From Anaerofustis stercorihominis DSM 17244 (GTDB lineage: Bacteria; Bacillota; Clostridia; Eubacteriales; Anaerofustaceae): DNA of 64,000 nucleotides. Position numbers and translations under genes: made by a program. Where the stretch lies: NCBI RefSeq assembly GCF_000154825.1, contig NZ_DS560015.1, forward strand, positions 211,052-275,051, written 5' to 3'. Shown here one piece after another: positions 1-64,000 of the stretch (positions are counted from its first letter, which is position 1; every line of letters begins with the position of its first letter). The notes below the pieces were generated by a model. It worked only from the letters and a program-made list of their open reading frames with translations, ran no database searches and was not told where the DNA came from.

Positions 1-285
1 TATCACACTTTCTTCCTCTTCGTCTTTTGCAATTTCTGCAGTATCTTTTTCGAGTATCTTGCTTAGAAGGTCAAGAGCTCTTAACTTGTCGTAAAATTGA
101 AGCTTTAGTTTTCCATTGGTAAATTCCACGGATTTGATGGCTTTGTCTTCAAAATCGAAATCCTTTAGTTCTAGCCCCTCACTCTCCAAAATGACCACGT
201 CAGAAAGATTATGAAAAGCAATTTTCTTAACTTCATCTATAACGTCACTTAATTTCAAGTCTTCTTTTGTCTTATCTTTTTTCAA
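1..285 (-). CDS. Terminase small subunit C-terminal-like protein (partial, runs off window)
   Basis: About 95 codons are visible and the 3' end lies outside the window. The start is TTG at 285, chosen because GGGAGGG (rc of 291-297) sits 5 nt upstream. The visible protein has a helical VIDEVKKIAFHNLSDVV segment, then a stretch ending LQFYDKLRALDLLSKIL. This resembles the central/C-terminal part of phage terminase small subunits (Terminase_2 family). The N-terminal helix-turn-helix expected of a packaging subunit is absent, and no other phage gene is next to it. It may be a domesticated or decayed phage relic, or an unrelated helical protein. The family call is by eye. Confidence 0.5.
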   Translation of the reverse strand, partial: MKKDKTKEDLKLSDVIDEVKKIAFHNLSDVVILESEGLELKDFDFEDKAIKSVEFTNGKLKLQFYDKLRALDLLSKILEKDTAEIAKDEEEESVI

Positions 286-310
286 ATAATCCCTCCCTAT
301 ATAGCAGTAC

Positions 311-338
311 AAAAAAATAAGCACGGCCGTGCTTATTT
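311..338 (-). terminator. Perfect palindrome with T-run, possible leader terminator of the TerS-like gene
   Basis: A 24-nt perfect palindrome (315-338) contains a GCAC/GTGC core around GGCC. Read on the minus strand it is followed by seven T residues, as in an intrinsic terminator. It lies only about 26 nt upstream of the TTG start, so it would act as a leader attenuator or as an operator, not as an end-of-gene terminator. Confidence 0.45.
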
Positions 339-488
339 AATCTAAATGTTATCATCACTATAGAGAAAAAATTCATCAAGTATTTTTACATATTTAAACA
401 TTAAAATACAATTAATTTAATATATACTTATTAGATACGCCAAGATATTATGATAAAATATAAATATAAACATTAAGGGGTAACTAAA

Positions 489-1802
489 ATGAAATTTGAC
501 AGGAATAAGACTTATGCTCTCGCCCTCGGAGGAGGAGGCGTCAGAGGCGCCTATGAAATAGGAGTATGGAGAGCTTTGATAGAAGAAAATATAAATATAA
601 AATCGGTATGCGGTACAAGTATCGGAGCGGTAAACGGAGCTTTGGTAGCTCAAAAAGATTTTAAAAAGGCGATAAAGCTTTGGACAGAGATAACTCCCGA
701 AACCATATATAACAAAGACAGCAACATGGTAGACAGGATAAGGGACATATCCAAGCTGGAAGAAATATTAAGGGCTAATCTGGACGAAGAGAAGATAAGA
801 AAAAGCGATATAGATTTCGGAGTCGTTACTTTTAACCTTACGACTTTGGAGCCTATAATCATATTCAAGGAGGATATGCCAAAGGGCAAGATGATAGATT
901 ATATCCTTGCAAGTGCAAATTATCCCATATTTTACAGGCAGGAAATAGACGAAGAGGTCTTCGTTGACGGAGGAGTGTATGATAACCTTCCAAGAGGTCC
1001 TTTGGCAGACAGAGGCTACAAGGATATAATCGAAGTAGATATAAATCCTCCTCTAAGCAATATAACAAAGAAAAAAGTCGCAGACGATGTTACCGTTCAT
1101 ACCATAATAAGCAAGCATACTCTCTACGGTCAGTTTTTATTCAACAGCAAACAGCTGAAAGAAAATATAAATAAGGGATATTTGGATACGAAACTATATA
1201 ATGACGAATATCTCTCAAGTCATTATTATGTCAAAAGACCTATGAACGGTTACGATATATCCCTCAAACCAAGGGATATATCAAGGCTTATAATGGATGA
1301 CAGATTTTCTAATTTCTTTATAAGCGACAAGAGGATAAAAAGTTATATAGAGTTTATCAACGATTACTATAAAGATAAGAACGGATACGACTATGGTGAT
1401 ATACCCATAAGAGATGAAAGATTTTTTATGGCGGCACTTGAAATAACCGCGGACGTTGTTGGTCTTGAGCCTATAAAAGAGTATTCATACGAAGAATTCA
1501 GACTTGAAATAATAAGAGAAGTAAATGAACTTATATTAAACGAAGAGAAGATATCTTCACTTCTCGACGGGGGGATATTCAACCTCGCAATGAGTGCGGA
1601 TATGAATTTCGAAAAGAAAACACTTCTTTCTCTGCTCATCTTTGCAAGCAACAGGAGTTCTCTTATCGAATCTATTTTATATACGACTTCACCTAAAATA
1701 ACCATAGCATTCATTACATCTTTTATAATAATGAACAGACTGAATTATGATGATTTTTCTCTCATGCCGAAGATTATCAACAAAGAAAAAGCCGATTTTT
1801 AA
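489..1802 (+). CDS. Patatin-like phospholipase
   Basis: 437 aa. The N-terminus carries the patatin oxyanion-hole glycine loop GGGGVRG (residues 14-20). The nucleophile elbow is GTSIG with Ser44, and the catalytic dyad Asp160 lies in the DGG motif of VFVDGG. Patatins hydrolyse acyl chains from membrane phospholipids or lysolipids. The region after about residue 270 is extra helical sequence without a recognised motif, making the protein longer than minimal patatins. AGGGG precedes ATG by about 8 nt. No signal peptide is visible, so it probably acts at the inner face of the membrane. It is transcribed alone, near the glycerol-3-phosphate genes. Confidence 0.9.
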   Translation: MKFDRNKTYALALGGGGVRGAYEIGVWRALIEENINIKSVCGTSIGAVNGALVAQKDFKKAIKLWTEITPETIYNKDSNMVDRIRDISKLEEILRANLDEEKIRKSDIDFGVVTFNLTTLEPIIIFKEDMPKGKMIDYILASANYPIFYRQEIDEEVFVDGGVYDNLPRGPLADRGYKDIIEVDINPPLSNITKKKVADDVTVHTIISKHTLYGQFLFNSKQLKENINKGYLDTKLYNDEYLSSHYYVKRPMNGYDISLKPRDISRLIMDDRFSNFFISDKRIKSYIEFINDYYKDKNGYDYGDIPIRDERFFMAALEITADVVGLEPIKEYSYEEFRLEIIREVNELILNEEKISSLLDGGIFNLAMSADMNFEKKTLLSLLIFASNRSSLIESILYTTSPKITIAFITSFIIMNRLNYDDFSLMPKIINKEKADF

Positions 1803-1828
1803 GGCTAAAACCCGAAATATCCCGAAAG

Positions 1829-1866
1829 TTATCAACATACTAACAGGTTATCCACAGTTTTCCACA
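1829..1866 (+). other. Cluster of DnaA boxes
   Basis: Three 9-mers occur within 38 bp on the same strand: TTATCAACA (1829-1837), TTATCCACA (1848-1856, a perfect TTATNCACA consensus) and TTTTCCACA (1858-1866). An AT-rich stretch follows. This is the typical texture of a Firmicutes origin or DnaA-titration site, but dnaA and dnaN are not in the window. Confidence 0.6.
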
Positions 1867-1953
1867 ATAAAACATGGATATTTCGCATTTTGAACGTTTT
1901 TTGTTATTTATTACATTTTTGATGATATTTGTAGGGGGGGTATATGATATTTA

Positions 1954-1972
1954 TAAGGGGCAGAGCCCCTTA
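1954..1972. repeat. Solo copy of the 19-bp GGGGC-type palindrome of the dispersed repeat
   Basis: TAAGGGGCAGAGCCCCTTA is identical to the right-end palindrome of repeat copies at 16687 and 20211. It occurs here without the rest of the element, which shows that the palindrome can move or persist as an independent unit. Confidence 0.75.
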
Positions 1973-2000
1973 CAATGGGTCATACCTCTAATATATTTTG

Positions 2001-2029
2001 TTGTATTGAATAAAAAGTCATGATATAAT
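2001..2029 (+). promoter_or_regulatory. Sigma-A type promoter
   Basis: TTGTAT (2001-2006), a 17-nt spacer and TATAAT (2024-2029), upstream of the small acidic protein gene starting at 2059. Confidence 0.6.
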
Positions 2030-2058
2030 TGTTAAAAATATATAGGCGAGGTAAAGAT

Positions 2059-2310
2059 ATGATAGACGAAGCTTTGGAAATCATCGAAGATTATTTGAAC
2101 GGTGAAAGCGATACCGATGATTTCAAGACGGACATTGCGGTACTTGTGGATATGGACTATTCCGATATGAAAGAAGAGAACGAAGAGGCAGCCGATTTGA
2201 TAGCATCGGATTTACTCGATATATTAAATGATCATGAAGACGGGAGCTGTCTGATGAGTTTCATGGAAAAGGTAAACGATGTTTATGAACGTATAAAAGA
2301 GGTGCTTTAA
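2059..2310 (+). CDS. Small acidic protein of unknown function
   Basis: 83 aa from ATG 2059, preferred over the in-frame upstream codon at 2029 because GGCGAGGT (2045-2052) is correctly placed and 2029 overlaps the promoter -10. The protein is strongly acidic (many Asp/Glu) and predicted all-helical, with the layout EALEIIEDYLNG then acidic helices. It has no membrane segment and no cysteine cluster; one Cys is present. It has its own promoter. Small acidic helical proteins of this kind include immunity and inhibitor proteins, but nothing seen here fixes a role. Confidence 0.65.
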   Translation: MIDEALEIIEDYLNGESDTDDFKTDIAVLVDMDYSDMKEENEEAADLIASDLLDILNDHEDGSCLMSFMEKVNDVYERIKEVL

Positions 2311-2508
2311 GATCTGTCAAATCTTAAATATTTAATTTTTCGTGGGTTAAATGACTCATTTCAAAAATCTTTTAATTATAATAATATTTAAATAAAAATG
2401 CAGTAAATATTAAAAGGTAAGGACAATTTAAACAAAATGGAATATAATATAATTAGATTACAAAATTAATCTAATTATAATTATCTTTACAAAAGTCACA
2501 TAAAGGAC

Positions 2509-2537
2509 TTGAAATTCTTGGAAGAAAGTTATATAAT
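2509..2537 (+). promoter_or_regulatory. Promoter of the glp operon
   Basis: TTGAAA (2509-2514), a 17-nt spacer and TATAAT (2532-2537). Transcription would start near 2544 and run through a leader of about 110 nt. Confidence 0.7.
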
Positions 2538-2566
2538 ATATAAAAATATCAATTTACAATTAAATA

Positions 2567-2636
2567 GCGGAAGAGATTAGAAGAGAAACCGCAACATATT
2601 ACGCTTAAAGACCTTAAGTGTGTATGTTGTTTTTTT
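2567..2636 (+). promoter_or_regulatory. glp leader with intrinsic terminator, probable GlpP antitermination target
   Basis: The leader holds GCGG (2567-2570) that can pair with CCGC (2589-2592), then a hairpin CAACATA...TATGTTG (2592-2629) with inner stem CTTAA/TTAAG, followed by seven T residues. The upstream pairing overlaps the foot of the terminator stem by one base. Known glp leaders in Bacillus carry a terminator relieved by GlpP with glycerol-3-phosphate. A GlpP gene lies 3.7 kb downstream. The start codon at 2657 follows the terminator. Confidence 0.65.
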
Positions 2637-2656
2637 GTATTTACAAGGAGGAAAAT

Positions 2657-4108
2657 ATGAAAGAAATGTATGATGTGCTAATTATCGGTGCAGGTGTGGT
2701 AGGTTGTTCTGCCGCAAGAGAACTTTCCAAGTACGATTTAAACATAGGCGTTTTGGAAAGAAGAGAAGATGTTTCATGCGGGACGTCAAAAGCCAATTCG
2801 GGAATGATACACGGAGGCTACGACGCAACTCACGGAACTATCAAGGCTAAATTATCAAAGAGAGGAAACGAGCTGTTTACTATTTTGGATAACGAACTCC
2901 ATTTCGGTCATACAAGATGCGGTTCTCTCGTTCTCGCATTCGACGAAGAAGATATCGAAACACTCAAAGGACTTCAGGAAAACGGAAATAAGAACGGAGT
3001 CGAAACGGAAATAATCGATATCGACAGGATACACGAAATCGAACCCAATATATCAAACGAAGTCATCGCAGCTCTTTACTGTAAGACTGCGGGTATCGCA
3101 ATGCCTTTCCAATACTGCGTTGCATTAGCCGAAAATGCTATTACGAACGGTGTTGAATTCAACCTTAACGAAGAAGTAACGGATATCACGAAAGAGGGAG
3201 ACGTATTTACGGTCAAGACAAAGGACAATGAATATAAAGCAAGATACGTGATAAACGCAGCAGGTGTATATGCGGACAAGATTTCTTCCATGATAGCGGA
3301 AACGAACTTTAAAATCACACCAAGAAAAGGTGAATATATGCTGCTTGACAGCTGTGAATCATCAAAAGTTCATCCTGTCATATTCCCTACTCCGAAAGCA
3401 CATTCAAAAGGTATAGCTCTTACACAGTCTCAGGACGGAAATATACTCGTAGGTCCTAACGCAGAGTACATAGACGATAAAGAAGATGTTTCTACAGACT
3501 CAAAAACTTTAGACGAAGTATGGGCTCAAACGGAGAGATTTCTTATAAACAAACTCGACAAAAGCAAAGTCATCACTCAGTTTGCGGGACTGAGAGCGAC
3601 TACGGATACACAGGACTTCATTATCGAAGAAAGTTCCACAAAAGGATTTATCAATGCCGCTGCCATACAGTCTCCGGGCTTTACGGTTTCATATGCGATA
3701 GCCGAAATGCTCGTTGATATTTTAAAAGAAGCGGGACTTGAATTAAGTGAAAACAAAGATTTCGATCCTAATAGAAGAGGATATGTGGACATGGAAAATA
3801 TGTCTAAAGAAGAAATCAATGAACTCATCAAAAAAGACCCTAGATTTGCAAGAGTTATATGCAGATGTGAAACTATCACGGAAGGTCAGATAGTAGACGT
3901 CCTTCACAGAGGTATCAAGGTAACGACCTTAGACGGCGTAAAGAGAAGAATGAGAGCGGGTATGGGAAGATGTCAGGGAGGTTTCTGTTCTCCTAGGGTA
4001 ATGGAAATCATAAAGAGAGAATACGATATGAACTATGAAGATGTTACCAAGAAAGGCGAAGAATCTTATATTCTAACCGGAAAACTTAACAAGGGAGGTA
4101 ACAACTAA
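2657..4108 (+). CDS. glpA: FAD-dependent glycerol-3-phosphate dehydrogenase, GlpA-like with BFD [2Fe-2S] domain
   Basis: 483 aa from ATG 2657 (AAGGAGG at 2645-2651); an upstream in-frame codon at 2618 lies inside the leader terminator and is rejected. The N-terminal FAD fold has GAGVVG at residues 11-16 (DAO family). The C-terminus is a BFD-like [2Fe-2S] domain with Cys402, Cys404, Cys439 and Cys444. In Clostridia this architecture oxidises glycerol-3-phosphate to dihydroxyacetone phosphate and passes electrons to a partner flavoprotein. It is the first of three tightly spaced genes. No glpK or glpF is present, so the substrate may come from lipid turnover or be imported elsewhere. Confidence 0.88.
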   Translation: MKEMYDVLIIGAGVVGCSAARELSKYDLNIGVLERREDVSCGTSKANSGMIHGGYDATHGTIKAKLSKRGNELFTILDNELHFGHTRCGSLVLAFDEEDIETLKGLQENGNKNGVETEIIDIDRIHEIEPNISNEVIAALYCKTAGIAMPFQYCVALAENAITNGVEFNLNEEVTDITKEGDVFTVKTKDNEYKARYVINAAGVYADKISSMIAETNFKITPRKGEYMLLDSCESSKVHPVIFPTPKAHSKGIALTQSQDGNILVGPNAEYIDDKEDVSTDSKTLDEVWAQTERFLINKLDKSKVITQFAGLRATTDTQDFIIEESSTKGFINAAAIQSPGFTVSYAIAEMLVDILKEAGLELSENKDFDPNRRGYVDMENMSKEEINELIKKDPRFARVICRCETITEGQIVDVLHRGIKVTTLDGVKRRMRAGMGRCQGGFCSPRVMEIIKREYDMNYEDVTKKGEESYILTGKLNKGGNN

Positions 4109-4109
4109 G

Positions 4110-5369
4110 ATGAAAAACTATGATTTAGTAATAATCGGCGGAGGTCCTGCTGGACTCAGCGCTGCTATTTCGGCAAAAGAAAACGGAGTAAAGGACATAC
4201 TTATCCTCGAAAGAGATATGAGGTTAGGCGGTATTCTTAACCAATGTATCCATAACGGTTTCGGACTTCACAGATTTAAAGAAGAGCTTGCGGGTCCGGA
4301 ATACGCGGGAAGAGATATAGATACTATAATGCGTCTTGGCGTAGATGTTATGCTTGACACAATGGTAATCAAACTTGAAGACGACAGGACGATACATTTT
4401 TTAAATAAAGAAACGGGTTATCAGACCATAAGACCTACGGCGGTAATACTGGCTACGGGCTGCAGGGAAAGGACCAGAGGAGCCCTTAACATGGCAGGTT
4501 CACGTCCAAGCGGTATAATGACCGCGGGAACAGCTCAAAGATTTGTAAATATGGAAGGTTACATGGTAGGTAAAGAAGTAGTGATCCTTGGTTCGGGAGA
4601 TATCGGACTTATTATGGCAAGAAGGATGACTTTGGAGGGTGCAAAGGTAAAATGCGTACTTGAACTTATGCCTTACTCAAACGGACTTCAAAGAAATATC
4701 GTTCAGTGTCTCGAAGACTACGATATACCGCTAAAGCTTGCTCATACCGTAGTGGATATAAAAGGTAAGGAAAGGCTTGAAGCTGTTGTGGTTGCTCAGG
4801 TCGGCGAAGACAAAAAGCCTATCGAAGGGACCGAAGAAGTGATACCTTGCGATACTTTGTTATTATCCGTCGGACTTATCCCGGAAAACGAACTTTCAAA
4901 TATGGCGGGAATAGAAATCGACCCTAGAGTAAAAGGACCTTATGTATCACAAAACAGACAAACGAGCATTGAAGGCATATTCGCCTGCGGGAACGTACTT
5001 CAGGTACACGACCTTGTAGACTTCGTTTCAAACGAAGGGTTTATCGCAGGTAAAGGTGCTGCGGAATATATCAAAGAAGGAAACGATGTAAGCGAAGATA
5101 TCGTGACAAAAGCAGTGGCTCCCATATCTTATACCGTTCCTCAGAAAATCTCCTCAAAAGACTTAAAAGAAGACGTATCCATGTTCATGAGAGTAAACAG
5201 AGTAGTGCCTGCGGGATACGTCGTGGCAAAACTTAACGGAGAAGAAATTTTAAGAAAGAAAGAACTTAAATTCTTACCCGGAGAAATGATAAACATAAAC
5301 ATCAAGAAAGATTTGATAAAAGATAAAAAAGGCGAACTTACTTTTGAAATCGAGGAGGCGGATAAATAA
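4110..5369 (+). CDS. NAD(P)/FAD-dependent oxidoreductase, electron partner of GlpA
   Basis: 419 aa. The FAD motif GGGPAG is near the N-terminus and a second Rossmann motif GSGDIG lies in mid-protein, typical of Pyr_redox_2 enzymes. CNQC-free but with NQCIHNGFG and a CRERTRG segment, as in the GlpB-equivalent proteins of clostridial glp operons. The start ATG 4110 follows GGGAGGT and lies 1 nt after the upstream stop. It is inferred to accept electrons from the GlpA-like subunit and reduce NAD(P)+ or a carrier. Confidence 0.82.
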   Translation: MKNYDLVIIGGGPAGLSAAISAKENGVKDILILERDMRLGGILNQCIHNGFGLHRFKEELAGPEYAGRDIDTIMRLGVDVMLDTMVIKLEDDRTIHFLNKETGYQTIRPTAVILATGCRERTRGALNMAGSRPSGIMTAGTAQRFVNMEGYMVGKEVVILGSGDIGLIMARRMTLEGAKVKCVLELMPYSNGLQRNIVQCLEDYDIPLKLAHTVVDIKGKERLEAVVVAQVGEDKKPIEGTEEVIPCDTLLLSVGLIPENELSNMAGIEIDPRVKGPYVSQNRQTSIEGIFACGNVLQVHDLVDFVSNEGFIAGKGAAEYIKEGNDVSEDIVTKAVAPISYTVPQKISSKDLKEDVSMFMRVNRVVPAGYVVAKLNGEEILRKKELKFLPGEMININIKKDLIKDKKGELTFEIEEADK

Positions 5370-5722
5370 TGAAAAGAGAATTAACGTGCATATGCTGTCC
5401 TAGAGGATGTGCCTTAACGGTAGAATACGAAGGAAAAGAAGTATTTTCGGTAACCGGGAATACTTGTCCGAGAGGAGACAAATACGCCAAAGAAGAAGTC
5501 GTAGAGCCTAAGAGAGTAGTTACATCTACTATTAAAGTCGAAGGCGGAAGAGATAATGTGACTTCGGTAAGAACAAATGCGGGAGTACCGAAAGCAAAGA
5601 TATTCGAAGTTATGGAAGAAATCAACTCCGTAGTCCTAAAAGCTCCGGTTAGAATCGGTGATATAGTTGTAAAAGACATCTGCGGTACGGGAGCAGATCT
5701 TCTTGTAACGAGAAACTGCTAA
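5369..5722 (+). CDS. DUF1667 cysteine-rich protein, third glp operon subunit
   Basis: 117 aa. The start ATG overlaps the preceding stop by one base (TAATG), showing translational coupling. Cys7, Cys9, Cys10, Cys14 and Cys33 form a TCICCPRGC...CPRG pattern, with another Cys pair near the C-terminus (DICGTG, RNC). DUF1667 proteins are the usual third member after the GlpA-like and Pyr_redox_2 proteins in Clostridia. The cysteines suggest Fe-S or metal binding and a role in electron transfer, but the exact function is not established. Confidence 0.85.
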   Translation: MKRELTCICCPRGCALTVEYEGKEVFSVTGNTCPRGDKYAKEEVVEPKRVVTSTIKVEGGRDNVTSVRTNAGVPKAKIFEVMEEINSVVLKAPVRIGDIVVKDICGTGADLLVTRNC

Positions 5723-5755
5723 AATCAAAAATAGTATATCATAAAATCCATTCAG

Positions 5756-5790
5756 ACCCATTATAGGAATATAGTGGGTTTATTTTTTTG
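5756..5790 (+). terminator. Terminator of the glp operon
   Basis: ACCCATTATA (5756-5765) pairs with TATAGTGGGT (5770-5779) around a GGAA loop, followed by a T-rich tail. Confidence 0.85.
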
Positions 5791-5847
5791 TTCGTAAATG
5801 GTATAATTATTCCTGCGAAAACAAGAACTTTCTGTAGGGCTAACCTT

Positions 5848-6295
5848 CTAAGGGACGGAGTCCCTTAGAAACCCTGCCCTTTTTTGTCCGAAGAAACAAA
5901 AAAGGGATAAAAATTCTTCCACTGCGTGGTGCTAAGCCTTCGGCAAAAGAGATATTAAACGTCCTCCCACTTTCATATCCAAATTACCTGAAAGAATTAT
6001 TATCTTTAATATAAGATAAAACTTCCTATATTGGGTCGGGGTAGCGGTCGTTTCAAAAATCTCGGGCAGAGATTTTTAGAAAATCCGACCGCGTTAAGAG
6101 CCACCACGGAGATTGAGTGGAGCCTTTTATTCTTAAATTGACTAATTTTAATCTTCACAAGAAGATTTTTAGATTTTAATTAATTAAAATCTATGTGTAC
6201 GAAGTACACTAAATAACATGAGCAGATTTGCGTCAGCAATATTTGCGAATTAGGGCGAGCAAAGATTAAGCAGGGTGTAAGGGACAGAGCCCCTT
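5848..6295 (+). repeat. Dispersed structured repeat, copy A (full length)
   Basis: 448 bp. Left palindrome 5848-5868, then a variable hairpin (CCCTTTTTTGT/ACAAAAAAGGG), CCAC-TGC-GTGG, GCC-TTC-GGC, the ATATTAAAC box, an outer stem GCGGTCG (6044-6050)/CGACCGC (6086-6092) enclosing an AAAAATCT/AGATTTTT hairpin, then the CCACCACGG and GAGTGGAGCC boxes and the right palindrome AAGGGACAGAGCCCCTT (6279-6295). No long ORF runs through it. It occupies all the space between the glp terminator and glpP. Confidence 0.85.
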
Positions 6296-6333
6296 GATTA
6301 TTTCTTTCTTTAAAAAAGAAAAAAGGAGAATTT

Positions 6334-6897
6334 ATGAACAAGAAATTGATAGATGCACTAAAGAAAAATCCTATAATAGTATCGGTAAGAAGTGAAGAAG
6401 AGACCGACAGAGCAATAAAAAGCAGAGCTGAAGTCGTGTTTATCATACATACGGATATGGATCATTTGGTAAGTCAGGTAAAGAAAATCAAAAATGCGGG
6501 AAAAATGGCATTTATTCACGTAGATTTGGTACATGGATTTTCATCTTCCCCCATTGCTCTGGAATACATATATAAACTTACGAATCCCGACGGGATACTG
6601 ACCACTAAAAAAGCACTTATAAACAAAGCGAAAGACCTTAATCTAACAAGTATTTTAAGAGTATTCGCACTGGATTCTCCCACTATAGTTTCTTCAGCTA
6701 AACTCATAAAAGAAGTAAAACCCGACATTGTGGAAATACTGCCCGGTATTGCGCCTAAAGCTATCAAATTGATCGGAGAAAAGGTAAACGTACCCATTAT
6801 AGCCGGAGGAATGATAGAAACGAAAGATGAAGTTATATCATGTATAAAGAACGGGGCTGTAGGTGTATCATCTTCAAGTGAAAAATTGATAATATAA
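6334..6897 (+). CDS. glpP: Glycerol uptake operon antiterminator GlpP
   Basis: 187 aa, the normal length of the GlpP family, a TIM-barrel-like RNA-binding antiterminator that responds to glycerol-3-phosphate. Family features seen are IIHTDMDHL near residue 50, FIHVDLVHG, the segment PDGILTTKKALI, RVFALDS and the C-terminal IIAGGMI. AAGGAG precedes the ATG. No promoter is visible between the right end of repeat copy A (6295) and the start, so the mRNA probably begins within or before the repeat. Its likely target is the leader terminator of the glp operon at 2592-2636. Confidence 0.9.
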   Translation: MNKKLIDALKKNPIIVSVRSEEETDRAIKSRAEVVFIIHTDMDHLVSQVKKIKNAGKMAFIHVDLVHGFSSSPIALEYIYKLTNPDGILTTKKALINKAKDLNLTSILRVFALDSPTIVSSAKLIKEVKPDIVEILPGIAPKAIKLIGEKVNVPIIAGGMIETKDEVISCIKNGAVGVSSSSEKLII

Positions 6898-6964
6898 TAT
6901 TGACGAAAATATAAAAAATATTTATAATAAAAGATGATCGAAAGATTTTTTCTTTAAACCATGC

Positions 6965-7013
6965 AAAAAGCGAATTATAAGACTTCATAACATCTTAATG
7001 ATTCGCTTTTTTT
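6965..7013 (+). terminator. Terminator after glpP
   Basis: AAAAAGCGAAT (6965-6975) pairs with ATTCGCTTTTT (7001-7011), with a partly paired inner region and a T-run. Confidence 0.8.
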
Positions 7014-7150
7014 GATAGAAAGTTTTATTTGGTTTGATATATAAAATAATTTAAAACATATAACTCAATCCTATAAAGTAAAAAAGAAAAAAAATAACGA
7101 ACAAAGTGTAATAAATATAAAATTACATAAAATCTATATAAGAGGTATTT

Positions 7151-8677
7151 ATGAAAAATAAAGGAAATAACCGTTTAGGTACCATAATGAGAATACTTTT
7201 CATAGCATTTTTATTTTTGATACAAATAGCATTTATGATACTGCTTACCTATTTTCTTAAAAACCATGCGGTAATAGTATATACATTTATTGAAGTGCTG
7301 AGCGTTATTGTACTGATGCACTTAATGGCGGAAGAAAGGAATTCGGCATATAAGATGTTTTGGATGACAATTGTCCTTCTTCTTCCCATAGTGGGACACA
7401 TAATGTATGATTTCTGGGGTAAGAAGCACTCAAATTTAAGAAAGCATTCCCTTATTCAAAAGCAAATAGACAGGGTAAATTATAAACAGATAACAGACGA
7501 TGAAATACTTTATAACATGGATAATATAGACGCTCAGAGACTGTCGTCATATCTGACCAACTATCACTATCCCCCATATAAAAACAATATCACTAAGTTC
7601 TTTTTTTCCGGGGATACAGCATATAAAAATATCAAAGAGGATATAAGAAACGCCAAAAAATTTATATTCATAAGCGTTTATACTGTATCCAAAGGGAAAG
7701 TATTGGATGAAATATATGAACTGTTAAAGGAAAAAGCAAAAGAAGGTGTCGAGGTAAAAATAATCTATGACGATATAGGTTCCATACTTAACATACCGAA
7801 GGGATTAAAGGAACATTTGGAAGAGATCGGAATGGAAGTTACTGTTTTTAATGAAATACACAAGAACGCATTTAAACAATATTACAACTACCGTTCTCAT
7901 CAAAAAATAATAGTAATAGACGGTAATATTTCATATACGGGGGGCTTTGACTTAAAAGACAGTTTTATAAATCTACAGGAAAATGAAATTTATAATAAGG
8001 ACTGTGCTGTAAGAACTGAAGGAGAAAGTACATGGAGTTTTACCCTTATATTCATAGGAATGTGGAATGCGGCAACCGACAATAAAATAACAGAATTCGA
8101 GAAATATAAAAATTCTTATGAAATGAAATGCGGTATTGTATGCCAGCCATTTGCCGATGGTCCCGCTAATTATGTCCATATCGCGGAAGATATGTATAAA
8201 TATCTTATAAGCACCGCAAGAAGGACTTTATACCTCACTACCCCGTATTTAAATCCAGATGACGAAATGGTCGACTGCCTTTGTCTTGCGGCAAAGAGCG
8301 GAGTTGATATAAGGATAATAACTCCTAAAGTATTCGATAAGAAAGCATCTAAATATTTAAGCGAATATAACTTCGGCAGACTACTTAAAAACGGAGTTAG
8401 GATATACGAATACAATAAAGGTTTAATAAGAAGCAAAATAATTTTAAATGAGTTCGCAAGTATCGTAGGAACAATAAATATGAATTTCAGAAGCTTTTAT
8501 CTTCACTATGAATGCGGGAATTTCATTCCCGATACGGAATTCACCAACGAACTAAAATATGAAATATTTGAACTTTTAAAGGACTGTGATGAAATAACTT
8601 TTGATGAGTGGATACATCGCTCCAAGAAAACCAAGGTCATTCAATATGTGTTAAATATCTTTAAATCTCAACTTTAA
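7151..8677 (+). CDS. Cardiolipin synthase family protein with a degenerate second HKD motif
   Basis: 508 aa. Two N-terminal membrane segments (about residues 10-33 and 38-80 region) precede two phospholipase-D domains, the standard layout of bacterial cardiolipin synthases, which condense phosphatidylglycerol. The first motif is intact: His250, Lys252, Asp257 in HQKIIVID followed by GGFD. In the second, the histidine is Arg427 and the aspartate is Glu434 (RSKIILNE), followed by the usual GTINMNFRS. Catalysis normally uses both histidines, so activity is doubtful or altered. The stop codon abuts repeat copy B. Confidence 0.85.
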   Translation: MKNKGNNRLGTIMRILFIAFLFLIQIAFMILLTYFLKNHAVIVYTFIEVLSVIVLMHLMAEERNSAYKMFWMTIVLLLPIVGHIMYDFWGKKHSNLRKHSLIQKQIDRVNYKQITDDEILYNMDNIDAQRLSSYLTNYHYPPYKNNITKFFFSGDTAYKNIKEDIRNAKKFIFISVYTVSKGKVLDEIYELLKEKAKEGVEVKIIYDDIGSILNIPKGLKEHLEEIGMEVTVFNEIHKNAFKQYYNYRSHQKIIVIDGNISYTGGFDLKDSFINLQENEIYNKDCAVRTEGESTWSFTLIFIGMWNAATDNKITEFEKYKNSYEMKCGIVCQPFADGPANYVHIAEDMYKYLISTARRTLYLTTPYLNPDDEMVDCLCLAAKSGVDIRIITPKVFDKKASKYLSEYNFGRLLKNGVRIYEYNKGLIRSKIILNEFASIVGTINMNFRSFYLHYECGNFIPDTEFTNELKYEIFELLKDCDEITFDEWIHRSKKTKVIQYVLNIFKSQL

Positions 8678-8925
8678 AGGACGCTGTCCCTTACACCCTG
8701 CTTAATCTTTGCTTGCCCTAATTCGCAAATATTGCTGACGCAAATCTTCTGCACAGAAAACTAAGAAATCGTGTTATTAATTGTGTTTCACACATCTAAA
8801 ATTTACTTAAGTAAATTTAAACAAGCCTTCTTCGAAGTCTTTTAATAATCACAGAATGGAAGAAACGCCCCCCTCTTGGCATGGTATCCAAGCCTTCGAT
8901 AAAAAAGAGCTGACTTATTATATGT
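8676..8925 (-). repeat. Dispersed structured repeat, copy B (right-end fragment, rearranged)
   Basis: Begins with an imperfect AAAGGACGCTGTCCCTT palindrome overlapping the cls stop codon. The next 100 nt match the reverse complement of the right part of copy A (ACACCCTGCTTAATCTTTGC, then ATTGCTGACGCAAATC). Near 8900 an AAGCCTTCGATAAAA segment resembles the left half in the opposite orientation, so the copy is chimeric or decayed. Confidence 0.65.
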
Positions 8926-9484
8926 TGTCATATCCTGATTATATAAAAGCGATGTTTCATTATTGATTGCTAAATTAGAACTTTTATATTTATTAAGAAA
9001 GATAAATCAGTGTTTTTACTGTCTTAATATTAAAATTATATTACTTAGACATATAAATGTTGCCTGAAAGTGTTGATTATTGAGCTAAGAGTAATGTACT
9101 TGATTATAAAATTTAAATGTCATTTTAATTAATCACAAATAAATTATTTAAATATGATAAAAAGAATTTTCCGGAAAGAATATCAAGGTCATGATATTCT
9201 TTCTTTTGCTTATTTACAGATATTATCGTTTTGCTTTTTTGTAGTTGTAAGCTTAAATATATTAAGGAGGTACAGAATAAATCATCAGGCAACACATTAA
9301 AAAAGGTAAAAAAACTTTACTTTTTGTAACTATTGAATAGTATTACGTATTTAATGTTTTATGTAAGAAAAATTTGGTTGATATAGCCGAAAAATATCAT
9401 AATATGTAATATTTGTATTATATCACTACTGTGACTAAAAGTAAGATATTTGGTTTTGATAAGGCTTATCGGAGATAATAAGTC
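8926..9484. other. AT-rich intergenic region with one hairpin
   Basis: No convincing gene. A hairpin GAATATCA/TGATATTC sits at 9178-9199, followed by a short T-rich stretch, so it may terminate a transcript. An AGGAGG-like sequence near 9264 is not followed by a start codon. Confidence 0.4.
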
Positions 9485-9757
9485 ATGGAAAAAGATAGAG
9501 AGCTTAATGCGGATAAAAAATCAAATGATGATAATGCAGTTACGAAAAACCTTGCTTCAGAGGGTGAAAAAAGAATAAAAGATAGTGCTTGTGCACTAAG
9601 GGGAATAAATAAAGATTTTAAGGCTTGTTCTAAATGCGGTAAAACATTTTGCAAATATCGGAACAGGAACGTTATCATTATCCTTACATTTTTATTTTGT
9701 TTGTACGGTTTTATTCTGATAGTCAGTTTGTATTTCATATGCTTCTTTAAAGTATGA
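9485..9757 (+). CDS. Small membrane protein with a CxxCG motif
   Basis: 90 aa, family unknown. The first half is charged and likely disordered. ACSKCGKTFC (two CxxC-like pairs) follows at about residues 48-57 and could bind zinc. A hydrophobic segment of about 24 residues (IIILTFLFCLYGFILIVSL) ends the protein, suggesting a C-terminal membrane anchor. A GGAG lies about 11 nt before ATG, a little long. An overlapping reverse-strand ORF exists but shows no motif. Confidence 0.5.
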   Translation: MEKDRELNADKKSNDDNAVTKNLASEGEKRIKDSACALRGINKDFKACSKCGKTFCKYRNRNVIIILTFLFCLYGFILIVSLYFICFFKV

Positions 9758-9767
9758 TTATTAGGAG

Positions 9768-9791
9768 ACTATAACATATTCCTGTTATAGT
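9768..9791. other. Hairpin without T-run after the small membrane protein gene
   Basis: ACTATAACA pairs with TGTTATAGT around a 6-nt loop. There is no T-tract, so it is a weak terminator at best. Confidence 0.4.
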
Positions 9792-9871
9792 AAGAAGATG
9801 TTTATACTTGTTTTAAGTCATTTGAATATATGATATAAATAAGGCTTTTGCAGGTAATGATTATTTAGTCA

Positions 9872-9897
9872 AATAAAAAAGAGGGGATACCTCTTTT
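9872..9897 (-). terminator. Terminator of the BtrH-like gene
   Basis: AAAAGAGG/CCTCTTTT with a 5-nt loop. On the minus strand the stem is followed by a T-run (complement of the A-run at 9875-9880). Confidence 0.75.
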
Positions 9898-9940
9898 ATA
9901 AATATTATTGATTTATTTTGCTTGTTGGTAAAAATCATAT

Positions 9941-11011
9941 CTACAGTTCTTTTAATCCTTGTTTTATAAGCGTATATGCTTCATATTCGATACGTCCTAT
10001 CTTTGTTATGATTTGACTTGCTCTTTCGAATATATCCTTATCGTTCAAAATATAGTCGATAAAAATATCACATAATTCTGTAAACTCTTTTCCGCTTTCT
10101 TTAAATAAACCGCTTGATCGTTTAAAGTATAAATTATCATATTCATTGCCGATTTCATCAAGTACTCTCCCAAACTTATCCCTTGAGCACATATATGTTA
10201 TGTCATCGGGTTCGTCTATTCCGAGAAGTCTGTTTGGTGTCTTTGGCACGCTTCCTAAGAAATTTATCATATTCAAAATCACTTTTCTTGTCTCTTTTTT
10301 ACCTATTTCTTCTTCCCATTTAGGCAGTTCATTCGCTAACTTCTTTATTCCTTTTACTCCCATGAAATTTGTCGGAGGATTTATGTATAAATTTGCTTTA
10401 TCTTCCAAACATTTTTTTATAATATATTTTTTATCCTTCGGTTTGTTCATCGTTATCTTGCAAATGGTGTTGGGTTTACATAGTCCCGGATACTCTGCGT
10501 TCATTCCAAGCAGGACATTTTTATATGATAACTCCTGGATATCTTTCCTTCCGCAGTCGTACAAATATATCTTTTCTTCTTTGTCGTCATATCCTATCAT
10601 CAAAAAATAATGAAAAGGTATGTGCTCTTTGTGATAAAGTTTAGGAAGATATTCCAAGTAGTACATGTCAAAAGCCCCTATCACAATGGGGTTACCGATG
10701 TCTATTTCCCTCTTTGCCTTTGTAAGTGCCGTCTCAGGTGTCCTGCATTCACTGAATTGATAATCAAACCCCACTATCGGGGCAAGGTATTTATACATTT
10801 GTTTTGTCCTGCCTTCGCCGAAAGATACCATCCTTTTTATGTCCGATTTATTGGTTTGAAGGTAGGTAAACCCGCAAAATCCCGCCATGGAAAAGAAAAA
10901 CTGATCGGGTATCTTTTCATTGGTTTTGTTCATGTATATGTCCTCGATACCGTTCCACATGCACTCATAATCGTCCAAATGGTGCTTTATCCCCGTTATT
11001 ATCTTCTTCAT
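9941..11011 (-). CDS. BtrH N-terminal / DUF4872-like C39-fold protein
   Basis: 356 aa from the ATG at 11011, chosen because AGGAGG (rc of about 11021-11027) is 9 nt upstream; a longer in-frame ORF starts at 11056 without a better site. The N-terminal 160 residues look like the BtrH N-terminal domain, a papain-like fold. Candidate catalytic residues are Cys17 (in HHLDDYECMW), His134 (FHYFLMIGYD) and Asp152 (YDCGR). BtrH transfers an acyl group from a carrier protein in butirosin synthesis, but no biosynthetic genes are nearby. The substrate is unknown. It is a single-gene transcription unit divergent from the retron-like module. Confidence 0.7.
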   Translation of the reverse strand: MKKIITGIKHHLDDYECMWNGIEDIYMNKTNEKIPDQFFFSMAGFCGFTYLQTNKSDIKRMVSFGEGRTKQMYKYLAPIVGFDYQFSECRTPETALTKAKREIDIGNPIVIGAFDMYYLEYLPKLYHKEHIPFHYFLMIGYDDKEEKIYLYDCGRKDIQELSYKNVLLGMNAEYPGLCKPNTICKITMNKPKDKKYIIKKCLEDKANLYINPPTNFMGVKGIKKLANELPKWEEEIGKKETRKVILNMINFLGSVPKTPNRLLGIDEPDDITYMCSRDKFGRVLDEIGNEYDNLYFKRSSGLFKESGKEFTELCDIFIDYILNDKDIFERASQIITKIGRIEYEAYTLIKQGLKEL

Positions 11012-11140
11012 AATCTTTATCCTCCTATGTTTTGGAACCATTATATTATCTGACATCGTGTCAGAGTCAATGGGGAGGGAAAGAATAGTGATATGAGGTA
11101 GTTTAATATTATTAAAAATATAATAATAAAATTTTATATT

Positions 11141-11168
11141 TTGTAAATTTCATATTATATGGTATAAT
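11141..11168 (+). promoter_or_regulatory. Promoter of the candidate retron RNA
   Basis: TTGTAA (11141-11146), a 16-nt spacer and TATAAT (11163-11168). Transcription would start near 11175, just before the hairpins described for the candidate ncRNA. Confidence 0.6.
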
Positions 11169-11174
11169 TTATTT

Positions 11175-11400
11175 GTTAGTATTTGTAGTCAGATTTTCTC
11201 CCATTATGGTTCATCTTTTGATGAATGACTCATTACTAGTTAGTGAGATTTTTATTGAACACTGTATTATTATGTTTATATATTAATATATAATATGAAA
11301 ATAATGATTATATAAGTAAAGTATAATAGTAATAGTGTGTATTATTTCCTTTAAGGGAGATTAGGTTAAAGAGTTGACAAATAGATATAAGACTACTTGT
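11175..11400 (+). ncRNA. Candidate retron msr-msd RNA
   Basis: Upstream of a reverse transcriptase gene, in the position of a retron ncRNA. Two adjacent short hairpins, TTCATC-TTTT-GATGAA (11210-11225) and CTCATTA-CTAGT-TAGTGAG (11229-11247), resemble an msr. They are followed by a long imperfect stem (11260-11273 with 11323-11337, one bulge and wobble pairs) resembling an msd. The ends GTAGTC (11185-11190) and GACTAC (11391-11396) are complementary, as a1/a2 arms would be. This is inference from pairing only; boundaries and the priming guanosine are not determined. Confidence 0.5.
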
Positions 11401-11469
11401 AACTTCTTTGTTTTATTGATTGGGAGACCTCAATAATTTTGAGGCAATAAATGCAAAGGAGGTGACATC

Positions 11470-11658
11470 ATGAAGGAGACAAAAAATAAAAAAGTTACAA
11501 ATAAAATTAATTTATTTTGTAACAATAATGTATATGTTAAAATAAATTTAAATTTTTATATTATTTTTATTTTAATAGTACTAACTATATCAACTGATTT
11601 ATTAAATGAGATAATTAATTTTGTCTACCAAATAATTATCTTTATTGGAAATCAGTAG
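11470..11658 (+). CDS. Small transmembrane peptide between candidate retron RNA and RT
   Basis: 62 aa, strong AAAGGAGGTGA ribosome site before ATG. A Lys-rich N-terminus is followed by one hydrophobic helix (residues about 30-43, FYIIFILIVLTIS) and a second hydrophobic stretch near the C-terminus (FVYQIIIFIG). No family recognised. Size, charge and topology resemble type I toxins and the small membrane effectors of some retrons. A short hairpin CCTCAA/TTGAGG (11428-11444) lies just upstream. It is 26 nt from the reverse transcriptase gene and probably cotranscribed with it, which suggests it is the effector or accessory protein. Confidence 0.65.
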   Translation: MKETKNKKVTNKINLFCNNNVYVKINLNFYIIFILIVLTISTDLLNEIINFVYQIIIFIGNQ

Positions 11659-11684
11659 TCAACTCGCCTTTTAAGAAAGAAATT

Positions 11685-12644
11685 ATGGAAATTCAAAAGT
11701 CACCTTTATATAAATTATCAAATAAAAATTATTTAAAATATCTTCTTAAAATTCCTGATAAAAAATTTTTCAAACAATCATATATCACTCAATTGATAAC
11801 ACCATATATAGATAATAAAAATGGTAAAAAAAGATTAATTGAGGTTCCCGATTTAGAATTAAAAAAAATACAATCTAGATTAAAAAATATACTCTCTCTA
11901 TTACAAATGCCCAATTATGTTTTTTCTGGTGTAAAGGGTAGATCATATTATGATAATGCCTATTTACATAAGGGAAATAAATATGTTTGTAAAATAGATT
12001 TAGAATCATTTTTCCCTAATATATCAAGAGAAAAGGTTTATTTATTTTTTTTAACATATTTTAAGTGTTCTTCTGATATAGCGTATATATTAACAAATTT
12101 AACTACTGTTGATTTGACTAGAACAAAAATAAAAAATAATAAAAAATTAGAAAAGTTTTTAGAATATAAAAATATATTTTGTAAGAATCATCTTATTTCT
12201 GGCTCTCCTGCAAGTCAACTTTTATCTTATTTAGTTAATAAAGATATGTTTGATGAAATATATAATTTAGCTAATAAAAATTCAATAAATGTATCAATTT
12301 ACGTAGATGATATTATTTTTTCTTCTTTTAATAAAATTTCATATGATTTTATTAAACAAATAAAAAGAATTATTAATAAGTATAATTATAATATATCAAA
12401 TTCTAAATTTAAAAGATATTTAAATGGATATCCTAAACGTATAACTGGTGTAATAATAGATAAAAACGGACAATTATCAATACCTAATTCGCTTAGACTG
12501 AAAATAATTAAAGAGTTTGAATATTTAAAAAGTCATCCAAATGATAGCAAATCGAAAATAAGATTAAGAGGATTAATCTTATCATCAAGACAAATTGAGC
12601 CAAATGCTTTTGTAGGTATTTATAAATATTTAAAAAAATTTTAG
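11685..12644 (+). CDS. Retron-type reverse transcriptase
   Basis: 319 aa, the normal size of retron RTs. The motifs are in the expected order: conserved N-terminal residues including NAYLHKG, the IDLESFFPNIS segment (motif A), SGSPASQLLSYL (motif B, replacing the common QGAPTSP), and YVDDI with catalytic Asp208-Asp209 (motif C). RITGVII corresponds to the VTG element of the retron Y region. The gene is very AT-rich, more so than the neighbouring housekeeping genes, consistent with transfer. The start ATG has only a weak AAGAAAG site, suggesting coupling to the upstream peptide gene. No endonuclease or maturase domain is present, which argues against a group II intron. Confidence 0.85.
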   Translation: MEIQKSPLYKLSNKNYLKYLLKIPDKKFFKQSYITQLITPYIDNKNGKKRLIEVPDLELKKIQSRLKNILSLLQMPNYVFSGVKGRSYYDNAYLHKGNKYVCKIDLESFFPNISREKVYLFFLTYFKCSSDIAYILTNLTTVDLTRTKIKNNKKLEKFLEYKNIFCKNHLISGSPASQLLSYLVNKDMFDEIYNLANKNSINVSIYVDDIIFSSFNKISYDFIKQIKRIINKYNYNISNSKFKRYLNGYPKRITGVIIDKNGQLSIPNSLRLKIIKEFEYLKSHPNDSKSKIRLRGLILSSRQIEPNAFVGIYKYLKKF

Positions 12645-12679
12645 TAATAAAATTATATGATAATTTCATAGAAAATAAT

Positions 12680-12704
12680 AACAAATCGTTTATAACAATT
12701 TGTT
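12680..12704 (+). other. Hairpin downstream of the RT gene
   Basis: AACAAAT (12680-12686) pairs with ATTTGTT (12698-12704). There is no T-run, so it may be a processing or 3'-end structure rather than a terminator. Confidence 0.4.
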
Positions 12705-12763
12705 AAGTTTCGTATATTATTTTAAAGAGAATAATTAAACTATATGATGAACATAAACAATAA

Positions 12764-12788
12764 AAAACAACATCAACTTGATGTTGTA
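12764..12788 (-). terminator. Minus-strand terminator between the RT gene and repeat copy C
   Basis: ACAACATCAA and TTGATGTTGT form a 10-bp stem. Read on the minus strand it is followed by a T-rich run (complement of AATAAAAAAC). It lies downstream of repeat copy C on that strand, and no protein gene ends there. Confidence 0.6.
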
Positions 12789-12834
12789 AACTTATATAAT
12801 AAGTATTTATTATTTTACTTTTATAATATATGCA

Positions 12835-12980
12835 ATTCTCTTAGGTAATCAGCATATGAAAGTTAAAAGTAAATTTAATATCTCTTTTAGCGAAGCTCTT
12901 AGGCACCGCGCCCAGCGGGGTCGTTAAATCCAATTTTTAGACAAGTAAAAATTGGCGGGGTTTTAGGGGCCGAGCCCCTT
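12835..12980 (-). repeat. Dispersed structured repeat, copy C (left half)
   Basis: On the minus strand: left palindrome (AGGGGC/GCCCCT, 12965-12979), variable hairpin CCAATTTTTA/TAAAAATTGG, CCGC-TGGGC-GCGG, AGC-TTC-GCT, and the AAAAGAGATATTAAA box. The right half is missing. The three-base stem here is AGC/GCT where other copies have GCC/GGC or GGC/GCC. Confidence 0.75.
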
Positions 12981-12992
12981 GAATTCTTTATA

Positions 12993-13078
12993 TGGTGCGG
13001 ATGATGGGACTTGAACCCATACGTCCGTGGGACACACGGCCCTCAACCGTGCCTGTCTGCCTATTCCAGCACATCCGC
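12993..13078 (-). tRNA. tRNA-Leu (GAG)
   Basis: 86 nt with encoded CCA. Acceptor GCGGATG/CATCCGC, a long variable arm as expected for leucine tRNA, anticodon loop TTGAGGG giving GAG, and TTCAAGT T-loop. Confidence 0.95.
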
Positions 13079-13092
13079 ATATTACTTTTCAT

Positions 13093-13121
13093 ATTATACA
13101 AAAAAAGCTTTTCCATTTCAA
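13093..13121 (-). promoter_or_regulatory. Promoter of tRNA-Leu
   Basis: On the minus strand TTGAAA (rc of 13116-13121), a 17-nt spacer and TATAAT (rc of 13093-13098), about 14 nt upstream of the tRNA. Confidence 0.75.
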
Positions 13122-13191
13122 GTAAATATTTATGAATATTTTATTTACCTCTTAATATACTTAAATAGGACTTTTATTAGGAGGGATATTT

Positions 13192-13962
13192 ATGCAAAGC
13201 GGTAGAAGTAAAAAAAATCAAAGAAACAGAAGAACTTCTTATAACAGCAGAAGCAGGAATTATAATAGTTATAACAGGAACAAAAAGGCGCCTGTGAAGA
13301 AAGACAGGTTTTTGAATGTGATGATATTCGTAGTGATACTGGCGCTTTCTTATGTAACATTGGACATGTTAGATGTATCTCTTCCGACTTCCGTTACATC
13401 TAAGATAGACAGCGTATTCAGTAGTGATGTCTTTTCTTTCGGCAAGGCAAAGGACAAGGTCGTTTCTTTTGTAAATAACACTGCCAGCGTATTTAACGGA
13501 GGCAAAAGCACTGCGGTAAGTTCTTCGAGGGGTGAACTCAAATTGGAAATGCCGGTGAGCGGGGAAGTCATAACGAAATTTGAAGATAAGACTCACCCTG
13601 TCTTTAACACTACCGTAAAGCCAAGAGGTATCGAGATACAAACCGAAAAGAGCGAAGAAGTATTTGCTTCGGCAAGCGGTAAGGTAACAAACGTGGTATC
13701 CAGTTCTTACGGCGGGAGCAGGGTGGTTTTTGATGTGGGCAACAACACAAACGTGATTTACGACGGTGTCAAGACTACTTTTGTAAAGGTGGGGGATACG
13801 GTAACCAGCGGTAATATAATAGGTTCCATGGATAATAACGACAGCGGAGATGTTCTCGGGCTTGAGGTATGGGTGGATAATACTGCGGTAGACCCTCTTA
13901 CATATATGGATACCAAATCGGACACGAACAAAACCACGGATAATAATACCAAAACAGAATAG
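13192..13962 (+). CDS. spoIVFA: SpoIVFA-like membrane protein with degenerate M23 domain
   Basis: 256 aa. A basic Arg/Asn/Ser-rich cytosolic tail (1-40) is followed by one membrane segment (VMIFVVILALSYVTL, about 43-58), a linker and a LytM/M23-like domain (about 115-240) beginning MPVSGEVITKF. The usual zinc-binding histidine and aspartate of M23 are missing (VKPRGIEIQ in place of a GxxxD-type site), so it is not a peptidase. The next gene is an M50 protease, and in Bacillus the SpoIVFA-SpoIVFB pair controls pro-sigma-K cleavage at the forespore membrane. GGAGGG precedes ATG. The call rests on context as much as on sequence. Confidence 0.72.
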   Translation: MQSGRSKKNQRNRRTSYNSRSRNYNSYNRNKKAPVKKDRFLNVMIFVVILALSYVTLDMLDVSLPTSVTSKIDSVFSSDVFSFGKAKDKVVSFVNNTASVFNGGKSTAVSSSRGELKLEMPVSGEVITKFEDKTHPVFNTTVKPRGIEIQTEKSEEVFASASGKVTNVVSSSYGGSRVVFDVGNNTNVIYDGVKTTFVKVGDTVTSGNIIGSMDNNDSGDVLGLEVWVDNTAVDPLTYMDTKSDTNKTTDNNTKTE

Positions 13963-13973
13963 GACACAACTTA

Positions 13974-14639
13974 ATGAACAAGAAGTTTAAATCCCTTTTA
14001 AATAAATTTACTTTGACGTCTTTAAGCGTTTTTGCGCTTTTTATAATATATTCTCAAAGCGGTTTCGTGGATTTTCTGATATTTGTTTTTTCACTGTTTA
14101 TCCACGAGACCGCACATCTTATCACCGCAAGGATATTTTCCGTTAGGGTGAATAATGTCTCCCTTCTTCCTTTCGGCGCTAAAATTTCATATGTAAGTCA
14201 TGATATGCGTCCCGATAAGGAATTTCTGTTATACTTCTCGGGACCTCTTGCCAATTTTATATTTGCGGGAATAATCGTCTTTGCAAGTTTTTATATTTAT
14301 ATCCCTTCATACGATTTTTTTATTTTTTATAATATATTAATAGGTCTTATTAATCTCGTTCCAACTATCCCTTTAGATGCTTCAAGGTGTATATTTTCAC
14401 TGCTTCAGATAAAGCTCAGTAAACCCGATGCCTTTAAATACGTCTTTATAATAAGTTTTATAGTAGACCTTAGTTTGCTGTTCCTCGGAGTATATGTGCT
14501 CCTTCTCGGAAGTAAAAACGTACTTTTGATACTTCTTTCCGTCTTCTTATTCAATAATTTGAAAAGTGAAAAGGATAAGCAGGAATATTCTTACATAAAA
14601 AACAATAAAGTTTTAAATAAAGATTTCTTAAAGATATAA
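13974..14639 (+). CDS. spoIVFB: SpoIVFB-like M50 intramembrane metalloprotease
   Basis: 221 aa, multi-pass membrane protein. The zinc motif HETAH (His44, Glu45, His48) lies in the second membrane segment, and the second site NLVPTIPLD supplies Asp135. The usual PLDGGR is PLDASR here. SGPLANF (residues 89-95) is another family motif. SpoIVFB cleaves pro-sigma-K during sporulation. The gene starts 11 nt after the SpoIVFA-like gene, so the two are cotranscribed. A general site-2-protease role cannot be excluded. Confidence 0.82.
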   Translation: MNKKFKSLLNKFTLTSLSVFALFIIYSQSGFVDFLIFVFSLFIHETAHLITARIFSVRVNNVSLLPFGAKISYVSHDMRPDKEFLLYFSGPLANFIFAGIIVFASFYIYIPSYDFFIFYNILIGLINLVPTIPLDASRCIFSLLQIKLSKPDAFKYVFIISFIVDLSLLFLGVYVLLLGSKNVLLILLSVFLFNNLKSEKDKQEYSYIKNNKVLNKDFLKI

Positions 14640-14696
14640 CCAAAGGAGTATATATATGTTATAATAAATATAATTATACGCATTGCGTGCGAATTC

Positions 14697-15116
14697 GTAA
14701 GGCATAGCCTTACAATCTATTTTGTAGGGCATTGCCCTACAACCTATAGTTAAGGGCTGTCTGCCCTTAAAAACCCGACCATATTTTGCTTGTCCAAAAT
14801 ATGGATAAAACGACCCCGCTGTGCGCGGTGCCTAAGGCTTCGCCAAAAGGGATATTAAACATCCTCCCGGAGACATATACAAATTGCCTAAAAGAGTTAT
14901 AGCTTCTAATTAAAGATAAAACTTTATATGTAAAGAGGTGGGGTAGCTTCTCTTTCAAGAAACGCGGGTAGCGTTTTTTTAGGAAATCGAGAAGCGTTAA
15001 GAGCCGTCACGGCGAATGAGTGGAAGCATTTTGTCCAGTATTTTTTGCTTAGGAAAAATACTGGCGGGTCGTAGGGCAGAGCCCTACAGAATGTGGTATG
15101 CGGGGATTTGCCCGCA
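14697..15116 (+). repeat. Dispersed structured repeat, copy D with extra palindromes
   Basis: Core 14750-15087. Two extra palindromes precede it, GTAAGGCATAGCCTTAC (14697-14713) and GTAGGGCATTGCCCTAC (14724-14740), and one follows (15099-15116). Inside: variable hairpin CCATATTTTG/CAAAATATGG, GGC-TTC-GCC, outer stem GCTTCTC (14946-14952)/GAGAAGC (14989-14995) around AAACGC/GCGTTT, then a right variable hairpin CCAGTATTTTT/AAAAATACTGG and GTAGGGCAGAGCCCTAC. Both the outer and the inner stem differ from other copies but remain paired. Confidence 0.85.
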
Positions 15117-15128
15117 GAAAGAGATTAT

Positions 15129-16133
15129 ATGAACATAAGAAAACAAAAAGAACGGGAAGAACTTAATAGACTCAGCGAATATGCCTTTAAAGTCATCGAT
15201 ACAAAGGGAAGAAAACGAAGTATAATCCCCTGTGAAATAAGGACGGACTTCGAAAGGGACAGGGATAGGATAATACATAGTAAGTCTTTCAGGAGACTTA
15301 AACATAAGACGCAGGTATTCATCTCTCCCGAGACAGATCACAACAGGACAAGGCTTACTCATACTCTCGAGGTATCTCAGATATCCAGGAGTATCGCCAG
15401 GGCACTTAAAGTCAATGAAGACCTGACGGAAGCCATAGCTCTGGGACACGACCTTGGACATACTCCCTTCGGTCACAGCGGAGAACAGGTACTTAATGAG
15501 ATATGTCCTTTTGAATTCAGACACAATATTCAAAGCGTAAGAGTGGTTGAGAGGATAGAAAACGACGGCAGAGGGCTCAATCTTACACATGAAGTGATTG
15601 ACGGGATAAAGAACCACTGTCACGGTTTCAAGCCTTCTACCTTAGAAGGAGAGATAGTTTTCTTTTCAGATAAGATTGCTTATATAAATCACGATATAGA
15701 TGATGCCGTTCGTTTCGGAGTACTCAAAGAGAAAGATATTCCCGGAATATTTACGGAAGTTCTCGGGAATACTAATTCACAGAGGATAAATACCATGATA
15801 ATGGATATAATCAAAAACAGTTTACATAAAGATAAAATAAAAATGAGCGATGAAATCTATAAAGCGACAATGGGACTGAGAAAATTTTTGTTTGAAAATG
15901 TATATCATTCCAAAATGGCAATCGAAGAAGGGAATAAGGGTAAGGCTATAGTAAAACGGCTTTACGATTATTATACGAAGCATCCGGAAAAAATGCCGAC
16001 TGATTTTTATAAAAGAGTAGAATCTGACGGACTGAGCAGGAGCGTATGCGACTACGTTGCATGTATGTCCGATATTTTTGCTATAAATACTTATAAGGAA
16101 TTGTTTATTCCGAGTACTATTTGGGGAATGTAA
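15129..16133 (+). CDS. dgt: dGTP triphosphohydrolase (dGTPase), HD superfamily
   Basis: 335 aa from ATG 15129; an upstream in-frame codon at 15093 lies in the repeat and is rejected. The protein has the HD-domain metal ligands RLTHTLEV and GHDLGHTPFGH, and FRRLKHKTQVF near the N-terminus, all typical of the short Firmicutes dGTPase type. It converts dNTPs to nucleosides and tripolyphosphate. It precedes dnaG-rpoD, the order seen in many Clostridia. Repeat copies abut both ends of the gene. The ribosome site (AAAGAG) is weak. Confidence 0.9.
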   Translation: MNIRKQKEREELNRLSEYAFKVIDTKGRKRSIIPCEIRTDFERDRDRIIHSKSFRRLKHKTQVFISPETDHNRTRLTHTLEVSQISRSIARALKVNEDLTEAIALGHDLGHTPFGHSGEQVLNEICPFEFRHNIQSVRVVERIENDGRGLNLTHEVIDGIKNHCHGFKPSTLEGEIVFFSDKIAYINHDIDDAVRFGVLKEKDIPGIFTEVLGNTNSQRINTMIMDIIKNSLHKDKIKMSDEIYKATMGLRKFLFENVYHSKMAIEEGNKGKAIVKRLYDYYTKHPEKMPTDFYKRVESDGLSRSVCDYVACMSDIFAINTYKELFIPSTIWGM

Positions 16134-16138
16134 AATGG

Positions 16139-16703
16139 TTAAGGGCTGTCCGCCCTTAAAAACCTGACCATATTTTGACTATCGGAAGACTTCGTAAGAA
16201 GGCTTACTAAATTTTGAGGAACAAAATTTAGATGTGGTAACACATGCGATAACATGAGCAAATTTGCCAAAGGCAAGATTTGCAAATGCACATAGAAACC
16301 ATTCGCAAATGCTCATAAATGGCATTTGCTCCTGTTGACCTCTGAGCTTTGCTCAGTTAAATCTTAACTAAAGTTAAGATTTACAAAACTCCTTTGGAGT
16401 TTTGGGTCAGTTACAATATGGATAAAACGACCCCGCTGGGCGCGGTGCCTAAGCCTTCGGCAAAAGAGATATTAAACTTACTGAAGTCATTCATCCGCTA
16501 TTTACCTGAAAGAGTTATTAATTTTAATATTTAATAGAACTTTTATTAAAAGGGTTGGGATAGCAGTTGTTTCAAAAATCTCGGGCAGAGATTTTTAGAA
16601 AATCCAACTGCGTTGAAAGCCATCACGGCGTTTGAGTGAAGCCATTTATTCTTAATCTTTGGGCGAGCAAAGATTAAGCAGGGTGTAAGGGGCAGAGCCC
16701 CTT
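16139..16703 (+). repeat. Dispersed structured repeat, copy E (largest, with internal hairpin insert)
   Basis: 565 bp. The 21-nt left palindrome starts 6 nt after the dgt stop. The first variable hairpin is expanded by about 250 nt containing several small hairpins (CTGAGC/GCTCAG, TCTTAAC/GTTAAGA, AAAACTCC/GGAGTTTT). Then CCGC-TGGGC-GCGG, GCC-TTC-GGC, ATATTAAAC, outer stem GCAGTTG (16563-16569)/CAACTGC (16605-16611), right hairpin TTAATCTTTG/CAAAGATTAA and palindrome AAGGGGCAGAGCCCCTT (16687-16703). Confidence 0.85.
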
Positions 16704-16751
16704 AGAGGTTTGTTTCTTAAAAAAGAAAAAAGAAAATTATTAAGGAGGAAT

Positions 16752-18575
16752 ATGAAGGGTTATTTTAAAAAAGATTTTATTCGCAGACTCGTAGACGATG
16801 CGGATATAGTAGGTATCATAAATCAGTACGTACCTCTTCAAAGGTCCGGTACGAGATATAAGGCGAGATGTCCTTTTCATACGGAAAAGACACCTTCTTT
16901 TGTGGTAACTCCCGAAATGGGCAGATATCACTGTTTTGGCTGCAATGCGAACGGTGATGTCCTCGATTTCCTCATGGAAATGAATAAGCTGGATTTCAGC
17001 GGAGCTGTGGAACTCCTTGCGGATATGGAAGGGGTAAATGTTCAGTACGAAGAAAACGGTAATTATACCAGAAGAAGCGAGAACGCAATAAGCTACAATG
17101 AAAAGCAGGAGCTTTATAACTGCATAAAAGACAGTGCGAATTATTATTATAAGAATTTGATGAAAAGCGGTGTGCCTCTAAAATATTTGCTCGACAGAGG
17201 ACTGAAAAAAGAAACGATAAAGAAATTCGGTCTTGGATATTCCATAAACGAATTCGATAATTTATATAACTATCTTGTAAAAGAAAAGAAGTATTCAGTG
17301 AATACTCTTATAAAAGCAGGGCTGGTACGTACAAACGATAAGAGGGGAGTGTATGATTATTTCAGAGATAGGATAATGTTTCCCATACAGGACGTCAACG
17401 GGAAGCTGATAGCTTTCGGAGGAAGGATATTCAAGAATGTGAAGAATGCTCCGAAGTATTTGAATTCTCCCGAAACCTTGGTATTCAAGAAAAACTCTAC
17501 ATTATATAACTTGAATAATGCGAGGAAAGAACTCAGCGAAAAGCCTCTTATATTGGTTGAGGGATATATGGACGTTATATCTCTGGTGAATAACGGGATA
17601 AATAACGCCGTAGCCACTTTGGGAACTGCCTTTAACATCAACCATGCAAAGCTTATAAATCGCTATACAAAAAACGTAGTCATAATGTACGACTCCGATA
17701 ACGCCGGTCTTAACGCGACGATAAAAGCCGGCGAGATCCTTGAGAGTGCCAATATTTATCCAAAAGTAGTAAGACTGCCGAAGGGAGATGACCCCGACAG
17801 CTACATATTAAATAATAGCATAGAGAAATTTAATAATTTGGTAGAAAATGGCGTAGACAGCATAGAGTTTAGAATAAAACTCCTTGAAGATAATCATAAT
17901 CTTTTGGATAATTGGGAAAAAGTGGATTTTATAAAAAAAGCCTGCGTCATAATAGGAAAAGTAGATGATGATGTAAGAAAAGAATTTTATATCAAATATC
18001 TTCACGAGAGGACAAAAGCCGAAATATCAACCATAGAAAAGGAAGTGAATACAAACAGCTTCATAACGCCCAATCATTTGGAGGAGGGTAAAAAGGATGA
18101 CAAAGAGCAGAATATAAGGAAACATCAGATAAAACAAAAAATCATAAGTGCTCAGGAGATGATACTGAAATATATGATAGACAATGCCCTCGATATCGAT
18201 AAGATAAAAGAAGTAAATTTAGATGAAGATATATTGGTGGGTGATGATTATAAAAAAATATATGAAAAGATAGTTTCTTGTATAAACTTAGGAAAAAAGG
18301 TTGACTTTATAGAACTATTTGATTATAATGATATATTGGCTACAACTATGTCACGAATTGTGTCTTTGGACCAAAATATAGATAGTGATGATTTAAATCA
18401 GGCAAAGAAAACGCTGATGGTTAACAATATAAACAAAAAAATCACAAAGGTTAAGCTTGCCATAAGAGATATTCAGGAATCTGAAGATAAAGAAATGTTG
18501 GATGTTTTGATAGCCGAATTCTACAAACTGAAATCAGAGCTTTTGAAAGCCAAAAACGGAGGTACACTTATATAA
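16752..18575 (+). CDS. dnaG: DNA primase DnaG
   Basis: 607 aa from ATG 16752 (AAGGAGG just upstream). The CHC2 zinc ribbon has Cys40, His43, Cys61 and Cys64. A catalytic core follows, with the TOPRIM domain containing [11 protein letters not shown] and MYDSDNAG. The C-terminal region is the helicase-interacting part. The enzyme makes RNA primers at the replication fork. The stop overlaps the start of rpoD (ATAATG), as in the macromolecular synthesis operon, which lacks rpsU here. No promoter is evident between repeat copy E and the gene, so the repeat may form part of the 5' leader. Confidence 0.96.
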
Positions 18576-19786
18576 TGACTCAAAAAAAGGTAAGTAAAGC
18601 AGTAAATATGGGTGACGATAAAAAAGTAAAAACAGAAGTTATAAATACAAAAGCAAAAACCAAAAAGAAAGTTAAGAAAGATCCTGTCAGAGCGGAAGTC
18701 AAAAAATTAAAGACGGTTGAAGATATAAAGGCTTGGGCTAAAAAAGAAAGCGTAGTTTCTCAAAGAGAAATGAACCAGCATTTTACGGATTTAAATTTCG
18801 GTTCCGACGAAATAGATGAAGTATTGGAGTTCTTCTTCAAAGAAGGCGTTGTGCTTCAGGATGATGACGAATCGGATAAAGATGTTGATGCTCTTTTGGA
18901 TGAAGATATAAAAGACGAAGATGTCAAAAAAGCCGAAGCTAAGGCATATGAACCATCGGTACATATAAACGACCCCGTAAGGATGTACTTGAAAGAGATA
19001 GGTAAAGTTGATCTACTCAGTGCTGAAGAAGAACTTGACCTTGCACAAAAGATAGAAAGCGGAGACGTTGAAGCGAGAAAGAAACTTTGCGAAGCAAACC
19101 TAAGGCTTGTGGTAAGTATAGCAAAGAGATATGTGAACAGGGGTATGTCATTCCTTGATTTGATACAGGAAGGTAACCTCGGTCTTTTAAAGGCAGTTGA
19201 AAAATTCGATTATACAAAAGGTTTTAAATTCTCTACATATGCTACATGGTGGATAAGACAGGCGATAACAAGAGCCATAGCCGACCAGGCGAGAACCATA
19301 AGGATACCGGTACATATGGTAGAGACTATAAACAAACTCAAGAGAGTTCAGAGAATGCTTATTCAGGATTTGGGAAGAGACCCAAATTCTCATGAAATAG
19401 CTAAAGAAATGGGTTTACCGGAAGAAAAAGTAAGAGACATAATGAAGATATCTCAGGATCCCGTATCCCTTGAAACTCCTATCGGAGAAGAAGAAGATTC
19501 TCACCTTGGAGATTTCATTCCCGATGACGATGCGGTGGCTCCCGAAGAAGCCGCAAGTTATATGCTCCTTAGGACACAGCTTTTCGAAGTGTTGAAAACT
19601 CTGACCGACAGAGAAGCAAAAGTACTTATTCTAAGGTTTGGGCTTGAAGACGGCAGACCGAGAACACTTGAAGAGGTAGGGGATATATTCTGCGTTACGA
19701 GAGAGAGAATAAGACAGATAGAAGCTAAGGCTTTAAGAAAGTTAAGACATCCTACCAGAAGTAAAAAATTAAGAGATTTTCTATAA
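18575..19786 (+). CDS. rpoD: Primary RNA polymerase sigma factor RpoD (sigma-A)
   Basis: 403 aa. A Lys-rich N-terminus precedes region 1.1, an acidic linker, region 1.2 ([11 protein letters not shown]), region 2 with [17 protein letters not shown] and the -10 recognition segment [16 protein letters not shown], region 3, and region 4 with the helix-turn-helix [20 protein letters not shown]. It directs RNA polymerase to housekeeping promoters of the TTGACA/TATAAT type found throughout this window. It is translationally coupled to dnaG by a 1-nt overlap. Confidence 0.97.
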
Positions 19787-19790
19787 AATG

Positions 19791-19818
19791 AAAGACCTGC
19801 GGTATGCGGGTCTTTTTT
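19791..19818 (+). terminator. Terminator of dnaG-rpoD
   Basis: AAAGACCTGC (19791-19800) pairs with GCGGGTCTTT (19806-19815) around GGTAT, with a T-run. Confidence 0.9.
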
Positions 19819-19871
19819 GTTTTCTTTTCCAAGAAACAAACAAATAAGAGGTTTCACCCCTTAAGCACCTA

Positions 19872-20229
19872 TAAGGGACGTTGTCCCTTACACGCTATTG
19901 CAGAGCTCAAGTCGAATTTTACAATTCAAGCTTTAGCTTAATGAATAAAATAAGCAGTTTTGTTTTAGAAATATTTGAAAGTTCCCTTATTTTATCTCTG
20001 TTAAAGATTTAACATCGCTGCCCTAAGCCTCTTACATTGAAAGTTTTATTTTAAATTGAATTAATAACTTTTTATGTAAAGGGGAGGGGTAGCTCTCAAT
20101 CCAAAAATCTCGGGCAGAGATTTTTAGGATATGTGAGAGCGTTAAAGCCACCACGGCGATTGAGTGGAGCCCTTTATCTAATCTTTGGGCGAACAAAGAT
20201 TAGCGGTGTGTAAGGGGCAGAGCCCCTTA
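19872..20229 (+). repeat. Dispersed structured repeat, copy F
   Basis: Left palindrome TAAGGGACGTTGTCCCTTA (19872-19890), a diverged left half, outer stem GCTCTCA (20092-20098)/TGAGAGC (20134-20140) around the AAAAATCT/AGATTTTT hairpin, the CCACCACGG and GAGTGGAGCC boxes, right hairpin TAATCTTTG/CAAAGATTA and TAAGGGGCAGAGCCCCTTA (20211-20229). The 50 nt before it look like an inverted copy of the right flank of other copies. Confidence 0.8.
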
Positions 20230-20253
20230 GGTAGGTATGTTTTATAATAAAAA

Positions 20254-20275
20254 ATCCCGAGAATAATCTCGGGAT
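20254..20275 (-). terminator. Terminator of the minus-strand tRNA-Asn
   Basis: Stem ATCCCGAGA/TCTCGGGAT with a 4-nt loop, T-run on the minus strand; same as the terminator at 22752-22778. Confidence 0.85.
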
Positions 20276-20332
20276 AAATTTTAAGGTTTAAGACCTTTTG
20301 ATATATTTTAACTTTGATTTTGTATAAAAAAA

Positions 20333-20408
20333 TGGCTCCCCAGGTAGGACTTGAACCTACGACCTTTCGGTTAACAGCCGACTGCTCCACCGATTGAGCT
20401 ACTGAGGA
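20333..20408 (-). tRNA. tRNA-Asn (GTT), copy 1
   Basis: 76 nt with encoded CCA. Acceptor TCCTCAG/CTGGGGA, anticodon loop CTGTTAA giving GTT, TTCAAGT T-loop. Identical to the plus-strand copy at 22619-22694. Confidence 0.95.
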
Positions 20409-20421
20409 ACGCTACTTAATT

Positions 20422-20449
20422 ATTATACACATCTATTATTAGATGTCAA
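20422..20449 (-). promoter_or_regulatory. Promoter of tRNA-Asn copy 1
   Basis: Consensus TTGACA (rc of 20444-20449), 16-nt spacer, TATAAT (rc of 20422-20427). The hexamers match those of copy 2 while the spacers differ. Confidence 0.85.
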
Positions 20450-20691
20450 TACCTTTTTTATCCATAAAATCAATTTTATAATTTAAATCGGTATTAAATC
20501 GTACTTCATTATTATATTCAATATCGGATATAATATACACAAAATATTTATTTTTTATAATATTTATTGAATAATGCTCTTTATTATTATAAAGCATATA
20601 AAATGATCCTTATATAATCTTAAACGAACAATAAAATCATGTTAAATAAAAAAATAATAATTCGAATTATTCGTAAACCAAAAATATAAAA

Positions 20692-20916
20692 TTATTTTTT
20701 CTTGTTTTTTAATCTCACCTTTGCTTCTTCTATTGTTTCTCCATCTTCAGTCAAATAATTATCTACAAATTTATCTTCTATTTTTTCATATGTGTCCACT
20801 ACCCTGTCTTCTATTTTCTTATAGCTCCCAGTTACGGTATCTTCGACTCTCTTGTAACCTCCTTTGACCTTTTCTTCTATCATTTTATTTATCTTTACCA
20901 AGTTTGATTTTGCCAT
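20692..20916 (-). CDS. Small coiled-coil protein with YKKIED-type repeats
   Basis: 74 aa, ATG at 20916 with AAGGGG upstream. It is built of an 11-residue repeat: YKRVEDTVTGS, YKKIEDRVVDT, YEKIEDKFVDN, then LTEDGETIEEAKVRL. The pattern suggests an amphipathic helix of the kind found in YtxH/apolipoprotein-like small proteins of Firmicutes, often near TetR regulators. It is divergent from the TetR gene at 21048, which may control it. No enzymatic function is suggested. Confidence 0.75.
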   Translation of the reverse strand: MAKSNLVKINKMIEEKVKGGYKRVEDTVTGSYKKIEDRVVDTYEKIEDKFVDNYLTEDGETIEEAKVRLKNKKK

Positions 20917-21047
20917 TTTAGCCCCTTTCTTAAATCACCGACACTTGTCTGTTTAATATGATTTTAGTATAATATGATAAAAACAGCATTTCAATCATCA
21001 ATAAATGAATATTTGTTGGAATAATAAATAAGAAAGACAGTAGTATT

Positions 21048-21569
21048 ATGAATACAAAGAATAATAAAAGAAGAAAAGAATCTGTGAAGAAGATAGAAAA
21101 AGCATTCTTCGATTTGATGCAGTATAGTGACATAAAAGATATCACCGTAACAGATATCTGTAAAAAAGCTGAACTGAACCGTTCTACTTTCTATGCAAAC
21201 TACTTGGATATTATAGATTTGGCTGAAAAAATAAAGGATAAAATGATTGAAGATTTCAATGATTTATACTCCGATGAGCATAGTAATAATTATAACTCAA
21301 ATGATTATTTAAAGCTATTTGAGCATATCAAGGAAAATCAATTGTTTTATAAGACATATTTCAAATTGGGGCTTGATAATTCCTTCGATATTACAAGATA
21401 TGATACTAATTTGTCAAAAAAATATTACGACGATAAAAACATAAAATATCATATGGAGTTTTTTAGAGCGGGAATTACCTCAATAATTAAGATGTGGCTC
21501 AATGACGGCTGTGATTTATCATCAAAAGAACTTTTTGAAATAATAAAAGAAGAATATCAAGGAAAATAA
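21048..21569 (+). CDS. TetR/AcrR-family transcriptional regulator
   Basis: 173 aa. The N-terminal helix-turn-helix reads ITVTDICKKAELNRSTFYANY (residues about 34-54), the standard TetR_N signature with FYxNY. The C-terminal part resembles the TetR_C type with a YxTYFKLG-like segment and ends in a short helix. The gene is divergent from the small coiled-coil gene, with about 130 bp between them, and next to a Vat-like resistance gene. Its ligand is unknown; it could govern either neighbour. Confidence 0.88.
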   Translation: MNTKNNKRRKESVKKIEKAFFDLMQYSDIKDITVTDICKKAELNRSTFYANYLDIIDLAEKIKDKMIEDFNDLYSDEHSNNYNSNDYLKLFEHIKENQLFYKTYFKLGLDNSFDITRYDTNLSKKYYDDKNIKYHMEFFRAGITSIIKMWLNDGCDLSSKELFEIIKEEYQGK

Positions 21570-21702
21570 AACTTGATTTGATATCAGTGATTTATATAAG
21601 AATTTTAAAATGATTTTTTCATATAGCATATACTTAAAATCATAGGCTAAATTATTTACATATTTCAAGTAATAGTTTTTTTAGTCCAATTATATAAAGA
21701 CA

Positions 21703-21737
21703 GTTTAAGAGATAATTTCCTTAAGCTGCCTTTAAGT
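21703..21737 (-). terminator. Hairpin at the end of the Vat-like gene
   Basis: On the minus strand AAAGGCAG pairs with CTGTCTTT, with inner TTAAG/CTTAA pairing. The following T-run is poor. Confidence 0.5.
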
Positions 21738-22367
21738 TTATTTTAAATTTTCTGCATTTCCCGATTTTATTGCTTCGATATTCTCCCTTATTTTTTCTTT
21801 ATCCCAATCCCACCATTTTATTTCAAGTAAAGAATTCACGGTTTTGTCGTCAATTCTCTTTTTTATGGGTTTTGCAGGAACTCCGCCGACGACAGTATAA
21901 GGTTCGACATCTTTTGTTACCACTGAACGTGTCGCGATGACTGCACCGTCACCTATGGTAACTCCAGCCATAATGACCGCTTCGTACCCGATCCATACAT
22001 CGTTTCCAATTACAATATCGCCTTTATTATCCCAAGACTGAGCAACATCTTTTATGTCAAGCCCCCACTCATCAAAGAACAGCGGGAATGGATACGAAGA
22101 CAAGGACTTCATCGTATGATTGGCACTGTTAAATAGAAATTTTGCACCGCATCCTATCGAGCAAAACTTGCCAATAATAAGTTTATCGTTATTTATCGGA
22201 TAATGATATAAAACATTATTCTTCTCAAACTGTACAGGGTCGTTTACAAAGTCATTATACATTGTAAAGTCTCCCACGGTTATGTTTTCATTTGTAATCA
22301 CATTTTTTAAGTAAATCGTTTCTTTATCACCCTTACGAGGGTATATTTTATTTTCCGGAATAGTCAT
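21738..22367 (-). CDS. Vat-family streptogramin A O-acetyltransferase (xenobiotic acetyltransferase)
   Basis: 209 aa, the length of Vat enzymes. The left-handed beta-helix repeats ([44 protein letters not shown]) enclose the catalytic loop FNSANHTM with His84, then the C-terminal [10 protein letters not shown] helix. The arrangement closely follows Vat(D): [31 protein letters not shown]. It would acetylate group A streptogramins or related acceptors with acetyl-CoA; the CatB chloramphenicol branch is a near relative. AGGAGG precedes ATG. A short leader ORF lies upstream. Confidence 0.85.
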
Positions 22368-22394
22368 AAAATCCTCCTATTATATTTGATTTTT

Positions 22395-22430
22395 TTAAGC
22401 TAATCCGGTAAAAGCAATGCAAAGCTTCAT
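22395..22430 (-). CDS. 11-residue leader peptide upstream of the Vat-like gene
   Basis: ATG at 22430 is preceded by GAGGTGG (rc of 22437-22443) with 6-nt spacing. It encodes MKLCIAFTGLA and a TAA stop, 28 nt before the Vat-like start. Ribosome-stalling leader peptides are known to induce several resistance genes. The good ribosome site and position suggest such a role here. It is an inference; no pairing between leader and vat ribosome site was worked out. Confidence 0.5.
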   Translation of the reverse strand: MKLCIAFTGLA

Positions 22431-22446
22431 TTGTTACCACCTCTCT

Positions 22447-22500
22447 TATTCATAATAAGATAATATCATATTCAAACATTAAATGCTATCTTATAATAAG
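22447..22500. promoter_or_regulatory. Inverted repeat upstream of the Vat-like leader
   Basis: Arms around TAATAAGATA and TATCTTATAATAAG flank about 25 nt of AT-rich sequence. It lies where a promoter or operator of the Vat-like gene should be. The pairing is imperfect and the function is not established. Confidence 0.4.
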
Positions 22501-22576
22501 TGTATAAAAGGTAATATTTGCTATGATTATATATATTTAAATTAATTGAAATTTTTTAAATTATATAAAATTCTTC

Positions 22577-22604
22577 TTGACATATTTTTCCTGATATGTA
22601 TAAT
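22577..22604 (+). promoter_or_regulatory. Promoter of tRNA-Asn copy 2
   Basis: TTGACA (22577-22582), 16-nt spacer, TATAAT (22599-22604). Confidence 0.9.
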
Positions 22605-22618
22605 AGTTTAAGTAGCGT

Positions 22619-22694
22619 TCCTCAGTAGCTCAATCGGTGGAGCAGTCGGCTGTTAACCGAAAGGTCGTAGGTTCAAGTCCTACCTGGGGAGCCA
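22619..22694 (+). tRNA. tRNA-Asn (GTT), copy 2
   Basis: 76 nt with encoded CCA, identical to copy 1 at 20333-20408. Confidence 0.95.
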
Positions 22695-22751
22695 TTTTTT
22701 TATACAAAATCAAAGTTAAAATATATCAAAAGGTCTTAAACCTTAACATTT

Positions 22752-22778
22752 ATCCCGAGATTATTCTCGGGATTTTTT
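22752..22778 (+). terminator. Terminator of tRNA-Asn copy 2
   Basis: ATCCCGAGA (22752-22760), loop TTAT, TCTCGGGAT (22765-22773), then T residues. Confidence 0.88.
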
Positions 22779-22798
22779 ATTATAAAAATATACCTACC

Positions 22799-23243
22799 TA
22801 AGGAGCTCTGCCCCTTACACCCAGCGAAGTTTTTTCCGAAGAAAAAAACTTCGAGAAAAATTCTTCCACTGCGTGGTGCCCAAGCCTTCGGCAAAAGGGA
22901 TATTAAACATCCTCCCGGGGACATATCCAGATTACCTGAGAGATTTATAACCTTTAATAAAGGATAAGAATTTTATTAAAGGAGTTGGGAGCAGCATTTT
23001 GCAGAAAATCTGGTCTCTATAAGCCGCCGAGGCTTTAGCGGAAGCATTTTGACTGTTTACCCATTTGAAAAATGGGCTGGATTAAAAAAATCCGGATGTG
23101 CCTCGGCACGTTAAACAGCACGAGCGGATTTGCAACAGCAATATTTGCGAGTTTCCATAAGTTATTTTTTTCTTCTAAAAAAACTTCGCTGGGTTCTTAA
23201 GGGACAGCGTCACTTATAGATGTTTAAGGGGTAAAATCCCTTA
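22799..23243 (+). repeat. Dispersed structured repeat, copy G (core hairpin lost)
   Basis: Left palindrome 22799-22817, variable hairpin CGAAGTTTTTT/AAAAAAACTTCG, CCAC-TGC-GTGG, GCC-TTC-GGC, AAAAGGGATATTAAAC. The outer covarying stem is degenerate. The right end has TAAGGGACAGCGTCACTTA (23198-23216) and an additional TAAGGGGTAAAATCCCTTA (23225-23243). Part of the right half contains an inverted piece of the left variable hairpin (AAAAAAACTTCGC). Confidence 0.75.
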
Positions 23244-23323
23244 TTTGTTTGTTTCTTGAAAAGAAATTATTTTAAAATCAAGGATTTTATGGTATACTAA
23301 ATTTGTTATTTAAAGGAATAATT

Positions 23324-24046
23324 ATGGTTAATTTGGATATAAGACTAAAAGCGGTGTATGATTTGGCGGAAAAGTGCGATACATTTTTGGATGTAGGTTC
23401 CGATCACGGATATTTACCGCTTCACCTGATAAAAAATAATATAATAAATAAAGCTGTAGTCAGTGATATAAATGAGGGACCTCTTTTTAATGCAAAGGAA
23501 AACTTTGAATTATATAAAATGAGGGATAAGGCTAAGTTTATACTCACAGGCGGACTTAGAGATATAGAAACGAGGGATATCGACGCAGTCTCCATATGCG
23601 GTATGGGCGGTGAGCTTATAATAAGTATTCTCGAAGAAGATAAAACAAAAGCAAAAGGATTTGATTATCTTATACTCCAACCTATGAACAGTGTGAACCT
23701 CGTTAGAAAGTATCTTTACGAAAACGGCTATACCATTGTAAAAGAGGATTTGGTAAAAGACCGACATCACTTTTATAATATATTAAAAGTCATACCAAAG
23801 AAAGATAATAGAGAATTCGATGAGATATTCTTTGACTTGGGATATGAACTTTTTAAAGAAGGAAATGAAAATTTTATCGAATTTATAGATTATAAAATAA
23901 GAGTAAATAAAAAAATAATAGAGAATTGTAAAAGTAAAAATTCCGAAAATGCCAAAAGGGCGAAGGAAAAAGCGGTTGATTATATAAATAGGCTGGAAGG
24001 GGTAAAAAAAGATTATGAGAGTAAAAGATGTAATAGAGTATATTAA
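23324..24046 (+). CDS. trmK: tRNA (adenine(22)-N(1))-methyltransferase TrmK
   Basis: 240 aa from ATG 23324 (AAAGGAAT upstream; an in-frame TTG at 23303 is less likely). Class I SAM fold with FLDVGSDHGYLPLHL (motif I), ICGMGGELI and LQPMNSVNLVRKYL, all diagnostic of TrmK. It methylates A22 in the D-arm of tRNA. The next gene, a Nif3-like protein, overlaps it by 32 nt, the same order as yqfN-yqfO after rpoD in Bacillus. Confidence 0.93.
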   Translation: MVNLDIRLKAVYDLAEKCDTFLDVGSDHGYLPLHLIKNNIINKAVVSDINEGPLFNAKENFELYKMRDKAKFILTGGLRDIETRDIDAVSICGMGGELIISILEEDKTKAKGFDYLILQPMNSVNLVRKYLYENGYTIVKEDLVKDRHHFYNILKVIPKKDNREFDEIFFDLGYELFKEGNENFIEFIDYKIRVNKKIIENCKSKNSENAKRAKEKAVDYINRLEGVKKDYESKRCNRVY

Positions 24047-24836
24047 TGTATTTGCAAACGAGAGTTTTCAGTATGAGTGGGACAATTCCGGATTTCAGCT
24101 TGGAAACAGGAACGATGAAGTCAGAAGGATACTTATAACACTTGATATCACAAATGAAGTAATAGACGAAGCAATAAGAGAACACTGCGATATGATAATA
24201 TCACATCACCCTTTGTTCTTTTCTACTTCGATGAATATAGAACAGTCGAGTATAAAAGGGGATATGATATTTAAACTTATCAAGAACAATATCAATGTTT
24301 ATTCCGCTCATACGCCTATGGATGTTTCCACGATAGGTCTTAATATGTTTATGGCGAAAAAGCTCGGATTAAGCGAAATAGAGCCTTTGGAAAGATACGT
24401 AAGCGATAAATGCGAAGACGATGCAAATCTTTTCGGGCTTGGTGCTGTAGGTAATTTGGATACAAGGATGCCGGTTAATATCGACGGACTTTTAAAGAAA
24501 GTTAAAAAGGCTTATAACACAAATGTGTTAAAGGTAACAAACAATTACAACACTCACGGAATACTCAGTAAAGTAGCTCTTTGTACCGGAGCGGGCGGAG
24601 ATTTACTTGAAATGGTCAAGGAAAAAGGTGCAAAGGTATTTATAACTTCCGATACAAAGTATCATGAGATGCAGGAATTTGTAGACAATGACATTGTCCT
24701 TATAAATGTAGGTCATTACAATGCGGAAATTTGTTTCCTTGAAATAATGAATGAACTGCTAAAAATGAAATTCCATGAGATAGAACTTATCAAGTCTGAA
24801 GAAAAGAATGTTGAAAGTTTCGCTTATTTCGTTTAA
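24015..24836 (+). CDS. Nif3-like dinuclear metal centre hexameric protein (YqfO type)
   Basis: 273 aa. Family motifs are WDNSGFQLG near residue 25, IISHHPLFF (metal ligands) and YSAHTPMDV, with the C-terminal TSDTKYHEMQ and INVGHYNAE. It lacks the extra central domain of Bacillus YqfO (about 370 aa), so it is the short form. The reaction is still poorly defined; relatives are annotated as GTP cyclohydrolase I type 2. The start ATG at 24015 lies inside trmK, implying translational coupling. Confidence 0.92.
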   Translation: MRVKDVIEYINVFANESFQYEWDNSGFQLGNRNDEVRRILITLDITNEVIDEAIREHCDMIISHHPLFFSTSMNIEQSSIKGDMIFKLIKNNINVYSAHTPMDVSTIGLNMFMAKKLGLSEIEPLERYVSDKCEDDANLFGLGAVGNLDTRMPVNIDGLLKKVKKAYNTNVLKVTNNYNTHGILSKVALCTGAGGDLLEMVKEKGAKVFITSDTKYHEMQEFVDNDIVLINVGHYNAEICFLEIMNELLKMKFHEIELIKSEEKNVESFAYFV

Positions 24837-24850
24837 GCAGGGGTAAATAA

Positions 24851-25783
24851 ATGAGTAATAATAAGAAAATCATGCCATATATAACGGGATTTTTGTATTC
24901 CTTTATATTTGGCATTTCTTTTGCCTTTACAAGTGAAGTGCTTACTGTACTTCACCCTTTGCAGCTTCCTGCGGTAAGATTTTTATTTGCTGCTTTATTT
25001 ATAACCCTTCTTTACTTCTTCGGTGCATTCAAGCTTAACTATAAAGGTAAAGATTTGAAACTTTTGATACTACTGGCTATGTTTGAACCTTTACTGTATT
25101 TCATATTCGAAACCTACGGGGTCAAACTTACCACGTCTTCACTTTCCGGGACTATGATCGCGACTATTCCCGTTGTCGTATGTATCCTTGCGGTGATTTT
25201 TTTAAGAGAGAGACCTTCATTTTTACAGTGGGTTTTTATCGTACTTTCGGTGATAGGTTCCGTAATAGTCGTAACAGGCTCGGGCAGTTCGGGAGGTACT
25301 TCCGAGACAATAGGTATATTGTGCCTGCTCGGTGCTGTTATTTCCGGAGCGGGATATAATATAATGAACAAAATAGTCTGTGAAAAGTTCACCGCTATAG
25401 AAGTCACGTTCTTTATGATGTGGTTTGCTGCTATATCATTTGGGATTATTTCAATATTTTATTCTAAAGGTTTTGGGGGATATATCGCTGCGTTTACAAA
25501 TGTGAAAGTTCTGTTGATACTGATGTATCTCGGAACCGTTTCCTCTGTTCTTGCATTTTTCTGTTATAATTTTACCCTGCATAATCTTCCTATAGCACCT
25601 GCGGCAGCCTTTGCAAATCTCATTACGGTAATTTCCGTAATTGCGGGAGTGTTTGTAAGGAAAGAACCTTTTACCCTTATTCAAATGCTTGGAGCGGCGA
25701 TAATCGTGGCGGGAGTGTTCGGAGTGAATTTGCTGGGCAAAGACGAGGATAACGGGGGTAAATCCTTTGAAACTGACAGTTAG
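24851..25783 (+). CDS. DMT superfamily permease (EamA domains)
   Basis: 310 aa with about ten hydrophobic segments arranged as two EamA repeats (about 10-145 and 160-295). Repeat features include AVRFLFAALF, the LEPLLYFIFETYG-like helix start, and TMIATIPVVVCILAVIFLRER in the first repeat, with the matching PAAAFANLITVISVIAGV in the second. Such proteins export or import small metabolites; the substrate is unknown. AGGGG precedes ATG. It starts 14 nt after the Nif3-like gene and is probably cotranscribed with it. Confidence 0.88.
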   Translation: MSNNKKIMPYITGFLYSFIFGISFAFTSEVLTVLHPLQLPAVRFLFAALFITLLYFFGAFKLNYKGKDLKLLILLAMFEPLLYFIFETYGVKLTTSSLSGTMIATIPVVVCILAVIFLRERPSFLQWVFIVLSVIGSVIVVTGSGSSGGTSETIGILCLLGAVISGAGYNIMNKIVCEKFTAIEVTFFMMWFAAISFGIISIFYSKGFGGYIAAFTNVKVLLILMYLGTVSSVLAFFCYNFTLHNLPIAPAAAFANLITVISVIAGVFVRKEPFTLIQMLGAAIIVAGVFGVNLLGKDEDNGGKSFETDS

Positions 25784-26195
25784 GGGTTTTATATAGAATA
25801 TAATAATCAGTATGAAGTTGTTTGTACACATGCTTATAATTAAAAAATATAATGTTTTGTTTCTTTATATAACACACTTTCTTTGGCATTATTATACTAA
25901 TATCGCTCATATGATAAGTCTATTTAAATATGACGATTATGTAACTATATATGACAGTGGTTTTATAAGTATTAACGATATGTAAAGCTGAGTCAGAAGA
26001 TGTATATAATAAAAGCATGAGGGTTAATAATTATTTTACGAAAGTTTTGGTGTTAGCAAGGATACAGCAATGTAAGACGCAAAATAATTAGACTGTGTAA
26101 TAAGGTGATAAATTATATTTATAATTAATAATGTATTAAAAAGTTTAGGGTAAATATGATTTACTTCTTTGATTTTAATAATTATATAATAAAGA
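25784..26195. other. Intergenic region without a recognisable gene
   Basis: About 410 AT-rich bases. Several short open stretches exist but none has both a ribosome site and a start. No repeat copy is present. Confidence 0.5.
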
Positions 26196-26220
26196 ACAAG
26201 GTAATTGACCTTGTTTTTTT
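26196..26220 (+). terminator. Hairpin with T-run just upstream of the XRE gene
   Basis: ACAAGGT (26196-26202), loop AATTG, ACCTTGT (26208-26214), seven T residues. A TATAAT-like sequence ends near 26190, so the hairpin could lie at the very 5' end of the XRE transcript; otherwise it ends a transcript from upstream. Confidence 0.7.
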
Positions 26221-26285
26221 ATCATTTTATGACTACAATTGATATTCTACGCAGAATAATAAAAAAATCACATTTGGAGATAGAA

Positions 26286-26888
26286 GTGGAATTTAATGAA
26301 AAACTGGTGTTAATAAGAAAAGAAAAAGGCTTGACGCAGGAAGAACTTGCTTCTTTATTATTCGTTTCAAGGACGGCTGTATCAAAATGGGAGTCGGGCA
26401 GGGGATATCCGAGTATCGATTCTTTGAAAGAAATATCAAGGGTATTTGGTGTTACCATAGATGAACTCCTTTGTGGAGATGAAATTATACTTCTTGTCGA
26501 GGAAGATAATAAGAAAAAAGGTGAAACATTTAAAAATATATTATTTGGGTTATTTGATGTTTTTACAATTACTCTGTTCTTCCTTCCTTTATTTGGGTTG
26601 AAGTCGGGGAGTAAAGTATTATCTGTATCCCTGTTTTCTTTGAAGGGGATTGAAAATTATGTTTTTATTCCCTATGTCTTGATTTTGACTTTATGCTCGG
26701 TTTATGGGATAATGGAGCTCGTGCTTCAAAATTATGACAACGATAATTGGAAAAGGTACAATACTTATATTTCGGTTATATTAAGTATTGTTGCCGTTAT
26801 GATATTTATCGTGTCTAATCAGCCTTATATGGCATTTTTATTTTTCATTATATTTATTTTAAAGGTATTTTGTTTATTTAAACAGTGA
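26286..26888 (+). CDS. XRE-family regulator with C-terminal membrane domain
   Basis: 200 aa from GTG 26286, chosen because GGAG is 8 nt upstream and the family starts VEFNEKL; an ATG-initiated extension at 26205 would begin in the hairpin T-run. The helix-turn-helix covers residues 8-62 (KGLTQEELASLLFVSRTAVSK, then WESGRGYPSIDSLKEIS). Four hydrophobic segments follow (about 85-195). Membrane-tethered XRE proteins of this layout are common in Clostridia; target genes are unknown. The PAP2 gene lies 107 nt downstream. Confidence 0.85.
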   Translation: MEFNEKLVLIRKEKGLTQEELASLLFVSRTAVSKWESGRGYPSIDSLKEISRVFGVTIDELLCGDEIILLVEEDNKKKGETFKNILFGLFDVFTITLFFLPLFGLKSGSKVLSVSLFSLKGIENYVFIPYVLILTLCSVYGIMELVLQNYDNDNWKRYNTYISVILSIVAVMIFIVSNQPYMAFLFFIIFILKVFCLFKQ

Positions 26889-26906
26889 TGACACCATTAG
26901 TGTCAT
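26888..26906. other. Hairpin at the end of the XRE gene
   Basis: ATGACAC-CATTA-GTGTCAT, overlapping the stop codon; no T-run. Confidence 0.4.
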
Positions 26907-26995
26907 ATATGTGAAAGTCCGGCTCTTACTTATTTATCATCTCCATGATATGGTTTTAGCGGATGTAATTAAACTTGATTTATGGAGGTAAGAAA

Positions 26996-27655
26996 ATGAA
27001 AAGAGTTAAAAAAAGTTTTATATGTTCCGGTGTATTATTTATACTGTTTGCGGTTTTTACTTTTATGGTAATAAAAGTAGATGTCAAAGCGGCAGGACCG
27101 AACCGATCCATGATAGGTCTGTCTGCTATCAATAAGTTTGTTTTTGACAGTTTTGGGGGTAGCGGTATATGGTATAAAATCACTGAGGTTTTAGGGGCTA
27201 TCGCTTTACTGACCGCATTTGGGTTTGGTATTTTGGGTTTGATTCAGCTAATCAAAAGAAAGAGTTTATTTAAAGTAGACAAGGATATTTTGCTTCTCGG
27301 AGGGTTTTATCTAATTATAATCGCATTTTATGTCTTATTTGAAAACCTAACTATAAATTACCGTCCTATATTAGTAGACGGGAACCTCGAAGCTTCTTTT
27401 CCGTCCACTCATACAATGCTTGCGGTATTCATCATGTCCACTGCGATCTATCAATTTCACACGAGGATAAAAAATAAGAACCTTAGATATACTGCCGAAG
27501 CGCTATCATCGATAGTTCTTGTACTGACCGTTGTCGGTCGTCTTCTTTCCGGTGTTCACTGGTTTACCGATATAGTATCCGGAGTACTTATATCTTTTGC
27601 ATTTGTGATGTTATACTATGCTTTTGTAAAATGGTTAAGGGCTGTCCGCCCTTAA
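26996..27655 (+). CDS. PAP2-family membrane phosphatase
   Basis: 219 aa from ATG 26996 (GGAGG upstream). Six hydrophobic segments. The acid phosphatase signature is present: INYRP (motif 1), FPSTHT (motif 2, PSTH in place of PSGH) and GRLLSGVHWFTDIVSG (motif 3 with catalytic His). It probably dephosphorylates phosphatidic acid, PGP or undecaprenyl pyrophosphate. The last seven codons (WLRAVRP and stop) lie in the left palindrome of repeat copy H, so the repeat supplied the present C-terminus and stop codon. Confidence 0.88.
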   Translation: MKRVKKSFICSGVLFILFAVFTFMVIKVDVKAAGPNRSMIGLSAINKFVFDSFGGSGIWYKITEVLGAIALLTAFGFGILGLIQLIKRKSLFKVDKDILLLGGFYLIIIAFYVLFENLTINYRPILVDGNLEASFPSTHTMLAVFIMSTAIYQFHTRIKNKNLRYTAEALSSIVLVLTVVGRLLSGVHWFTDIVSGVLISFAFVMLYYAFVKWLRAVRP

Positions 27656-27815
27656 AAACCCGACCAATATTTATGCGCATAAATATTGGATAAAGTGCGC
27701 CGCTGGGCGCGGTGCCTTTTGCCGAAGGCTTAGCACCACGCAGTGGAAGAATTTTTCTCGAAGTTTTTTTCTTCGGAAAAAACTTCGCAGGGTTCCTAAG
27801 GGACAGCGTCCCTTA
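27635..27815. repeat. Dispersed structured repeat, copy H: two left halves head to head
   Basis: Plus-strand left half: 21-nt palindrome (27635-27655), variable hairpin CCAATATTTATG/CATAAATATTGG, CCGC-TGGGC-GCGG-TGCC. It then passes directly into an inverted left half (GCCGAAGGC, CCACGCAGTGG, GAAGTTTTTTT/AAAAAACTTC, TAAGGGACAGCGTCCCTTA at 27797-27815) that resembles copy G. The right half of the element is absent. Confidence 0.8.
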
Positions 27816-27825
27816 TAGGAAAACC

Positions 27826-28359
27826 TTATATTATAGTGGTTTTATAAATAGCGTTCATTTGATTTAAGAATGTTTCCCCGTTATCCGTAAAGGTGGCACA
27901 TAGTTTTTTATCTACCTTTGTCTTAAATCCTTCCTTATATGCTCCGTAAACTGTATTGAATACGCATATATCCGTACACACTCCGCCGATAAGTACTTCG
28001 TCAACATTGTTTTTATTGAGTATATTTGCTAAGTCGGTCTTATAAAAAGCGTCATATTCGCTTTTGTCAAGCCATATCACATTTTCCTTATCCTTATTTT
28101 CTTCGTACCATTCGCCTAATTCACCATAAAGCTCTTGCCCCCAAGTTCCCTTGACATTGTGTTTATCCCAAAGTTCAAAGTGTTTGTCGTTCTCTTCGTG
28201 AGCGTCCATGGCAAATACTATCATCTTATTATCCTTATCGTATTTTTTTATTGTTTCGAGCATATCACCTACTATGTTCTGTGCTGGTTTTCCCGCGGTA
28301 AGCCCGCCTTTATCGTCTACAAAATCGTTGCTCATATCTACTATTATCAAAGCGTCCAT
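27826..28359 (-). CDS. Nicotinamidase-like isochorismatase-family cysteine hydrolase
   Basis: 177 aa from ATG at 28359, preceded by AAAGGAG; an in-frame ATG at 28383 is less well placed. The catalytic triad of the family is visible as Asp8 (IIVDMSNDF), Lys99 (WLDKSEYDAF) and Cys132 (GVCTDICVF). Asp52, His54 and His67 match the nicotinamidase metal site (MDAHEEND). It probably converts nicotinamide to nicotinate for NAD salvage. It is convergent with PAP2 across repeat copy H. Confidence 0.85.
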   Translation of the reverse strand: MDALIIVDMSNDFVDDKGGLTAGKPAQNIVGDMLETIKKYDKDNKMIVFAMDAHEENDKHFELWDKHNVKGTWGQELYGELGEWYEENKDKENVIWLDKSEYDAFYKTDLANILNKNNVDEVLIGGVCTDICVFNTVYGAYKEGFKTKVDKKLCATFTDNGETFLNQMNAIYKTTII

Positions 28360-28471
28360 ATTTAACTCCTTTTGTTTTTTCATATTATAACATAGTTTTT
28401 TATTTATGTTCGATAGTTATTGTTTCATTATTATGATAAAATAAAATTAATAAAAGAGGGAGGACGGAAAA

Positions 28472-29608
28472 ATGTTAGCAACTCATATACAAATAGATAT
28501 ATGTTTTATGATAATGATTTTCATAATATATCTCAACGTAAGGAAAAGCAATAATTACAGCTTTGATAACAAGATACTTTCTTTTCTTATGATACTGGTC
28601 ATATTTGTTCTCTTTTTTGATGCCCTTGGGTGGTTCTTTGATAAAAGAGTTTGGGATTACTCAGAGATTGTACTTTACTTCGTAGATATAATATATTTTT
28701 CTCTGTCTTGTATCATAGCCTTTTTCTGGATGATATTTGTATACATTAAATTGTACGGAAATATGGATATGGGTAAGTTGAAGTGGGCGTTTTTGGCTGT
28801 GCCTTTGACTCTTTTTCTTATCCTAAATATCACGACTCCTTTTAGAAAGCTAATTTTTTATGTTGAAGATTATACTTATGTAAGGGGGAGTATGTTTGCA
28901 CTTCAAACTATAATAAACTTCGGATATTTGATTGCTTCCAGCATTATAGCAATGATTCAAAGGAAAAAAGAGATATATCAGTCAAAGAAGGATGAGTGTC
29001 TTTATCTTGCACTCTTTCCAATACTTCCGATAATAGGAGGAGTCCTTCAAATATTTGAATATGATTTAAATGTGCTTTGGCCCGCCGCTTCTCTTTCTCT
29101 TTTACTTATATACATAAATATGAGCAATGAACAAATATCGCTGGATGCTTTGACGGGACTTAATAACAGAGGAAGATTTGTTAAATATATAAATTCTGCC
29201 GCAAGAAATTTAAAATGCGGCAAAAGATTATATCTCTTTATGATGGATATAGATGATTTTAAGAATATAAATGATACTTACGGACACAACACAGGAGACG
29301 AAGCTCTTATCAAGACTTCGGAAATATTGAAGAAATTTTTTTCTTTAAAGCATTCTTTTATATCCAGATACGGAGGTGACGAGTTTGCCGTGGTCATAAG
29401 CTTAAATGATGATACTCAGGCGGATAGGGTCATAAAGGAAATGGATAAATTTGTAGAGTCTTATAACGAAAACATAACGAGCGGATATAATCTCAGTTTA
29501 AGTATCAGATATTCTTATACGCAAGGTAAAGATTTTGACCTTGAAAAACTTATTGCAGAAGCAGATGAGAATATGTATAAAGAAAAAAGGATCCATAAGA
29601 GGATTTAA
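28472..29608 (+). CDS. Membrane diguanylate cyclase (GGDEF)
   Basis: 378 aa. Seven or so hydrophobic segments occupy residues 5-215 and form a sensor of unrecognised type. The GGDEF domain follows, with DALTGLNNR, MDIDDFKNINDTYGH and the intact active site RYGGDEF, so it should make cyclic-di-GMP. The product-inhibition RxxD site upstream of GGDEF is absent (LKHS in its place). GGGAGG precedes ATG. It stands alone between other transcription units. Confidence 0.92.
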   Translation: MLATHIQIDICFMIMIFIIYLNVRKSNNYSFDNKILSFLMILVIFVLFFDALGWFFDKRVWDYSEIVLYFVDIIYFSLSCIIAFFWMIFVYIKLYGNMDMGKLKWAFLAVPLTLFLILNITTPFRKLIFYVEDYTYVRGSMFALQTIINFGYLIASSIIAMIQRKKEIYQSKKDECLYLALFPILPIIGGVLQIFEYDLNVLWPAASLSLLLIYINMSNEQISLDALTGLNNRGRFVKYINSAARNLKCGKRLYLFMMDIDDFKNINDTYGHNTGDEALIKTSEILKKFFSLKHSFISRYGGDEFAVVISLNDDTQADRVIKEMDKFVESYNENITSGYNLSLSIRYSYTQGKDFDLEKLIAEADENMYKEKRIHKRI

Positions 29609-29969
29609 AAATCGAATATTATTATTGATAAATTTAAAATGTGAGTTTATGATATTTATTTGCAGAGGATTTATATGAAAAGGTAAATAAAATAATATTT
29701 GCAATTCTATTTTTCGTAATTATCTGTCGAGTTAATGTAATAATTAAAAGGTCAATCTCTTGATATCATGAGCAACAAAGTTGTTTCGTTCATTTTGACA
29801 GAAACATAATTCAATTTAAATTTTAACTTTGGTTAAAGATTTCATGTCGCAGAAATTAAAAGTCAGCATGATTTTAATGTTATGATATATAGTTGATGAC
29901 ATTTACAGCCATTTGGAAATAGTTTTTATATATTCATGGATTTTGACTTTTTCGCTCATGTTATCGTAT
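29609..29969. other. Intergenic region, nothing recognised
   Basis: AT-rich, no supported gene, no copy of the dispersed repeat. Confidence 0.5.
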
Positions 29970-29997
29970 TTGTTATTACATCCTAATTTTGTATAAC
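29970..29997 (+). promoter_or_regulatory. Probable rarA promoter
   Basis: TTGTTA (29970-29975), 16-nt spacer, TATAAC (29992-29997). A hairpin AAGATTT/AAATCTT follows at about 30008-30034. Confidence 0.5.
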
Positions 29998-30114
29998 AGA
30001 CTTAACAAGATTTTAATTTTTTTAAGAAATCTTTTACTAGAAAATAATATAATCGTTTTAAAGGGCAGAGTCCCCGAAGTGTTTGATTATAAAGAAAATA
30101 TATTGGAGAAAAAA

Positions 30115-31437
30115 ATGCAGGGAAATTTATTTGATGATGTTAGAGAGGAACAATTAAAGACAAAGGCTCCTTTGGCGGTTAGGATGAGGCCCGAAAACTT
30201 GGACGAGTTCTTCGGTCAGGAACATATCGTGGGAGAGGGGAAACTTCTAAACAGGATGATAGAAGCGGACAGGATAAGTTCCATAATCCTTTTCGGTCCG
30301 GCCGGGTGCGGAAAGACCACTTTAGCCAGGATAATAGCAAATAAAACGAGCTCTTATTTTTACAGTTTAAATGCGGTTACCTGCGGAGTCAAGGATGTTA
30401 GGGAAATAATCGAAAATGCTAAGGCTAATCTGGGAATGGAGAGAAAGAAAAGCATACTGTTCATAGATGAGATCCATAGGTTCAATAAATCACAGCAGGA
30501 CGCACTTCTCCCAAGTGTTGAAGACGGGACTATCATATTGATAGGTGCGACTACGGAAAATCCTTTCTTTGAAATAAATTCTCCTTTGATTTCCCGCTCT
30601 ACTTTGTTCAAGCTTAAAAAGATAGAAAAAGAAGATGTCAGGAAGATAATCGAAAACACCTTAAAAAACAAAGAAAGAGGTCTTGGAAATTACGATATAC
30701 AAATAGACGAAGAAGCAATAGACTACCTCTCTTTGATGTCAAGCGGGGACGCAAGAGTTTCTTTGAATGCACTTGAACTCGCTTATCTTACCACGCCTAA
30801 AGATGAAAACGGAGTGATAAAACTCAATAAAGATATAATAGCGGAATGTATGCAGAAGAAAAAAGTCACCTACGACAAAGGGGATAACGAACACTATGAC
30901 ACCATAAGTGCCTTCATAAAAAGCATGAGGGGTTCGGACCCCGACGCCGCCGTATACTATCTTGCAAAGATGTTATATGCAGGGGAAGATCCGAAATTCA
31001 TAGCGAGAAGGATGATAATATTTGCTTCCGAAGATATTGGGAATGCAAATATAAAGGCTTTGGATTTGGCGGTAAGCACTTTTAAAGCGGTGGAAGTCAT
31101 AGGTATGCCGGAAGTTAGGATAAACCTTGCGCATTGCGTTACCTACCTTGCTTCCTCGCCTAAGAGTAACGCTTCTTATATGGCGATAAATAAGGCAATG
31201 AGTGACATAGAAAACGAGCCTAACTATGAAGTTCCTCTTCATATAAGAAACGCAAATTATAAAGGAGAGAAAGACTTCGGCATAGGGGTTGGATATAAAT
31301 ATCCTCACGACTTTGAAAATGATTATGTAAAACAGGATTATCTGCCCGATGAAATAAAAGGCAGGGTTTATTACGAGCCTAAGGAAAACGGGGCAGAGGG
31401 GAATTTGAAGAGGTATCTTGAGAATTTGAGGAAGTAG
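30115..31437 (+). CDS. rarA: Replication-associated recombination protein RarA (MgsA)
   Basis: 440 aa from ATG 30115 (GGAG upstream); an ORF extension to 29989 lies in the promoter and lacks homology. AAA+ ATPase with Walker A GPAGCGKTT, Walker B ILFIDEIHRF, sensor GATTENPFFE and the arginine-finger region SRSTLFKL. The C-terminal MgsA part includes RGSDPDAAVYYLAKM and FASEDIGNA. RarA acts at stalled replication forks. It is a single-gene unit. Confidence 0.95.
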   Translation: MQGNLFDDVREEQLKTKAPLAVRMRPENLDEFFGQEHIVGEGKLLNRMIEADRISSIILFGPAGCGKTTLARIIANKTSSYFYSLNAVTCGVKDVREIIENAKANLGMERKKSILFIDEIHRFNKSQQDALLPSVEDGTIILIGATTENPFFEINSPLISRSTLFKLKKIEKEDVRKIIENTLKNKERGLGNYDIQIDEEAIDYLSLMSSGDARVSLNALELAYLTTPKDENGVIKLNKDIIAECMQKKKVTYDKGDNEHYDTISAFIKSMRGSDPDAAVYYLAKMLYAGEDPKFIARRMIIFASEDIGNANIKALDLAVSTFKAVEVIGMPEVRINLAHCVTYLASSPKSNASYMAINKAMSDIENEPNYEVPLHIRNANYKGEKDFGIGVGYKYPHDFENDYVKQDYLPDEIKGRVYYEPKENGAEGNLKRYLENLRK

Positions 31438-32080
31438 GGATATTTGCTGTTTTTATTAAATTTATATAATTTTAATAAGAAAGTAAACGAAATTATTACT
31501 ATAAATATATTTTTAATAACGTTTATGAAAAATATAATAATAAATCATCTTTATTAATATTTTTACTGCAAATGAATTTTGTTTTGATCATAAAATTTAA
31601 CATGATTTTAAAAGCGATTAAATAATTTAAATCAAAGCTATTTTGTATAAAATAATCTCATATAAAAGATAATTAAAATCATTAAATAAAATTTAGGTAA
31701 TTGAATTTATCATATAATATCCGAGATACTTTTAGTATTACAGTTTTATGGATTTTCAGCGTATCAAAGAATGATATTAATCATGATTTGAATTCTTTTT
31801 GGGTTACTTTTTTTTCAATAATATAAATAAATAATAAAGCTTACTTTATGGTTACATATGTAATAATACATATAACAAAAAGTGAGCTTTTTCTTATACT
31901 GAAAACGCTGTCAAACCCTCTTGTTTAAAGGTTTTGTTTTAATTTGGTAAAAATCCTCTTTTTTTGAAATTTTTTTAAGTTTATCCTTTATTTTTTAAGT
32001 ATTTTTTATTATAATGGGAAAGATGTAAATATATAATAATATAATTTAAGATAAATATTTTTAGGAGGATATATTATATT
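31438..32080. other. Long AT-rich intergenic region with one hairpin before PFOR
   Basis: About 640 bp without a supported gene. AAAGCTTACTTT (31836-31847) pairs with AAAGTGAGCTTT (31879-31890), followed by a T-rich tract, which would be a plus-strand terminator of an RNA starting somewhere in the region. A TATAAT at about 32012 is the likely -10 for PFOR. Confidence 0.5.
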
Positions 32081-35000
32081 ATGGCTAAAAAAATGAAAAC
32101 TATGGATGGGAATACGGCTGCTGCTTATTGCTCTTATGCCTTTACTGAAGTTGCCGGAATTTACCCAATCACACCGTCTTCTCCAATGGCTGAATGCATT
32201 GACGAATGGTCAGCTTCAGGCAAGAAGAATATATTCGGTGAAACTGTAGATGTTATTGAACTTCAATCGGAAGCAGGTGCTGCGGGTGCGGTGCACGGTT
32301 CATTATCATCAGGTGCTCTAACAAGTACATATACAGCATCACAAGGTCTACTTCTTATGATACCTAATATGTACAAAATCGCAGGGGAATTACTTCCGGG
32401 AGTATTCCACGTATCTGCAAGATGTTTGGCATCACACGCTTTAAATATTTTCGGCGACCATACTGACGTTATGGCTGCAAGACAAACCGGTTTTGCTATG
32501 CTTGCTTCTAACTCTGTTCAGGAAGTTATGGACCTTGCAAGTGTTGCTCACTTAAGTGCTATCAAAGGAAGAATTCCTTTCATTCACTTCTTTGACGGTT
32601 TCAGAACAAGTCACGAAATCCAAAAAATCGAAGAAATGCCTTATGAAAAACTAGCTGAAATGGTTGATTATGATGCAGTTCAAGAATTTAAAAATAACGC
32701 ATTAAACCCTGAACATCCTACAACAAAGGGTACTTGTCAGGGACCTGAAATCTTCTTCCAAGCAAGAGAAGCTTCAAATAAATTCTACGAAGCTATTCCT
32801 GCTATCGTAGCTGATTACATGAAAGAAGTATCTAAAATCACAGGCAGAGATTACAAACTTTTCAACTACTATGGTGCGGAAGATGCGGAAGACATCATCG
32901 TAGCAATGGGTTCTGTATGTGATACAATCGAAGAAACAATCGATTATTTAAACAAAAACGGAGAAAAAGTCGGTCTATTAAAAGTTCATCTTTACAGACC
33001 ATGGGCTCCTGAATACATGTTTGAAGTTCTTCCAAAGACAGTTAAGAGAGTTGCTGTACTTGACAGAACAAAAGAACCCGGTGCACCGGGACAGCCTTTA
33101 TACTTAGACATCAAAGATTCTTTCTACGGAAAAGAAAACGCTCCTTTGATCGTCGGCGGTATTTACGGTCTTGGTAGTAAAGATACTACACCTTCACATA
33201 TCAAAGCTGTTTATGATAATTTAAAAGAAGCAAATCCTAAAAATGATTTCACGATCGGTATCGTTGATGACGTTACAAATAAATCACTTGAAGTAAAAGA
33301 AGATATCGTTACAGCTCCTGAAGGAACTATTTCTTGTAAATTCTGGGGTCTTGGTTCAGACGGTACTGTAGGTGCTAACAAATCTGCAATCAAAATCATC
33401 GGTGATAACACTGATATGTATGCTCAAGGTTACTTTGCATATGACTCTAAGAAATCAGGCGGTGTTACCGTATCTCACTTAAGATTCGGTGAAGAACCAA
33501 TCAAATCAACTTACTTAATCGCCGATGCTGACTTCGTATCTTGTTCAACACAAGCTTATGCTGAAAGCTATGACATGGTAAGCGATGTTAAACCGGGCGG
33601 AATATTCCTTCTTAACACAGTTTGGAATATGGATCAGCTTGAAAGACATCTTCCAAAAGAAGCTAAACAATATATTGCTAACAACAATATCAGATTCTAT
33701 ACAATAAATGCTACAAAAGTAGCTGAAGAAATCGGTCTTGGCAGAAGAACAAACATGATCATGCAGGCTGCATTCTTCAAACTTTCGGAAGTTATCCCTT
33801 ATGATGAAGCAGAAAAACTTCTTAAAGAATCTGTAAGAAAAACTTACGGTAAAAAAGGTGATAAGATCGTTAATATGAACATCGCTGCTATCGAAAACGG
33901 CGTTAGCGAACTTGTTAAGATCGAAGTTCCTGAAAGCTGGAAAACAGCTGACAACGAACCAAAAGCAAAAGCTGAAAGAACTGATTTCGTAGAAAACGTA
34001 TGTGATATCATGAACGCTCAAAAAGGTGATACACTTCCTGTATCTGCATTTGACGGTTATGAAGACGGTACTTTCCCTAACGGAACAGCTAAATACGAAA
34101 AGAGAGGTGCTGCCGTAAACGTACCTGTATGGGACGCAAACAAATGTATCCAATGTAACCAATGTTCATACGTTTGTCCTCACGCAACAATCAGACCTTT
34201 CTTATTAGATGACGAAGAAAAGAAAAATGCTCCGGAAGGTTTTGAAACATTAGAAGCAAAAGGACCGGGAGTTGAAGGATATAACTTCAGAATCCAAGTT
34301 TCTTCTTATGACTGTTTAGGATGCGGACAATGTGTTGAAATTTGTCCTACAAATGCAATCAGTATGACACCTATCGATGATGTTCTTGAAGAAGAAGGAG
34401 CACATTGGGATTACGCAATGAGCCTTTCTAAGAAAGATGTAAATGTAAATAAATTTACTGTAAAAGGAAGTCAGTTCCAAACACCATTACTAGAATTCTC
34501 AGGTGCATGTGCGGGCTGTGTTGAAACTCCTGTTGCTAAACTTGTTACACAATTATACGGGGACAGAATGTATATCGCAAATGCTACAGGTTGTTCTTCA
34601 ATCTGGGGTGCATCTGCTCCTACAACACCTTATACCGTTAACGAAAAAGGACAAGGTCCTGCATGGGCTAACTCATTATTCGAAGATAACGCTGAATTCG
34701 GTTACGGTATGTACCTAGGTGTTAAGAAAATGAGAGATACTATCGCTCATAAACTTGAAAACTTAGTAGCTGACGACAGTGTAAAAGCTGATGTTAAAGA
34801 TGCTGCAAAAGCTTGGTTAGACGTTAAAGATAAAGGCGAAGAAAGTAAAGAAGCAAGTGCTAAGTTAGTTGAAGCTCTTGAAGCATGCGGATGTGACAAT
34901 GCTGACGCTAAATACGTATTAGCTAACAAAGACCAACTGGTTAAGAAATCATTCTGGATGTTCGGCGGTGACGGCTGGTCATACGATATCGGTTACGGCG

Positions 35001-35593
35001 GACTTGACCATGTACTGGCTTCTAACGAAGACGTTAACGTTCTTGTATTCGATACAGAAGTTTACTCCAATACAGGCGGTCAATCTTCAAAAGCTACTCC
35101 TGCAGCTGCAATCGCTGAATTCGCTGCTTCAGGTAAGAAGACTAAGAAGAAAGACTTAGGTATGATGGCTAAGACTTACGGTTATGTATACGTAGCACAA
35201 GTTGCTATCGGAGCTGACAGAAACCAATTAATCAAAGCTATCAAAGAAGCCGAAGCTTACAACGGACCTTCGCTTATCATAGCTTACTCTCCATGTATCA
35301 ACCATGGTATAAACATGACTAAAGCAGGGGAAGAAGCTAAGAAAGCTGTTGAAGTTGGTTACTGGCACTTATACAGATATAATCCGGAACTATTGGCAGA
35401 AGGTAAAAACCCATTCATCTTAGACAGCAAAGAACCTAAATTTGACGGTTTCCTTGATTTCATCAAAGGTGAAAGAAGATACGCTTCTCTTGCTAAAGCT
35501 TTCCCTGATAAAGCAGACGCTTTATTCGAAAAGAACAAAGAAGACGCTATGGAAAGATATGCTGGATACAAAAAATTAGCTGAACAAGAATAA
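32081..35593 (+). CDS. nifJ: Pyruvate:ferredoxin (flavodoxin) oxidoreductase, single-chain
   Basis: 1170 aa, the usual length. Domain order is the pyruvate-binding domain I (GNTAAAYCSYAFTEVAGIYP), domain II, the gamma-type domain, two 4Fe-4S clusters (CIQCNQCSYVCPH and CLGCGQCVEICPT), and the TPP-binding domain with GDGWSYDIGYGGLDH and a third-cluster cysteine near GACAGC. It converts pyruvate and CoA to acetyl-CoA, CO2 and reduced ferredoxin, and marks an anaerobe. Codon choice differs from its neighbours (more GCT, GTT, CCT), typical of a highly expressed gene. AGGAGG precedes ATG. Confidence 0.97.
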   Translation: MAKKMKTMDGNTAAAYCSYAFTEVAGIYPITPSSPMAECIDEWSASGKKNIFGETVDVIELQSEAGAAGAVHGSLSSGALTSTYTASQGLLLMIPNMYKIAGELLPGVFHVSARCLASHALNIFGDHTDVMAARQTGFAMLASNSVQEVMDLASVAHLSAIKGRIPFIHFFDGFRTSHEIQKIEEMPYEKLAEMVDYDAVQEFKNNALNPEHPTTKGTCQGPEIFFQAREASNKFYEAIPAIVADYMKEVSKITGRDYKLFNYYGAEDAEDIIVAMGSVCDTIEETIDYLNKNGEKVGLLKVHLYRPWAPEYMFEVLPKTVKRVAVLDRTKEPGAPGQPLYLDIKDSFYGKENAPLIVGGIYGLGSKDTTPSHIKAVYDNLKEANPKNDFTIGIVDDVTNKSLEVKEDIVTAPEGTISCKFWGLGSDGTVGANKSAIKIIGDNTDMYAQGYFAYDSKKSGGVTVSHLRFGEEPIKSTYLIADADFVSCSTQAYAESYDMVSDVKPGGIFLLNTVWNMDQLERHLPKEAKQYIANNNIRFYTINATKVAEEIGLGRRTNMIMQAAFFKLSEVIPYDEAEKLLKESVRKTYGKKGDKIVNMNIAAIENGVSELVKIEVPESWKTADNEPKAKAERTDFVENVCDIMNAQKGDTLPVSAFDGYEDGTFPNGTAKYEKRGAAVNVPVWDANKCIQCNQCSYVCPHATIRPFLLDDEEKKNAPEGFETLEAKGPGVEGYNFRIQVSSYDCLGCGQCVEICPTNAISMTPIDDVLEEEGAHWDYAMSLSKKDVNVNKFTVKGSQFQTPLLEFSGACAGCVETPVAKLVTQLYGDRMYIANATGCSSIWGASAPTTPYTVNEKGQGPAWANSLFEDNAEFGYGMYLGVKKMRDTIAHKLENLVADDSVKADVKDAAKAWLDVKDKGEESKEASAKLVEALEACGCDNADAKYVLANKDQLVKKSFWMFGGDGWSYDIGYGGLDHVLASNEDVNVLVFDTEVYSNTGGQSSKATPAAAIAEFAASGKKTKKKDLGMMAKTYGYVYVAQVAIGADRNQLIKAIKEAEAYNGPSLIIAYSPCINHGINMTKAGEEAKKAVEVGYWHLYRYNPELLAEGKNPFILDSKEPKFDGFLDFIKGERRYASLAKAFPDKADALFEKNKEDAMERYAGYKKLAEQE

Positions 35594-35607
35594 TATATTC
35601 TCTAAAT

Positions 35608-35640
35608 AAAAAAGACACCCTATTGGGTGTCTTTTTTATT
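35608..35640 (+). terminator. Terminator of PFOR
   Basis: AAAAAAGACACCC/GGGTGTCTTTTTT with TATT loop. Confidence 0.93.
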
Positions 35641-35931
35641 TAAAATATTAAAATGATTATTTATATTTATTATTTTTGTTTATCCATGGAGCGTAAAAAT
35701 GAACCTAGTATGCAGTATAAAATGATATTCTTTATTTTATTGTATAAAAAAGTATCTTGTTTTCCTTAAATAAATAAAATTATTACATGCTTTTTTTGAA
35801 TGAAGCGTTTCGATATAAAATATTAATGTTTATAATATAATTATTTAATATGATGATACTTGAATAAAAATTCTCTTTAAAATGATATTGTACTTTTTAA
35901 GATATAGTGTTACTATATTTATTATAAAACA
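35641..35931. other. AT-rich intergenic region upstream of the MATE gene
   Basis: No gene seen. A TTGTAC with a TACTAT 17 nt downstream near 35890-35918 is a possible promoter. Confidence 0.4.
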
Positions 35932-35958
35932 AAGGCTTTTTAGAGTCTTTTTGTTTTT
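35932..35958 (+). terminator. Terminator-like hairpin in the MATE leader
   Basis: AAAGGC pairs with GTCTTT (one wobble) and is followed by TTGTTTTTT, ending about 14 nt before the start codon. It lies only a few tens of bases after a possible start of transcription, so it may attenuate the MATE gene. Confidence 0.5.
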
Positions 35959-35972
35959 TATTGGAGTTTTTT

Positions 35973-37310
35973 ATGAAAGATATGACAAAAGGTAATATAT
36001 TTAAAATACTTATAATGTTTTCTCTGCCTCTTATTCTAAGCGGTATCCTTCAGCAACTTTACACCATAGTGGATTCCGTAATCGTTGGTAATGTGGTAGG
36101 GGAAAATTCTCTTGCGGCAATAGGGGCAACCAACGGTATCACATTCCTTATACCAAACCTTTTGATGGGATTTACTACCGGGGTGTCTATTTTGGTATCC
36201 AATTATTACGGAGGAGATAAAAAAGAGTTTATACCTAAAATCACAGCTTCCTTTGTGATAACCCTTACTATTATATTCACTTTGGTAAGCGGAGTTTGTG
36301 CCGTTTTTACCGAGGGAATAGCATGTCTTTTGAATACACCGTCCAATATAATGGATCTTACGGTTTCATATCTTAGGATATTATTCTTGGGTGTACCGTT
36401 TTTGACTGTTTACAATATATACTCCGCACTGTTTAGAGGGATAGGAGACAGCAGAAATCCGTTTATAGCCATAGTCATTGCGGCTTTTACCAATGTAGTT
36501 CTTGATTTGATATTCGTTATAAACTTTCATATGGGAGTTTCCGGGGCTGCTATAGCTACAATAACTGCACAGTGTTTTTCTGCGGTTTATCTTGTAATTG
36601 TGGCAGTTATCAAGTATAAACTACTACATTTTAAGCTTAGTTTTAAATCAGTGAATTCAAATATGTTAAGAGCGGGTTTTTCTCTCGGACTTCCCGTAGC
36701 TCTTCAGTCAAGCATAGTTTCATTCGGTTCTCTGCTTCTTCAAAATATAATGAACGGTTTCGGTTCCAACGTAGTTGCGGATATAACCACTGCGTATAAG
36801 GTAGACAGCCTGTCTCTGCTTCCGGTGATAAATGTGTCAAGCGCACTGTCAACCTTTACCGCTCAAAACGTCGGTGCTAAGAACAGAGAGAGGGTAGAAA
36901 AGGGATTTAAAGTAGGTGCAATTATAATCCTTCCCGTATCGATACTTACCGCTTTGATAGTCGTTTTGGGAGGAAGCAGTTTCCTTTATATGTTCGGAGT
37001 TTCCGATGAAGTATGCTATATCGGAAAGACTTTCCTTTACACATGCAGTATATTTTATATATTCTTTGCTCTTCATAATCTCTTCGTCGGTTTTCTGCAG
37101 GGGACGGGGAGTGTAGTTATCACTGCAATGAGTAATGTTATTAGCCTTTTTGTAAGACTGGTTCTTTCCTATATTTTTGCGTCTGTATTCGGTTTTAGGA
37201 TAATAGCTTACAGCGAAATCATTTCTTGGATAGTCGGTGCTCTTATTGTATTTGTATACTATAAGAAAAAGACATGGCTGAAAAGGGTGGAAATAAGTGG
37301 TGTAAAATAA
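35973..37310 (+). CDS. MATE-family efflux transporter
   Basis: 445 aa from ATG 35973 (GGAG 8 nt upstream). Twelve membrane segments in two MATE halves. The first half begins LIMFSLPLILSGILQQLYTIVDSVIVG, the family signature, and the second half mirrors it (FSLGLPVALQSSIVSFGS). Members export drugs or metabolites using Na+ or H+ gradients. Substrate unknown. Confidence 0.93.
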   Translation: MKDMTKGNIFKILIMFSLPLILSGILQQLYTIVDSVIVGNVVGENSLAAIGATNGITFLIPNLLMGFTTGVSILVSNYYGGDKKEFIPKITASFVITLTIIFTLVSGVCAVFTEGIACLLNTPSNIMDLTVSYLRILFLGVPFLTVYNIYSALFRGIGDSRNPFIAIVIAAFTNVVLDLIFVINFHMGVSGAAIATITAQCFSAVYLVIVAVIKYKLLHFKLSFKSVNSNMLRAGFSLGLPVALQSSIVSFGSLLLQNIMNGFGSNVVADITTAYKVDSLSLLPVINVSSALSTFTAQNVGAKNRERVEKGFKVGAIIILPVSILTALIVVLGGSSFLYMFGVSDEVCYIGKTFLYTCSIFYIFFALHNLFVGFLQGTGSVVITAMSNVISLFVRLVLSYIFASVFGFRIIAYSEIISWIVGALIVFVYYKKKTWLKRVEISGVK

Positions 37311-37341
37311 AAGGACGCTGTAAATATCGGAATCCTTTTTT
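37309..37341. terminator. Weak terminator between convergent MATE and ppx genes
   Basis: AAAAGGA pairs with TCCTTTT around a 17-nt loop, followed by T residues; it overlaps the MATE stop codon region. Confidence 0.55.
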
Positions 37342-37347
37342 ATTCTT

Positions 37348-38256
37348 TTATACTTCTTCTATTTTTCTGAGCAGATAACCTTCGCTCAATCCGTAGTCGC
37401 TGACTATAATGTTTTCTGCGTATGTTTTATTTATGATAGTGTCCAGTATCAATATCCCGGGGATTATGGTATGAACTCTGTCGGGGCATGATTTGATTAT
37501 CAGTTCCTTTGCTTTATTATAATCATTTGATAATAGTTCTTTCAATTCCTTGAATTTATTTACTTCTATTATTATGTTATCCTTATTCAAATCAAAATGA
37601 TCATTTATAAGCTTCAACAGTGAATAAGCCGTTCCGCCGATTATACATATGTTTTTGAAATCTTTATATTTTTCAAAATCTAAGGAACTCTTATTATTTA
37701 TCTCCTCTGATATTTTCTCGGATATCTTTTTTCTTTCTTCTTTTGTCGGTAAAAAGTCTCTTACGAACTTCTTATATAGATTTAACGAGCCGATAGGGAA
37801 GCTTATGTTCTCCTTGTTTTTACTGTTTATGAACGAAACTACTTCACTGCTCCCGCCTCCTATGTCTATCATAAGTCCGTCTGTAATATCTATATCTTCC
37901 ATTATACCTTTAAATCCCAGCATTGCCTCTTCCTCGGCACTCAAAACATCTATTTTGCATTCAGTCAGTCTAAATATTTCATCAATGACTTCCGTTGTGT
38001 TTTTGATATTTCTTATGGAGGCGGTTGCATAGATATAATACTTGTCTACCGAAAAGTTCTTTATTAGTTCGATGTATTCATTGAGCACTTCTGCGGCTTT
38101 TATGATACCCTCATTCGTCATTATATTATCTTCTATATGATATGCAAGCCCCGCTGTTATCCTATTTGAGAAGAGTATATTTATTTTATCGTTTTCTGTT
38201 TTGTATACTCTTAGCTTTATGGAGTTTGAACCTATATCTATCACTGCGTATTTCAT
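37348..38256 (-). CDS. Exopolyphosphatase / pppGpp phosphohydrolase, Ppx/GppA family
   Basis: 302 aa from ATG at 38256 (AAGGAAG upstream). The actin-like ATPase fold is seen in YAVIDIGSNSIKLRVY (phosphate 1) and MIDIGGGSSEVVSF (phosphate 2), with EEAMLGFKGIM between them. Only the N-terminal two domains are present, the short form common in Firmicutes. It cleaves polyphosphate or pppGpp. The neighbouring inorganic pyrophosphatase on the same strand would remove pyrophosphate, linking the two in phosphate metabolism. Confidence 0.9.
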   Translation of the reverse strand: MKYAVIDIGSNSIKLRVYKTENDKINILFSNRITAGLAYHIEDNIMTNEGIIKAAEVLNEYIELIKNFSVDKYYIYATASIRNIKNTTEVIDEIFRLTECKIDVLSAEEEAMLGFKGIMEDIDITDGLMIDIGGGSSEVVSFINSKNKENISFPIGSLNLYKKFVRDFLPTKEERKKISEKISEEINNKSSLDFEKYKDFKNICIIGGTAYSLLKLINDHFDLNKDNIIIEVNKFKELKELLSNDYNKAKELIIKSCPDRVHTIIPGILILDTIINKTYAENIIVSDYGLSEGYLLRKIEEV

Positions 38257-38344
38257 TTTATCTTCCTTTCCTTTCAATTAAGTACAATTAGGATTAACGT
38301 GTATAATATTATTATTTTATGTAGTATTATACTAAATTTATATA

Positions 38345-38372
38345 AAAAAGAAAACCCAAAAGGGTTCTCTTC
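38345..38372 (-). terminator. Terminator of the pyrophosphatase gene
   Basis: On the minus strand GAGAACCC/GGGTTTTC with a TTTT loop, then TTTTTT. Confidence 0.85.
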
Positions 38373-38384
38373 GATACATATTTA

Positions 38385-38918
38385 TTATTTAGTGAAATGT
38401 TTATCGTAATGAGCGATTGCTCTTTCTATTACTTCTTTTGCGTCATCTACTCCAAGTACCTTTTCGACTGTGGTTTCTTTATGCTCCAAAGTTTTGTATA
38501 CACTGAAGAAATGCTGTATTTCTTCAAATATATGGTAAGGTAAATCATTTATGGTTTCGCAATTATTATATGTGGGGTCATTGAAAGGAATAGCTATTAT
38601 CTTTTCATCGTTTTCTCCGTCGTCTATCATATTAAGCACCCCGATAGGGTAACATCTGATAAGGCTGGTCGGCTGTATCTTTTCACTGCAAAGAACTATT
38701 ACATCGAGGGGGTCTCCGTCTTCTCCGTATGTCCTCGGTATAAATCCGTAGTTGCCCGGATAATGAGTAGAAGTATATAAAATCCTGTCTACGATGATAT
38801 ATCCTGTTTCTTTGTCAAGTTCGTATTTTACATTGCTTCCTTTCGGGATTTCTATAAAAGCTATAAAATCATCAGCTTTAATTCTAGACTTATCTATATT
38901 ATGCCAAATGGTGTTCAT
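38385..38918 (-). CDS. ppa: Inorganic pyrophosphatase, family I
   Basis: 177 aa. Family I soluble pyrophosphatase with [16 protein letters not shown], the [21 protein letters not shown] active-site region (split here into PGNYGFIP and DGDPLDV) and the KKxYx-like C-terminal region. It hydrolyses pyrophosphate to phosphate. AAGGAGG precedes ATG. It has its own terminator and is separate from the ppx-like gene. Confidence 0.95.
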
Positions 38919-39428
38919 ATAAGTCCTCCTTTATAAATGAATATCTTTATTTAAGTTTACACTAATATATGGAAAATGCAATACAAAAATTTATTATTTT
39001 GTATCATAAATATGTTCCGAAATCATGATAACCTCCTAAATAAATAAAAATATCTTATATCCTGCAAAAAGAATTGTATTAAATTTACTTCTGTAAAATA
39101 ATAAGTGTTCAGATTAACTAGTAGGTTTAACTAATCCCCCTCGAAAAATTTCTTGCTGTCTTTTTTATATATTAATCTTTTAATAAATAGTTATGAGCCT
39201 TATTATACTTAGAAGATTTATATATTTAATCTTAAAATTAAGATAGGTACTCTAAATATTATTCGTTATTTATTGCAACAAAAGAACAAATTTCCCCAAT
39301 TAATATTTATATTATTATTTAAATACACATAATATATGGAAAAGGTAATTCAAAAATTTATTATTTAATGTTATAATATAAAATATGACATATAAATTAT
39401 AGATTTTTTATCATCATAGGAGGAATAT
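38919..39428. other. Divergent intergenic region containing a 42-bp imperfect direct repeat
   Basis: 38959-39000 and 39325-39366 share an ACAC(T/A)AATATATGGAAAA start and a CAAAAATTTATTATTT end. Each lies upstream of one of the two divergent genes. No gene is seen between them. Confidence 0.55.
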
Positions 39429-40199
39429 ATGGACTTTTTAAGCATTCAAAATACATCTTCGGCTTTTTCGAGATTCGGACTTTATCATTTGATACCACTT
39501 GGAATTTGTATTTTAATATGCGGTATATTATTTTTACGAAGAAGACAAATAAGAAGAAGCGGGAATGGTAAATGGTATTTTTTGTTTTTAGGTTTCTTTG
39601 CATTTCTTTTTGAAGTTATATATATAGTTTGGAATTATGCAATCATCGGGGAAGCGAATATAATATATGCCGTTCCTTTTGATTTTACCTTTGCGGCAAT
39701 GATACTTTCAGTACTTCTGTATGCAACAAGAAAACAAATATTCTTTGATTTACTTTACTTTATTTCTTTCTTTTCCGCAATTAACTTTATATTCGCGGAC
39801 TTTGGGGGGTATGGTATAAATCATTTCAGATATTACCAGTTTTTTATTTGCAATATATTCGTTATATTTTCCGCAATGTATTTTACCCATATAGAATACA
39901 AGAATATAAAAAGTATAAGGTCGGTAATCAACTACAGTGTGTTTATAGTTCTTTTAATTGCTTTTAACGCTCTTATAAGCTTTATAAGCGGATTTGATTA
40001 TTTAAATACAATGTTTTGTTATATACCGTCTTTGGTCACATCAGCGGCGGGAGGAGCCCTTGGAACCATTATACTTATAGTTTTAAGTATAGTTCTTGCT
40101 CTTATAGCATATCTTCCTTGGATGATCTATAATAAAACGACTGAGGAAAAATACTCTCTTCATAAAGATGAAGAAGTAGAAGAAAAAGCAGAAATTTAA
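39429..40199 (+). CDS. Multi-pass membrane protein, YwaF/TIGR02206-like
   Basis: 256 aa with seven or eight hydrophobic segments and a short acidic tail (HKDEEVEEKAE). Features such as RFGLYHLIPLGICIL near the N-terminus, IPFDF-like YAVPFDFTFAA and the repeated Phe/Tyr-rich helices resemble the YwaF (TMEM164-like) family. No catalytic motif is seen and no function is known for the family with certainty. AGGAGG precedes ATG. Confidence 0.6.
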   Translation: MDFLSIQNTSSAFSRFGLYHLIPLGICILICGILFLRRRQIRRSGNGKWYFLFLGFFAFLFEVIYIVWNYAIIGEANIIYAVPFDFTFAAMILSVLLYATRKQIFFDLLYFISFFSAINFIFADFGGYGINHFRYYQFFICNIFVIFSAMYFTHIEYKNIKSIRSVINYSVFIVLLIAFNALISFISGFDYLNTMFCYIPSLVTSAAGGALGTIILIVLSIVLALIAYLPWMIYNKTTEEKYSLHKDEEVEEKAEI

Positions 40200-40388
40200 T
40201 TTAATTATCGTATTTCAATTGATTTTTATATAGATGTGTGAAATCACACCAAACTTATAAAAATAATGTTTAAAAGGGGAGACAAAGTAAATAAAACTGT
40301 CAAATCCATCAATTTCGAATGAGAATTTTTTTGATTTTAAACAGTTAAAAAATTATAAAAAATACATGAAAAAAATTACATTATTCTC

Positions 40389-40417
40389 TTGACAATTTTA
40401 CATTTATCATGTATTAT
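40389..40417 (+). promoter_or_regulatory. Promoter of the tRNA-Pro/tRNA-Met unit
   Basis: TTGACA (40389-40394), 17-nt spacer, TATTAT (40412-40417). Confidence 0.85.
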
Positions 40418-40433
40418 ATTACCTGTGTCAAGT

Positions 40434-40509
40434 CGAGGTGTAGCGCAGTTGGTAGCGTACGTGGTTTGGGACCATGGGGCCGGGGGTTCGAGTCCCTTCA
40501 CCTCGACCA
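40434..40509 (+). tRNA. tRNA-Pro (TGG)
   Basis: 76 nt with encoded CCA. Acceptor CGAGGTG/CACCTCG, anticodon loop TTTGGGA giving TGG. The T-stem has two G-T pairs. Confidence 0.95.
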
Positions 40510-40534
40510 TTATTTTTTTCAAGACACATTTTTG

Positions 40535-40611
40535 GGGCCTTTAGCTCAGTTGGTTAGAGCATCCGGCTCATAACCGGACGGTCCGGGGTTCGAGTCCCTG
40601 AAGGCCCACCA
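40535..40611 (+). tRNA. tRNA-Met (CAT), elongator or tRNA-Ile2
   Basis: 77 nt with encoded CCA. Acceptor GGGCCTT/AAGGCCC, anticodon loop CTCATAA giving CAT. A CAT anticodon can be elongator Met or lysidine-modified Ile2; the body does not settle this by eye. It is not the initiator, which has an unpaired first base. Confidence 0.9.
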
Positions 40612-40623
40612 TTATATGAAATC

Positions 40624-40651
40624 AACGTCTTTCTGCAGAAAGACGTTTTTT
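40624..40651 (+). terminator. Terminator of the tRNA unit
   Basis: AACGTCTTTC/GAAAGACGTT with TGCA loop and T-run. Confidence 0.92.
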
Positions 40652-40696
40652 ATGCTTTTGTATAAAAATAAGCGTAGTGAATGATTTCATATGAGC

Positions 40697-40876
40697 GGAA
40701 AATAACGAAGTTAATTTTTGCGAATAGTCGTTAGTTATCAGGTAAAAAGAAGCATTATGAGTATAAATTAAAGTATAAAAATGATCATAACAAATTGTTT
40801 TATATTCGAAAAAATCCGAAGTATTATTTTATGAATAGTCGGTAACTATCAGGAAAATATTAGCATAACGAGTATA
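40697..40876. repeat. Imperfect tandem duplication of about 110 bp
   Basis: Two units (from 40697 and 40807) share GAATAGTCG, TA-CTATCAGG-like and GAGTATAA blocks at a constant offset of 110-111 bp. The rest has diverged. It is non-coding and lies between the tRNAs and the mobile element. Confidence 0.6.
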
Positions 40877-41097
40877 ATCTTAATAATTCTCAGTATATAA
40901 ATTAGAAATGATATTTTACTTGAAAATAAAATCAAGCAAAGCTTGTGAATATTTTATAATCAGTTTAAAAATTAATATAATAAATTTTTTATTAAATGCA
41001 TAGTAATAATGATAGAAAGTGTTTATAAATTTCATATTGAATTATTTTTATAAGAAATTACAAAAAAACTGATTAAATACAGAAAATATATTTATGT

Positions 41098-41114
41098 AAA
41101 TAAAAAAGAGATAA
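41098..41114 (+). repeat. Left 17-bp inverted repeat at the edge of the mobile element
   Basis: AAATAAAAAAGAGATAA, perfectly complementary in inverted orientation to 54133-54149. Its A-rich composition makes chance possible. Confidence 0.5.
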
Positions 41115-41159
41115 ACCAAAGGGCAACTCAATAAGGGATTTGTAATCCTGTAAAATATC

Positions 41160-42835
<1,676 letters not shown>

Positions 42836-42920
42836 CTACTCCTTTCCGACAGCCTTCAAGCGGAACACCCAGTAAGGGTATTGTCATATTACCGTACTAT
42901 TCGGCATTAGTCGAGTTATA

Positions 42921-43094
42921 TTACGCTGATAATTGTGTTATTTCTGATAACTTTTCATGGTCGTTTGCATGGCTTGTAATAAGCCTTTTTACCTTATCGT
43001 AGGCTGTTTCGGCAGCCGTAGCACTTGTTTCGTATTCTATGATAAATAAGGTATTCCCGATCTGAAGTTCAGTTACACCAGATTTACTTTTCAC
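42921..43094 (-). CDS. TnpW-like transposon-encoded small protein
   Basis: About 57 aa from GTG at 43094, with AAAGAGGTGG 5 nt upstream; a GTG at 43103 overlaps the ribosome site. The short sequence (VTELQIGNTLFIIEYETS, then AYDKVKRLITSH) matches the pattern of TnpW proteins that accompany TnpX-type recombinases, a beta-rich start with a helical DKxxRLI end. Function is unknown. Confidence 0.65.
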   Translation of the reverse strand: MKSKSGVTELQIGNTLFIIEYETSATAAETAYDKVKRLITSHANDHEKLSEITQLSA

Positions 43095-43162
43095 TGAATC
43101 CACCTCTTTTCATTTACTCTTAAGTGAGTAACAGAACGCTACTCCCTTAGGAGTGATAATTT

Positions 43163-44080
43163 TTATTTAAGCTGAAGCAGCTTAACAGCTTCAGAACGTA
43201 TTAGTTTTGCATCAAGATACTCATGTGCAAGATAGCCTACTTGGTGATGCATGGTAAATAATTCTGTCAAAGCACGTACGCAGATTGGCATACGGTTGAT
43301 GATCCAGTAATAGCTGAAGTCACCAAATGCGATAATCTTATCTGTGCTTGGCATTGCATTGCAGATGTACACAGGTCTGCTCATGATAGTGTCGTTGATG
43401 TGATTCCAAATGTAGTTACCGTCCTTATCCTTAAGAGTGCGTAACTTCTGTGCAGTTTCATCGTTCATTAACCATACACCCTTAGTGCGATATTCCTGTT
43501 TGGTAGAGAAATACAGCGCAATGACATCATCATAGGTAAGTGCATCTGCTGTTACACCGACCTCAGCGCCATCGGTATCATGCAAAAATCCTGTAGGCAT
43601 ATCTACACCAGTACCATTTACAAATGCGTCTTCCTCAGATTTACCAAATCTTTTAGCAAAGCGGTTTACAAGGAAGTCTTCCATGTCGAATTTCATATCC
43701 TGCATAAAATCCATATCCATTCTATCGATGATGGCAAGTTTGTGGCATTTCACCTTTTTCTTAGTGAAAGATGATGCTACATCTTTTATAAAACGGTCGG
43801 TATTGCTTACTACCCATTCGGCTGGCTCATCACTATCAGAAAGCCAAATATCCAAATCAGAGTCAATAGTGGTAATGCTTGTGCAGATATTTCTGAAGAT
43901 ATATTCTTTCTTTAATGCATCCATAAACATACGATTACTGTCGTATGGAATAACGAACATATCACTTCCGGCGTTTCCTTTTCCCATAGTACTATACAGA
44001 ACGCCTTTTCCTTTCATCATCGTGTTCCAGAATGCTTTTCTGTAGGATTCGGATTCAATTGTAAAAGTGTCGTAATTCAT
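43163..44080 (-). CDS. HK97-type phage major capsid protein
   Basis: 305 aa from ATG at 44080 (AAGGAG 10 nt upstream; an in-frame ATG at 44101 precedes the ribosome site). Capsid-family features are SFTKKKVKCHKLAIIDRMD-like P-domain entry, DAFVNGTGVDMPTGFL, the segment GVWLMNDETAQKLR, and IIAFGDFSYYWI ... VGYLAHEYLDAKL near the end. No scaffold, protease, portal, terminase or tail gene is in the element. It could form a satellite capsid, serve as an encapsulin-like shell, or interfere with a helper phage. Confidence 0.88.
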   Translation of the reverse strand: MNYDTFTIESESYRKAFWNTMMKGKGVLYSTMGKGNAGSDMFVIPYDSNRMFMDALKKEYIFRNICTSITTIDSDLDIWLSDSDEPAEWVVSNTDRFIKDVASSFTKKKVKCHKLAIIDRMDMDFMQDMKFDMEDFLVNRFAKRFGKSEEDAFVNGTGVDMPTGFLHDTDGAEVGVTADALTYDDVIALYFSTKQEYRTKGVWLMNDETAQKLRTLKDKDGNYIWNHINDTIMSRPVYICNAMPSTDKIIAFGDFSYYWIINRMPICVRALTELFTMHHQVGYLAHEYLDAKLIRSEAVKLLQLK

Positions 44081-44084
44081 AATC

Positions 44085-44375
44085 TTAAATCTCCTTTGCA
44101 TTGGTGTTAATATATTTTTTCTTAAGAGAATCAGCTTCTCTGAGTGAGATATGTCTGCACTCTATAAGTGCATCCATCATATGGTCAAATGACTGATAAG
44201 GATACTGTTTGCCCTGATACCAGACAAAGAACACTTTGTCTTCAGTTGGATATAGCGGGCAAAGAATAACAACAGCGTCATCTTTGTTTTGAGGGACGAT
44301 ATCCAGAATGTAAAATGTCTGAAAATCGATCCATGTATTGCGTAAATAATGTGCAACCTTCTTATCAATATTCAT
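44085..44375 (-). CDS. Hypothetical protein of the mobile element
   Basis: 96 aa from ATG at 44375 (CGGAGA upstream). Unrecognised. It has a compact layout with VVILCPLYPTEDKVFFVWYQGKQ and a C-terminal helix of charged residues (READSLKKKYI). No membrane segment. It ends 4 nt before the capsid gene start and is probably cotranscribed with it; a role with the capsid protein is possible but not shown. Confidence 0.7.
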   Translation of the reverse strand: MNIDKKVAHYLRNTWIDFQTFYILDIVPQNKDDAVVILCPLYPTEDKVFFVWYQGKQYPYQSFDHMMDALIECRHISLREADSLKKKYINTNAKEI

Positions 44376-44399
44376 GTGTTTATTTCTCCGTTTTCTCAT

Positions 44400-44519
44400 A
44401 AAAAATTGTTGTGTTTGATTTAGGTTTAATTACCCCTTTGATTTCGCCTTGTTTGTACGCAAGACCCCACGCCGTTCCACGGTAAAAGAAAGCGTGGAGA
44501 TTTGCACCGCCCCTAGGGG
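44400..44519. other. Short GC-richer spacer with hairpin
   Basis: CCACGC ... GCGTGG (about 44467-44496) can pair around a 20-nt loop. It separates two small genes of the element; no gene is seen. Confidence 0.4.
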
Positions 44520-44834
44520 TTAAAGTTCAATGCGACACTTGTTTTGACAGAAGTTAGAAAGTTTTTTGTTGTATATCCTGTCATCTTCTTCTGTCCACTC
44601 GTGAAGATTGTTGCTGATGATAAAATCTTCTAAGTCCTTACGGGATAGAAATGTTGCATCGAATAAATCTCCGAAAATGCTCCAACAAGCGTGGTCTGCT
44701 TTAACGCTACACTGTACAAGAAATGCTTTTCCTTTACTATTTGCAAGCATAACCACAGGTTGGTATTTGTTGATATGTTTCATGTCATGTACATATCGGT
44801 CGAAGATAGATGTATCAAATCTGTATTTGCTCAT
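44520..44834 (-). CDS. Hypothetical protein of the mobile element
   Basis: 104 aa, AAGGAG before ATG. Unrecognised. The sequence has a beta-rich core (PVVMLANSKGKAFLVQCSV) and a C-terminal helical part. No membrane segment or known motif. It overlaps the end of a very small ORF upstream (ATGA), suggesting coupling. Confidence 0.7.
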   Translation of the reverse strand: MSKYRFDTSIFDRYVHDMKHINKYQPVVMLANSKGKAFLVQCSVKADHACWSIFGDLFDATFLSRKDLEDFIISNNLHEWTEEDDRIYNKKLSNFCQNKCRIEL

Positions 44835-44893
44835 GTGTCTACTCCTTTCCAGGCTATTGCCTTAATCGTTGATGTTCTTAGGTTATCTAGCAC
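44831..44893 (-). CDS. Possible 20-residue coupled peptide
   Basis: GTG at 44893 with AAGGAGGTGATG upstream encodes VLDNLRTSTIKAIAWKGVDT and stops in the ATGA that starts the next gene. The strong ribosome site otherwise leads only to ATG-TGC-TAG. It may be a coupling peptide or a chance ORF. Confidence 0.35.
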   Translation of the reverse strand: MLDNLRTSTIKAIAWKGVDT

Positions 44894-44916
44894 ATACGCA
44901 TCACCTCCTTCACAGT

Positions 44917-45001
44917 TGGGGCAATGGGGCAGATAAATATATATTTTCTCTATAGAGAGTAGAATTTTAAATCAACTATATATACTTGCCACAATGCCCC
45001 A
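44917..45001. repeat. Nested inverted repeat next to the primase gene
   Basis: TGGGGCAATGGGGCA (44917-44931) and TGCCACAATGCCCCA (44987-45001) are 13/15 complementary. At the centre is the perfect palindrome TCTCTATAGAGA (44947-44958). The left arm contains GGGGCA twice. It could be an origin, a primase site or an operator. Confidence 0.6.
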
Positions 45002-45006
45002 TGTTA

Positions 45007-47319
45007 TTATTCAAGAAAATCCGAAAGCAATCTGTAACCTATGACCATTGTGGTTTTCTCTCCGCCACCTTTCGGTCTTTTTCTGACTACGTTCGCCACA
45101 GCTTCAAGACTTTGTTTAAAGTTCTTCATGCTTTCGGCATAGTGACCGTTCTCGGCACACCAATCCTTATAGCATCTGTATACAGAAGAAGTCCTTTCTT
45201 CAAAGTCCCCTTGCTCCATGCAGTCTTCCATAAAGAGAACCATCTTATCGCTGTCATGCTGATATCTTGCAGTTGCATCTTTTACAGAATGTGGAAGTAC
45301 AAGCCCTTCTTTTCGTAGAAGTGCATATCCTTCAAGCAGCCAATTCAAAATAGCACTCTGTACTTCTGGTCTTGAAAACTCCTGTTTTAACGACTTGTCC
45401 TGTTCCGACTCATCAAAATGCCTTTCAAAAGGAACAATGATGACTCGACCACTTGTAAAAATGGTCATATCATTGACTGCAGGCAGATAATTGGTATTGA
45501 TGTAAAGCTTGAACAATGGCTGAAAATCAAAACTGTTCTCATGAAGAAAACGAGCATTGATGGTATCATTACCGGTCATGCTTTTTACCTGTGCTGCATT
45601 AAGGACAAGTCCTTTACCGGGTTCCGAGATATTTACAAATCGCACTCCTGCGAGACGGGCAATATCTTCGGTTGGCTGAGAACTGTTTGCATTATTCTTT
45701 TGAGCAAGTGTTTCGGGTCTTGCCGTACAACCATAAGAGCCAAGTACCTTTAATACACTTTCACAGAGAGTTCCTTTGCCATTACGAGTGCTTGCACCAT
45801 AGAGAATGGTCATACACTCATGTCTTGTATCTCCTGTAAGTCCGTAACCAAGCAGTTTCTGTAGAAATTTTGCTTTTTCCTTATCACCGAACATGATCTC
45901 TGAGATAAACTTATCCCATCTATGGCTTTTGGCATTTGGATCATATATGACATTGGAAATTTTCGTTAATTTATCACTGCTTTTATGCTCCAGACATTCA
46001 AAGGTATCCACACGAAGTGTTCCGTTTTTACAGTTGAAGATATATGGATCGGAATCAAATTCTGATACGGAAATGGGATGATACACCTATGCATCTTTTA
46101 GAATATTGATTCTGCACCCATGTGACTGCCATCGTTTGGAATAGTCCATATAGCTTTTTCGTTTATGCTCGTCTGTAATTTTCAAAGCATACATATGCAG
46201 AAGATTTGCAAGATTCATACATAACTTCATAGCTTTAAGTCCGCCGACATCCTGTTTCCATATACCATTCTCGTAATAAAACCACGATTTTCGCTCAGGC
46301 ACATAGCGAAGACAGTTTTCATAAAAATCTGCAAAGAGCATTCCTGCACCGATATCCGTCCAAGGATACTTTGTAATATCTTCGGGATTTAAAGCAATAA
46401 GCCTATTCATTTCATCATCAAAATCTTCACTTGCAGGAGCAGGAACTATCGGAGAATAGAAGTTCTTCATACCTGACAATGCTTTATCTATCGTTATTTC
46501 TCCATAAGTTTTGCTTCCGTGCATTTCATCCCACTTGCTACGAAATAAGGCAGACTCACGAAACAGTCTGTCTATCTGTTCTTTATTTCCGTTGCAATAG
46601 AATGAGAGTATAGATACAAGTCCTAAGTCTGCTTCACTCTGTGACGGATAATCGGAAATATCTCCATTCCACAGATTTTGAAATTTGTTCCTTTGCTTTG
46701 ATACCGTTGCTTTAGCAATGACACTTTCATCGGATAAAAATGATGGCCTGTTTTCAAAATTCAAATCGTTAACTGTCGGTACTTTTCTTTTCATATATGT
46801 ATCAATCAGCCACTGTAAACCATCTGTATTTTCTGCTATTTCATTTTTGAGATATACATCACCTGTGATAGTGACAAAACGATTTGTAGCACCTGCAACA
46901 TAAACCTCGATATCACCTTTCTTGATATGGTAGGTATCTTTGTCATAGACATAACCGTCAGCAACAAATAGAATTATGCGCAGACCTGTTCCGCTCGGAC
47001 TTATCTCTATGTATGTATTTCCGAAATGAGATGTGATATCTTCCGCAAGAGAACTGAGCTTGCCATCTTCAATACAATGGTCTAGGTCAATAGCAATCAA
47101 CTTACCATCCACACGGATTCCAATACCGTCATAAATATTCAGTGCATTAATTGCTGAATCAAAGTCAGTAAAAGTGCTTGGGATTTTCACTGATGCGTGA
47201 GCGTTAGTCATTGGATTGTATGGAACTTTTGTCATTCCAGAATCTCTATTCTCGTATCTCCAGTTGCACCATTTGGCATTTGCTTTTAGATATGGTGGTA
47301 TATTTTCAGTTTTTACCAT
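45007..47319 (-). pseudogene. P4-type primase/helicase gene interrupted by one in-frame amber codon
   Basis: Two ORFs are contiguous in one frame: 47319-46087 (410 aa) and 46086-45007 (359 aa), separated only by TAG at 46089-46087. The first part holds the bifunctional primase-polymerase domain ([23 protein letters not shown]). The second begins at the conserved FDSDPYIFNCKNGTL region and holds the SF3 helicase Walker A GASTRNGKGT. The stop follows INILKDA, where relatives typically have Gln, Lys or Ser, so CAG to TAG is the simple explanation. Suppression or restart at GTG 46086 could still give function. AAAGGAGG precedes the ATG. Confidence 0.85.
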
Positions 47320-47399
47320 ATGAATTTCCTCCTTTATTTCGTCTTCAATAGCGAAAGGACAAAACCGATACGTTTAAGTACCAATTCTTAAAATTTTTT

Positions 47400-47690
47400 C
47401 CTTATAAGTTACAGGCAAAGGAAAATGCTTGTTTTTTACCCCTCAAAGAAAAAGCTTTCACGAATCCAATTCTGGATTGAGTTCATATCCCTCTAAGTAA
47501 CAGGTAAAAGAAAATGCCTGCTTTTTAACTTCTCAGAAAAACTTTTTTAATTTCCTCTCTAACTGGTAGCCACGGGAAGATGGCTAAAAGGACGTTTTTT
47601 CAAAACTTTTATATGAAAGTGAAACATCCTACGAAATTGCCCTCTACCTTATAGCCACTAGAGAGCATATAATCTGACGATTTTGAAAAA
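47400..47690. repeat. Four imperfect hairpin-bearing units upstream of the primase
   Basis: Units begin near 47400, 47489, 47553 and 47640, each with a CCTCT/CCTTA start, a small hairpin and a T-rich tail. The stems are ACAGGC/GCTTGT, CAGG/CCTG, TAGCC/GGCTA and TTATA/TATAA, all different, with A/G-rich loops of about 10 nt. Non-coding. Confidence 0.55.
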
Positions 47691-47804
47691 TAAAATAAAA
47701 ATCCCCCAAGTCATATAGACCGGAGGGTAGGCACTAGAAAAATTCATAATTATGTGGTATAATAACGCTATATTTTTGAGATTACAAAGACTAGGAGATG
47801 CGAT

Positions 47805-48041
47805 ATGGAGTTACCGGAAGAGATAAAGCGAATTAGACAACGAAGTCTATTAACACAAAATGATTTTGCTAAAGAAGTAAAAGTTGCATTCTCAACTGTA
47901 AATAGATGGGAATGTGGAAAAGCAAAACCTAATATCAATGCGATGAAAAGTATTAAAGAATTTTGCCTTAATCATGATATAGATTATTCAACTGTTGAAG
48001 AGGCATGGCTTAACTACACTGTGGAGGTTAAAGAAAAATGA
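47805..48041 (+). CDS. XRE-family helix-turn-helix protein of the defence cassette
   Basis: 78 aa. The helix-turn-helix covers LTQNDFAKEVKVAFSTVNRWE (split family pattern, residues about 16-36) followed by GKAKPNINAMKSI. The protein is little more than the DNA-binding domain. Its stop overlaps the ATG of the methyltransferase gene (ATGA). It probably controls expression of the modification and restriction genes, like C proteins. GGAG precedes ATG. Confidence 0.88.
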   Translation: MELPEEIKRIRQRSLLTQNDFAKEVKVAFSTVNRWECGKAKPNINAMKSIKEFCLNHDIDYSTVEEAWLNYTVEVKEK

Positions 48042-50095
48042 TTAAAGATATTTTGAATTCAAATGAAGAAATACTTCCAAACACTAAACAAATAGAAGTA
48101 TTGAAGGAGAATTTTCCTGCCTGTTTTAACGCAGACGGCAGTTTTGATCTTGAAAGATTCAAAGAATATTTAAGTGACAAGTTAATGGTTAGTAATGAAG
48201 GTTACGAATTAAGATTCCTTGGAAAGAATTATGCTCGCTTGTTAGCATCTATTGATACTACTACTGTTATTGTGCCAGACGAAGAACATAACAACAAACC
48301 AGAAAACAAAGATAGCCAGAATATTTATATTTCAGGAGATAACCTTGATGGGTTAAAGCACTTGCTTAAAAGCTATGCACATCAGGTTAAATGTATTTAT
48401 ATAGATCCTCCATATAATACAGGCTCTGATGGATTTGTTTATAATGATAATTTTAACTTTTCGGCTGAAGAGTTATCAACAAAGTTAAGCATTGACGAGG
48501 AACAAGCGCAAAGAATTCTTGATTTAACAAAGAGCGGTTCAGCTTCCCACTCTGCATGGCTTATGTTTATGTATTCTCGTTTATTGTTGGCGAGGGATTT
48601 GCTCACAGATGATGGCGTTATTTTTATATCTATTGATGATAATGAACAAAGTAATCTAAAACTGATATGTGATGATGTTTTTGGAGAAGAAAACTTTGTT
48701 GCAAATATTATCGTTCAAGCAAATAAGAGGGGGCAAACATATAAGCAACTTGCTAAAACTCACGAATATCTTTTTGTTTATACAAAGAATGTTTCAACCG
48801 AACTTAATGAGTTAAGTAAAGGGCAAGGAGCATTTGATAAACAAGACAATATTGGAGAATTTGAAGAAAGAGAATTGAGAAACAGAAACCCTAAATTTGG
48901 AAAATTTAATAGACCAAATCTTTACTATCCAATATATACAAATCCAAATTCAATTGATGAATGTGGATATTGTCCTGTTTCACTAGAAAAAAGCGAAGAA
49001 TTCAGCATTGAAATTTTACCGTTAAACAGTGAAGGTGAAGAAAGTTGTTGGCGTTGGGGGAAAGATAAATTTAACCGTTTTAATAATTCATCCTCATCTA
49101 TGGAAAGTGAATTAGTGGCAAAGAAAAAGAACACTGGTGAATATGGATGTTATGAGAAATATAGAAAAGGAACATTTAAAGCTAAAACCATATGGTATGA
49201 AGATGATTTGGTAGGAGATTTATCGGGAGAAGACGATGATATTTGGGAAGAAACAAATGTTATAACAGAACAAGGTTCAAAAGAACTAACCGCCTATGAA
49301 ATGGGAGATGCGTTTGATTTTCCAAAACCAACTTATTTAATAAAGAAAGTATTCCATATAGGTTCAAATGATGGAGATATATGTTTAGATTTCTTTTCTG
49401 GTTCTGCATCTTCTTTTGAAGCATTATTATCATTGAACGCTGAAAGCAATGATACCAGAACCATGATTGCTGTTCAGTTGCCAGAAGATTTAGATAAAAA
49501 AATTTCCAATGATTCAAAGACTGAAAAAGCAAAAACGCAGAAAGTTCTTGATTTTTTAGATAGTGTAAATCGAAAGCATACACTTGATCAAGTTGGATTA
49601 GAAAGAATTCATAGGGCAACATCTAAAATTAAAGAAACATACCCAGATGCAAAAGATTCTCTTGGCTTTAAGCACTATACCCTTGAAGAGCCAAATACAA
49701 CTACTCTTGATAAGTTGGAAAATTTTGTTCCAGAAGATCAAGGTATGTTCTTAACAAATGATATCCTTACAGACTTTGGAACAAATACTGTTTTGACAAC
49801 ATGGCTTGTTCATGACGGATACGGGTTTAATGCAGATGTACAAAAAATAGATTTTGAGGGATATACGGGATATTTCATTGATAAACACCTATATCTCATT
49901 GATGCTGATATTACAAAAGACGCTATTGCTGCCATTGTAGATAAATATGAAACGGACGGTAACTTTAATCCGGGAAATGTAGTGTTGTTCGGATATAGCT
50001 TTGTTTGGACTATGACAGAAGACCTTAAAATGAATTTAGCAAGACTCAAAGATACGGAAAAGAACCTTCGTATAAACTTTGATGTACGCTATTAA
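48038..50095 (+). CDS. mod: Type III restriction system methyltransferase (Mod)
   Basis: 685 aa. N6-adenine methyltransferase of the beta class: DPPY at residues 123-126 precedes the SAM-binding FSGSAS at about 453-457 (usual FxGxG form). The intervening region is the target-recognition domain. The N-terminal Mod_N-like part includes IYISGDNLDGL. In type III systems Mod gives sequence specificity and protects host DNA. It starts 4 nt inside the XRE gene and is followed by res after 11 nt. Confidence 0.93.
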   Translation: MIKDILNSNEEILPNTKQIEVLKENFPACFNADGSFDLERFKEYLSDKLMVSNEGYELRFLGKNYARLLASIDTTTVIVPDEEHNNKPENKDSQNIYISGDNLDGLKHLLKSYAHQVKCIYIDPPYNTGSDGFVYNDNFNFSAEELSTKLSIDEEQAQRILDLTKSGSASHSAWLMFMYSRLLLARDLLTDDGVIFISIDDNEQSNLKLICDDVFGEENFVANIIVQANKRGQTYKQLAKTHEYLFVYTKNVSTELNELSKGQGAFDKQDNIGEFEERELRNRNPKFGKFNRPNLYYPIYTNPNSIDECGYCPVSLEKSEEFSIEILPLNSEGEESCWRWGKDKFNRFNNSSSSMESELVAKKKNTGEYGCYEKYRKGTFKAKTIWYEDDLVGDLSGEDDDIWEETNVITEQGSKELTAYEMGDAFDFPKPTYLIKKVFHIGSNDGDICLDFFSGSASSFEALLSLNAESNDTRTMIAVQLPEDLDKKISNDSKTEKAKTQKVLDFLDSVNRKHTLDQVGLERIHRATSKIKETYPDAKDSLGFKHYTLEEPNTTTLDKLENFVPEDQGMFLTNDILTDFGTNTVLTTWLVHDGYGFNADVQKIDFEGYTGYFIDKHLYLIDADITKDAIAAIVDKYETDGNFNPGNVVLFGYSFVWTMTEDLKMNLARLKDTEKNLRINFDVRY

Positions 50096-50106
50096 GGAGG
50101 CATAAC

Positions 50107-53073
50107 ATGGAACTAATCCTCCAACAACAATTACCACATCAGCAAAAAGCAATTGATGCTATTGTTGATGTATTTAGCGGTGCCTATATTTCAGCACCAA
50201 CACAATTTTATACAAATCCCACTTTTTCATTGGCTGATACTCACATTGCAACAAATATAAAAAGATTGCAATCTGAGTTACCGCCGGAATATCATTCAAA
50301 TGTTCCTGTTTCAGACAGTGAGTATCTCAATCTGGATATAAAGATGGAAACAGGAACGGGTAAAACATATGTCTATACAAAGACGATGTTTGAACTGCAT
50401 AAAAGATACGGCTTTAATAAATTTATCATTGCTGTACCCTCTCTGGCAATTAAAGCCGGTACAGAGCAATTCTTAAACGAACCATATGCAAGACGCCATT
50501 TCACCGATGGCTGTGGATACGGAACTGAAATTGAAACATTGGTACTGGAATCACCGAAAAACAAGAAAAAAGGTCGTTCTTATTTTCCTAGTGTAGTAAG
50601 TGAATTTGTAAAAGGTTCTTGCCAAAATACAAAGAAAATATATGTATTGCTTGTTAATATGCAATTATTGACAAATGGTAAAATGTTAACTCGTGATGAT
50701 TATGACTATGGAGTGGAAGGCTTTTATAGACCATTCAATGCCATTGCATCTACTAAGCCAATTGTGATTATTGATGAACCACATCGCTTTTCACGTGATC
50801 AAAAAGCTTTTAAAGTTATTCTCGATGAGATTAAGCCTCAATCGATTATCCGTTTTGGTGCAACTTTTCCGGAAACAACTACAGGAAGAGGGAAAAATAA
50901 AATTACAATTAAGGATTACCAAAATCTTCTTTATGATTTAAATGCTTGTGCATCTTTTAATCAGGGTTTAATCAAGGGTGTAGCAAAGGAACATTTTGAG
51001 CCTGTTTCAAAGAAAGAAGAAAAAGTAAAAATAACATCTATTGATAGCAAAGAAGCAGTTCATTTTCAGTATAAAAAGAAAGATGAAGCAGCAAGAAACT
51101 TTACACTGAAAAAAGGAGATTCTTTATCAATTATTAGTGATGCTTTTGAGGGAATAACTATTTCTGTAATTGATAAAACATCGGTTGAATTCTCCAACGG
51201 AATTATTAAGACTTCCGGAGAGGAACTTGATGTTGATATTTACATGACCTCATATCAGGAACAGATGCTGAGACTGGCTCTGCAGCGTCATTTTGAAACA
51301 GAAAAAGAAAATTTCTGTAATCGCAACTATAAGATTAAAACCTTAGCATTGTTTTTCATTGATGACATCACATCATATCGAAGTAGTGATGACGGCAAGA
51401 AGCCATATCTTCTAACAATGTTTGAAGAATTGTTGAAAGAACAAATAGAAAAAACCATATCATCTTTAAATGAGCACGATAAAGAATATAGAGACTATCT
51501 TGAAGCAAGCCTTTCAGATTTAAGTGCTTGTCATGCGGGGTATTTCTCTCAAGATAATAGTGATTCAGATGAAGACATAGCAAAAGAAGTTGATACCATT
51601 TTACATGGTAAAACACAGCTTTTGTCTTTTAAGAATGAAGATGGAACACTGAATACACTACGTTTTCTCTTTTCTAAATGGACTTTAAAAGAAGGCTGGG
51701 ATAATCCTAATGTGTTTACTATTGCAAAACTTCGTTCAAGTGGAAGTGAAAACAGTAAGCTTCAGGAAGTAGGACGAGGATTACGTCTTCCTGTTGATGA
51801 AAACGGAAATAGAATATCTAATGAAGAGTTCACACTGAATTATATTGTTGATTTTACAGAGGCAGACTTTGCTCAAAAACTTGTGGATCAAATAAATGGA
51901 GAACTTCCACAAACAGCAATTATTTCTGAAGAAAAATTGAATGCAGTAGCAAAGAAAATCGGCAAATCAAGTGATGATTTATTTGATGAACTTTATGATA
52001 AGCGTTACATTGACAGACATCTTAATATCAAACCAGAAACAAGAGATTTGTTCTTTGCAGAATATCCTGATTTTGCTAAAGGCTTATCTGCTGGAAAAGT
52101 TAAAGATAGAAATAAAGATAAACCAAAACCTGTGAAAATCCGCAAAGCTGTTTATAACGAAATAAAGGAACTTTGGGAAACTATCAATCACAGATATTTG
52201 TTGTTTTATGATAATGATTTAAATGATAATTTAGATGATGTTGTGTTGAAACTCTTTGAAAAGCCGGGAGTTTTTACGGATTTGGTTATGCGCAGTGACC
52301 GAGATGTGGTTGAAAGCAATGGAGCCGAGATGAATGTTATAAGAGAAACAGGGGTACAGTATGTAATTCAGAAAACAATTCCATACAATGTTTTTCTAAA
52401 AAGAATATCATCTGCTACAAATTTACCAATTAAAGTATTACACACAGCATTGACTAAATATGCACAAAAGCATGGAACTGAGTTTACTGCACATATCAAT
52501 GAGAATACGGTAGCAGGTTTCTGTGCAGAATTTTCTGCATGGAAGAATGATAATTTGCAAGGAAGATTTAGATATGAACGCAGTAAGGCTCCGTTAGGTG
52601 CAACAGCACTTACTTATGCAGACGGAACTGTAAGGAGCGAAATATCGCAAGGAAGGATAGGCACAAAAATTGTTCCCGGAACCCCTAGTGACAAGTATTT
52701 ATACGATTCCTACGCATATGATTCGCCATTGGAAAAAGACAATATTACTGCTGATATAGATGAAGTTATTGTCTACGGAAAAATTCCTAGAGCAAGCATT
52801 GCTATTCCTACAATTACCGGCGGAATGTATAGCCCAGACTTTATGTATGTGGTAAAGCATAAAAACGGACATAAAGAATTGAATATTATTGTTGAAACAA
52901 AAGATGTTGAAAACAAAACAGATTTGAGAGGTACTGAAAAAGCAAAAATAGAATGTGCAAAAGTATTCTTTAATATGCTTACTGCAGATGGCTATACAGT
53001 CCATTTCAGAGACCAATTAGGAAATAAACAAATGGCACAGATTATCAGTGAGGTTATGAGAGGTGAAAACTAG
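50107..53073 (+). CDS. res: Type III restriction endonuclease (Res)
   Basis: 988 aa. SF2 helicase with Walker A METGTGKT (residues 80-87), DEPH box (223-226, DExH variant), and helicase C-terminal motifs (KWTLKEGWDNPNVF, LQEVGRGLRLP). The C-terminal endonuclease domain shows a PD-ExK site: Asp911 in SPDF, Glu930 and Lys932 in VETKD. It translocates on DNA and cleaves when two unmodified sites are met, together with Mod. All motifs are intact. Its stop overlaps the GTG of the next gene. Confidence 0.94.
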   Translation: MELILQQQLPHQQKAIDAIVDVFSGAYISAPTQFYTNPTFSLADTHIATNIKRLQSELPPEYHSNVPVSDSEYLNLDIKMETGTGKTYVYTKTMFELHKRYGFNKFIIAVPSLAIKAGTEQFLNEPYARRHFTDGCGYGTEIETLVLESPKNKKKGRSYFPSVVSEFVKGSCQNTKKIYVLLVNMQLLTNGKMLTRDDYDYGVEGFYRPFNAIASTKPIVIIDEPHRFSRDQKAFKVILDEIKPQSIIRFGATFPETTTGRGKNKITIKDYQNLLYDLNACASFNQGLIKGVAKEHFEPVSKKEEKVKITSIDSKEAVHFQYKKKDEAARNFTLKKGDSLSIISDAFEGITISVIDKTSVEFSNGIIKTSGEELDVDIYMTSYQEQMLRLALQRHFETEKENFCNRNYKIKTLALFFIDDITSYRSSDDGKKPYLLTMFEELLKEQIEKTISSLNEHDKEYRDYLEASLSDLSACHAGYFSQDNSDSDEDIAKEVDTILHGKTQLLSFKNEDGTLNTLRFLFSKWTLKEGWDNPNVFTIAKLRSSGSENSKLQEVGRGLRLPVDENGNRISNEEFTLNYIVDFTEADFAQKLVDQINGELPQTAIISEEKLNAVAKKIGKSSDDLFDELYDKRYIDRHLNIKPETRDLFFAEYPDFAKGLSAGKVKDRNKDKPKPVKIRKAVYNEIKELWETINHRYLLFYDNDLNDNLDDVVLKLFEKPGVFTDLVMRSDRDVVESNGAEMNVIRETGVQYVIQKTIPYNVFLKRISSATNLPIKVLHTALTKYAQKHGTEFTAHINENTVAGFCAEFSAWKNDNLQGRFRYERSKAPLGATALTYADGTVRSEISQGRIGTKIVPGTPSDKYLYDSYAYDSPLEKDNITADIDEVIVYGKIPRASIAIPTITGGMYSPDFMYVVKHKNGHKELNIIVETKDVENKTDLRGTEKAKIECAKVFFNMLTADGYTVHFRDQLGNKQMAQIISEVMRGEN

Positions 53074-53975
53074 TGGACAATGATACATTTTCTTTATTAA
53101 GAAATAAAGAAATAATCGCCATCCTTGATGGAGATACTAAATATGGAGATTATGAATTTGAAGATTATACAACAATAAAAATTGCGATGCCATATTTGTC
53201 AGGAGCTGATTTATGTGCTTTGTCTACATTGTTCGGCCTTCCTGTAACATATTCATGGAATGGCGGCGCTTTAAGTAGATGGCAATATTTGGACAACTTA
53301 TTAGAACACTGCATAAAAGACAACAAGTGTTCCAGTTTATTGGCTCATATGTTTTCGCTAAATCAATTCTCAAAGATACTTAATGGACACGCGGCAGATG
53401 AAATTAAAAAAGCTCATAAAACTATTGTGGACAAAATTATTGAGCAAATTAATGGACTACTTTTCTTTGGTGGAAATGAACTTAAAATTATAGGAAATAC
53501 TTTTGTTGTTCGTCCAATAGGAAGCAAAGTTGAAATAGCTGCACCCAAAATAAAGACTATTGACAGAGAGTATATTAAAAGTATTTCATCAAGAGCAATG
53601 AGAGATATTGAACAAAATGATTTTGATAGTGCAATCACAAAATCGAGAACTCTTTTAGAAGAAACTTTCTGTTATGTTATAGAAAAGAAGAATGAAGTTC
53701 CCTCCGATAGTGGAGATATTGGAAAGTTGTACAAGCAAGTAAAAACTCTTTACAATATGCACAATGATGCTAATACGGACAGGAGAATAAACACATTACT
53801 CTCTGGATTAAATAGCATTGTTTCTGCAATAGCTGAAATGAGAAATAAAGATAGTGACGCACATGGTGTAGGTGCAAAGAGAATAACTATTTATGAACAT
53901 CATGCAAGATTATTTGTTAATGTTTCGGTGGCTATGGCAGACTTTATTCTATCTGTTCAGCAAAAAAATCCATAA
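53073..53975 (+). CDS. Abi_C-domain protein (abortive infection family)
   Basis: 300 aa from GTG at 53073, overlapping the res stop by one base (TAGTG) with GAGGTG upstream. The C-terminal half (about 160-295) has the Abi_C layout: RAMRDIEQNDFDSAITKSRTL, then LEETFCYVIEK, KQVKTLYNMHND, and RNKDSDAHGVG. The last segment, with Arg, Asn, Asp and His, resembles HEPN-type RNase cores. The N-terminal half is unrecognised. Translation coupling to a type III system suggests a second defence layer that acts when restriction fails. Confidence 0.82.
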   Translation: MDNDTFSLLRNKEIIAILDGDTKYGDYEFEDYTTIKIAMPYLSGADLCALSTLFGLPVTYSWNGGALSRWQYLDNLLEHCIKDNKCSSLLAHMFSLNQFSKILNGHAADEIKKAHKTIVDKIIEQINGLLFFGGNELKIIGNTFVVRPIGSKVEIAAPKIKTIDREYIKSISSRAMRDIEQNDFDSAITKSRTLLEETFCYVIEKKNEVPSDSGDIGKLYKQVKTLYNMHNDANTDRRINTLLSGLNSIVSAIAEMRNKDSDAHGVGAKRITIYEHHARLFVNVSVAMADFILSVQQKNP

Positions 53976-54010
53976 TGAATCTCATCTACCATTTCGGTAC
54001 TCGAGATAAC

Positions 54011-54060
54011 AAAAATGACCACACCAGAGTATTGATTTACTCTAGTGTGGTCATTTTGTT
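54011..54060 (+). terminator. Terminator of the defence operon
   Basis: A 20-bp stem (AAAATGACCACAC... / ...GTGTGGTCATTTT, 54012-54031 with 54038-54057, one mismatch) and T-rich tail. Confidence 0.9.
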
Positions 54061-54132
54061 TTGAATTCCGTTTGAAGGCTTCACTTAAAAATAGTTATTT
54101 CATCAAATCCCTAAGTGAGCCTCACAAATAGC

Positions 54133-54149
54133 TTATCTCTTTTTTATTT
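54133..54149 (-). repeat. Right 17-bp inverted repeat at the edge of the mobile element
   Basis: TTATCTCTTTTTTATTT, the exact reverse complement of 41098-41114. It touches the stop codon of the PTS EIIA gene. Confidence 0.5.
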
Positions 54150-54634
54150 TAGTTGTTATTTTTTATTATATCGATCACTTTTTTAGATGTATCCGCTTTT
54201 TTAAGTTCCAATAACAGCTTTTTATTACTTAGAGTATTCATTATATTTTGAAGAACGGTAAGCTGGTCTTTGGGAGCATTTACCGCAAGCATGAATACAA
54301 GTTCTATATCCAGTATATTTGATGATGTACCCATTTCAATAAATTTAATAGGCTTTTTCAGCTTTGCTATGGTTATACATGAATTCAGTACGTGTTCTGC
54401 ATCGGTATGCGGTATTGCCACTTTTACACCCGGAGAGGGAAGTCCCGTAGGAAATACTTTTTCTCTGTTTATTATTGCATTTTTGAAACTGTTCTTTACA
54501 AATTTTTTCTTTGTTAAAACATCAGATAGATTTGTAAGAAGTTCATCGCTGTTTTCCGCTTCTACATCGAATAATACCAAGTCTTCATACAGTAAATCCT
54601 CTATATTCATTAGTTTTGTTTTCTCTTTACTCAT
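54149..54634 (-). CDS. PTS EIIA component, fructose/galactitol type
   Basis: 161 aa. PTS_EIIA_2 fold with the phosphorylated His76 in VAIPHTDAEHV and the preceding REKVFPTGL motif. It accepts phosphate from HPr and passes it to an EIIB. EIIB and EIIC of the galactitol type are encoded 5 kb away on the other strand and lack their own EIIA, so this is the probable partner. GAGG precedes ATG. A TATAAT promoter lies at 54748-54753 and palindromic TTTCCTAA sites are upstream of it. The mobile element ends at its stop codon. Confidence 0.88.
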   Translation of the reverse strand: MSKEKTKLMNIEDLLYEDLVLFDVEAENSDELLTNLSDVLTKKKFVKNSFKNAIINREKVFPTGLPSPGVKVAIPHTDAEHVLNSCITIAKLKKPIKFIEMGTSSNILDIELVFMLAVNAPKDQLTVLQNIMNTLSNKKLLLELKKADTSKKVIDIIKNNN

Positions 54635-54747
54635 TTTGCTTACCTCATTTGTTAGTTTTGCTTTTGTTTGGCGTGAACAAAAACAATTTCAGTATTGAAT
54701 ATTCCATTATGATATTCATTAAAAATAAAGAAGTGGTATGATTTTGA

Positions 54748-54776
54748 ATTATAGCATAAATAAATTGATTTTTAAA
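54748..54776 (-). promoter_or_regulatory. Promoter of the EIIA gene
   Basis: On the minus strand TTTAAA (54771-54776), 17-nt spacer, TATAAT (rc of 54748-54753). The operator half-sites at 54806-54842 would lie about 65-100 bp upstream of the start of transcription, an activator position. Confidence 0.65.
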
Positions 54777-54805
54777 TATTCTTTTGCCGTTATAAATGTC
54801 TATGA

Positions 54806-54842
54806 TTTCCTAATGAAGGCTTTTAGGAAAAATTTTCCTAAT
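54806..54842. promoter_or_regulatory. TTTCCTAA operator cluster 1
   Basis: Three half-sites: TTTCCTAAT (54806-54814), TTAGGAAA (54823-54830) and TTTCCTAAT (54834-54842). Same sequence family as the perfect palindromes at 57342, 57552 and 57665. Confidence 0.75.
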
Positions 54843-55086
54843 GATTTTTTATATGTTCTGAACTTATGTTTTTATAAAAAATACTCAAAGATTTAATTAA
54901 AATCCTTTTAAATAAAGGCATTATATTATTTTTATCTCCCAAATGTATTTTAAACACTAAATAAAAAATAATATGAAAACTTTTCCTATTATTTATATTT
55001 GTCGGAAATCTTACATAATCCGCTTATATCGGTTTGGATGTAGAATTATTGAAACAAAATAATAAATAAAGGAAGGAATAAAAAAT

Positions 55087-56199
55087 ATGAAAGAGTTTAT
55101 GGTAAGACCAAGTGTTTATAAATTCGATACCGTAAGAGAGTTTATAAAGGATTTTGATCTCGGGAAAGAAGATTTTATACTGACAACAAAACCTGTGTTT
55201 GAGTTTCATTTAAAGGAGTTAAATTTAGAGTGTCAGATTAAATTCTATGAGATGTACGGTGAGGGGGAACCCAGTGATGAAAAAGTTGAAAAGATATATG
55301 AAGATATAGTAGGAACTCCCAAAAGAGTAATAGCGGTGGGAGGAGGTTCGGTCTTGGATATAGCAAAGCTTTTCAGCCTGAAAAGAATAACTCCCGTCGA
55401 AGACTTATATGATGGCAAATTTGAACCTATAAAAGATAAAGAGCTTGTTTTAGTTCCCACAACATGCGGTACCGGCAGTGAAATTACCAATATAGCCATT
55501 TTGGAACTTATTAATAAAGGTACGAAAAAAGGGTTATCTTCCGATGAAATGTTTGCCAACGCTGCAGTTTTGATACCGGAGCTTTTACAGGGGCTTCCTT
55601 TTAAAGTATTTGCATCTAGCTCCATAGATGCTTTGATACACGCTGTCGAATCGACTCTATCTCCGAACGGGAATGAAATCACGAGGATTTTCAGTTATAA
55701 AGCTGTGGAGATGATTTTAAAGGGGTATATTTTAATAAGAGATAAAGGCGAAGAGTACAGGAGCGAACTTTTGGGAGATTTTTCTCTCGCAAGTCTTCTT
55801 GCAGGCATAGCATTTTCCAATGCGGGGTGTGCCGCCGTACATGCTTTGAGTTATCCTTTGGGTGCAAAATATCATATTCCTCATGGTGAATCTAACTATG
55901 CTGTTTTTATGGGTGTGATGAATAATTATATGGAATTAAAGACAGACGGAGAAATAAAGGTTTTAAGAACCTTTATTAGTAAAATCCTTTCATGTGACGA
56001 AGAAGATGCTTTTATCGGATTGGAAGAATTGCTGGAATGTATATTAACAAAGAAAAAATTATCAGAGTATGGTGTATCAGAATATGAGCTTGTTATCTTT
56101 GCTAAATCAGTTATGGAAAATCAAGAAAGACTCATGAAAAATAATTTTGTAGAACTGGATGAAGAAAGAGTTCTTAAAATTTATAAAGAATTATATTAA
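55087..56199 (+). CDS. Iron-containing alcohol dehydrogenase (4-hydroxybutyrate dehydrogenase type)
   Basis: 370 aa. Fe-ADH fold with the NAD-binding VGGGSVLDIAK, the PTTCGTGSEIT motif and the metal ligands Asp and His in SSIDALIHAVES plus two histidines in AVHALSYPLGAKYHIPHGE. It most resembles the 4-hydroxybutyrate dehydrogenase branch. In this locus it probably oxidises an alcohol group of a polyol-derived intermediate or reduces an aldehyde; the substrate is not known. GGAAGG precedes ATG. It is the first gene of the plus-strand operon. Confidence 0.88.
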   Translation: MKEFMVRPSVYKFDTVREFIKDFDLGKEDFILTTKPVFEFHLKELNLECQIKFYEMYGEGEPSDEKVEKIYEDIVGTPKRVIAVGGGSVLDIAKLFSLKRITPVEDLYDGKFEPIKDKELVLVPTTCGTGSEITNIAILELINKGTKKGLSSDEMFANAAVLIPELLQGLPFKVFASSSIDALIHAVESTLSPNGNEITRIFSYKAVEMILKGYILIRDKGEEYRSELLGDFSLASLLAGIAFSNAGCAAVHALSYPLGAKYHIPHGESNYAVFMGVMNNYMELKTDGEIKVLRTFISKILSCDEEDAFIGLEELLECILTKKKLSEYGVSEYELVIFAKSVMENQERLMKNNFVELDEERVLKIYKELY

Positions 56200-56209
56200 G
56201 GAGAATAAA

Positions 56210-57247
56210 ATGAGCGTTATAACAATAATCGGAGCGGGAATGATGGGAAGTGCACTTTCTTTTCCCGCAAGTGATAACAGTCACGATATAAGGATAGTGG
56301 GGACTCCTCTAGATAAAGATATAATCGAACAGGCAAAACTCACGAATTATCATATAACATTAAAGAGATATCTTCCCGATGGGATTAAATTTTATAGCGA
56401 CAATGAAATGGAAGAGGCGATAAAAGGAAGCGATTTGATTATAGGAGGAGTCAGCAGTTTCGGTGTAGACTGGTTTTTAAAGGAAGTCCTTTCTAAAATA
56501 CCGAACTCTATACCCGTTCTTTCCGTTACTAAGGGGATGATCGATTTAGGTGACGGGAATATGCTTACATATCCGGAGTACTACAGAAAATATACAAATC
56601 CATACAAAAGTTTGAATGCGATAGGAGGTGCATGCACGAGTTATGAGCTTGCGGATAAAGATAATACACATGTATGTTTCTGCGGAGATGATATAAATGT
56701 TTTAAGAATACTTAAACGAATGCTGGAAACGGATTATTATCACATAAGTATTTCACAGGACGTAAGAGGCGTGGAGAGTGCTGTTGCACTTAAAAACATC
56801 TATGCTCTTGCTGTTACGCTTGCAGTCGGAATAAGTGAAAAAAAAGAAGGTAAAGGAGTTATTCATTACAACTCTCAGGCGGCTTTGTTCGGACAGAGCG
56901 TAAGGGAGATGATGAAGCTTATAAAAATACTCGGAGGGAATGAAGAGAATATCGTGTTCGGTGCAGGAGATTTATATGTAACGATATTCGGAGGCAGGAC
57001 AAGGAAAATAGGAGTATTGCTTGGAAAAGGCTTTAACATAGATGAGGCTTTGGATACGCTTAAAGGTGTAACTTTGGAATCGGTGGTAATAGCAGGACGA
57101 GCCGCTACGGCAGTGAAAGAGCTGATCGGGAAAAATAAAATAGATAGAAAAGATTTTCCTTTGCTCCTTCACGTTGACGATATAATAACAAATAAAGCTA
57201 TGGTGGATATCCCATGGGATGATTTTGAAATAGAAAGAGAATTATGA
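56210..57247 (+). CDS. GpsA-like NAD(P)-dependent glycerol-3-phosphate dehydrogenase family protein
   Basis: 345 aa from ATG 56210 (AAGGAG overlapping the previous stop); an ORF extension to 56159 lies in the ADH gene. Rossmann motif ITIIGAGMMGSALSFP, middle motifs SVTKGM and the catalytic lysine in ESAVALKNIYALAVTLAVG, and the C-terminal helical domain with GDLYVTIFGGRTRKIG. It is clearly GpsA-fold but diverged (FPASDNSHDIRIVGTPLD). Its place in a sugar-catabolic locus suggests a phosphorylated polyol substrate and not lipid synthesis. Confidence 0.85.
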   Translation: MSVITIIGAGMMGSALSFPASDNSHDIRIVGTPLDKDIIEQAKLTNYHITLKRYLPDGIKFYSDNEMEEAIKGSDLIIGGVSSFGVDWFLKEVLSKIPNSIPVLSVTKGMIDLGDGNMLTYPEYYRKYTNPYKSLNAIGGACTSYELADKDNTHVCFCGDDINVLRILKRMLETDYYHISISQDVRGVESAVALKNIYALAVTLAVGISEKKEGKGVIHYNSQAALFGQSVREMMKLIKILGGNEENIVFGAGDLYVTIFGGRTRKIGVLLGKGFNIDEALDTLKGVTLESVVIAGRAATAVKELIGKNKIDRKDFPLLLHVDDIITNKAMVDIPWDDFEIEREL

Positions 57248-57250
57248 TCG

Positions 57251-57277
57251 GAAACGGCTTTGCCGTTTCTTTTTTTA
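57251..57277 (+). terminator. Terminator of the dehydrogenase operon
   Basis: GAAACGGC-TTT-GCCGTTTC then TTTTTTT. Confidence 0.92.
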
Positions 57278-57341
57278 TGTCAAGTTAATGATGTGTTATA
57301 AATAAAAAATTATTAAATAAATAGGGATTTTTTAATGATCA

Positions 57342-57360
57342 TTTCCTAATCATTAGGAAA
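57342..57360. promoter_or_regulatory. TTTCCTAA operator 2 (perfect palindrome)
   Basis: TTTCCTAATCATTAGGAAA, 19 bp, perfect around a central C. Confidence 0.8.
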
Positions 57361-57551
57361 CGTCCGTTGTAACAGATATATTTTTTAATATCTCATAGCT
57401 GAGATTTGATATGGTTAATATAATTAATGGGTTGTAAAAAAATAATGTGTATTAAATTAATCAAATAACGTTTTTACTTTATAAATCAAGGTTTTGAAAA
57501 TATTTTTAAGTTTATTCGGTAGTATTACATATCCTTTTATCTTGTCATTAC

Positions 57552-57568
57552 TTCCTAACCGTTAGGAA
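57552..57568. promoter_or_regulatory. TTTCCTAA operator 3
   Basis: TTCCTAACCGTTAGGAA, perfect 8-bp arms around one base. Confidence 0.8.
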
Positions 57569-57664
57569 ATATAAACTTTTTTTTGAGTAGTTATACTTCT
57601 TATAATATTAATAGGATATTTAAATTCGAATATCCAGGGAATGATAATATTGCATGCGTGTATA

Positions 57665-57681
57665 TTCCTAAATATTAGGAA
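57665..57681. promoter_or_regulatory. TTTCCTAA operator 4
   Basis: TTCCTAAATATTAGGAA, 64 bp upstream of the regulator start codon. Confidence 0.8.
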
Positions 57682-57744
57682 AACCCTCGGATTGTTTTTC
57701 GTATTGATATATGCGTAAATAGGTTTAGGAAGGAAATCTTCAAA

Positions 57745-59721
57745 ATGAAAGAAAAAGAAGTTTTAAATATTCCTTTGAGACAAAAGAACATATTGAAAAT
57801 GCTTTTGTCCGAAGACGGGTGGATAAAAGGTTCTAGAATAGCTAAAGAAATGGGGATAACGGACAGAACAGTCAGGAGCGATATTGCAGCCATAAACAGT
57901 GCGATGGAGGGAAGTTCAAACATAATTGAATCATCCAGGCAAAACGGTTACAGATTAAAATCTTCCGACTCGGAATTATTGAATAAACTTTTGTTTAATA
58001 AAAAAAATCTTCCCATAACTCCCGAAGAAAGATTGAGGTATCTCAGTATAAGGCTGATGCAGGTAGACGAGTCAAATCCAAAAAAGCTTTGGGAACTTGC
58101 AGATGAACTTGCCATCAGTATGCCTACCTTGGAAAGTACTATCCAAAAAATAAGGGGAGTATTGGAAAATCGTAAAGATCCTTTTGTCATTCAAAGAAAA
58201 CAAGGCTTTATTTGGACTAAAGGTCACGAAGAATCCAGAAGGTTTCTGTTAAAGGAACTTATACTCGACAGAATGGATCCCAGTTACTTAATGATAAGCA
58301 ATTACTATAACTATTTCGATAAACATATCCTTGAAACCATAATGGGATGTATTATGACTTCGCTGAAAGAGTTCGGTTCCATAATGACCGATGAAGATAT
58401 CATTCATCTTGTCGTATATTTGGCAATAAAACACAACAGAATAAGCACCGGACATTCACTGATAATGCAAAAGAGCGAAACTTATTCTATCAATGATCCT
58501 AAAAGCAAACTTGCTTTTAAGATAGCAGATAATATGAAAGATAAGCTTGGTCTTCATTTAAACGACGCAGAAATATTAGACTTGATAATTCAGCTTTCTC
58601 TTATGAGAGTAGTGACCGAAAATAAAAAAGATAAAGAAATAAATAACGGTTCTGATAAAAATCATTTTATGGCCATAGTGGATTCTTTATTAAATGACAT
58701 AAAAGATAATTTCGGGCTTGATTTATCAAATGACGAAGAACTTAGAGTAGGACTTTGTTCGCATATAAAATATATGATAAAGCAAAAAAGCGAGCTCCAA
58801 TCGTCGAGCAATCCGATTTTGGGACTGCTTAAAACGGAGTACTCATTTGTCTTTGAAATGTCTCTTTATCTTTATGAATGCTTTTACGATATGTTCGATG
58901 TGAAACTCAACGAAGACGAACTCGGCTATATAACCGCTTATCTCGGAGCGGCAATAGAAAGAATGGAAAGCAATATGAGCCACAACAGTATCTGTATTGC
59001 ACTTGTAAGCAATACAAATCACGGAACGAGCACCTTGCTTATGGCGAGGATCAAATCAAAGTTTTCCGATAAATTTAATTTGGTCGGGCCTTACTCGGCA
59101 TATAGTCTGGATGAAATAATGAAGGATAATCCTTCGGGGATAATAACGACGGCTTCAAAATATATGTTTGATGACTGTCATCTTCCCGTAGTTAAAATAT
59201 CACCTATGCTTGATTCCAACGATATAACGGCTATAAATTCCATGGTTGCAAGTATAAAAAATAAAACTTTATCAAATCCGCTTCCTTATGGACTTGATTC
59301 ATACTTCGATAAAAAATTCTTTTTTAAAAATTTAAAAGCCGATGACTATGAAGAGGCAATAACTAAAATGACGGAAGCATTGGAAAGAGAAGGCTATGTT
59401 AAATCCGACTTTTTGGATAAGACATTGGAAAGAGAAAAAATATCTTTTACCACTTTCGGTAATTTGCTGGCAATGCCTCATCCCCTTGAGTCATGTTCAA
59501 ATCAAACGATAATAAGTGTCGGTATTTTGGAGCATCCGATAAAATGGGGAAACGTATTCGTGCAGGTGATTTTCCTTATGTCGATAAGAAAAGAAGATTT
59601 AAAGTATATAAGACATCTGTTTAATATAACGGTGGAACTTGCCAATAATCCCGAAAGGGTAACAAGGCTGATACTTTCAAAAGATTATGAACACTTTATA
59701 TCGATACTAAGGGAAATATAG
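57745..59721 (+). CDS. PRD-containing BglG/MtlR-type transcriptional regulator with EIIB-like and EIIA domains
   Basis: 658 aa. N-terminal DeoR/Mga-type helix-turn-helix (SRIAKEMGITDRTVRSDI, about 33-50), a second helix-turn-helix region (ELADELAISMPTLESTIQKI), then two PRDs (about 170-280 and 305-410) with histidines in EDIIHLVVYLAIKHNRI and LCSHIKYM, an EIIB-like domain without its cysteine (VSNTNHGTS), and an EIIA_2 domain with His579 in AMPHPLE. Such proteins are DNA-binding activators controlled by PTS phosphorylation. It lies between the two halves of the PTS locus, behind three TTCCTAA palindromes. Confidence 0.93.
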   Translation: MKEKEVLNIPLRQKNILKMLLSEDGWIKGSRIAKEMGITDRTVRSDIAAINSAMEGSSNIIESSRQNGYRLKSSDSELLNKLLFNKKNLPITPEERLRYLSIRLMQVDESNPKKLWELADELAISMPTLESTIQKIRGVLENRKDPFVIQRKQGFIWTKGHEESRRFLLKELILDRMDPSYLMISNYYNYFDKHILETIMGCIMTSLKEFGSIMTDEDIIHLVVYLAIKHNRISTGHSLIMQKSETYSINDPKSKLAFKIADNMKDKLGLHLNDAEILDLIIQLSLMRVVTENKKDKEINNGSDKNHFMAIVDSLLNDIKDNFGLDLSNDEELRVGLCSHIKYMIKQKSELQSSSNPILGLLKTEYSFVFEMSLYLYECFYDMFDVKLNEDELGYITAYLGAAIERMESNMSHNSICIALVSNTNHGTSTLLMARIKSKFSDKFNLVGPYSAYSLDEIMKDNPSGIITTASKYMFDDCHLPVVKISPMLDSNDITAINSMVASIKNKTLSNPLPYGLDSYFDKKFFFKNLKADDYEEAITKMTEALEREGYVKSDFLDKTLEREKISFTTFGNLLAMPHPLESCSNQTIISVGILEHPIKWGNVFVQVIFLMSIRKEDLKYIRHLFNITVELANNPERVTRLILSKDYEHFISILREI

Positions 59722-59988
59722 AGTTTAAAAGATAATAATTTGCTATTCGACATAGTTAACTAAACTATGCTTGCATAACCCTCCTATTTAACAGACAGTG
59801 GAGGATTAAAAGAATAAGTGTCAGATAGATATGTACTCCTGAACCCGGTATGTATCAAATCAATTCTTCACTGTCAAACAATAAAAAATAAGGAGCGGTA
59901 TCTAAATATATTTTGCAAACGATTTATAACGGACATAAATGTTTTCAACATTATATATAAATAAAATTTCTGAAAGGAGGAAAACAAA
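59722..59988 (+). promoter_or_regulatory. Leader of the EIIB operon with cre-like site and hairpins
   Basis: CATAGTT/AACTATG (59751-59769) and CCTCC/GGAGG (about 59781-59804) can form hairpins. TTGCAAACGATTTAT (59913-59927) matches the CcpA cre consensus with one mismatch. No TTCCTAA palindrome is present. GAAAGGAGG precedes the EIIB start. Confidence 0.45.
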
Positions 59989-60297
59989 ATGTCAGAAAAA
60001 ACTTATACTATTTTGTCTGCATGCGGAAGCGGGGTCGCTACATCGTCGCATATTGCTGCGTCATTGACTTCAAGCTTAAAAGAAATGGGAGTAAGCGTAA
60101 ATGTAAGGACCTGCTCTTTGGGGGAAATCGATGGTCTTGTTGAATCAATGCATCCGTCAATAGTAGTTGCTACGGCTTCTCTGGAAACCGTACATAATTT
60201 GGGGGAAATCAAAGTAATGAACGGTATCCCTCTTCTTACGGGAGTAGGCAGACAGGAAATGCTTAACGAAATAGCTGAATATTTAAAATCACAATAA
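59989..60297 (+). CDS. PTS EIIB component, galactitol type
   Basis: 102 aa. The phosphocysteine is Cys12 in SACGSGVATS, the P-loop-like motif of EIIB enzymes of the galactitol (GatB/SgcB) group. It takes phosphate from an EIIA and gives it to the sugar entering through EIIC. It is followed by EIIC after 24 nt. The matching EIIA is probably the divergent gene at 54149-54634. Confidence 0.92.
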   Translation: MSEKTYTILSACGSGVATSSHIAASLTSSLKEMGVSVNVRTCSLGEIDGLVESMHPSIVVATASLETVHNLGEIKVMNGIPLLTGVGRQEMLNEIAEYLKSQ

Positions 60298-60321
60298 TTT
60301 AAAGAAAGGAGAAAATAAAAA

Positions 60322-61581
60322 ATGTTAAATGTTGTAAATACAATCTTAGGTTTAGGTGCGGCTGTAATCATGCCATTGGTAATTTTAATTCTCGGTCTAG
60401 TATTCAGAATGAAGATCAAAAATGCCGTAAGAGCAGGTCTTACCGTTGGTATCGGATTTACAGGTATCAATTTGGCAATCGGATTAATAAGTAATAATTT
60501 GGGAGGTATAGTCGAAGGGCTTCAGAAAAAATTCAATCTGACTCTTAATATTACAGATGTCGGCTGGCCGGCAGGTTCGGCTATATCCTTTGGAAACGGT
60601 ACGTTCGTAGTTGCATGTATATTGACATTCCTTGCAATAAACGCTATTTTCTTGATTTTAAATTGGACTCATACATTAAATGTTGATATATTCAATTATT
60701 GGCATCATATTTTAATCGGTACTATGTCTTATTTCGCAACAGGAAGTATGGTTATAGGTATCATCGTAGCTACTGCATTTATGATGATAAACACGATCCT
60801 TGCGGAAAGACAGGAAGATGTCGTTGTTGATTTCGGAGGAGAGCAGTGGAGAGGTCTTAGTTTTACGACCCAGAGTTTTCCTATCCAGTTACTCTTCTCT
60901 AGAGCGTGTAACTGGGTAATAGACAGGATACCCGGAATAAATAAAATCAATTTTAACCTTAATCAGCTTCCTTCAAGTATATCTTTCTTTGCTGAACCTG
61001 CAATCCTCGGTTTTATCCTAGGCGGATTGTTATCAGCGGTAGCCGGATATGCGTGGGAAAATATTCTCAGCGTTGGTATAAATATGGCAGCGGCAATGTA
61101 CCTGCTTCCTAGAATGGTTTCCATAATGATGGAAGGGCTAGCACCTCTAACAGATGCTGCGAGAGAATTTATGACAAGTAAATTCCCTGGAAGAAAATTC
61201 AATTTGGCAATGGATTATTGTATGTTGATGGGAGATAAAGAAGTTATAACAATGGGACTAATCGGTATTCCTATCGTTCTTTTCCTAGCAGTTGTACTTC
61301 CCGGAAATAAATTCTTACCGTTTACCGACTTACCTTCACTTCCTTATTGGGTAATAGGTATCGTATACGGTTCCAGACATAATGCCTTCAGAACTATACT
61401 TATATCGATAATTTCATTCTCACTTGCACTTTATATGGTTACCGACCTTGCTCCGCTGTTTACTCAGATGGCTTCAAATGTCGGCTTCGAATTCGTCAAA
61501 GGAACTACTATCGGCGGATACTGTATAGGTTTTGAATGGGTAGGATATATATTACATAAGATAGTGACGTTTATATTCTAA
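60322..61581 (+). CDS. PTS EIIC permease, galactitol type
   Basis: 419 aa with 10-12 hydrophobic segments. The sequence has the GatC/SgcC layout: LGAAVIMPLVILILGLVFRMK near the start, RAGLTVGIGFTGINLAIGLI, the WPAGSAISFGNG loop, and FSRACNWVIDRIPGINKINF. It transports and phosphorylates a hexitol or pentitol across the membrane with EIIA and EIIB. AAAGGAG precedes ATG. The true substrate cannot be told from the sequence. Confidence 0.92.
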   Translation: MLNVVNTILGLGAAVIMPLVILILGLVFRMKIKNAVRAGLTVGIGFTGINLAIGLISNNLGGIVEGLQKKFNLTLNITDVGWPAGSAISFGNGTFVVACILTFLAINAIFLILNWTHTLNVDIFNYWHHILIGTMSYFATGSMVIGIIVATAFMMINTILAERQEDVVVDFGGEQWRGLSFTTQSFPIQLLFSRACNWVIDRIPGINKINFNLNQLPSSISFFAEPAILGFILGGLLSAVAGYAWENILSVGINMAAAMYLLPRMVSIMMEGLAPLTDAAREFMTSKFPGRKFNLAMDYCMLMGDKEVITMGLIGIPIVLFLAVVLPGNKFLPFTDLPSLPYWVIGIVYGSRHNAFRTILISIISFSLALYMVTDLAPLFTQMASNVGFEFVKGTTIGGYCIGFEWVGYILHKIVTFIF

Positions 61582-61653
61582 GTAAAAAATAATATGTTAT
61601 TTTATATTGACAAATATGCTTTGCATATTTGTCAAAACTTTGAGAGGAAAAAA

Positions 61654-62568
61654 ATGAATAAAATAAGAACGGTACTCGGAGATATTTCGTCGGATAAAAT
61701 CGGCATGACATATACCCATGAACATATATATTCAAGACCTTATACATCAGAAATGGATCCTACACTTGCTATTACGGATATAGATTTAAGTATAAAAGAA
61801 CTAATAAATTTTAAGAATGCGGGAGGCGTAACTTTAGTTGAAGGCACTGCTATTGATTATGGCAGGAATCCCGAGATAATGCGTAAAGCAAGTAAAAAAT
61901 CTGGGGTAAATCTTATAGCAACCACAGGATACTATTTGCATGACCATAATCCGGATAATATAAAGGGTATTTCTATAGCGGAATTAGCCGATGTATTTAT
62001 AAAAGATATCCTTTTCGGTATGGATAGCAGCAATATAAAAGCAGGACAAATCAAATGTGCGGTGTCACCTCTGTATATACATGAAAATGAAGAGAAGTGT
62101 TTAAAAGCCGCTGCCTATGCTCAAAGAAAAACAAATGCTCCCATATGGATTCATCACGGGGGTATTATGGGAATGGAAATACTGGATATATTAGAGGAAA
62201 GCGGAGCGGATTTATCAAAAGTGGTTTTGGGACATGTAGACAGAAACCCCGATACCTTTGATTATAAACAAATCGCAAAAAGAGGATGTTATATGTCTGT
62301 TGATAATCTTGCAAGGCTTTACAGATATCCCCTTGAGGAAAATATAAGGATACTTAAAGACCTTTTGGATATGGATAAATTAGATTGGATATTCATAAGT
62401 GCGGATTTCGGAAGATATACGTACTACAAAGCTTACGGGGGTGGTCCGGGGCTTGAATATATCATCAAAAAGTTTATCCCGAGATTTATGAAAGAATGTG
62501 AATTGAGTGAAGAAGATATAAAACAAATATTTATAAATAATCCAAAGGCTGTTTATGGATGTTTTTAA
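61654..62568 (+). CDS. Phosphotriesterase-family metal-dependent hydrolase
   Basis: 304 aa from ATG 61654 (GAGAGG upstream); an ORF extension to 61594 is not conserved. Metal-binding motifs of the amidohydrolase/PTE family are THEHI at the N-terminus, a mid-protein IKCAVS segment, IWIHHGG, VVLGHVDR and the late Asp in ISADFGR. Bacterial relatives in sugar operons act as lactonases or phospho-sugar hydrolases, not true phosphotriesterases. It follows EIIC by 72 nt and is probably in the same transcript. Confidence 0.88.
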   Translation: MNKIRTVLGDISSDKIGMTYTHEHIYSRPYTSEMDPTLAITDIDLSIKELINFKNAGGVTLVEGTAIDYGRNPEIMRKASKKSGVNLIATTGYYLHDHNPDNIKGISIAELADVFIKDILFGMDSSNIKAGQIKCAVSPLYIHENEEKCLKAAAYAQRKTNAPIWIHHGGIMGMEILDILEESGADLSKVVLGHVDRNPDTFDYKQIAKRGCYMSVDNLARLYRYPLEENIRILKDLLDMDKLDWIFISADFGRYTYYKAYGGGPGLEYIIKKFIPRFMKECELSEEDIKQIFINNPKAVYGCF

Positions 62569-62586
62569 AGAAAGTAAGTGATAATA

Positions 62587-63684
62587 ATGAGTTTAAATAT
62601 ATTTTCTCCCATTGAAATAAATGGACATAAAATAAAAAACAGAATAGTCATGCCTGCAATGGTGAGTTTTAACTATGAAGTAAAAGACGGAGAAGTTAAC
62701 GATAAGATAATAGAACATTATACGTTAAGAGCAAAAGGAGGCGTTGGCTTAATTATAATAGAAGCAATTTGTGTGGATGAAAAACTTAACTGCAGATTGA
62801 CAAAAGGTGAGCTGGGACTCTGGGACGATGAACTTATTAAAGGTCATAAAAAACTGGTAAGTGAAATACATAATGAGAACTGTACTGTACTGGCACAGCT
62901 CAGTCATGCAGGGATAAAAGGTATAACGGAGGCGAATATAGCTCCTTCCGATTTTGAAGGGACTATAATAAATAAAGCCTTTAAGGCAAAAGAGATGACG
63001 GTTCCTCAAATAAAAGAGATAAAAGATAAATTTGTAAAAGCGGCACTCAGAGCAAAAAGAGCAAAGTATGATGGCGTTGAAATACATTGTGCTCATTCAT
63101 ATTTGCTGAGTGATTTTATTTCTCCGTTATCGAACAAAAGAAATGATGAATATGGAGGGTCCTTAGATAAAAGGATGAAACTTCCTTTAGAAATTTTAAA
63201 AGAAATAAGAAAAGAATGTGGTAATGATTTTATTATTTCAGTAAGAATGGGTTTTGACGAACCTACAATAGATGAAGGAATAAAAATTGCAAAAATGTTT
63301 GATACCTGCGGTTCCGATATAATTCATATTTCTACGGGGTTCGGTTCCAGCGGGTATATGAGTGAAAGCATTATGCCTAAAGCTCCGAATGATTTTCCTT
63401 TGAATATCAGGATTTGGGCAAGTTCACAAATAAAACCTTATTTAAGCTGTAAAGTAATAGCCGTGGGAGGAATTAGAAATGCAGAAGATGCAAATACAGT
63501 GATTTTTGAAGGCTACGGCGATTTTGCGGCAGTGGGAAGAGGGCTTTTATGTGACCCTGAATTTGTAAACAAAATCAAAGAAAATAAAAAAATTGCAAAT
63601 TGCTTTAATTGTAATAAATGTATGTGGAGCAGCGGTATGGAAAAATGCCCCGGAAGAAAAAAATATTTGGACAGTTTAAAATAA
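62587..63684 (+). CDS. NADH:flavin oxidoreductase (old yellow enzyme family)
   Basis: 365 aa from ATG 62587; a GTG three codons upstream is also possible. FMN-barrel of the OYE family with KNRIVMPAM, QLSHAG, VEIHCAHSYLLSDFISP (substrate-binding His-x-x-His-like pair), RVRMGFDE-like VRMGFDEPT and the late phosphate-binding AVGRGLLCDP. It ends with a cysteine cluster CFNCNKCMW ... KCPG that may bind 4Fe-4S, but lacks the extra C-terminal flavin domain of dienoyl-CoA reductases. Role in the locus is unknown; reduction of an unsaturated sugar-acid intermediate is one option. Confidence 0.87.
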   Translation: MSLNIFSPIEINGHKIKNRIVMPAMVSFNYEVKDGEVNDKIIEHYTLRAKGGVGLIIIEAICVDEKLNCRLTKGELGLWDDELIKGHKKLVSEIHNENCTVLAQLSHAGIKGITEANIAPSDFEGTIINKAFKAKEMTVPQIKEIKDKFVKAALRAKRAKYDGVEIHCAHSYLLSDFISPLSNKRNDEYGGSLDKRMKLPLEILKEIRKECGNDFIISVRMGFDEPTIDEGIKIAKMFDTCGSDIIHISTGFGSSGYMSESIMPKAPNDFPLNIRIWASSQIKPYLSCKVIAVGGIRNAEDANTVIFEGYGDFAAVGRGLLCDPEFVNKIKENKKIANCFNCNKCMWSSGMEKCPGRKKYLDSLK

Positions 63685-63707
63685 TCATAGAAAAGAGATG
63701 ATAGTTT

Positions 63708-64000
63708 ATGTTAGTAAGTATGGATAAACTCTTAAATAAAGCTAAAAAAGAGAAATATGCCGTAGCGTCTGCCAATGTATTCAGTGACAGAAGTGTAAAA
63801 GCATGTTTCGAAGCTGCAAATAATTTAAATGCACCGATTATAATTTCCGCAACTTCCTATGTTCCCATGGAAGAAATCGCACTTCTAGTAAATTATTATA
63901 AAGATAAATATGAAAATGTTTCGGTATCATTAAATCTTGATCACGGTTCGGATTTTGATGTGGCTATGAGAGCTATAAGGTGCGGTTTTACTTCCGTTAT
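63708..64000 (+). CDS. Class II fructose/tagatose-bisphosphate aldolase family (partial)
   Basis: About 97 codons are visible before the window ends. AAAAGAG precedes ATG 63708. The sequence begins MLVSMDKLLNKAKKEKYAVA, then AFN-like ASANVFSDRSVKACFEAA and the zinc-ligand region SLNLDHGSDFD, as in FbaA/GatY aldolases. An aldolase at the end of a galactitol-type PTS operon would cleave a ketose phosphate to triose units. Only the N-terminal third can be judged. Confidence 0.85.
   Translation, partial: MLVSMDKLLNKAKKEKYAVASANVFSDRSVKACFEAANNLNAPIIISATSYVPMEEIALLVNYYKDKYENVSVSLNLDHGSDFDVAMRAIRCGFTSV

Follow-up and report, generated by a model that had tools for sequence, protein, structure and literature searches.

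A retron of the type VI lineage lacking an HTH gene, with covarying RNA pairings around the gene of a small membrane peptide

In the genome of Anaerofustis stercorihominis DSM 17244, the gene of a small hydrophobic peptide lies between a structured RNA and a reverse transcriptase (RT), which raises the question of what kind of retron this is and how the peptide might be tied to it. The window analysed here is a 64,000-nucleotide stretch of that genome, and the module occupies positions 11141–12644 of its forward strand, on which all of the elements of the module lie. The parts that the earlier note had read from the sequence are all present: a promoter-like site (TTGTAA-16-TATAAT, 11141–11168, by direct reading), an RNA region with two adjacent hairpins, a long stem and complementary ends, an open reading frame (ORF) of 62 residues (11470–11658), and an RT of 319 residues (11685–12644) with YVDD and RITG motifs. 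An AT-rich promoter-like sequence likewise precedes the ncRNA in relatives.

The RT is assigned to the retron type VI lineage by PADLOC models, alignments and a tree. Retron RT models predominate among its matches, the best being RT_VI (PDLC02952; E = 1.6e-74, 248.7 bits), with the next model at 3.8e-41, whereas a group II intron model gives only 20.5 bits, in keeping with the proposal that this is a retron RT rather than that of a group II intron. It contains NAYLH, YVDD and RITG, corresponding to the retron-class NAxxH, YxDD and VTG/ITG-type motifs, and shares with the RTs of two relatives, L014 and L046, an insertion of approximately 24 residues before the SGS motif. Group II, DGR or Abi origins of the RT are unsupported by the models (the tree was built without DGR or Abi RTs). 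In a passage of PMC8541194 that cites Mestre 2020, type VI is described as an RT, a DNA-binding protein and a small auxiliary protein; the PADLOC definition combines RT_VI with HTH_VI, as seen in plasmid and phage loci. The HTH_VI gene is absent from the locus, with no ORF in the 27-nucleotide gap between peptide and RT and no tblastn match. An HTH encoded elsewhere in the genome was considered as a partner in trans and rejected, the matches there being only partial (at most 54.8 bits, against 105–120 bits for real HTH_VI proteins). On sequence grounds, the module is a type VI-lineage retron without an HTH.

Relatives were found with a profile of three HTH-less RTs; a scan of genome contigs with a single RT gave no match, nor did a two-sequence RT profile against viral contigs. 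Nine genome loci (L099–L107, with 47–54% RT identity, of which L106 matches the L014 locus) and further viral contigs (L046, L047, L127 and L128) carry the same order of RNA, hydrophobic peptide (54–72 residues, with a strong Shine-Dalgarno sequence) and RT, without HTH. This order occurs in about ten distinct loci from Bacillota and phage contigs, all retaining the RNA as well as the peptide, which bears out the expectation that the three-part arrangement recurs elsewhere. The viral contig with the L046 retron is 159 kb long, and the retron's neighbours there are phosphoadenylylsulfate-reductase-like and DNA-methylase-like genes together with other small genes, so its carrier, judged from the contig, is a large phage or element.

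In the maximum-likelihood tree, the HTH-less clade (support 91/86), taken together with two Campylobacterota loci, is the sister group of the type VI RTs that are accompanied by an HTH (96/87). An HTH-less group from Enterobacteriaceae (L034, L110 and L130) branches within those HTH-bearing loci and, by this topology, arose separately; its 75-residue peptide (L034, 1617–1844; L110, 2689–2916) belongs to phrog_35820, a family without an assigned function, and is accompanied by the same A, S1 and S2 elements, described below. A further arrangement occurs in the Campylobacterota loci (L114, 3004; L116, 2320), which also lack an HTH and where a similar hydrophobic ORF overlaps the RT start. On two different staphylococcal plasmids, a gene of the Fst family of type I toxins is found just 3′ of an HTH-bearing type VI retron (L026, 3368–3463; L027, 3389–3484).

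The G+C content is 19–26% across the module versus 37–44% in the first kilobase past its right end. A tRNA-Leu gene lies at 12993–13078 on the reverse strand, and DNA similarity to a genome of the same genus (98% identity in the neighbouring protein) does not set in before 12991, at the tRNA's 3′ end; to the left of that position, nothing matches within the 7.5 kb compared. The module thus occupies an apparently variable region beside a tRNA gene and was probably acquired. Between retron and tRNA lies a palindrome-rich dispersed repeat of approximately 95 bp (12885–12992), with 24 matches in the genome. The divergent neighbour of the retron (9941–11056, reverse strand) encodes a BtrH N-terminal/DUF4872 protein (PF14399, E = 1e-20), a distant relative of the DarH acyltransferase and possibly a peptide-modification or acyl-transfer gene.

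The structured ncRNA adjoining the RT is defined by a1/a2 complementarity, two msr hairpins, an msd stem and covarying elements; an Rfam search of the window gave no match to a retron family. The a1 arm, with the probable branch-point region (TATTTGTAGTC, 11180–11190), is complementary through GTAGTC (approximately 11185–11190) to GACTAC (approximately 11391–11396) at the start of the a2 arm (GACTACTTGTAA, 11391–11402, by direct reading). The a1/branch region aligns with TATAGC or CAGC in relatives, and the G in its TAG is a candidate branch G; the exact branch G and the RNA ends are inferred. Within the msr, element A (TCTCCCA, 11197–11203) is followed by the two adjacent hairpins (11209–11226 and 11229–11247, from the fold), whose equivalents in relatives were read by eye. 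The msd template (11260–11390, from the fold, with a putative boundary to a2) consists of a long AT-rich stem (approximately 11260–11339) followed by S1 (GGGAGA, 11355–11360) and X (GAGTTGAC, 11371–11378). Folded as DNA, the predicted msDNA shows nothing remarkable. Beyond a2, a leader stem (11403–11462, from the fold) contains an apical hairpin (11428–11444), the peptide's Shine-Dalgarno sequence (AAAGGAGG, 11455–11462) and S2 (11422–11427), which is identical to S1 and sits in a 9-nucleotide bulge with a predicted unpaired probability of 0.99. The partner of X, termed X′ (GTCAACTC, 11658–11665), lies 3′ of the peptide ORF, its first base being the last base of the stop codon.

By sequence, element A can pair with S1, in the 3′ portion of the msd, and also with S2, which immediately precedes the peptide's Shine-Dalgarno hairpin. 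The sequences of these elements differ between loci while their relationships are kept: A/S1/S2 read TCTCCC/GGGAGA/GGGAGA in the window, GCCCCA/TGGGGC/TGGGGC in L107, GTCGTC/GACGAC/GACGAC in L059 and GACTTCC/GGAAGTC/GGAAGTC in L099, and in the close relatives L034 and L110 all three have changed together (CCTCGC/GCGAGG/GCGAGG versus TCTCGC/GCGAGA/GCGAGA). The X/X′ pairs are likewise locus-specific: GAGTTGAC/GTCAACTC in the window, TAGTGTGG/CCACACTA in L014, TGTGCTGAGG/CCTCAGCACA in L099 and TGTACTGGTGT/ACACCAGTACA in L105, and, in HTH-bearing loci, ATCGGGAAGG/CCTTCCTGAT in L026 and AATTAATCAGGT/GCCTGATTAATT in L033. Pairs were counted by motif, because in a MAFFT alignment the S1 elements of the window and of L014 fail to line up.

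A swap test, in which partners were exchanged between 28 loci over 20,000 permutations, gave a higher own-locus score than swapped score in 20,000 of 20,000 permutations for both the S1=S2 repeat and X:X′ (p = 5e-5 each), the delimitation of the regions after inspection by eye favouring this result somewhat and the kinship between loci working against it. By subset, the p values for S1=S2 and X:X′ are 1e-4 and 5e-5 for the clostridial loci and 4e-4 and 5e-5 for the remaining loci; for A:S2, p is 0.002 over 22 loci. A per-locus shuffle test of X:X′ is weak for single loci, so the analysis relies on the swap between loci. Most of the type VI loci examined have this A/S1/S2 and X/X′ layout; the match of A to S is imperfect in L101, in L032, L037, L026 and L033 the elements are weak or difficult to locate, and the enterobacterial HTH-less loci have no clear X′. 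This set of RNA pairings, which changes in step between loci, is what is new here.

The pairings are consistent with the predicted folds. The unconstrained fold of a 521-nucleotide transcript (11170–11690) contains A:S1, X:X′ and the leader stem together (z = −4.2), with A:S1 closing the msr–msd multiloop, and the leader folded alone (11403–11462) forms a single stem of −20.5 kcal/mol (z = −3.2). The fold z-scores of transcript and leader, the recurrence of the order in about ten distinct loci and the third-position bias of differences between clostridial peptide ORFs place the array of the module beyond chance. The leader architecture is alike in most other type VI loci: over 30 loci, the mean predicted unpaired probability of the peptide's Shine-Dalgarno sequence is 0.17, and S2 is mostly unpaired. 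Burial of the Shine-Dalgarno sequence in these models is by itself modest evidence, because that of the next gene, taken as a control, is partly buried too (mean 0.31). The earlier note needs one correction on the very strong ribosome site: the strong Shine-Dalgarno sequence is there, but folding predicts that a stem hides it.

The ORF that follows this site encodes, judged by hydropathy, a membrane peptide, a candidate toxin, with a basic N-terminus, one hydrophobic helix and an amphipathic C-terminus. It has no family in Pfam, NCBIfam, PADLOC or PHROGs; P2-like and enterobacterial peptides match unnamed PHROGs. BLAST finds no match between the window and L014 peptides, and their presumed homology rests on position and a weak alignment. 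In clostridial peptide pairs, ORF differences fall mostly at third codon positions, a pattern from which the enterobacterial pair L034/L110 departs. A small peptide had been thought unusual in this position, but one of 47–75 residues, with a basic N-terminus and a hydrophobic C-terminus, is encoded in all type VI loci whose upstream region is complete and can be read. Nor is the small protein new in itself, since type VI has been described with small auxiliary proteins; the unusual features are the lack of an HTH gene and the putative RNA switch around the peptide. Across the loci compared, the partner that never varies is the peptide, and the HTH appears dispensable, because it is absent in two separate clades and the peptide is found in all readable loci. 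The peptide is the best candidate for the effector and is probably a membrane toxin.

On balance we favour the reading that the output of this HTH-less, type VI-lineage retron is the translation of a small, probably toxic membrane peptide, switched by reverse transcription. A single transcript would bear the msr–msd, the peptide and the RT. Before processing, as predicted by folding and supported by covariation, this transcript would have A:S1 and X:X′ paired, the peptide's Shine-Dalgarno sequence held in a stem and S2 exposed. Once the RT has copied the msd to DNA and RNase H has removed the RNA template, S1 and X would be lost as RNA, so that either A in the msr or the msDNA segment complementary to S2 would be free to hold S2, and X′ would be released. 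The peptide leader could thereby respond to the production of msDNA. Other retrons suggest by analogy that the peptide would be off while msDNA is made and intact, and that a phage that blocks its synthesis, or degrades or coats it, would cause the peptide to be made and the membrane to be damaged; of all the steps, this direction of the switch is the most uncertain. A wider proposal falls a little short of what we would call probable: that conversion of an mRNA 5′ region to DNA acts as a reverse-transcription-driven riboswitch, altering the helices at a toxin ORF and thereby translating the presence or absence of msDNA into the synthesis of a membrane toxin, and that this is a general type VI mechanism with the peptide, not the HTH, as effector.

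The main rival, which we regard as unlikely, holds that the covarying elements are RT recognition or packaging signals or an autoregulatory operator, with the leader stem, A/S and X/X′ aiding RT binding or controlling RT translation, and that the peptide is not the regulated output. The position of X′, approximately 20 nucleotides 5′ of the RT (or HTH) start codon, would allow X:X′ to act on the downstream gene, and closure of the multiloop by A:S1 is what a pure ncRNA-folding element would be expected to do. However, S2 lies outside the a1/a2 borders, typically in a bulge beside the peptide's Shine-Dalgarno sequence, where a pure RT-binding element need not place a copy of S1. The peptide has diverged strongly: identity to the window copy is only 23–30%, while the RNA pairings persist, which points to control at the RNA level rather than to the conventional retron logic, in which RT–msDNA would physically bind and inhibit the peptide and the RNA folding around the ORF would be housekeeping. 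That logic has precedent in known retrons such as Retron-Kva2, which keep the effector in a complex of RT, ncRNA and msDNA (PMC13405049), but a hydrophobic transmembrane peptide would be an awkward partner for a soluble RNP, and we consider this explanation improbable. The suggestion that the peptide is held in check by RT–msDNA thus stays plausible, with the evidence favouring control of translation over protein capture. Decay of a type VI retron after loss of its HTH, leaving the peptide as a remnant of an inactive module, would account for the absence of a gene that belongs to the PADLOC definition and for the partial HTH_VI matches elsewhere in the genome; an undamaged RT with its catalytic motifs, RNA pairings that are likewise intact and a gene order kept across diverged lineages argue for maintenance and make decay very improbable.

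Read as a translational switch, the module can be set beside known systems. It shares with type VI retrons the RT family, a small basic and hydrophobic protein between the ncRNA and the downstream genes, and the A/S1/S2 and X/X′ layout, and differs from them in lacking the HTH, in the RT insertion, in a clearer transmembrane helix in the peptide and in its separate clade. As in type I toxin–antitoxin systems (reviewed in PMC8309996), a small hydrophobic peptide is encoded whose translation is apparently controlled by RNA pairing, but here there is no sign of a gene for a separate antisense RNA; the pairing lies within one predicted transcript, and the cis RNA is the RT template. Type IX Retron-Kva2 likewise has RT, msDNA and effector in one operon, and its msDNA loop has been proposed as a phage sensor (PMC13405049), whereas its effector is a HEPN ribonuclease in a protein complex, accompanied by a winged-helix protein. 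In the open-access literature searched, no mechanism or effector has been described for type VI retrons; the present data single out the peptide as their constant partner and give explicit base pairs. If the proposed switch is correct, this retron would act by controlling translation with its own template, in contrast to the protein-complex capture described for the retrons covered by that literature, and retrons would be linked to RNA-controlled membrane toxins.

Follow-up and report, generated by a model that had tools for sequence, protein, structure and literature searches.

Why should a stretch of a bacterial chromosome code for a phage capsid protein when domain and gene searches find no terminase, portal, protease or tail genes beside it? 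The question is raised by a locus of Anaerofustis stercorihominis DSM 17244, lying in the 64,000 nt of contig NZ_DS560015.1 that were analysed (the window). The likely answer is an integrated, cos-type phage satellite resembling SaPIbov5 and belonging to a Bacillota-wide family, in which the lone capsid protein would combine with the coat protein of a helper phage to give small heads. The status of the element as a satellite is well supported; the redirection of capsid assembly is inferred.

Extent, gene content and distribution of the element

The element is 13.0 kb long and runs from about 41120 to 54127 (Table 1). The preliminary description had confined it to 43163–47319, which is too narrow, as it also takes in a TnpW-like ORF, an HTH gene, a type III restriction-modification (R-M) system and AbiJ. 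It lies in a host terminator, inserted into the loop, like most of its relatives, and in a sister species (G002, locus L065) the terminator hairpin is unbroken and lies upstream of the same PTS gene as at the window site. Fifteen copies were delimited, all at different insertion sites and with one genome carrying two; the terminator pairs of four of the 15 (Bacillus badius, G333, G175 and G493) individually score no higher than mismatched pairs. These copies are 11.6–14.6 kb long, a fraction of the size of the related phages (49–80 kb). Early copies clustered at 13.3 kb, and constant size was considered as proof of headful packaging, then rejected when later copies spread over the full range. 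Element sizes are only suggestive of such packaging, and their range could simply follow from the size of the restriction operon.

Table 1. Features of the element and its flanks, in window positions.
Feature	Position	Strand	Evidence and remarks
Host terminator, left arm	41098..41114	+	AAATAAAAAAGAGATAA; 17-nt perfect complement of 54133-54149
Recombinase-side element end	41120..41142	-	Imperfect inverted repeat ACAAATCCCTTATTGAGTTGCCC, base position good to a few nt only; end conserved among relatives
Large serine recombinase, 550 aa	41180..42832	-	Pfam: Resolvase, Recombinase, Zn-ribbon and DUF4368 domains
TnpW-like protein, 60 aa	42921..43103	-	PF14202, E 2e-6
Lone HK97-fold capsid protein	43163..44101	-	PF05065 Phage_capsid, E 1e-59; delta domain absent
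Unknown ORF, 104 aa	44085..44399	-	Family-wide conservation absent
Probable cos-like packaging site, ~100 bp, non-coding	44419..44521	-	Near capsid gene; profile R1, 69 bits, E 1e-19 (R1 built from 12 element rows only, the window row among them)
Unknown ORF, 104 aa	44520..44834	-	
NrS-1/D5 (P4-type) primase-helicase	45007..47319	-	Pfam; split by in-frame TAG at 46087-46089
HTH regulator	47805..48041	+	PF01381; divergent from primase, partner conserved in relatives
Type III methyltransferase (Mod), cargo	48038..50095	+	PADLOC MTase_III, E 2e-163
Type III restriction subunit (Res), cargo	50107..53073	+	PADLOC REase_III, E 3e-260
AbiJ, cargo	53073..53975	+	PADLOC AbiJ, E 2e-83; Abi_C PF14355
Cargo-side element end	54104..54127	+	Imperfect inverted repeat TCAAATCCCTAAGTGAGCCTCAC; end conserved among relatives
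Host terminator, right arm	54133..54149	+	TTATCTCTTTTTTATTT

The serine recombinase and the two unknown small proteins of the preliminary description were recovered, the latter as ORFs without Pfam matches and with PHROG matches below threshold only. Its P4-type primase was correctly typed but is not one intact gene: the in-frame TAG aligns with a Gln in the intact B. badius primase, and the window copy is probably broken. In relatives the primase is mostly intact. No conjugation gene was seen in the element.

The core set, consisting of primase, lone HK97-type capsid, (usually) TnpW and large serine recombinase, is divergent from the HTH gene and the restriction system. It was found in ~3% of sampled Bacillota genomes and recurs in Clostridia, Bacilli and other Bacillota, so the search for the same gene set elsewhere, proposed earlier, gave a positive result. 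No conserved gene neighbours were found in relatives beyond primase, TnpW, recombinase and HTH, and badius-type elements have no small ORF between primase and capsid. Other restriction systems stand in relatives in place of the type III R-M system and AbiJ, and all cargo tested is anti-phage, which agrees with the idea of a compact anti-phage island. No published satellite with the same gene set was found in the open-access papers searched.

The capsid protein and the cos-like site

The capsid gene probably starts at Met8 (window position 44080), behind an AAAGGAG motif, giving a protein of 305 aa, as long as an HK97-type subunit after maturation; the fold and mature size originally proposed stand, with this correction of the start. 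The AF2 model has a pLDDT of 78. By Z score the top fold match is the cf-PICI EcCI2 (PDB 9gyi, Z 19.4), with encapsulins at Z ~17; the fold search thus matches both phage capsids and encapsulins and does not by itself separate them. By sequence, its matches in the PDB are capsids of GTAs and phages. In the alignment, every capsid of the family begins at the expected cleavage point of phage capsids. The gene is under purifying selection (dN/dS 0.078 over 17 copies in relatives, compared with 0.054 for the recombinase and 0.119 for the primase). Capsids of elements and of prophages form separate clades. The closest relatives are again small elements of this kind and not the complete prophages that, according to the preliminary description, would have refuted its proposal. 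One 'phage' row that lay outside in the first tree (L012) proved to be another satellite, with primase, cos, capsid and recombinase, and its capsid has the same 5-residue deletion as those of other satellites, which makes the split a clean one. An exact-peptide scan of viral contigs gave no match with the window capsid as the query, and six loci with that of B. badius.

The preliminary description was right that the element has no packaging or tail genes, but a probable packaging site close to the capsid gene had been overlooked. An independent BLASTn comparison aligned it with phage L111 (76% over 100 nt, E 5e-10), and profile R1 finds the gap between the HNH and TerS genes in phages PV036449, PV036458, PV036439 and PV036447 (E 1e-19 to 5e-11); HNH (PF01844) and TerS (PF05119) were confirmed for the first two. 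In Heliusvirales phages the site falls precisely into the gap that separates the genes for the HNH endonuclease and the small terminase. Of the 62 motif copies on IMG/VR contigs and prophage loci, 46 directly adjoin HNH, TerS or both, with matching orientation. It is this position from which we infer that the site is cut as a cos. The site is widespread and present in all elements searched. Its 14-mer core alone is unspecific: among the 80 listed viral contigs that contain the core, 31 show no full site at E 0.01 (one contig has two).

Heliusvirales-type gut phages (such as PV036458.1 and PV036449.1) share with the elements a homologous HNH-TerS site (at best 89% over 55 nt) and capsid proteins 35–50% identical to those of the elements; they differ in having complete head and tail genes and a ~400-aa capsid protein with a delta domain, which falls in a separate clade. 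In one genome (G569) an element shares a contig with a prophage arranged HNH-cos-TerS-TerL-portal-protease-MCP, the sister species G002 has a prophage with cos-TerS-TerL-portal-protease-MCP, and in a G175 prophage recombinase-TnpW adjoins cos-TerS. The genome of the window itself yielded no candidate helper, as judged by a related prophage capsid or cos site, and a profile search revealed no second copy of the site there.

Comparison with known elements

The closest parallels are SaPIbov4 and SaPIbov5 (PMC5052747, PMC8569155). SaPIbov5 carries the cos site of phi12 and codes for Ccm, which is homologous to capsid proteins and makes up the pentamers in heads of T=4 (PMC8569155), and cos SaPIs are ~14 kb (PMC5052747). 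The element is alike in size, in its probable phage cos site and in coding for one capsid-protein homologue, the sole satellite protein in SaPI heads and the sole head gene here; the SaPI helper, with an HK97-type head, a delta-domain capsid protein and a protease, was also counted as a likeness. The differences are the large serine recombinase and terminator insertion, the NrS-1/D5 primase, the restriction-system cargo, the wide host range, and a capsid protein without the delta domain that Ccm has (residues 1–87; PMC8569155). The element would thus work like a Ccm satellite, although its capsid is, as to the delta domain, not a Ccm. PICIs in the strict sense have a tyrosine integrase and a fixed att site, and the element was not filed among them because of its large serine recombinase and varied terminators. 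The cf-PICIs also encode an HK97-fold capsid, but with a full capsid-formation set, whereas the element has no portal, protease, terminase or connector genes. Tn4451-like elements with multi-targeting DUF4368 recombinases (PMC10083194) share the recombinase type, a TnpW-like partner and the use of many sites; here, by contrast, the target is the loop of intrinsic terminators, and a capsid gene and cos-like site are aboard. P4-like satellites and PLEs offer a parallel in that they replicate with a primase, remodel capsids and carry defence genes. Their remodellers, Sid and TcaP, are of the scaffold type and not capsid-protein homologues, whereas the candidate remodeller of the element is such a homologue. 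TcaP is the capsid remodeller of PLEs (PMC10945586).

What the lone capsid may do

The capsid protein may form a shell by itself, remodel the capsids of a helper, or only spoil them. That the element is a prophage remnant stripped of its other head genes is barely credible. The broken primase would fit decay, but the identical gene set recurs intact across Bacillota and the capsid, in a clade separate from those of prophages, is under purifying selection; a decayed prophage was rejected on the recurrence and the selection. That the protein forms a compartment of the encapsulin type with the small proteins as its load, as once suggested, is very improbable. The protein has the HK97 fold and the size of an encapsulin, and encapsulins are among its fold matches. 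Encapsulins are, however, encoded with a dedicated cargo protein, for which the element has no conserved candidate (the lack of small-protein conservation led to rejection of this as the main reading), the sequence kinship of the protein is with GTA and phage capsids, and its gene sits on a mobile element beside a probable phage packaging site.

Two further readings keep a phage connection. The lone capsid might build a full shell alone, with the helper giving only portal, terminase and tails, and loss of the delta domain making assembly independent of a protease. A selected protein of mature length, with fold matches among self-assembling HK97-fold shells (EcCI2, encapsulins), favours this, and a private capsid would account for the broad host range. 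HK97-type assembly normally requires the delta domain, however, and the element has no portal, scaffold or protease genes. Ccm of SaPIbov5 by itself gives no capsids (PMC8569155), and we regard a self-built shell as unlikely. Somewhat less likely still is pure interference, in which the capsid would act as a defence by poisoning the assembly of helper heads and the element would travel by other means: the cargo tested is anti-phage, capsid genes can act dominantly and this is the only head gene, but a conserved cos-like site beside it would be useless to a pure poison, and no means of conjugation was seen.

In the preferred reading the element is a phage satellite with a single gene for a structural protein, as already suggested in the preliminary description. 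The recombinase would insert the element harmlessly into a terminator loop and also excise it, and the primase-helicase would replicate the excised circle. A helper of the HNH-endonuclease/TerS/TerL type would recognise the satellite cos site and package the satellite, which probably travels inside the particles of other phages. The mature-length subunit would join the helper capsid protein during assembly, probably giving, as Ccm does, a small head with room for ~13 kb but not for the helper genome, and between mobilisations the restriction cargo would protect the host cell. Several points speak against the satellite reading. The capsid, unlike Ccm, lacks the delta domain, so that its entry into a procapsid is a puzzle. 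One nearly uniform subtype, with capsids 95–97% identical and a dN/dS of 0.08, spans many families, more broadly than a helper-specific partner would suggest, although the cos-like site is widespread too. The window copy, moreover, has an interrupted primase and no helper prophage recognised in its own genome. A more tentative extension is that, across Bacillota, a single delta-less capsid protein is enough to build a satellite head or fix its size, that sharing a packaging site with many HNH-type phages lets these satellites cross host families more freely than known ones, and that they carry interchangeable restriction systems lodged inside transcription terminators.

If correct, the satellite reading would add a widespread family to the gut and soil Bacillota and make the Ccm strategy, in which a stolen capsid protein redirects assembly, a general one well beyond the staphylococci. 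It would pose the question of how a delta-less HK97-type subunit enters a procapsid, explain the spread of restriction systems between bacterial families via phage particles, and provide a 100-bp packaging signal that is directly testable by transduction assay.

Gene set and its recurrence

ORF reading and Pfam searches found in the window the capsid gene, primase, two small ORFs and serine recombinase named in the preliminary description; both small ORFs are 104 aa long and neither matches a Pfam family. The capsid ORF matches PF05065 along its full length (E 1e-59), and its start is likely Met8, which is preceded by AAAGGAG. Apart from one in-frame TAG, where the homologue has Gln, the primase aligns end-to-end with that of Bacillus badius. 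The TAG directly precedes GTG, and re-initiation giving a two-part enzyme could also be envisaged. In the opposite direction from the primase side lie an HTH gene and then type III Mod, Res and AbiJ.

Coordinates of the features discussed (window, or loci cut out of genomes or viral contigs)
Feature	Location	Coordinates	Strand
Primase, 104-aa ORF, 104-aa ORF, capsid, TnpW-like ORF, large serine recombinase, in this order	window	47319-41180	minus
Likely capsid start (Met8)	window	44080	
In-frame TAG of primase	window	46087-46089	
Cos-like site	window	44419-44521	
Intergenic repeats	window	40660-40877	
Intergenic repeats	L065 (sister species G002)	1-400	
Second element copy	L058 (G416)	5908-13309	
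Faecal scaffold satellite	L020 (MT838964.1)	3020-4486	
Paired cos-like sites	L104	10958-12382	
Paired cos-like sites	L163	1107-2520	
Recombinase-TnpW-cos-TerS prophage	L270 (G175)	5537-8168	
Second satellite-like set (G333, G175)	L266	9272-10727	
Second satellite-like set (G333, G175)	L267	9714-11166	
Second satellite-like set (G333, G175)	L268	8343-9796	
Second satellite-like set (G333, G175)	L269	865-960, 7018-8470	

A search for the same gene set elsewhere, as the preliminary description had advised, recovered it in class, order and phylum samples, the latter two adding further copies, and on B. badius plasmid pPM400. In the class sample (391 genomes), the ten top capsid matches besides the window itself were all lone short capsids (frames of 301–340 aa), and the other long matches were nearly all prophage capsids of about 400 aa. 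In the extracted loci, the primase, capsid, TnpW and recombinase genes adjoin, with the HTH gene and cargo on the opposite side. The pPM400 copy is fully annotated (OLD-like ATPase, type III R-M, HTH, P4-family primase, capsid, TnpW, recombinase), and that of Lachnospiraceae bacterium TWA4 is akin to the window's (71% capsid identity), with adjoining HTH and methyltransferase genes of the same kind. Carriers make up about 3% of genomes (11/391 in the class sample, counting locus L012 after its re-assignment from phage to satellite, and 12/398 in the phylum sample). The primase-capsid-TnpW-recombinase set is conserved; across 17 copies of the badius subtype (elements like the B. badius copy), capsids are 95–97% identical and dN/dS is 0.078 for the capsid, 0.119 for the primase, 0.054 for the recombinase and 0.40 for TnpW.

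One genome (G416) holds a second copy with inserts in the recombinase and primase, that adjoining the recombinase looking like an IS256-type transposase by reading. An unannotated faecal 'Bacteriophage sp.' scaffold (MT838964.1) is a satellite of the same family, and an excisionase-like ORF after its capsid suggests a different integrase type in some members.

Insertion site and cargo

The two ends of the element are imperfect inverted repeats around AATCCCTA, and the flanks beyond them are complementary arms with T-runs (AAATAAAAAAGAGATAA and TTATCTCTTTTTTATTT in the window), so that the element splits an intrinsic terminator at its loop. In the sister species (G002, L065) the hairpin stands uninterrupted ahead of the same PTS gene. 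Over 15 copies, matched flanks scored above all 100,000 random pairings, with the flank pairs of four (B. badius, G333, G175 and G493) individually no better than mismatched pairs. Delimited copies span 11.6–14.6 kb; the one exception, of 16.9 kb, carries inserts that break up its recombinase and primase. DUF4368 recombinases have been described as multi-targeting with a TT core (PMC10083194); terminator insertion fits this and narrows the target. Imperfect intergenic repeats, about 111–113 bp apart, lie beside the insertion site in the window and, in similar sequence, in the sister species.

Among the proteins of the window's element and eight others, cargo includes type III and type I R-M, Eco57I/IIG-type enzymes, a PbeAC phosphorothioate-type system, and OLD/GajA-like or AbiJ partners; each element examined has at least one modification-based restriction component.

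Cos-like site and candidate helpers

Two phages of the Heliusvirales match the gap upstream of the B. badius capsid gene (E 5e-11 and 5e-5), each of them between its HNH endonuclease and small-terminase genes. A sequence-only profile from 12 element copies, the window's included, found the same gap in four phages (E 1e-19, 4e-19, 1e-12 and 5e-11), where the site begins at the HNH gene end or within 8 nt of it; a fifth matched weakly (E 0.017). In viral contigs picked by a 14-base core alone, this profile detected the full site in 49 places at E 0.01. An nhmmer profile gave 62 copies in these contigs and seven prophage loci: 46 are next to HNH and/or TerS, with matching orientation, and five are next to capsid genes. 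All elements tested carry the site, and there is no further copy in the window's genome; by blastn, independently of the profile, the window's site matches a phage (76% over 100 nt, E 5e-10). The corresponding part in SaPIbov5 is played by the phage cos site (PMC5052747, PMC8569155). In two loci (L104, L163), two cos-like sites of opposing orientation flank the capsid gene.

Prophages in which the site precedes TerS, TerL, portal, protease and MCP were found in the sister species (L272) and, with HNH ahead of the site, in G569 on a contig that also carries an element (L271). A G175 prophage has satellite-type recombinase-TnpW in place of HNH directly ahead of cos-TerS, the layout of the G175 element; it is likely a satellite-phage recombinant. 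This suggests that satellites and helpers undergo exchange at the site. G333 and G175 also hold several copies per genome of a second satellite-like set, in which a primase (about 35% identical) is followed by the same cos-like site and a capsid homologue of 437 aa, near full length (24–26% to phage capsids).

The lone capsid and its possible role

In alignment, all family capsids begin close to the position at which maturation cleavage of phage capsids is expected, and so have no delta domain. Five residues present in every prophage capsid examined are absent from all of them, and in the tree a branch supported 100/100 has the 29 prophage capsids on one side. The only row outside that clade at first taken for a phage capsid, L012, belongs to a further satellite.

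An encapsulin-like shell had also been proposed. The AlphaFold2 model (pLDDT 78, pTM 0.74) has its best fold matches in cf-PICI EcCI2 (Z 19.4), a GTA capsid (19.0), HK97 (17.2) and encapsulins (17.0), so fold alone does not separate phage head from encapsulin; the PDB sequence matches, being GTA and phage capsids, speak against the encapsulin. The proposal of a phage satellite with one structural gene was supported by the recurring gene set and the site common to phages, and the element is very probably such a satellite.

Like SaPIbov5, the family unites a cos-like site with a capsid homologue in a genome of about 13 kb, and by this analogy a helper phage would package the satellite while the lone capsid redirects helper head assembly. 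Ccm of SaPIbov5 has 24% identity to the helper capsid protein, sits in pentamers of T=4 heads and alone forms no capsids (PMC8569155). Unlike Ccm, the family's capsid lacks the delta domain, the main uncertainty for redirection; that the capsid builds its own shell, or plainly interferes with the helper, is possible. Co-assembly with size redirection is rated as slightly more likely than not, and satellite status and co-assembly taken together are rated as probable. In function the element would resemble a cos-type SaPI with Ccm; by its integrase, it is no PICI.
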